Shown: in pieces, positions 1-20,856 of the stretch
Layout: every line of letters begins with the position of its first letter
Position numbering within the stretch: the stretch's first letter is position 1
DNA from: a virus
Length of the DNA stretch: 20,856 bases
Reading direction: 5' to 3' (one strand)
Virus record (IMG/VR): IMGVR_UViG_3300042946_001433
Location: 1-20,856 of that record
Made by a program: the position numbers and the translations under genes
The notes under the pieces: generated by a model
Told to the model about the DNA's origin: nothing
Seen by the model: only the letters and a program-made list of their open reading frames with translations
Databases searched by the model: none

Positions 1-495
1 CAGGCTTATACTTTCATCAAGGGTCAGTATGTTCCGATTATTTTGAATAATGTTGGAGATGAATCACAGATGAATATGGACGCCAGAAAATATTATGTTC
101 AATCTTATGATTTTACTATGTTGGGTTACCTCATCGACGAAGAGGAATTTGAGATTAAACCCGCAATTCAAAGAATGGTTCAAATAATGGAATTGGATAC
201 AAGTACCTTTAAACAGAAAAGAGACAAAACTCCTCCGAATCCGAATGAGTTTGAAATGAATTGGTTATTTGTAACAGGTAATACAGTTCTTTCTGAGTTT
301 ATTGAATATACTGCAAATATGACTTTGTTGTCACCGACCAACGTTTCAGGTTGGGACGTTTATATCAATAATGATTTTTATGGTAGTGATGTTCAAACAA
401 TTCAAATTACAACTAATGATGAATTAAGGATTGAAATTACAAAACAAGATAATATTAAAGAAGCAAGTTTGTTATTTCTTAATAAGTTAATTTAA
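1..495 (+). CDS. C-terminal part of unidentified phage structural-type protein (5' end outside window)
   Basis: The frame is open from base 1, so the start lies upstream; 164 codons are visible before TAA at 493-495. The visible part contains the segment DFTMLGYLIDEEEFEI followed by a charged stretch. It ends in a beta-rich region with VYINNDFYG and a closing segment of alternating polar and hydrophobic residues. I do not recognise the family with confidence. Its position directly before the tail sheath, on the same strand and with similar composition, suggests a neck, tail-completion or other virion protein, but this is inferred from position only. Its stop codon overlaps the stop of the convergent small gene on the minus strand. 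No terminator hairpin is evident right after it. Confidence 0.7.
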   Translation, partial: QAYTFIKGQYVPIILNNVGDESQMNMDARKYYVQSYDFTMLGYLIDEEEFEIKPAIQRMVQIMELDTSTFKQKRDKTPPNPNEFEMNWLFVTGNTVLSEFIEYTANMTLLSPTNVSGWDVYINNDFYGSDVQTIQITTNDELRIEITKQDNIKEASLLFLNKLI

Positions 496-505
496 TCCTC
501 ACCGT
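492..505 (+). repeat. Direct repeat copy 1 flanking the minus-strand small gene
   Basis: TTAATCCTCACCGT here matches TTAATTCTCACCGT at 672-685 in 13 of 14 bases, in the same orientation, 180 bp apart. The pair brackets the small minus-strand gene exactly: this copy covers its last codons and stop. Confidence 0.55.
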
Positions 506-653
506 AGATATCCTTCTTTTCTTTACATTTTTCCAAGATAAGATTTTCTAAAAATTTATATATTTTTATACCTCTCTTATCACAATATTTTTTCAGTATA
601 TCATGTACTGCAGGGTCAATTTTTATGTTTTTGATTTCTTTCTTGGTTTTCAT
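492..653 (-). CDS. Small basic protein, ribbon-helix-helix-like (53 aa)
   Basis: On the minus strand an ATG at 653 opens 53 codons ending in TAA at 494-492. The protein starts MKTKKEIKNIKIDPAVHD and continues with a predicted helix (ILKKYCDKRG), a short turn, and a second helix (YKFLENLILEKCKEKK). A lysine-rich N-terminal strand with an IKID-type segment followed by two helices is the plan of short ribbon-helix-helix (MetJ/Arc-type) DNA-binding proteins, so a regulator is the best guess; that is inference from pattern. It is convergent with the upstream structural gene (4-bp overlap of 3' ends) and divergent from the sheath gene. A TTGACT-like promoter lies about 30 nt upstream of its start. 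A 14-nt direct repeat (13/14) flanks the gene. Being antisense to the late operon, it may be an early or inserted accessory (moron-like) gene. Confidence 0.72.
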   Translation of the reverse strand: MKTKKEIKNIKIDPAVHDILKKYCDKRGIKIYKFLENLILEKCKEKKDIYGED

Positions 654-671
654 GGTAGAAAAAAGGCAGAA

Positions 672-685
672 TTAATTCTCACCGT
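672..685 (+). repeat. Direct repeat copy 2 flanking the minus-strand small gene
   Basis: TTAATTCTCACCGT is the second copy of the 14-nt repeat at 492-505. It lies just upstream of the small gene's start, and its CACCGT end runs into the putative -10 region of that gene's promoter. Confidence 0.55.
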
Positions 686-710
686 TTACAAATACATATG
701 TAAAAGTCAA
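683..710 (-). promoter_or_regulatory. Candidate promoter for the minus-strand small gene
   Basis: Read on the minus strand, TTGACT (710-705) is separated by 16 bases from TAAACG (688-683), and the start codon follows about 30 nt later. The -35 resembles a sigma70 box well; the -10 is weak. The same stretch also contains TGTATTTG, which partly resembles the Bacteroidota -7 element TAnnTTTG. This is a host-type promoter candidate and differs from the AT-rich motif found upstream of the structural genes. Confidence 0.35.
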
Positions 711-771
711 GTTTTTTCATTCAGATAAGAATATTTATGAATAAAATAAATCTGCAAAGAATTAATTAATA

Positions 772-3700
772 ATGGCAACAGCACAAGCAAATCAAAAAGT
801 TTACGTTTCACCCGGTGTATATACATCCGAGACGGATTTATCATTCGTGGCACAGAGTGTGGGTGTAACTACTCTAGGTTTAGTTGGAGAAACCCTAAAA
901 GGTCCAGCTTTTGAACCTATTTTCATCACTAATTACGATGAGTTTCAGGCGTATTTTGGAGGTACTGAACCTACAAAGTTTGTTAACACTCAAATCCCTA
1001 AATATGAAGCTGCGTATATCGCAAAATCTTATTTACAACAATCCAATCAATTGTTTGTAACTAGAATTTTGGGATTATCGGGATATGATGCAGGTCCTTC
1101 TTGGAGTATCAAGGTTACATCTAATGTAGACCCACTTACAATTGGTTTAAATCCATCGGCAGGAGCTAGCTTTACTGCGGACTTCAGTGGTTCGTCTTCA
1201 GGTAATACAACTTCATTTATTGACCCGACAGATTTACCTTTACCTGTTCAATCAGCATTGAACACACAATATAGATTGTCCGACGGAAGTACATCAACAC
1301 TTCAATCACAGATTAATGCTTATATTCAAAGTGTATATGATACACCATCTTCTTCTGCAGTTACCGTTAATATTTTCGGTGCAATACCAAACGCAGACGC
1401 TTTAGCGGTAGAGTTAACTTACAGTGCGGTTACTAATCCATATAGTGTAGATAACACAAACTTGGCTTACAATGATTTATCAGCAGGAGACAACGATTCT
1501 TGGTATTACGCAAACTTCACAAATTATAATGATAACAGTTATTCAGGTTATTCATTTTTCTTTGTAGTATCAAACTTTTCAACAGGGGCCTCTGAATCCT
1601 TTTCAGGGACTATTTCAGGTGCTTCATATACTTTCTCAGGTACTGCTTACCCTGAGTTTAACAACATGGTTGTAGCAACTCTTCGTTCAAGAGGTATCTC
1701 TTTATTTACGAACAGTTCAACAAGTGTAAATCACGGACCAGTTTATGAAGTAAGTGCAACAACAGGGGTTACACTCGTTTGTACTGAACAATATTCTGGT
1801 GTTACAAATAACCCTTATGGTACTTTCTTACTTTCAGGTGTTACCAAAGATTCAGATACCTTCTCATTTGAAGTAAATCTTTTGGCATCCTCATCTAAAT
1901 TCATAACCAAAGTATTAGGTGTTGATAATTTTGGTAAATCAAGAAATGAAGTACCTTTGTTTGTTGAGGAAATCTACGCAACTTCACTGAATGAGGCATA
2001 TAATCAAGGTCTTATCCGTGGTGTTAGTTGTGAATTAATCGCTTTACCAGGAGCTCGTTCTCAAGATTCGAGTTCAATTGCATATAATGTACAAAGATAT
2101 CAAGCACCTGAAACACCGTTCTTAGTTTCTGAATTAAGAGGTAATAAGGTTTATAATCTTTTCAAATTTATTTCAATATCAGACGGAGATTCTGCAAACG
2201 TTGAAGTTAAAGTTTCAATTGCAAACTTGTCTTTCAATAATATGACATTTGATGTTTTAGTTAGAAATTTCTTTGATACAGATGCTAATCCTGTAGTAAT
2301 TGAAAAGTTCACTAACTGTAATATGGACCCGGCTTCTAACAATTTCGTTGCAAAGAAGATAGGTTCTTCAAACGGTGAATATGCATTAATTTCAAAATAT
2401 ATCATGGTTGAGATGGCGGACGGAGCACCGATAGATGCTCTTCCTTGTGGATTCTACGGATACACTCAAAGAGAGTATGCAAATGTTCTTAATCCTTCTC
2501 CGATGATAAAATATAAAACTAAGTATTATTATCCTGGTGAAACTATTGCAAACCCTCCTTTCGGTGCTGCCGCAGGCGGTTCGAATACGGTTGAATCAAG
2601 CGGAGATATAATTAGAAGAAGTTATTTAGGTTTTTCATCTCAATTTGGAATTGATGAATCTTTCTTAAGTTACAAAGGAAGACAAACCCCTTCAAGTTGG
2701 GTGTTAAGTGCAACAGAGGTTGAAGGACAAAAGTGGAATTACTTAAGTAAAGGATTCCATATGGACTCAGGTGCGACTGTTGTAACAATATCAAATTCAT
2801 CTTTAACTTCAGGTCAAACAGCTTTCGAATGTGGTTCTGCAGAATTCAGAGCAGACCCTGAAACTCAAGAAAATCCATATTATTTCATTTACTCAAGAAA
2901 ATATACAGTATGTTTTGCAGGTGGATTTGATGGTTGGGATATATATAGAGAGTTCAGAACTAACCAAGATAGATTCCAATTAGGTGCGTCTGGTTATTTA
3001 GCGGGTGCTTCACCTTCTTCAAGATATCCTACCGCAACAGGTGAGGGTCTATTCAAGAGAATTACAGTACAAAATAATACTACTGATTTTGCTAATACTG
3101 ACTATTATGCTTACTTACTTGGTATTTTGACTTATCAAAATCCTGAGGCAACAAACATAAATGTTTTTGCAACCGGTAGTATCGATTATGTAAACAATTC
3201 CAATCTTTGTGAAGAAGCTATCGATATGATTCAATATCAAAGAGCGGATTCGGTTTATATTGTTACAACTCCTGACTATCAGATGTACACTCCTGATTCA
3301 TCTAATCAATTCGATGTGATTTATTCTCAAGAAGCTGTAGATAATTTGGATAACACAGGAATTGATTCTAACTACACCGCAACTTACTATCCTTGGATTT
3401 TAACAAGAGATACTGTTAATAACACACAAATCTACTTACCACCAACAGGTGAGGTTTGTAGAAACTTGGCTTTGACAGATAACATTGCTTTCCCATGGTT
3501 CGCTTCGGCGGGTTACACAAGAGGTCTTGTTAATTCAATCAAAGCTAGGCAGAAACTAACTCAAGAAGATAGAGACACACTTTATCAAGGTAGAATCAAC
3601 CCAATCGCAACTTTCTCAGATGTTGGAACTGTAATTTGGGGTAACAAAACTCTTCAGATTGCTGACACAGCACTTAACAGATTGAATGTTAGAAGATTGT

Positions 3701-3987
3701 TGTTACAAGCTCGTAAGTTGATTTCTGCGGTTGCTGTTAGATTGTTGTTTGAACAGAACGACCAAATCGTAAGACAACAGTTCTTAGATTCTGTTAACCC
3801 AATTTTAGATGGTATCAGAAGAGACAGAGGTCTATACGATTTCAGAGTAACAGTTTCCTCTTCTCCTGAGGATTTAGATAGAAACACACTTACAGGTAAA
3901 ATTTACCTTAAACCAACGAAAGCACTTGAATTTATTGATATTGAATTCTTTATCACACCTACAGGTGCATCGTTCGAAAATATCTAA
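772..3987 (+). CDS. Contractile tail sheath protein (gp18-like), enlarged
   Basis: This 1071-residue protein is a gp18-type sheath subunit, which polymerises around the tail tube and contracts to drive it into the host. The N-terminus (VYVSPGVYTSETDLS, then a GLVGETLKGPAFEP segment and an ...AAYIAKSYL..NQLFVTRILG region) and the C-terminal third are typical of the family. The C-terminal third (about 764-1071) includes GRINPIATF, the helix-rich RRLLLQARKLISAVAVRLLF, and the ending KALEFIDIEFFITPTGASF. T4 gp18 is 659 aa, so about 400 residues are extra. Most of the excess seems to lie in a Ser/Thr/Gly/Asn-rich, beta-like stretch around residues 115-370, probably one or more surface-exposed domains. 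ATG at 772 precedes the conserved VYVSPGVY motif by nine residues, which fits the start; there is no Shine-Dalgarno sequence. A terminator follows directly. Confidence 0.95.
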   Translation: MATAQANQKVYVSPGVYTSETDLSFVAQSVGVTTLGLVGETLKGPAFEPIFITNYDEFQAYFGGTEPTKFVNTQIPKYEAAYIAKSYLQQSNQLFVTRILGLSGYDAGPSWSIKVTSNVDPLTIGLNPSAGASFTADFSGSSSGNTTSFIDPTDLPLPVQSALNTQYRLSDGSTSTLQSQINAYIQSVYDTPSSSAVTVNIFGAIPNADALAVELTYSAVTNPYSVDNTNLAYNDLSAGDNDSWYYANFTNYNDNSYSGYSFFFVVSNFSTGASESFSGTISGASYTFSGTAYPEFNNMVVATLRSRGISLFTNSSTSVNHGPVYEVSATTGVTLVCTEQYSGVTNNPYGTFLLSGVTKDSDTFSFEVNLLASSSKFITKVLGVDNFGKSRNEVPLFVEEIYATSLNEAYNQGLIRGVSCELIALPGARSQDSSSIAYNVQRYQAPETPFLVSELRGNKVYNLFKFISISDGDSANVEVKVSIANLSFNNMTFDVLVRNFFDTDANPVVIEKFTNCNMDPASNNFVAKKIGSSNGEYALISKYIMVEMADGAPIDALPCGFYGYTQREYANVLNPSPMIKYKTKYYYPGETIANPPFGAAAGGSNTVESSGDIIRRSYLGFSSQFGIDESFLSYKGRQTPSSWVLSATEVEGQKWNYLSKGFHMDSGATVVTISNSSLTSGQTAFECGSAEFRADPETQENPYYFIYSRKYTVCFAGGFDGWDIYREFRTNQDRFQLGASGYLAGASPSSRYPTATGEGLFKRITVQNNTTDFANTDYYAYLLGILTYQNPEATNINVFATGSIDYVNNSNLCEEAIDMIQYQRADSVYIVTTPDYQMYTPDSSNQFDVIYSQEAVDNLDNTGIDSNYTATYYPWILTRDTVNNTQIYLPPTGEVCRNLALTDNIAFPWFASAGYTRGLVNSIKARQKLTQEDRDTLYQGRINPIATFSDVGTVIWGNKTLQIADTALNRLNVRRLLLQARKLISAVAVRLLFEQNDQIVRQQFLDSVNPILDGIRRDRGLYDFRVTVSSSPEDLDRNTLTGKIYLKPTKALEFIDIEFFITPTGASFENI

Positions 3988-3991
3988 TAAT

Positions 3992-4019
3992 AAGAAGGGG
4001 GGTTCTCCCCCCTTTTTTT
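3992..4019 (+). terminator. Rho-independent terminator after the sheath gene
   Basis: AAGGGGGG (3995-4002), loop TTCT and CCCCCCTT (4007-4014) form a very stable stem that runs into a T-tract (4013-4019). It begins a few bases after the sheath stop codon. The next start codon (4032) is only 12 bases past the T-tract, leaving no room for a separate promoter, so the downstream gene probably depends on readthrough. Confidence 0.9.
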
Positions 4020-4031
4020 AGCCAATAAATT

Positions 4032-4859
4032 ATGAGAAATATAACTGAAGGTTTTGTCGATGAAAGTACTCCCGATATGAAGTATTATGCTTTTGATTGG
4101 GACGACAATATAGTTCATATGCCCACAAAGATTATGTTAAAAAACGATGAGGGAGAAGAAGTAGGTATGTCAACTGATGATTTTGCTCATTTCAGAGAGA
4201 AGGTAGGTAAAGAACCATTCGAATACAAAGGAGAAACTATTGTTAATTTTGCAAATGACCCATTCAGAAATTTCAGAGGACCTGGAGATACTCAATTCCT
4301 TAGAGATGCAATGAAAGCAAAACAAGGACCGGCTTTCCAAGATTTTAAAGAAGCGGTGGAAAACGGTTCCATTTTTTCCATAATCACCGCTAGAGGTCAC
4401 AATCCAAAGGTTCTGAGAGAAGCGGTTTACAATTATATTGTTGACGGTTTTGGGGGTATAGATAAAGAACAATTAATTAAGAATTTAAGAAAATATAGAA
4501 ATTTTACTGATGAAGAAATGATGTCTGATGAAGAACTTATTCAGTCATACTTAGATATGAACAGATATTATCCAGTATCCTTTGCAAGTGAATCAGGGGC
4601 ACAAAGTCCCGAGGAGTTAAAGGTTATGGCTATGGATGAATTTGTAACTTATGTAAAAGACCTATCGCACCAACTGAATAAGAAAGCCTTTTTAAAAAAT
4701 GACGTAAGAAATGCATTCATACCAAAAAAACCAACAATTGGTTTTTCAGATGATGACTTAAAGAATTTAGAAAAAATGTATAAACATTATAAAGATAAAC
4801 CAGATAATATAGTTAAATCTTATTTTACTGGTAAAGGCAAAAAGGAATTAAGAAAATAA
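4032..4859 (+). CDS. HAD-superfamily hydrolase/phosphatase-like protein
   Basis: This 275-residue protein shows the landmarks of a haloacid-dehalogenase fold. Motif I is YYAFDWDDNI, giving D22-x-D24 (nucleophile and acid/base in active members). Motif II is SIITARG with T119. A late acidic motif, IGFSDDDLKNL (D240-D242), fits the metal-binding motif IV. The motif III lysine cannot be assigned with certainty. In active HAD enzymes these residues hydrolyse phosphoester bonds; the substrate here is unknown, with nucleotides, nucleic-acid ends or phosphoproteins all possible. The C-terminal tail is lysine-rich. The gene lies between sheath and tube genes, downstream of a strong terminator, so low expression relative to the sheath is likely. 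The key acidic residues look intact, so catalytic activity is plausible. Confidence 0.82.
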   Translation: MRNITEGFVDESTPDMKYYAFDWDDNIVHMPTKIMLKNDEGEEVGMSTDDFAHFREKVGKEPFEYKGETIVNFANDPFRNFRGPGDTQFLRDAMKAKQGPAFQDFKEAVENGSIFSIITARGHNPKVLREAVYNYIVDGFGGIDKEQLIKNLRKYRNFTDEEMMSDEELIQSYLDMNRYYPVSFASESGAQSPEELKVMAMDEFVTYVKDLSHQLNKKAFLKNDVRNAFIPKKPTIGFSDDDLKNLEKMYKHYKDKPDNIVKSYFTGKGKKELRK

Positions 4860-4903
4860 ATAAATGTTTCAAAAACAAAGTAAATAGAAATATTTTTCAA
4901 CAT

Positions 4904-4917
4904 CCTATATTTATAGG
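4904..4917. promoter_or_regulatory. Palindromic AT-rich site upstream of tail tube gene
   Basis: CCTATA-TT-TATAGG has perfect 6-bp arms around a TT centre and contains TATTTATA, the core of the motif seen upstream of other structural genes here. It lies 33 bases before the tube start codon, in the 91-bp gap after the HAD gene. It could be a promoter element or a protein-binding operator; the sequence alone cannot decide. Confidence 0.4.
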
Positions 4918-4950
4918 AATATAAACAAAGAAACAAAAAAATTTTAATAT

Positions 4951-5439
4951 ATGGCGGATTTACTAATGAAAATGCCGATACCGTACGAACCGAAGCGTCA
5001 GAATCGATTTATTTTGAGATTCCCTTCTAGTTTAGGTATCAATGAGTGGTTTGTTGAAACTGCAGCAAGACCATCAATCAAAATAGGTGCAACAGAAATA
5101 CAGTTCCTCAACACGTCAACATTCGTTGCTGGAAGATTTAACTGGGACCCAATCTCTGTTAAATTTAGAGACCCAATCGGACCATCTGCTGCTCAGGCAC
5201 TTATGGAGTGGGTTCGTCTTCACGCTGAATCCGTAACAGGTCGTATGGGATATGCTGCGGGTTATAAAAAAGACATCGACCTCGAGATGTTGGACCCAAC
5301 AGGTGTGGTTGTAGAAAAATGGATTCTCTACGGAACATTCTTAACAGACGTTAACTTTGGTTCTTTGAGTTATGCTGCAGACGCTTTAGCGGATATTACA
5401 GCTTCTCTTAGAATGGACCGTTGTGTATTAGTTTACTAA
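4951..5439 (+). CDS. Tail tube protein (gp19-like)
   Basis: This 162-residue protein matches the T4 gp19 tail-tube family in length and plan. It has a short N-terminal lead (PIPYEPKRQNRFILRFP), an aromatic/Gly segment (WFVETAARPSIKIG), a central FNWDPISVKFRDPIGPSA, and a C-terminal beta region (LYGTFLTDVNFGSLSY) ending with a basic/hydrophobic strand. Subunits form stacked hexameric rings making the inner tube through which DNA passes; polymerisation starts on the baseplate hub and is limited by the tape measure. ATG at 4951 is the only sensible start; the leader is A/T-rich with no Shine-Dalgarno sequence. A strong hairpin with a T-run follows, consistent with a highly expressed single-gene message. 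Confidence 0.93.
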   Translation: MADLLMKMPIPYEPKRQNRFILRFPSSLGINEWFVETAARPSIKIGATEIQFLNTSTFVAGRFNWDPISVKFRDPIGPSAAQALMEWVRLHAESVTGRMGYAAGYKKDIDLEMLDPTGVVVEKWILYGTFLTDVNFGSLSYAADALADITASLRMDRCVLVY

Positions 5440-5461
5440 TACCCTTTATAAAAAATCAATA

Positions 5462-5476
5462 CTTTTTATATTTAAC
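5462..5476 (+). promoter_or_regulatory. Copy of recurrent AT-rich upstream motif (before gp26-like gene)
   Basis: CTTTTTATATTTAAC matches CTATTTATATTTAAA at 6410-6424 in 13 of 15 positions. It lies between the tube stop codon and the hairpin at 5473-5508. A transcript started here would carry that hairpin in its leader. The promoter role is inference. Confidence 0.35.
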
Positions 5477-5508
5477 CGTAAAGACATAAACTTTACGGTT
5501 ATTTTTTT
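5473..5508 (+). terminator. Terminator-type hairpin between tail tube and gp26-like genes
   Basis: AACCGTAAAG (5474-5483) and CTTTACGGTT (5491-5500) form a perfect 10-bp stem, extendable by one T-A pair, with a 7-nt loop, followed by a run of seven T. The T-run ends two bases before the ATG at 5511. It can terminate the tube transcript. In any readthrough transcript it also sits directly in front of the start codon of the next gene, where it could affect translation. Confidence 0.85.
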
Positions 5509-5510
5509 AT

Positions 5511-6260
5511 ATGGAAAATCAAGCTAGAGAATACGGACAACAAAATTTAACAATTCCACATGATGTTGTACCTCTACCATCACAAGGTGTATTCTACAAA
5601 AACAAGAAAAAAACATTAAAAGTTGGATACCTAACTGCATCGGACGAAAATATTCTAATGGCAGGAGGAACTGATATTACAACAAATTTATTAAGAAACA
5701 AGATATTTGAACCGGACATTAGAATCGAGGACTTAATGGAAGGAGACGTTGAAGCCATTTTAGTGTTCTTAAGAAACACATCATTTGGCCCCGAAATTAA
5801 TGTTAATGCAATTGACCCAAAGACAGGGAAATCCTTTTCAACAACTGTTATGTTGGATGAATTGAACATACGAAAAGGGGATGAACCAAATGATGACGGA
5901 ACATTTACAACGACACTACCAAGAAGTGGAAAATTTGTAAAAGTTAAACCTCTAACATATGGGGATATTATTGATTTAAGAAAAATGGAAGAAACATATC
6001 CGAAGGGTAGAGTTGTTCCATCGGTTACTTGGAGATTACAAAAGGAGATAATTGAAGTAGACGGAGAGACAAACAAAGGAGAAATTGCGAAGTTTATTGA
6101 GGCCATGCCAATCTTGGACTCTAAACACATCAGAAGATTCTTAGATGAAAATGAACCTAGATTGGACATGAGAAGAGAAGTAACTACCCCATCAGGAGAA
6201 AAACTAACTGTCAACGTTGGTTTTGGGGGTGAGTTTTTTCGCCCTTTCTTCGGACTATAG
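5511..6260 (+). CDS. gp26-like baseplate hub assembly protein / tail assembly chaperone
   Basis: This 249-residue protein resembles the T4 gp26 (T4_baseplate) family. After a short polar N-terminus comes the hallmark VPLPSQGVFY, then LTASDENIL, a central domain (LMEGDVEAILVFLRNTSFG), PLTYGDIIDLRKMEE, a helix with DSKHIRRFLDENEPRLDM, and a beta C-terminus ending FGGEFFRPFFGL. In T4, gp26 acts in hub assembly. By position between tube and tape measure, it corresponds to the tail assembly chaperones that keep the tape measure soluble. The ATG at 5511 follows the hairpin directly. The last codons overlap a second ORF in the +1/-2 frame with a T6 slip site at 6234-6239, like the gpG/gpGT arrangement of other phages. 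Assignment by motif and synteny; the exact role is inferred. Confidence 0.85.
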   Translation: MENQAREYGQQNLTIPHDVVPLPSQGVFYKNKKKTLKVGYLTASDENILMAGGTDITTNLLRNKIFEPDIRIEDLMEGDVEAILVFLRNTSFGPEINVNAIDPKTGKSFSTTVMLDELNIRKGDEPNDDGTFTTTLPRSGKFVKVKPLTYGDIIDLRKMEETYPKGRVVPSVTWRLQKEIIEVDGETNKGEIAKFIEAMPILDSKHIRRFLDENEPRLDMRREVTTPSGEKLTVNVGFGGEFFRPFFGL

Positions 6261-6393
6261 AAAAGGACAACTTGATGAGTTTTTCTATTTGAATACACTA
6301 CTCAAGATAACATGGCAAGATTTTAACGAAATGCCCTTGTTTGTTAGAAAATATCTATTAGACAAGTGGTTAGAAACTAATAAGAAGGACTGA
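6229..6393 (+). CDS. Overlapping small ORF; candidate frameshift extension of the gp26-like protein
   Basis: In the frame one base ahead of the gp26-like gene, an ORF is open from 6208 to TGA at 6391-6393. Its sequence after the overlap reads ALSSDYRKGQLDEFFYLN, then TWQDFNEMPLFVRKYLLDKW and a lysine-rich end. The pattern of an aromatic helix, a W-x-D/E-x-x-x-MP step and a basic helix resembles the small second products found between gp26/gpG-type genes and tape measures in other phages. No ATG opens it near the overlap. It could be made by slippage on T6 (6234-6239), giving a fusion of about 300 aa, or from GTG at 6229 (about 54 aa). A one-base sequencing error in the T-run would instead mean a single gene. 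It ends inside the next hairpin. Confidence 0.62.
   Translation: MSFFALSSDYRKGQLDEFFYLNTLLKITWQDFNEMPLFVRKYLLDKWLETNKKD
6234..6239 (+). other. T6 run, candidate +1/-2 translational slip site
   Basis: The codons GAG TTT TTT CGC cross this run. A tRNA-Phe on TTT can re-pair perfectly on TTT either one base forward or two bases back; both moves enter the frame of the 6393-terminating ORF. A -1 shift would instead hit TGA at 6290-6292 after about 20 codons. GGGGGT precedes the run at 6225-6230. Confidence 0.45.
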
Positions 6394-6409
6394 AAAAACA
6401 GTCCTTCTT
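6382..6409 (+). terminator. Terminator-type hairpin before the tape measure gene
   Basis: AAGAAGGACTG (6382-6392) pairs perfectly with CAGTCCTTCTT (6399-6409) around an A6 loop, an 11-bp stem. The downstream tract is T-rich (CTATTTATATTT) rather than a pure T-run, so termination may be partial. The stop codon of the overlapping small ORF falls in the left arm and loop. Confidence 0.7.
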
Positions 6410-6424
6410 CTATTTATATTTAAA
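6410..6424 (+). promoter_or_regulatory. Copy of recurrent AT-rich upstream motif (before tape measure)
   Basis: CTATTTATATTTAAA starts 24 bases before the tape measure ATG and directly follows a terminator-type hairpin, a natural place to restart transcription. It matches 5462-5476 in 13 of 15 bases and shares CTATTTATAT with 8322-8331. Candidate late promoter; inference. Confidence 0.45.
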
Positions 6425-6433
6425 TCATTTTGA

Positions 6434-8290
6434 ATGCAAGACGCAGGACAACAATCAAGTGAAGATTTTCTCAAGGAAACCCTCGGCAAGGCAAACCCTT
6501 TCAGTGGAACAGAGCTAAGGAATGCGATTGCCAACATGACTGAGTATGGTAGACAACTCAATAATGTTTTTGGGCAATCCAAACAGAGGATATCTGAGTT
6601 GATGCAAACTGTCGCAGATGCTGAACCAAGAATCATAAGATTGGGAGGTAATATCTCAGCAACCTTCGAAACAATGAGAGCGGTTGCGGAAACCCTTCAA
6701 AGAAATGTGACGGTTACAGAAGACGTACTTTCACAACTATATGCGACATCAAAAGTTTTAGGTGAAGATGCGAATACTCTAGTTAAAAGTTTTGCAGATG
6801 CAGGATATCAAGCGGCAAGAATAGGGCCGGAAGCCAGCGAAGCTGTGATTCAAGTACAAAACCTTGGTTTGAATACCAAACAAATTATGGGTACGGTTCT
6901 GAATAATATGTCAGAACTAAACAAGTTTAATTTCAGTAATGGTATTCAAGGACTAACTAAAATGGCGGCTCAGGCTGCGATGGTTAGGTTTAACATGGCG
7001 GACGCTCTTGAGTTTGCAAACAAAGTACAAGACCCTGAAGGTGCGATACAAATGGCTGCAGGTTTACAAAGATTGGGTGTGGCAGCAGGTGCTTTGGCGG
7101 ACCCATTTGCACTTATGAACGCATCAATTAACGACCCTGGAGCATTACAAGAATCCTTAATCAACATGACTAAACAATTTAGTTATTTTGATGAAAAAAC
7201 TAAGTCATTTAAAATAAGTCCACAAGGTATTCTTACAATGAAAGAATTGCATAAGGAAACTGGAATAAGTTACGATAATTTAGCCAAAACGTCTTTAGCT
7301 GCCGCAGAACTTGATAAAAGATTATCACAAATTTCACCACAAATAAAATTCGGTAGTGAAGAGGACAAACAATATTTGGCCAACTTGGGGGCAATGAATG
7401 AAAAGGGTGAGTATACGATTAAGTTAGATAGTGGTATTGAAAAGAAACTTACAGATTTAACACAAACAGAATTTGATGATTTAATTAAACAACAAAAAGA
7501 AGCACCAAAAACTGTTGAGGATATTGCAAGAGCACAACTCAAATCATCCGACGCTGCAAGGGCTTCCTTAGAATCAATATCTAAAGCATATTATAATGGA
7601 ATTGCTTCAGTTAGAATAGTAAGAGAAAATTTAGCTGAGTTAGGTAAAGCGGCGACAATCACTTCAGGGGCCGTTAGCGGTGGTTTGGCTAGAACCGATT
7701 TGTTTAGAACAGGACTTGAAGATATTACAACCAAACTTGGTACAACTGCAGATGCTATAATAAATAAAGGAGCTAACCCTGTTGAGGCAATCAAACAACT
7801 TGGGTTAGAATTGAAAGAATCTATGAAAGGTGCTGGAGGTACTTTATATGGGATTGCAGCAAGAGCTCTTGATAAAATAGCCAAAGACAAAGAACAATTA
7901 AAGGATGCTTCATTTGTTGGTAAGAACTTCGGTTCCCTTACAGAAAAATTACAGGAATTTGTTAGAGCAAACACACCTGTTACTGCAACAGCATCACGAA
8001 TTTCGGCAACACAACCACAGACACCTACAACATATCAAGTTTCTCCACAATCAATTTTATTTAGTGAACAACAAAGACAACTTCAATCAGTGACAATTCC
8101 TCAGAACAGTGTAAATATAACAGAGGAAAAGAAGACGATTGATTATACCGGTACAGTAAGATTTGTCGTAGACGCACCTCCAGGTGTATCAAAACAACAA
8201 CTCGAAACTTATTTGAATACCGAAGAATTCAAAGAAACGATATATAAGTATGTTCAACAAAAGGACCTTGAGTTGGGAAAAAAACGATGA
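6434..8290 (+). CDS. Tail tape measure protein
   Basis: This 618-residue protein is predominantly helical and Ala/Gln/Lys/Leu-rich. It has Ala/Gly segments of mild hydrophobicity (for example AAQAAMVRFNMADALEFANK, and the later AATITSGAVSGGLA). A Thr/Gln/Pro-rich linker lies near residues 515-545 and a small charged C-terminal domain ends in KKR. Composition, position after the tube and gp26-like chaperone genes, and similarity in length to T4 gp29 (590 aa) support the tape-measure role: it spans the tube lumen, sets tail length, and is released on DNA ejection. At roughly 0.15 nm per helical residue, the upper estimate is a tail of about 90 nm. No Zn-peptidase or lysozyme motif is visible in it. 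ATG at 6434; no Shine-Dalgarno sequence. Confidence 0.85.
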   Translation: MQDAGQQSSEDFLKETLGKANPFSGTELRNAIANMTEYGRQLNNVFGQSKQRISELMQTVADAEPRIIRLGGNISATFETMRAVAETLQRNVTVTEDVLSQLYATSKVLGEDANTLVKSFADAGYQAARIGPEASEAVIQVQNLGLNTKQIMGTVLNNMSELNKFNFSNGIQGLTKMAAQAAMVRFNMADALEFANKVQDPEGAIQMAAGLQRLGVAAGALADPFALMNASINDPGALQESLINMTKQFSYFDEKTKSFKISPQGILTMKELHKETGISYDNLAKTSLAAAELDKRLSQISPQIKFGSEEDKQYLANLGAMNEKGEYTIKLDSGIEKKLTDLTQTEFDDLIKQQKEAPKTVEDIARAQLKSSDAARASLESISKAYYNGIASVRIVRENLAELGKAATITSGAVSGGLARTDLFRTGLEDITTKLGTTADAIINKGANPVEAIKQLGLELKESMKGAGGTLYGIAARALDKIAKDKEQLKDASFVGKNFGSLTEKLQEFVRANTPVTATASRISATQPQTPTTYQVSPQSILFSEQQRQLQSVTIPQNSVNITEEKKTIDYTGTVRFVVDAPPGVSKQQLETYLNTEEFKETIYKYVQQKDLELGKKR

Positions 8291-8321
8291 TGATTAATTC
8301 TTTCAAAAAATTTCACTTAAC

Positions 8322-8336
8322 CTATTTATATAGAAA
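8322..8336 (+). promoter_or_regulatory. Copy of recurrent AT-rich upstream motif (before giant baseplate gene)
   Basis: CTATTTATATAGAAA starts 22 bases before ATG at 8344, nearly the same spacing as the copy before the tape measure. The first ten bases are identical to those at 6410-6419. Candidate late promoter element; inference. Confidence 0.4.
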
Positions 8337-8343
8337 ATAGTTG

Positions 8344-11300
8344 ATGAGTACAACCCTCGATTTTGCGAGTTCAGAAGCGTTTAGAAAAAAAATCATAACT
8401 AGAAATTTAGCACCTTATCCTAAATCTCCGAGAAGAACTACGCCTCCAATCAATTTCGAGTATATTCAGTCAGATTTAGCAGTAACAGATTCGCCCGATG
8501 GTTTAATAGATGACCCATCTTTAGCTAACAAACTTTATCCATTAAATCAGTATGGTGCCGATGGTGGATATAAACAAGTTCCTGACCCATCTGCTTTACT
8601 AAACTCAAAGTCCAACGAAGGGGAGTATGGGTATCAAGATGCTAATTTAGTTGACGAAAGTTTAATTGCAGCACAAAAAGGATTTCCTGGAATCGCACCC
8701 GCGTGGCAACCACTCAATGCATATGCCGGTCAGAATTTTTTAGATAGTAGTGAGGTAATAAGTACATTAGAAACAGTTCGAGTTGACCAAGACAGATTAC
8801 CAAATGGAAACCCATACCAACCACTTCAGTTCGTACCTTCATCATACGGACCCGTTTCAATTTTATTGAATCCAGACCCACAAGGAAGTAACGGACTACT
8901 AAGTTCCGACTCTTTCATACAAAGATTTGGTGCTTCGAACCTTAAAAAGTTGTTTTTAGATAGAATAGCAACTCAAATTAGAAGGGAAACTGTAGGAAGG
9001 GCTAACGTATTCAATGTAAGAAGTGGTACTGATATATTAAATTTAGTTACTGGTAGAGTTCCATTAATTGAACCTAATTATCAAATTACAATACCCGCAA
9101 ATCCAATTGTAGCCGCAACTGATTTTGCCTTAAGATTAGCCGGAAGTTATATACCTGTTTCCCCAATACCTGGTTCATATTGGGATACATCTGTAAATCA
9201 GGGACAACCAACAACCATACAACAACTTCAGAACGCATTTAAAAGAAGTGACACTGGTAAGTTTTTCACAAGATTATTAGGTGCAAACAAAACGGGTTCT
9301 CAAATCATGTATAACAACATGGGAGGGGGACAAAAGTCGAGATTGTTTGGTAACATTGATTACAACAAATATAAGCCGAGTTTCGATAGAACCTTGTTTG
9401 ATAGAGTAGGTGGGGTTATTGCTGGTTCAACAACAAACAACAGTAATTTTTACGTTGGTTCTAACACATCAGACCCATCGAAAGTATTCTCACCTGAAGG
9501 ACAAATCCCTGTCAACGAGTTTGGTGTAGAACAACAATCACCTGTATATGGACCTTCCGAACTTGCTCAATTATACGAAGGGCCAAGTCAAGAGGTTAGA
9601 TTAGGTGCAAACGGTCCAACTTACAGTAATGGTGGAGGCATTGAAGGAGGTTTCACATGGGTATCACCAAAGTATAGAGGTAACGCGGGAAAGAAAGTAG
9701 GAATTGGAGGGGATGTTACTAACATTGACGAGGATTTTAAACCATCTTCATACAACTCAACAGAATCTACAAATAGAGAGTTTAGAGAGGGTTCTATTTT
9801 AGATGACACACAAAGAATAATTGAAAGCCAACCACAAGGAGGTAAGAGATTACAACATGTCGGAAATGCTATTGACCAAGTCAGTAAAGTTTTCCATGAT
9901 GGATATAAAGAAATGACCAAGGGTTCGAGAGTTTTATCTTATGTAGGAAGTTTTGGTAACGAAGTTGGAACTGAGTATTGTAGGGTATTTGCTAAAGACG
10001 TACCATATCTACAATATAATGATTTACAGAAAACAGATGGAATGACAACAGAAGGAAGAAAGTTTTCTTATTCTGTATTGGATAAAACATATAATCTTAA
10101 TATTGCTCCAAACAAAAGAGAAGGTGGCCAAGATTCTTCAAATTTAATAGGAACTGGAAATGCAGGGTACGCTAAAAAGTATATGTTCTCATTAGAAAAT
10201 TTAGCATGGAGAACATCAAGTACTCCAGGATATACTGTGAACGATTTGCCAATGTGTGAGAGAGGACCGAATGGAGGAAGAGTAATGTGGTTCCCACCAT
10301 ATGGATTAACTTTCAATGAAAATATATCCGCAAACTGGAAAGGTAATGATTTCATTGGAAGACCAGAGCCAATTTATACTTACAGTAACACCAACAGAAC
10401 CGGAAGTATTTCTTGGAAAATTGTTGTGGACCACCCTTCAGTTTTGAATATGATTGTAAACAAAGTACTATCAAAGGAATCTAACGCGGTAAAAGTTAAT
10501 AGTATTTTGGATTCATTTTTTGCAGGATGTAGAAAGTATGATTTATATGAGCTGGCTAAAAGATATTATACTATCAACCCCCAAGATTTATACCAACTTC
10601 AACAAATCATCACTTCGAAAGAGATGTCAAAAGAACAGTTGGGTGCTGCTGTAAAATCACAACAAAGTGGTGTAGAAGGAACAAGAGAGGAAACTAAACA
10701 ATCAACACCTCAGGCAAACACAACAATCGATTGGACAAAAGTTCAAAACATGAACTTGTTCTTTGATAATGATTTTCCTCAAGCGTCAGGAACTTTAGAT
10801 TATACAACTTTGTTTGGAAACTACTATGGACAAAAATCCGTTTATGCACAAAAAGATACATCTACAAGTCCATTCTTTGATAAAGCGGTAAATGCAAGTT
10901 ACCAAGCGTTAAATCAATTCAAAATAGAATTAGCCCAAACACTGGAACAAAATCCAAATGGTACAGTTTCACTGATAATTGACTCTAGTTGCTCGGCACC
11001 TCAAACAGAGGAATATAACAAAAAATTGTCTGAGAGAAGAATTACATCAATGATTGAATACTTTACAAAAGATTCTGCTCTTACAAAATACGTTACAAGT
11101 TCTCCTCAGAGATTAGTTGTGAAAGCGGGAACACCATTTGGGGAAGTAACAAGTTCAACTCCGCAAGCGGCGGCGAAGGAAAGCGGACCTTTTACACTTA
11201 ACGATTTTAGTCCTTGGGGACAAAGTTTTAATTGTAGTGATAAGAACTTGACTGGTGCTTTACAAGTTAAGGGTGGTGATGTGATGGGCCCTAAAGAAGT

Positions 11301-13434
11301 TTTCACAATAGGTGCTATGGCTTGTAGAAGAGCTTTCATATCTAAGGTTGAACAAACTCTCACTCAGGCTCCTCCTGTACCTAAAGGAGATGTTGCTCAA
11401 GAACAACCTAAGGGTGTATTAACAGGAACAGTTTCACCAAAACCTCTTGGTCAAACACAATTGGAAACAACGTGGGTTGAAAAAGATAATATAACCAAGA
11501 GAGTTCTTAGGGGACTTCTTTCCGAGTGTGATTACTTTGAGACAATCAAAGAAAATACTCCCATGGTTTATGATAATCTTAAAGATAAACTTAAATTCTT
11601 CCAACCGGCATTCCACTCAATGACACCTGAAGGATTGAACTCTAGGTTGACGTTCTTACAACAATGTATGAGACCTGGAGATACAATACCAACGGTAAAA
11701 CAATCAACACCACAATCTAAACCTGAATTGGAATACAACAACGCGATTAATACCGCTTTTGGTTCACCACCGGTTTTAGTTTTGAGAGTTGGAGATTTCT
11801 ATCATACCAAGATTATACCAACAAGTTTATCATTTACTTATGAAGATTTGGATATTAATCCTGAAGGAATCGGAGTACAACCAATGATTGCAAATGTTAC
11901 CCTATCGTTCAATTTTGTTGGTGGTAGTGGTCTTAAACAAGCGGTTGATAAGTTACAAAACGCCTTGACATTCAACTACTATGCCAATACTGAAGTATAT
12001 GATGACAGAGCAGATGCAACAGATGAAAGTTTCAAAGTACTTGACAAGAACTTCTTAAATTCAATCGGAGCACAGCCACCGAGGCCAACAGTTAACCAAG
12101 CAGGAGCGACTAATGGTTTGAGTAATAATAACACTATTGGAAACATCCTTACAAATATAAAAACAGAAACAACTGAAACAGGTACAATTTCATACAAGGA
12201 GTTCATGGATAAAGTTGTTGAACAATCACAAACATATTTCCAAAATATTGTTAACAAAAGTACACAAATTGTTGACCTGTATAACAATGGAATTCTACAA
12301 CTTTGGACCACGGACAGAAATTATATTGACGGAACAATGTTAGCAACACAATCAACAAATCAAAATACACAGTTGGTTGGAAAGCCAGAAAAGTTGGAAA
12401 CAAAAATCAACAAAATATTCAATGATTATATTTCCGATATCAAAAGTAATAATGATGGGGAAATGGACAGATTCATTAAATTCATGAAATCTCCTAACAA
12501 AAACTTTAATCCAAAAGTTATTAGAGAGTTAAAAAACAACATGGAAACCTTTGTTAAAGGAAGAAAGAATACTTTCCAAAATAGTTTGACACAAGTGATA
12601 CAAGAGATAACAAATCAACAACAGACATTCATTCAGTACTTAAGTAGAACAAACGTTATATTATACCAAGAAACAACCACCACCGGTTCCGACGGACTCC
12701 AACAAGCAAATGGGAATGTTAAAGCTTATGAGATTTCAGGAACAACAAACGTATACAAAGGAAGTGGATATTCTAATACATATGATGAATTATATGGTGA
12801 CTTAGAGATTATATCTAGTGGTCTAACCGAATTCTATTCTAAGGTGACTGAAGAATTTGATTTTCCTGTTGGAAGTAAAAATTATAGTGGGTATTTAGTT
12901 TGGGGTCAGAATGGTGTGACGGACTACAATGTAATTAAAGATAGAGTTTTTATACCTTTTAGTACAGATGATTACTTTACAATAGATTCTTTTAGGAGAC
13001 AGTATGTTATACTTTCAGAAATGATTTTGGATACCAACAAATATCAAACTTTTAAAAACGCAATAATTGCTAATATAAAATCCAACAAGAATATTTTGGA
13101 CTCAGGTAATACTGACTTGGACGGTGAGTTTGACAGTTATTGGTTAACTATTGCCAAACCAAAATTTGAAGAAGAAAATAGAATTGCAAAAGACATGATT
13201 AAAAAAATGTCAGATTCAACACTTAAGAATTTTATTAACTATACACCATTCCCATCAAAAGAAAGAGTTCTGAACTATGAGTTACTGTCAGACACTACAA
13301 CACAAAAATATAATGGAATTAAGAAAATGGTTCAGTCACTTGGAACAACAAACAACCCAAGCACGGAGAAAAAGAGTTGGAATATTGAATCCGACATAAA
13401 CGACGCTTATGTTTCAATGATAAAGCTTAACTAA
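8344..13434 (+). CDS. Large baseplate protein with embedded OmpA-like domain
   Basis: This protein has 1696 residues from ATG 8344; a TTG just before it is possible but unnecessary. The first 500 residues are Asn/Gly/Pro-rich with no recognised fold. Around 620-720 lies a beta segment (VMWFPPYGLTFNENIS, then IGRPEPIYTYSNTNRTGSIS) like domains of tail-tube-initiator/baseplate proteins. Around 805-1005 is an OmpA-like domain: FFDND (807-810), SLIIDSSCS, YNKKLSERR (891-899), LVVKAGTPFGE (924-934) and ACRRAFISKV (993-1002). The conserved Arg (R899) is present, but the peptidoglycan-binding Asp is replaced by Ser/Cys. Around 1140-1222 a second baseplate-like segment contains RVGDFYHTKIIPTSLSFTYE. 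The rest is mostly helical. It overlaps the next gene by one base (TAATG), suggesting translational coupling. Baseplate/tube-initiation role inferred from position and domains. Confidence 0.75.
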   Translation: MSTTLDFASSEAFRKKIITRNLAPYPKSPRRTTPPINFEYIQSDLAVTDSPDGLIDDPSLANKLYPLNQYGADGGYKQVPDPSALLNSKSNEGEYGYQDANLVDESLIAAQKGFPGIAPAWQPLNAYAGQNFLDSSEVISTLETVRVDQDRLPNGNPYQPLQFVPSSYGPVSILLNPDPQGSNGLLSSDSFIQRFGASNLKKLFLDRIATQIRRETVGRANVFNVRSGTDILNLVTGRVPLIEPNYQITIPANPIVAATDFALRLAGSYIPVSPIPGSYWDTSVNQGQPTTIQQLQNAFKRSDTGKFFTRLLGANKTGSQIMYNNMGGGQKSRLFGNIDYNKYKPSFDRTLFDRVGGVIAGSTTNNSNFYVGSNTSDPSKVFSPEGQIPVNEFGVEQQSPVYGPSELAQLYEGPSQEVRLGANGPTYSNGGGIEGGFTWVSPKYRGNAGKKVGIGGDVTNIDEDFKPSSYNSTESTNREFREGSILDDTQRIIESQPQGGKRLQHVGNAIDQVSKVFHDGYKEMTKGSRVLSYVGSFGNEVGTEYCRVFAKDVPYLQYNDLQKTDGMTTEGRKFSYSVLDKTYNLNIAPNKREGGQDSSNLIGTGNAGYAKKYMFSLENLAWRTSSTPGYTVNDLPMCERGPNGGRVMWFPPYGLTFNENISANWKGNDFIGRPEPIYTYSNTNRTGSISWKIVVDHPSVLNMIVNKVLSKESNAVKVNSILDSFFAGCRKYDLYELAKRYYTINPQDLYQLQQIITSKEMSKEQLGAAVKSQQSGVEGTREETKQSTPQANTTIDWTKVQNMNLFFDNDFPQASGTLDYTTLFGNYYGQKSVYAQKDTSTSPFFDKAVNASYQALNQFKIELAQTLEQNPNGTVSLIIDSSCSAPQTEEYNKKLSERRITSMIEYFTKDSALTKYVTSSPQRLVVKAGTPFGEVTSSTPQAAAKESGPFTLNDFSPWGQSFNCSDKNLTGALQVKGGDVMGPKEVFTIGAMACRRAFISKVEQTLTQAPPVPKGDVAQEQPKGVLTGTVSPKPLGQTQLETTWVEKDNITKRVLRGLLSECDYFETIKENTPMVYDNLKDKLKFFQPAFHSMTPEGLNSRLTFLQQCMRPGDTIPTVKQSTPQSKPELEYNNAINTAFGSPPVLVLRVGDFYHTKIIPTSLSFTYEDLDINPEGIGVQPMIANVTLSFNFVGGSGLKQAVDKLQNALTFNYYANTEVYDDRADATDESFKVLDKNFLNSIGAQPPRPTVNQAGATNGLSNNNTIGNILTNIKTETTETGTISYKEFMDKVVEQSQTYFQNIVNKSTQIVDLYNNGILQLWTTDRNYIDGTMLATQSTNQNTQLVGKPEKLETKINKIFNDYISDIKSNNDGEMDRFIKFMKSPNKNFNPKVIRELKNNMETFVKGRKNTFQNSLTQVIQEITNQQQTFIQYLSRTNVILYQETTTTGSDGLQQANGNVKAYEISGTTNVYKGSGYSNTYDELYGDLEIISSGLTEFYSKVTEEFDFPVGSKNYSGYLVWGQNGVTDYNVIKDRVFIPFSTDDYFTIDSFRRQYVILSEMILDTNKYQTFKNAIIANIKSNKNILDSGNTDLDGEFDSYWLTIAKPKFEEENRIAKDMIKKMSDSTLKNFINYTPFPSKERVLNYELLSDTTTQKYNGIKKMVQSLGTTNNPSTEKKSWNIESDINDAYVSMIKLN

Positions 13435-13757
13435 TGGGTTATCCTTATTATAACAGATATTCTGAGTTTCTTATTAATGGAGAACAAACTATTGTTCCTT
13501 ATGTTAGTTTACCTCAAAAGCCAAGTGACCAAACCTATATATATAAAGTTGGTAGGAGTAGGTTAGATAAGGTTTCACAAGAATTTTATGGTGCTCCATA
13601 TTTTAACTGGTTAATATTACAAGCTAATCCACAATTTGGTGGTTTGGAAAATACAATTTATGACGGTGCTGTCTTGATTATTCCATTTCCGCTTATACCA
13701 TCATTACAGGATTATAAAGCGGCATTAGAAAATCATTTTTATTATTATGGCAGGTAA
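13434..13757 (+). CDS. LysM-domain baseplate wedge protein (gp53-like)
   Basis: This 107-residue protein contains one LysM-like module: YIYKVGRSRLDKVSQEFYG, PYFNWLILQANP, then IYDGAVLIIPFP. It follows the usual plan of an opening strand, a helix ending in YG, a W-containing helix ending in N, and a closing D/G...L.IP strand. Small LysM proteins of this size are baseplate components in T4-like phages (gp53) and other contractile systems, where the fold serves assembly rather than cell-wall binding. It is wedged between two giant genes: its ATG overlaps the preceding stop by one base and its last 11 bases overlap the next gene, so all three are likely co-translated in fixed order. Confidence 0.8.
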   Translation: MGYPYYNRYSEFLINGEQTIVPYVSLPQKPSDQTYIYKVGRSRLDKVSQEFYGAPYFNWLILQANPQFGGLENTIYDGAVLIIPFPLIPSLQDYKAALENHFYYYGR

Positions 13758-16700
13758 CCTTACGGCAGACAACAGTGGAAACATATTAGTAGAATTCGAT
13801 TACAATAACATCATCGTTGTTGACCCAAACAAAACAGTTGATGATTTTGGTGTAATTGCTGAGAGATTAGTTGACCATGAGAATTTGGTTATGTATGTCA
13901 ACCTTGAGGCTGAGATGTTACCACGTACTAAATTAGCTGTTGGTGGTACTAGTGAAGACCGAATAAGAACTATTTCTGTTGGTAAAATTAATTTTCTAAA
14001 ACCCTCTGAAGGTAATTACTTGGGGACCGGATACTATGATGAACTGACAGGTAGAGATACTACTTCAGGTAAGGGTAAGAATCAAAAATTAGAAATTCCA
14101 CAAATTCCAAAAGACGGTTCAAAACCGTACATTCAAAATACCGTGGCTAATCCCGAAAATGTTGAAGATAACGGATTATTAGGAATAACAGCAATCAATA
14201 TTAGAACAGGAACATCATTTATTCCAAGTGTTACTATAAGTTTGGAAGATGTTCAAGGAAAGGCTCTTTTTGAGTTAGGACAAAATTCACCTTATGCCGC
14301 CTTTTTCAACCTACCCTATCCCGTGTTTTATTTAACACTAAAAGGGTATTATGGTCAGGCTATAAGGTACCAATTGAATTTATTGAAATTTAATGCGAGG
14401 TTTAACTCTTATAGTGGTAACTATTCAATTGAGTTAGAGTTTGTCGGATATAAGTTTAATATTCTCAATGAACTACCTATGGGACACCTTTTGGCTGCCC
14501 CACACATGTATGCAACAAGATTTAACGTAACAAAAAGCCCAACAGAAGGAGACAGTTCACAAGGAAGTAAACTAGCTTCAATTGACCCCAACACTGCAAG
14601 GGGGACTACAAGTACGATAAATGTTAATACACAACTTGTTACAGAAAAAGGGTATCAAAAAATTGTAGAGGTTTATAGTGAATATAAGGCCAAAGGATTA
14701 ATACCAAGAAACTTTCCAGAACTTACGATTTATCAATTAATGAATAAGTTGGAGAACTTCGAAAAACAAATCGCAGAATCTTACCCTAAAGCAAATATTA
14801 CACCTCTTACTAATATTAGAAATTATAAAAAAAGTTTAGAATCTTATTTGGAGGAGGTTAGGGGTGGTACAAATTCTTGGTTTGGTCAGTATTGTAATCC
14901 CAGACCAATCGTCTTAAAAGATGGTAGGTATGTTTATGCTTTTAAAAAAATAAATAATGATACACAAGTCACGGCTTTATCGAAACTAAAAGATATAATT
15001 TTATTAAGAAACGCAGAATTATCAGGTAACCCAACGTTAGGTTCTAAGGGAACATTCCCAATTACAAACCCAATTAACGAAAAAATGATTGTTGTTACTT
15101 TGGAGGATGAAAAAGTTGATTGGATTGAAACCGCACAACAACAATATGAAACCTTGGAACCAACAGTTGTAGATATTATTAAAGCCAAAGCGCAATTTCC
15201 ACTCTTCGAATATAAAGATGAAACCAATGAAGAAGGTGTGGTTATAAACAGAAAAGTTTATTATTTTCCTTTTTTCTTGTTTGAGGGTAAACCAAATTTG
15301 GCGTTCGAACCTACTATCTATGTGATGCAAGCTGAAGCAAGTAAAAAACTTCAAGAACTCGAAGCTATTATATCTGCTGAATTAGCAAGAAAGATTGAAG
15401 ATACTGCAACAGGACTTGGATTCACTCCGAATGTCAGAAGCATCATGGCGGTTATAATGGCATCCGCCGAAGGATTCATAAGGTTATTAGATGATTGTCA
15501 TACAAAGGCTTGGGATGTAAAATATGACCCAATTAGAAAAAATGCGATTCTAAATAACAATAGTTCTGTACCAAGTTCAGATAAGGTTGATGATGTAGAA
15601 ATTGCGGCAAATGCTCAGAACGACCCGAACAACGGGTTGGCGTTGGCTCAAATTCCCGTATACCCTTGGCCACAATTTTTTGTTGAAACTCCTGAAGATA
15701 AGAAAGGTAGATTTCAACTTAAGTATTTGGGTGACCCGAGCGTTGTTAATTTAACTAAAGCCTATCTATATGAAAAATGGCCCGAAGTTGAGTTTGTTGA
15801 GGAATACATGAAGGGATTGACCCAAAAATTCCAAGCACCTTTGGCACCACAACCTTTGGATAATTCTGCGGAAACAAACATTATAAATTATGTTCCTTTA
15901 GAATTTCCAAATACGGGTATTGCTTATTCAAATAAAGAAGAGATTAAATTTTTCTATGAGATTTGGGAAAGACAATTTGTTTCTGCATACTACAATAACT
16001 TTGGTAGAATAGTTACAACTCAAAACTTGTTTGATGAAATAAACAAATATAATTTGGAGGTTGAGGGTAGTAATTTGATTACAAGTTTGGGACTTAGTTC
16101 ACCGTATCTTGTAACTAAATTGAAAAATTATAACCTTAATTCAGCCAACTACCAATCTGTTTTATATAACATATCGAACTTAGGAACGGGTAAAGCATAT
16201 CAAGATTTCATCAAAGGATTTTACGTAACACCTTATTTGAAAGAAATGACGGAATTTTCAAATTCAATTTTGAATTTAAATGAAATAGGTAGAAGACCGT
16301 CTTTGTCTGTTGTCTCTTCAGGTTTAGAAACACTGGCAAAATCTGCAGTCAACACACCACAAATTATTGACACTTATCCTTTTGTTGATACAAGATGGTG
16401 TTCAGATAATTTAAGTTCATCAGATAAAAGCGTTGGTCAGGCAGTATACAATACAAATAAAGTCCTAAAGGTTTTTCCTAGTTCGACAGTCATATCAAAC
16501 TTTGAAGAACTTACAAATTATTCAATCAATAGACCTGTAACAAACTTTTTCTACCTTAGTGTAAACAACCCATCAATAGAACTTACAACCAACACATTAG
16601 TCGATTTCTATAAAACAAGAGAACCTAAAATCCCAACCGAAGGTTATTTACAGTCATATTCGCCAAATCCTAATTATACAGGACAAACAACAACGTCTAT

Positions 16701-19700
16701 ATTAAACACACCATACTTTGTAAATGCGATTCAATCGGGGGTACAGGAGGAAAAAAACAGAAACGAATATCCTTATATACAAGCGGCGTATCTGTTTTTA
16801 AATTCTTTACCTTTAGCATCACTCAGAGAAAGGTTTAAATCTGAGATTGCAGATACCACCAACGATTTGGATTATATTGCGGCATGTCTAAAAAAGTTTG
16901 CAGGTGTGCACAAACTACCATATCCTTGGATTTTGAAATTTGGTGCTATTTGGCACAGATATAAAAAGTTCAAACAAACGGGAGTCGATATTCTTGATTC
17001 AGTATGGAAAGATTTCAACTACAATAACAATTTTGACCCAATAGGTAATTCTGTTTCAAAAGAATATGTTTTTAATACCTTGGTACCTAACACTAATGGG
17101 GAGTTACAGCAAAATAAAGTTATACTTCAAACCGAAGATACCGCATCTATATCCATTCAACTTGGTTTCTATCCTAAGTTGATTAATGATTTCAACTATT
17201 TCTACAATGGTAACGATTTATATTCTTCGTATTCAAATACTGAAATCCAAACATCTATTGCCAATGGAATGAGAGTTTTCACACTCGACGAAGCTAATTT
17301 ATATGGTGTGACTCAAAATACTAAAAATTTAAATCTTCAAACATTTTCAGTAGTACTACCCGCACAAATCGAAACCAACGAAGTTGTTAATGAGTGTGTC
17401 AAAGATAAAATTACGGGAAAAAGGTTTTTTATTATACCTTCATTTGGTTCTCAAATCAATCAAATACAATCTGAAGTTGTTGACTCACAAAATCAAACTA
17501 GAGTTAATTTAACAGGAAATGAAGCCATGTATAATGGTTCGGTTAGATTATTATGGGCATCACCAAACTACGGTTATTTCGAAGGGTTTCAAATTAAGAA
17601 ACCTGGAGTTGAAAACTACATAAATGAAATATATTCAGGATATACAACACAAGCCCCATTTGCATTGTTATCGGGACAGACCTATAGTACTTTCGAAGAA
17701 ATGTTTTCAGTGTTCGATAAAGAAATTTTGGATGAGTTTGAAATACAATTCTTAGATTTTTCGAGGTCTTCCAAAAACATGAAGATACCAAGTTACTCAG
17801 TAACAATTGGGGAGAGTTTAACGGACCCGAATGCAATTTTTACAAACTTCCAAGCGTTTTTCAAAACAACAATGGTTGTTGAAGAACAACTACCTAACGA
17901 AACATATGAGGAATATTTCAACAGAACGGCGAGTTTCCAAATACAAAATTTCACCGGTAACATGAAAGCTTTCATGGAATACGATAAGTTATTAAGGTTT
18001 GGTAATCCAAGTTTTTTTGACAGAAGAGTTTGGCTTTCTTATCTAAGTGAAGTAGATGAACCAATTGATTTTGGTCCTTATGAAAAAAATTCATTACCGA
18101 CTGCGAAAGGAAACATTACTTTGGTTCAAAGTAAAAGTAGATATCCACAACAGTGGTTAGCGCTAGAGTTAGAAGTTGGTTTTTCAACTATTCCACAACT
18201 TAGGTATAAAAATACTGGCTCATATATTACTGACTTTTTTGTTGATAATAACATTGATTTTACCGTTGATAATATAACTTTATTGTCACCTCTTATAAAA
18301 ATGTATGCGACTTATAAGTTATTAAATCAAACAACATCTAACTCAACTACGTTTAAAAATGCACTTTCAACATACCTTTCGAACACACAAGCACTAAGTA
18401 ATCAATTTCTAAATGACGTAATGAGGAGGGTTCAAGCCGGACTTCCAGAACAACAAGAAATTCCTGAAAGAACAATTCAAACGGTTATTGATGGACAACA
18501 AAGTAAAGTTGAAAACTATGAAATGTTTAAAGCCTTGAATGATAAATGGATTGCAGGTTCTGACTATAAAACAAAAACTCTGTTTGAGGACATGTTGTTT
18601 ATGGATAGAGCTTCGAGAAATATTGGAGAAACAATATTCATTGATATTTTCGACTTAAGAAACTTCTTGAGTAAAAGTGCATTGAATATGGATATGAGTG
18701 TATACACGCTTATTAGTAGTATTTTAATGAAGAATAACTTCGTAGTTATGCCACTGCCGGCCTATGTAAATTTTTATAATGTTCAAGATGTTTCAGGGCT
18801 TTCCACAAACAGAGCTGAAGGAAGTTTAGAGTTTGCCAATAATTTATGGGGAACTTTCTTGAACGTAGATTATAGAAATTCGGGACCAAAGATGGTTGCG
18901 TTTTATACGGGTAAACCTTCAAACTATCTAAATCTACCGAAAGGTAATTTCAGATTTAGAGACGATGGATTTGAGATGAGGAGAAGTTCACAAAACCCTT
19001 TGTTGGAAAATCCGCAAGGTAAAAAAGATTTCGGTTTATCCAACAGATGTGTAGGTTTCAACGTGGATATCGGAACAAGAAATCAAAATATTTTCTATTC
19101 GTTTCAAGTTTCCCAAGAAAACGGAAAAGCAACGTCAGAGTCAATCAATACTCAATTGAATATGATTGACCAATCAGCTGGAAGAAATACGGCAACTCAA
19201 AACGTTTCATTATATAATTTGTACAAACAAAGGAGTTACGAATGCACCATCCAATCTCTTGGTAATGCAATGATTCAACCAACGATGTATTTTAACCTAA
19301 GACACGTTCCGATGTTTAACGGGCCTTATATGATTACAGAGGTTTCACATAGTATTCAACCGGGTAATTTTGAAACGACATTCAAAGGGATAAGACAAGG
19401 TATGTTTGATTTACCATCAATAGATTCATTTATACAAAGTGTAAACAAGAATCTATTAACAAAAGTAGAACAACTTGTTTTGAGTAGACCTGAAAACACA
19501 ACCGCAACGCCAACCACAAATAATAATAAGGCTGCTGATGTAGTTCAAACAGCTAAAAATACTTTGGCGGCTCAAAATACTTGTGAGAGCAAAGTGTTCG
19601 AGGACTATAAAACACTTGGATGGGCACCTAATGAAGGTACCAAAACTGAAATTAATCCACAACAACTCGCAGATATAATAAAAAATAGAGTACCTAATAA

Positions 19701-20856
19701 TGAAATCTTACAATTCATTATTTACACAATAAGTTATGTAAGAACATTTGTCAGAAATAATAGTGGTAATGATGGAACATTCGTTTCCTTTAACAACAAC
19801 TTTGCAACTATAACCTTGGATAACAATTATGGGGAGGCTAGGAACTTTTTTGATAGAAGTTATTGTTGTATGAATGTTGGTAAAGTTTTGACTACTAAGT
19901 CAAACCCACTTCCTGTTGCTACTTTTACTAGAATCGAGGACTTCGTTGATTTTATGAAAAGTAGATTAGAAAATAATATTACTAGAATTAAAACACTATC
20001 ACTTCCTAAATATTATGTTTGTAACTGGCCTGTTTCTACAGTATCTGAATCGTATTACGACGAAAATATCAACGAGTTCATTGAAGTTAACAATTCATTT
20101 GTACAAGCAAAAATATCTGCAGAAAAAGTTGGGTTGAAAGATTTGGATGCAGGAAGTACTTCGGGTTCTAGCGGTTCTTCAGGTGCCGCAGGCTCGAGTG
20201 GAACGAGTAGTTCATCAGGTGCTGCTGGCTCAAGTGGAACAAGTAGTACAACAGCGTCGGCGGGCTCAAGTGGAACTACAACAATAACTTGTCAACCACC
20301 AACAATCACTTCTTTCACTCCATCATCTGGTGTTGAGGGTACTATTGTAAAAATTATTGGTAAGAATTTTTATAATGTCAAAGAAGTTGTTATTAATAAT
20401 AGTTCGATAACCGCATTTACAGTTAATTCGTTATACACTCTTTTGACTGTTACAGTTGCAAAACCGATAACAATACCACAAACCGTAGTCAAAACAAATA
20501 TAAAAGTTGTAACAGATTGGGGGGAATCTACATCAGTTTCTCAATTCGCATACAATCCGGCACAAACAAATTCCGGAGTACCTGCACCACAAGTTAATAA
20601 CGGACAACCATCCATACCTGTAACAGCCCAATCACCTCAAGGACAAGCCGCACAGACAAATAATCAAATTGGGTCAACTGGAGTTAAAACTATTATTACA
20701 ACTTCAGTAAGCACCCCTCCTTCAGGGTTGGTAACACTCTCAGCCCAAATTAATAATCAAACGCCAACATGGGTATTCAAAAATTCTTTTTCTTTAGATT
20801 ATTCGGTCTCGAAAGTACAGTCAACAGGAAGCGGGCGATTTAGGTATACAATTAAG
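13747..20856 (+). CDS. Giant baseplate hub-like protein with C-terminal IPT/TIG module (3' end outside window)
   Basis: The frame is open from ATG 13747 to the last base: 2370 codons with no stop. Residues about 150-240 form a conserved-looking domain (SFIPSVTISLEDVQG, PYAAFFNLPYPVFYLTLKGY) of tail-hub character. Residues 240-1800 are of unknown fold, with an aromatic helix region around 1010-1090. Around 1820-1890, the pattern GNAMIQPTMYFNL, FNGPYMITEVSHSI and a final FKGIR resembles the end of gp27/gpD-type hub domains. Then come a Thr/Asn linker (about 1910) and a 1930-2130 domain with FNNNF (2015-2019) and two adjacent Cys (2040-2041), of unproven function. A Ser/Gly repeat linker (2137-2178) leads to an IPT/TIG domain (2184-2270: PTITSFTPSSGVEGT...GKNF...WGES), a Gln/Pro/Asn linker, and more beta sequence. 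Likely the central hub/spike or host-contact protein; inferred. Confidence 0.72.
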   Translation, partial: MAGNLTADNSGNILVEFDYNNIIVVDPNKTVDDFGVIAERLVDHENLVMYVNLEAEMLPRTKLAVGGTSEDRIRTISVGKINFLKPSEGNYLGTGYYDELTGRDTTSGKGKNQKLEIPQIPKDGSKPYIQNTVANPENVEDNGLLGITAINIRTGTSFIPSVTISLEDVQGKALFELGQNSPYAAFFNLPYPVFYLTLKGYYGQAIRYQLNLLKFNARFNSYSGNYSIELEFVGYKFNILNELPMGHLLAAPHMYATRFNVTKSPTEGDSSQGSKLASIDPNTARGTTSTINVNTQLVTEKGYQKIVEVYSEYKAKGLIPRNFPELTIYQLMNKLENFEKQIAESYPKANITPLTNIRNYKKSLESYLEEVRGGTNSWFGQYCNPRPIVLKDGRYVYAFKKINNDTQVTALSKLKDIILLRNAELSGNPTLGSKGTFPITNPINEKMIVVTLEDEKVDWIETAQQQYETLEPTVVDIIKAKAQFPLFEYKDETNEEGVVINRKVYYFPFFLFEGKPNLAFEPTIYVMQAEASKKLQELEAIISAELARKIEDTATGLGFTPNVRSIMAVIMASAEGFIRLLDDCHTKAWDVKYDPIRKNAILNNNSSVPSSDKVDDVEIAANAQNDPNNGLALAQIPVYPWPQFFVETPEDKKGRFQLKYLGDPSVVNLTKAYLYEKWPEVEFVEEYMKGLTQKFQAPLAPQPLDNSAETNIINYVPLEFPNTGIAYSNKEEIKFFYEIWERQFVSAYYNNFGRIVTTQNLFDEINKYNLEVEGSNLITSLGLSSPYLVTKLKNYNLNSANYQSVLYNISNLGTGKAYQDFIKGFYVTPYLKEMTEFSNSILNLNEIGRRPSLSVVSSGLETLAKSAVNTPQIIDTYPFVDTRWCSDNLSSSDKSVGQAVYNTNKVLKVFPSSTVISNFEELTNYSINRPVTNFFYLSVNNPSIELTTNTLVDFYKTREPKIPTEGYLQSYSPNPNYTGQTTTSILNTPYFVNAIQSGVQEEKNRNEYPYIQAAYLFLNSLPLASLRERFKSEIADTTNDLDYIAACLKKFAGVHKLPYPWILKFGAIWHRYKKFKQTGVDILDSVWKDFNYNNNFDPIGNSVSKEYVFNTLVPNTNGELQQNKVILQTEDTASISIQLGFYPKLINDFNYFYNGNDLYSSYSNTEIQTSIANGMRVFTLDEANLYGVTQNTKNLNLQTFSVVLPAQIETNEVVNECVKDKITGKRFFIIPSFGSQINQIQSEVVDSQNQTRVNLTGNEAMYNGSVRLLWASPNYGYFEGFQIKKPGVENYINEIYSGYTTQAPFALLSGQTYSTFEEMFSVFDKEILDEFEIQFLDFSRSSKNMKIPSYSVTIGESLTDPNAIFTNFQAFFKTTMVVEEQLPNETYEEYFNRTASFQIQNFTGNMKAFMEYDKLLRFGNPSFFDRRVWLSYLSEVDEPIDFGPYEKNSLPTAKGNITLVQSKSRYPQQWLALELEVGFSTIPQLRYKNTGSYITDFFVDNNIDFTVDNITLLSPLIKMYATYKLLNQTTSNSTTFKNALSTYLSNTQALSNQFLNDVMRRVQAGLPEQQEIPERTIQTVIDGQQSKVENYEMFKALNDKWIAGSDYKTKTLFEDMLFMDRASRNIGETIFIDIFDLRNFLSKSALNMDMSVYTLISSILMKNNFVVMPLPAYVNFYNVQDVSGLSTNRAEGSLEFANNLWGTFLNVDYRNSGPKMVAFYTGKPSNYLNLPKGNFRFRDDGFEMRRSSQNPLLENPQGKKDFGLSNRCVGFNVDIGTRNQNIFYSFQVSQENGKATSESINTQLNMIDQSAGRNTATQNVSLYNLYKQRSYECTIQSLGNAMIQPTMYFNLRHVPMFNGPYMITEVSHSIQPGNFETTFKGIRQGMFDLPSIDSFIQSVNKNLLTKVEQLVLSRPENTTATPTTNNNKAADVVQTAKNTLAAQNTCESKVFEDYKTLGWAPNEGTKTEINPQQLADIIKNRVPNNEILQFIIYTISYVRTFVRNNSGNDGTFVSFNNNFATITLDNNYGEARNFFDRSYCCMNVGKVLTTKSNPLPVATFTRIEDFVDFMKSRLENNITRIKTLSLPKYYVCNWPVSTVSESYYDENINEFIEVNNSFVQAKISAEKVGLKDLDAGSTSGSSGSSGAAGSSGTSSSSGAAGSSGTSSTTASAGSSGTTTITCQPPTITSFTPSSGVEGTIVKIIGKNFYNVKEVVINNSSITAFTVNSLYTLLTVTVAKPITIPQTVVKTNIKVVTDWGESTSVSQFAYNPAQTNSGVPAPQVNNGQPSIPVTAQSPQGQAAQTNNQIGSTGVKTIITTSVSTPPSGLVTLSAQINNQTPTWVFKNSFSLDYSVSKVQSTGSGRFRYTIK
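20175..20282 (+). repeat. Three tandem 36-nt units encoding a Ser/Gly/Ala/Thr linker
   Basis: Units 20175-20210, 20211-20246 and 20247-20282 each encode 12 residues around the core AGSSGT. Units 1 and 2 are near-identical in protein (SSGAAGSSGTSS). Unit 3 has diverged (TTASAGSSGTTT). The repeat lies between the hub-like part of the giant protein and its IPT/TIG domain and should be a flexible, length-variable spacer. It sits in frame, so copy-number change would not break the gene. Confidence 0.8.

Follow-up and report, generated by a model that had tools for sequence, protein, structure and literature searches.

Comparative sequence evidence indicates that a gp26-like phage gene very probably yields a second, longer protein, made by ribosomes that skip one base near the end of the gene and read on in an overlapping frame. 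The DNA analysed is a single virus record of 20,856 bases, referred to here as the window, and all coordinates are window positions. A first-pass annotation had proposed a programmed frameshift joining the gp26-like gene to a hidden frame, and comparison with relatives strongly supports that proposal. We consider it highly probable that tail assembly chaperones of a T4-like phage with a contractile tail are encoded here, and that a programmed +1 shift yields the long form as a minority product. The features are as follows:

772..3987, + strand, tail sheath protein, context (PF17482, 4.7e-6; phrog_23, 4.7e-53)
4951..5439, + strand, tail tube protein, gp19-like, context (phrog_4542, 3e-24; phrog_45, 7.1e-10)
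5511..6260, + strand, gp26-like putative tail assembly chaperone, short form (TAC-N, lambda gpG counterpart; PF12322, phrog_150)
6225..6227, + strand, invariant GGG glycine codon, candidate stimulator, ending 9 nt before the slip codon
6237..6242, + strand, predicted slip site TTT_CGC (TTT in 42/42 and CGY in 42/42 distinct genes)
6241..6393, + strand, +1-frame extension (TAC-C, putative lambda T counterpart), 50 codons plus stop (conservation, selection, profile match)
6434..8290, + strand, putative tape measure protein, 618 aa, context (by position)

The gp26-like gene sits in a contractile-tail gene block in which the sheath, the gp19-like tube and the gp26-like gene are followed by the 618-aa ORF. 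In Flavobacterium phage immuto the annotated order is sheath, tube, gp26 and tape measure, and the counterpart of the 618-aa ORF is the protein annotated as tape measure, although BLASTP detected no similarity between the two. The placement may be that of G/GT-type genes, with the tube clearly upstream and a putative tape measure downstream, judged by position and by the immuto annotation. In most relatives, an ORF of ~600 aa begins 38-46 nt past the extension stop. T4 gene order was dropped as a template for the window, as T4 genes 26 and 51 are divergent. Elsewhere in the window, a 275-aa ORF between sheath and tube (4032-4859) carries an N-terminal FDWDDN motif and looks by eye like a HAD-type phosphatase, with no significant Pfam match. 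Positions 8344-13434 encode a 1,696-aa protein that gave no match in Pfam or PHROG searches; the part of it containing SERRITSMIEYF looks by eye like an OmpA-like peptidoglycan-binding domain. A very long ORF from 13747 to 20856 (at least 2,370 aa), which had no Pfam match, runs off the window end and has a GSSGSSGAAGSSGTS repeat near the ORF end.

The gp26-like frame (5511-6260) encodes 249 aa and closes, as the first-pass annotation had read it, with a TAG at 6258-6260. Its product matches PF12322 at 4.1e-9 (36.9 bits against a cut-off of 24.5, and 35.8 bits in the search of its own record) and phrog_150 at 1.8e-13. The AF2 model of the short form (pLDDT 84) retrieved gp26/gp51-like baseplate-hub proteins of other phages with Foldseek, which found no significant match and no solved structure alike in the PDB. 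PDB sequence searches with the family profiles also gave no hits, the short extension rows of one alignment being misaligned. Because the predicted fold has no matching solved structure, its likeness to lambda gpG is argued from gene order, from the two-form design and from the literature.

The +1 frame is open from 6208, after a TAA at 6205-6207, to a TGA at 6391-6393 and encodes a peptide with TWQDFNEMPLFVRKYLLDKW; rechecking returned the coordinates first noted. Such a 58-codon frame is unremarkable by itself, mechanical ORFs of 50-230 aa being common in the window. A scan of viral contigs returned ~500 relatives, of which 80 were kept; among these and the window together, 79 sequences carry the whole region. 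In all 79 (38 distinct nucleotide sequences) the extension lies in the +1 frame and runs exactly 50 codons from shift point to stop. Pairwise counts that ignore phylogeny gave a pS of 0.55 and a pN of 0.11 in this frame, a dN/dS of ~0.11, and the same kind of count over the other two frames of the extension DNA gave ratios of 0.73 and 1.98, with ~5 stops each. Codons 7-16 of the extension, which lie ahead of any recurrent start codon, show the same kind of constraint (pS 0.79, pN 0.05, again from pairwise counts). Purifying selection on protein sequence acts in the +1 frame only. Since frame relation and length are kept in 79/79 sequences with a low dN/dS, the extension is not a chance ORF. 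Folded separately from the short form, rather than within the fused 293-aa protein, it is predicted to form a three-helix domain (pLDDT 89) whose first helix begins at residue 4. Overall, the comparison argues strongly for translation of the extension as part of a fusion with the gp26-like protein.

The last codons of the gp26-like gene are GGT GAG TTT TTT CGC CCT TTC TTC GGA CTA TAG. The T6 run reported at 6234-6239 is present and corresponds to two in-frame TTT codons, and the junction TTT_CGY-CCT-TTC-TTC is fixed in the clade; at CCT TTC TTC, some of the nucleotide conservation is accounted for by dual coding alone. Arginine CGY is rare upstream in the gene, where it accounts for 5 of 382 Arg codons across the 42 distinct genes (<2%), and the 220 Arg codons of the other window genes include no CGC and nine CGT. 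A P-site UUU can move one base forward to UUC with perfect pairing. According to the PRFect paper, UUU and CCC come next to CUU in +1 slipperiness in prfB tests, and a +1 shift is usually triggered by a rare codon in the A site (PMC10885494). The canonical -1 slippery heptamer, X XXY YYZ, does not account for the window, where the extension sits in the +1 frame. The arrangement is otherwise that of G/GT-type genes: a 3'-end extension in another frame, no start of its own and a conserved slip site.

Several observations bear on possible stimulators. GGG encodes the glycine upstream of the slip codon in 42/42 distinct genes, whereas the rest of the gene uses it for 46 of 570 glycines (8%), and this codon may stimulate the shift. 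A downstream structured RNA stimulator was not found in the window's clade (mean z -0.64). In the cyanophage-type relatives (L187-L266), a small hairpin with a 4-bp stem, about GGTCC-ATAT-GGACC, lies ~11 nt past the heptamer. Its stem changes on both sides in a compensatory manner, as counted by a simple script that ignores phylogeny, and its loop contains the ATG that annotations commonly take as the next gene's start.

How ribosomes reach the conserved frame was weighed against three other explanations, the first being a separate small gene, opened by a weak or overlapping start or by re-initiation after the gp26 stop. In the window no ATG opens the +1 frame upstream of its conserved part, as the first-pass annotation had observed, and the nearest candidates are the weak starts TTG 6217, TTG 6223 and GTG 6229. 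An ATG lies nine codons upstream in the +1 frame in 47 of the 79 sequences, where independent initiation is possible; this ATG, however, derives from the 0-frame codons AAT GTC. Likewise, an extension-like ORF in LR756511 has its own ATG through a TAATG overlap, and in most loci of the cyanophage clade an ATG occurs near the beginning of the extension. Against these stand the lack of a start codon common to the whole clade and the variability of the upstream +1-frame sequence, which has a stop within nine codons in 9 of 23 distinct stretches. In four relatives the +1 frame is closed three codons ahead of the shift and offers its first ATG, GTG or TTG at extension codon 16, 20 or 30, yet the extension codons preceding that point are conserved. 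The conserved first half is therefore unreachable by ATG, GTG or TTG initiation in these relatives, and with the first helix beginning at residue 4, initiation from codon 16 onward would leave little of it. The counter-case that the first-pass annotation itself had named, relatives with a separate ATG/GTG-started gene and no conserved slip site, was looked for and does not hold in the window's clade. We consider independent initiation quite unlikely as the source of the extension.

In the window and in most relatives, the T6 run also permits tRNA-Phe to re-pair two bases back, so that a -2 shift, as in phage Mu, would reach the same frame with one residue more (EFFFALSS at the predicted junction, versus EFFALSS for +1); the PRFect paper notes that -2 sites at GUU_UUU can look like +1 (PMC10885494). 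Re-pairing of this kind does not extend to all relatives. Four loci (L041, L055 and others) read TTC TTT CGY and would need to re-pair on UCU, and because they lack a T two bases back, +1 is favoured over -2. Clades with TTC TTT TGG, AAC TTT CTA or TTT CTT TGG similarly have no good -2 pairing and all permit +1, and +1 sites typically have a rare codon in the A site. Of the two shifts first offered for the T6 run, the forward one thus stands, as UUU to UUC before CGY, and we give the backward one a very slight chance. The homopolymer at the junction would also suit a gene broken by an indel, either a pseudogene or a sequencing error, with both frames truly one gene. The same layout nevertheless recurs across 79 sequences drawn from many metagenomes, and also in distant clades, both frames being under strong selection; a broken gene has a negligible probability. 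An error in T6 specifically is very unlikely, because contigs from many separate metagenomes show the same run.

The arrangement recurs in other clades, with +1 sites in some and -1 sites in others. A +1 site at TTT_TGG is found in nearly all relatives of Mel-JY01, a Microcystis phage, and of LR756508, a huge phage; LR756508 itself has TTT_CTA (AAC TTT CTA), and the huge-phage-like clade has TTC TTT TGG. Sites for +1 also occur in Flavobacterium phage immuto (TTT CTT_TGG), Rhodothermus RM378 (TTT_TGG), Bacillus SP-15 (TTT_CAC) and Streptococcus GXN1 (TTC TTT_CGT). Loci of the cyanophage clade instead have the extension in the -1 frame and, without exception (80/80), the heptamer T_TTT_TTC. Ahead of its TTT stands a codon for Ser (TCT or AGT), Gly, Asn or Asp that invariably ends in T, although T-ending codons make up only 61% of Ser codons in these genes. 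A -1 shift likewise suits Sinorhizobium phiM12 and Vibrio K575, giving T_TTT_TTY for the -1 sites overall.

Family and extension homology connect these clades to T4. PF12322 matches both T4 gp26 (8.8e-64) and gp51 (3.9e-52), and gp51 is a PF12322 protein with ~48 extra C-terminal residues. The cyanophage extension profile finds the gp51 C-terminus at 2.7e-5, against 0.12 for the best of 500 shuffles, and PHROG 634, the gp51 family, spans both the cyanophage extension ORF (1.7e-26) and gp51 (1.2e-23). Since gp51 carries PF12322 plus the extension, the short and long forms of T4 are two genes, with gp26 as TAC-N and gp51 as TAC-NC. Compared directly with gp51, the window extension gave no significant match. 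It matches the extension profile of the Mel-JY01 clade at 7.4e-6, and from there the profiles lead to the huge-phage-like clade (~1e-16), to the cyanophages (7.5e-4) and to gp51 (2.7e-5). Through this chain of intermediate-clade profiles, and only through it, the window extension can be assigned to the gp51 type. The window and T4 thus share the family (PF12322/phrog_150), a short/long pair and an extension related via intermediate clades; in T4, however, the pair is encoded by paralogous genes 26 and 51 on opposite strands, whereas the window has one gene and a predicted +1 shift.

Much of this logic has precedent. The first-pass annotation had linked gp26 to lambda G/GT, correctly, but not as a new connection: T4-like tail assembly chaperones were identified by Vladimirov, Gautam and Davidson (Virology 2022, 566:9-15), as cited in PMC12846349 and PMC10885494, and later papers credit that study with the two-gene solution and with the poly-T -1 signals of T4-like phages. 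A 2016 review had G/GT frameshifting conserved in long-tailed phages except T4 (PMC5009743). T4-like signals are described as poly-T -1 sites, a backward slip (PMC12846349), whereas the window would use a forward slip at a rare codon. We found no earlier report of +1 in gp26 genes in the open literature, a search in which Vladimirov et al. 2022 was not included. The family logic is already known, and the +1 rare-codon variant in a large uncultured clade seems to be new.

Among other recoded systems, P2 E/E+E' uses a -1 shift and, like lambda G/GT, produces a short protein and a frameshifted long form between tail tube and tape measure. The likeness to lambda is one of design and gene position, and lambda shifts by -1 (PMC5009743), unlike the predicted +1 of the window. 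Phage Mu also reaches the +1 frame at the end of its chaperone gene, by a -2 shift that the window's relatives argue against. The haloarchaeal myovirus HSTV-2 has a tail gene with a very likely +1 shift (PMC5009743), which would make it another tail chaperone locus that shifts forward and not by -1; HSTV-2 is an archaeal virus, likened here by locus and shift. Mechanistic parallels are offered by prfB and Ty1-type +1 sites, where a P-site CUU or UUU re-pairs one base forward beside a slow or empty A site. The A site of prfB holds a stop, in contrast to the sense codon CGY of the window, which also has no conserved Shine-Dalgarno at the prfB spacing, though it has the invariant GGG 9 nt upstream.

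By this combination of features, most ribosomes would terminate at the stop of the gp26-like frame (6260) and release the short form. Some would pause with 6240-6242 (CGC, or CGU in relatives) in the A site, because these codons are rare in the phage, and the P-site tRNA-Phe would then slip one base from UUU to UUC, where its pairing is at least as good. We infer that slippage occurs, at an efficiency that would leave the long form in the minority. By analogy with lambda G/GT, the tape measure protein would be coated by many short forms and a few long ones, the latter recruiting tail-tube subunits through their extension.

A search over GTDB genomes for the host found no relative; A/T-rich gene starts without Shine-Dalgarno motifs, together with the more distant immuto and RM378 relatives, lead us to guess at Bacteroidota. 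With moderate confidence, we propose a distinct +1 class of T4-like tail-chaperone frameshift, with UUU before an otherwise avoided CGY, perhaps helped by the upstream GGGG, in probable Bacteroidota hosts that initiate without Shine-Dalgarno. Lineages would have exchanged -1, +1, gene duplication (T4) and separate starts while keeping the two-form output. A single protein family would thus have at least three routes to its short/long output, by a +1 shift, by a -1 shift and, in T4, by gene duplication; this makes the evolution of recoding testable, and a +1 site on a phage-avoided codon would be a clean natural case of rare-codon +1 shifting.

The long form has been missed in the phage records listed, where the extension is unannotated or called a separate gene. 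A cyanophage-type extension occurs in 496 phage records, and among the matches listed it is unannotated, a hypothetical protein or a baseplate hub assembly catalyst. In records S-SM2, P-SSM4 and phiM12, it appears as a separate gene, unjoined to gp26.
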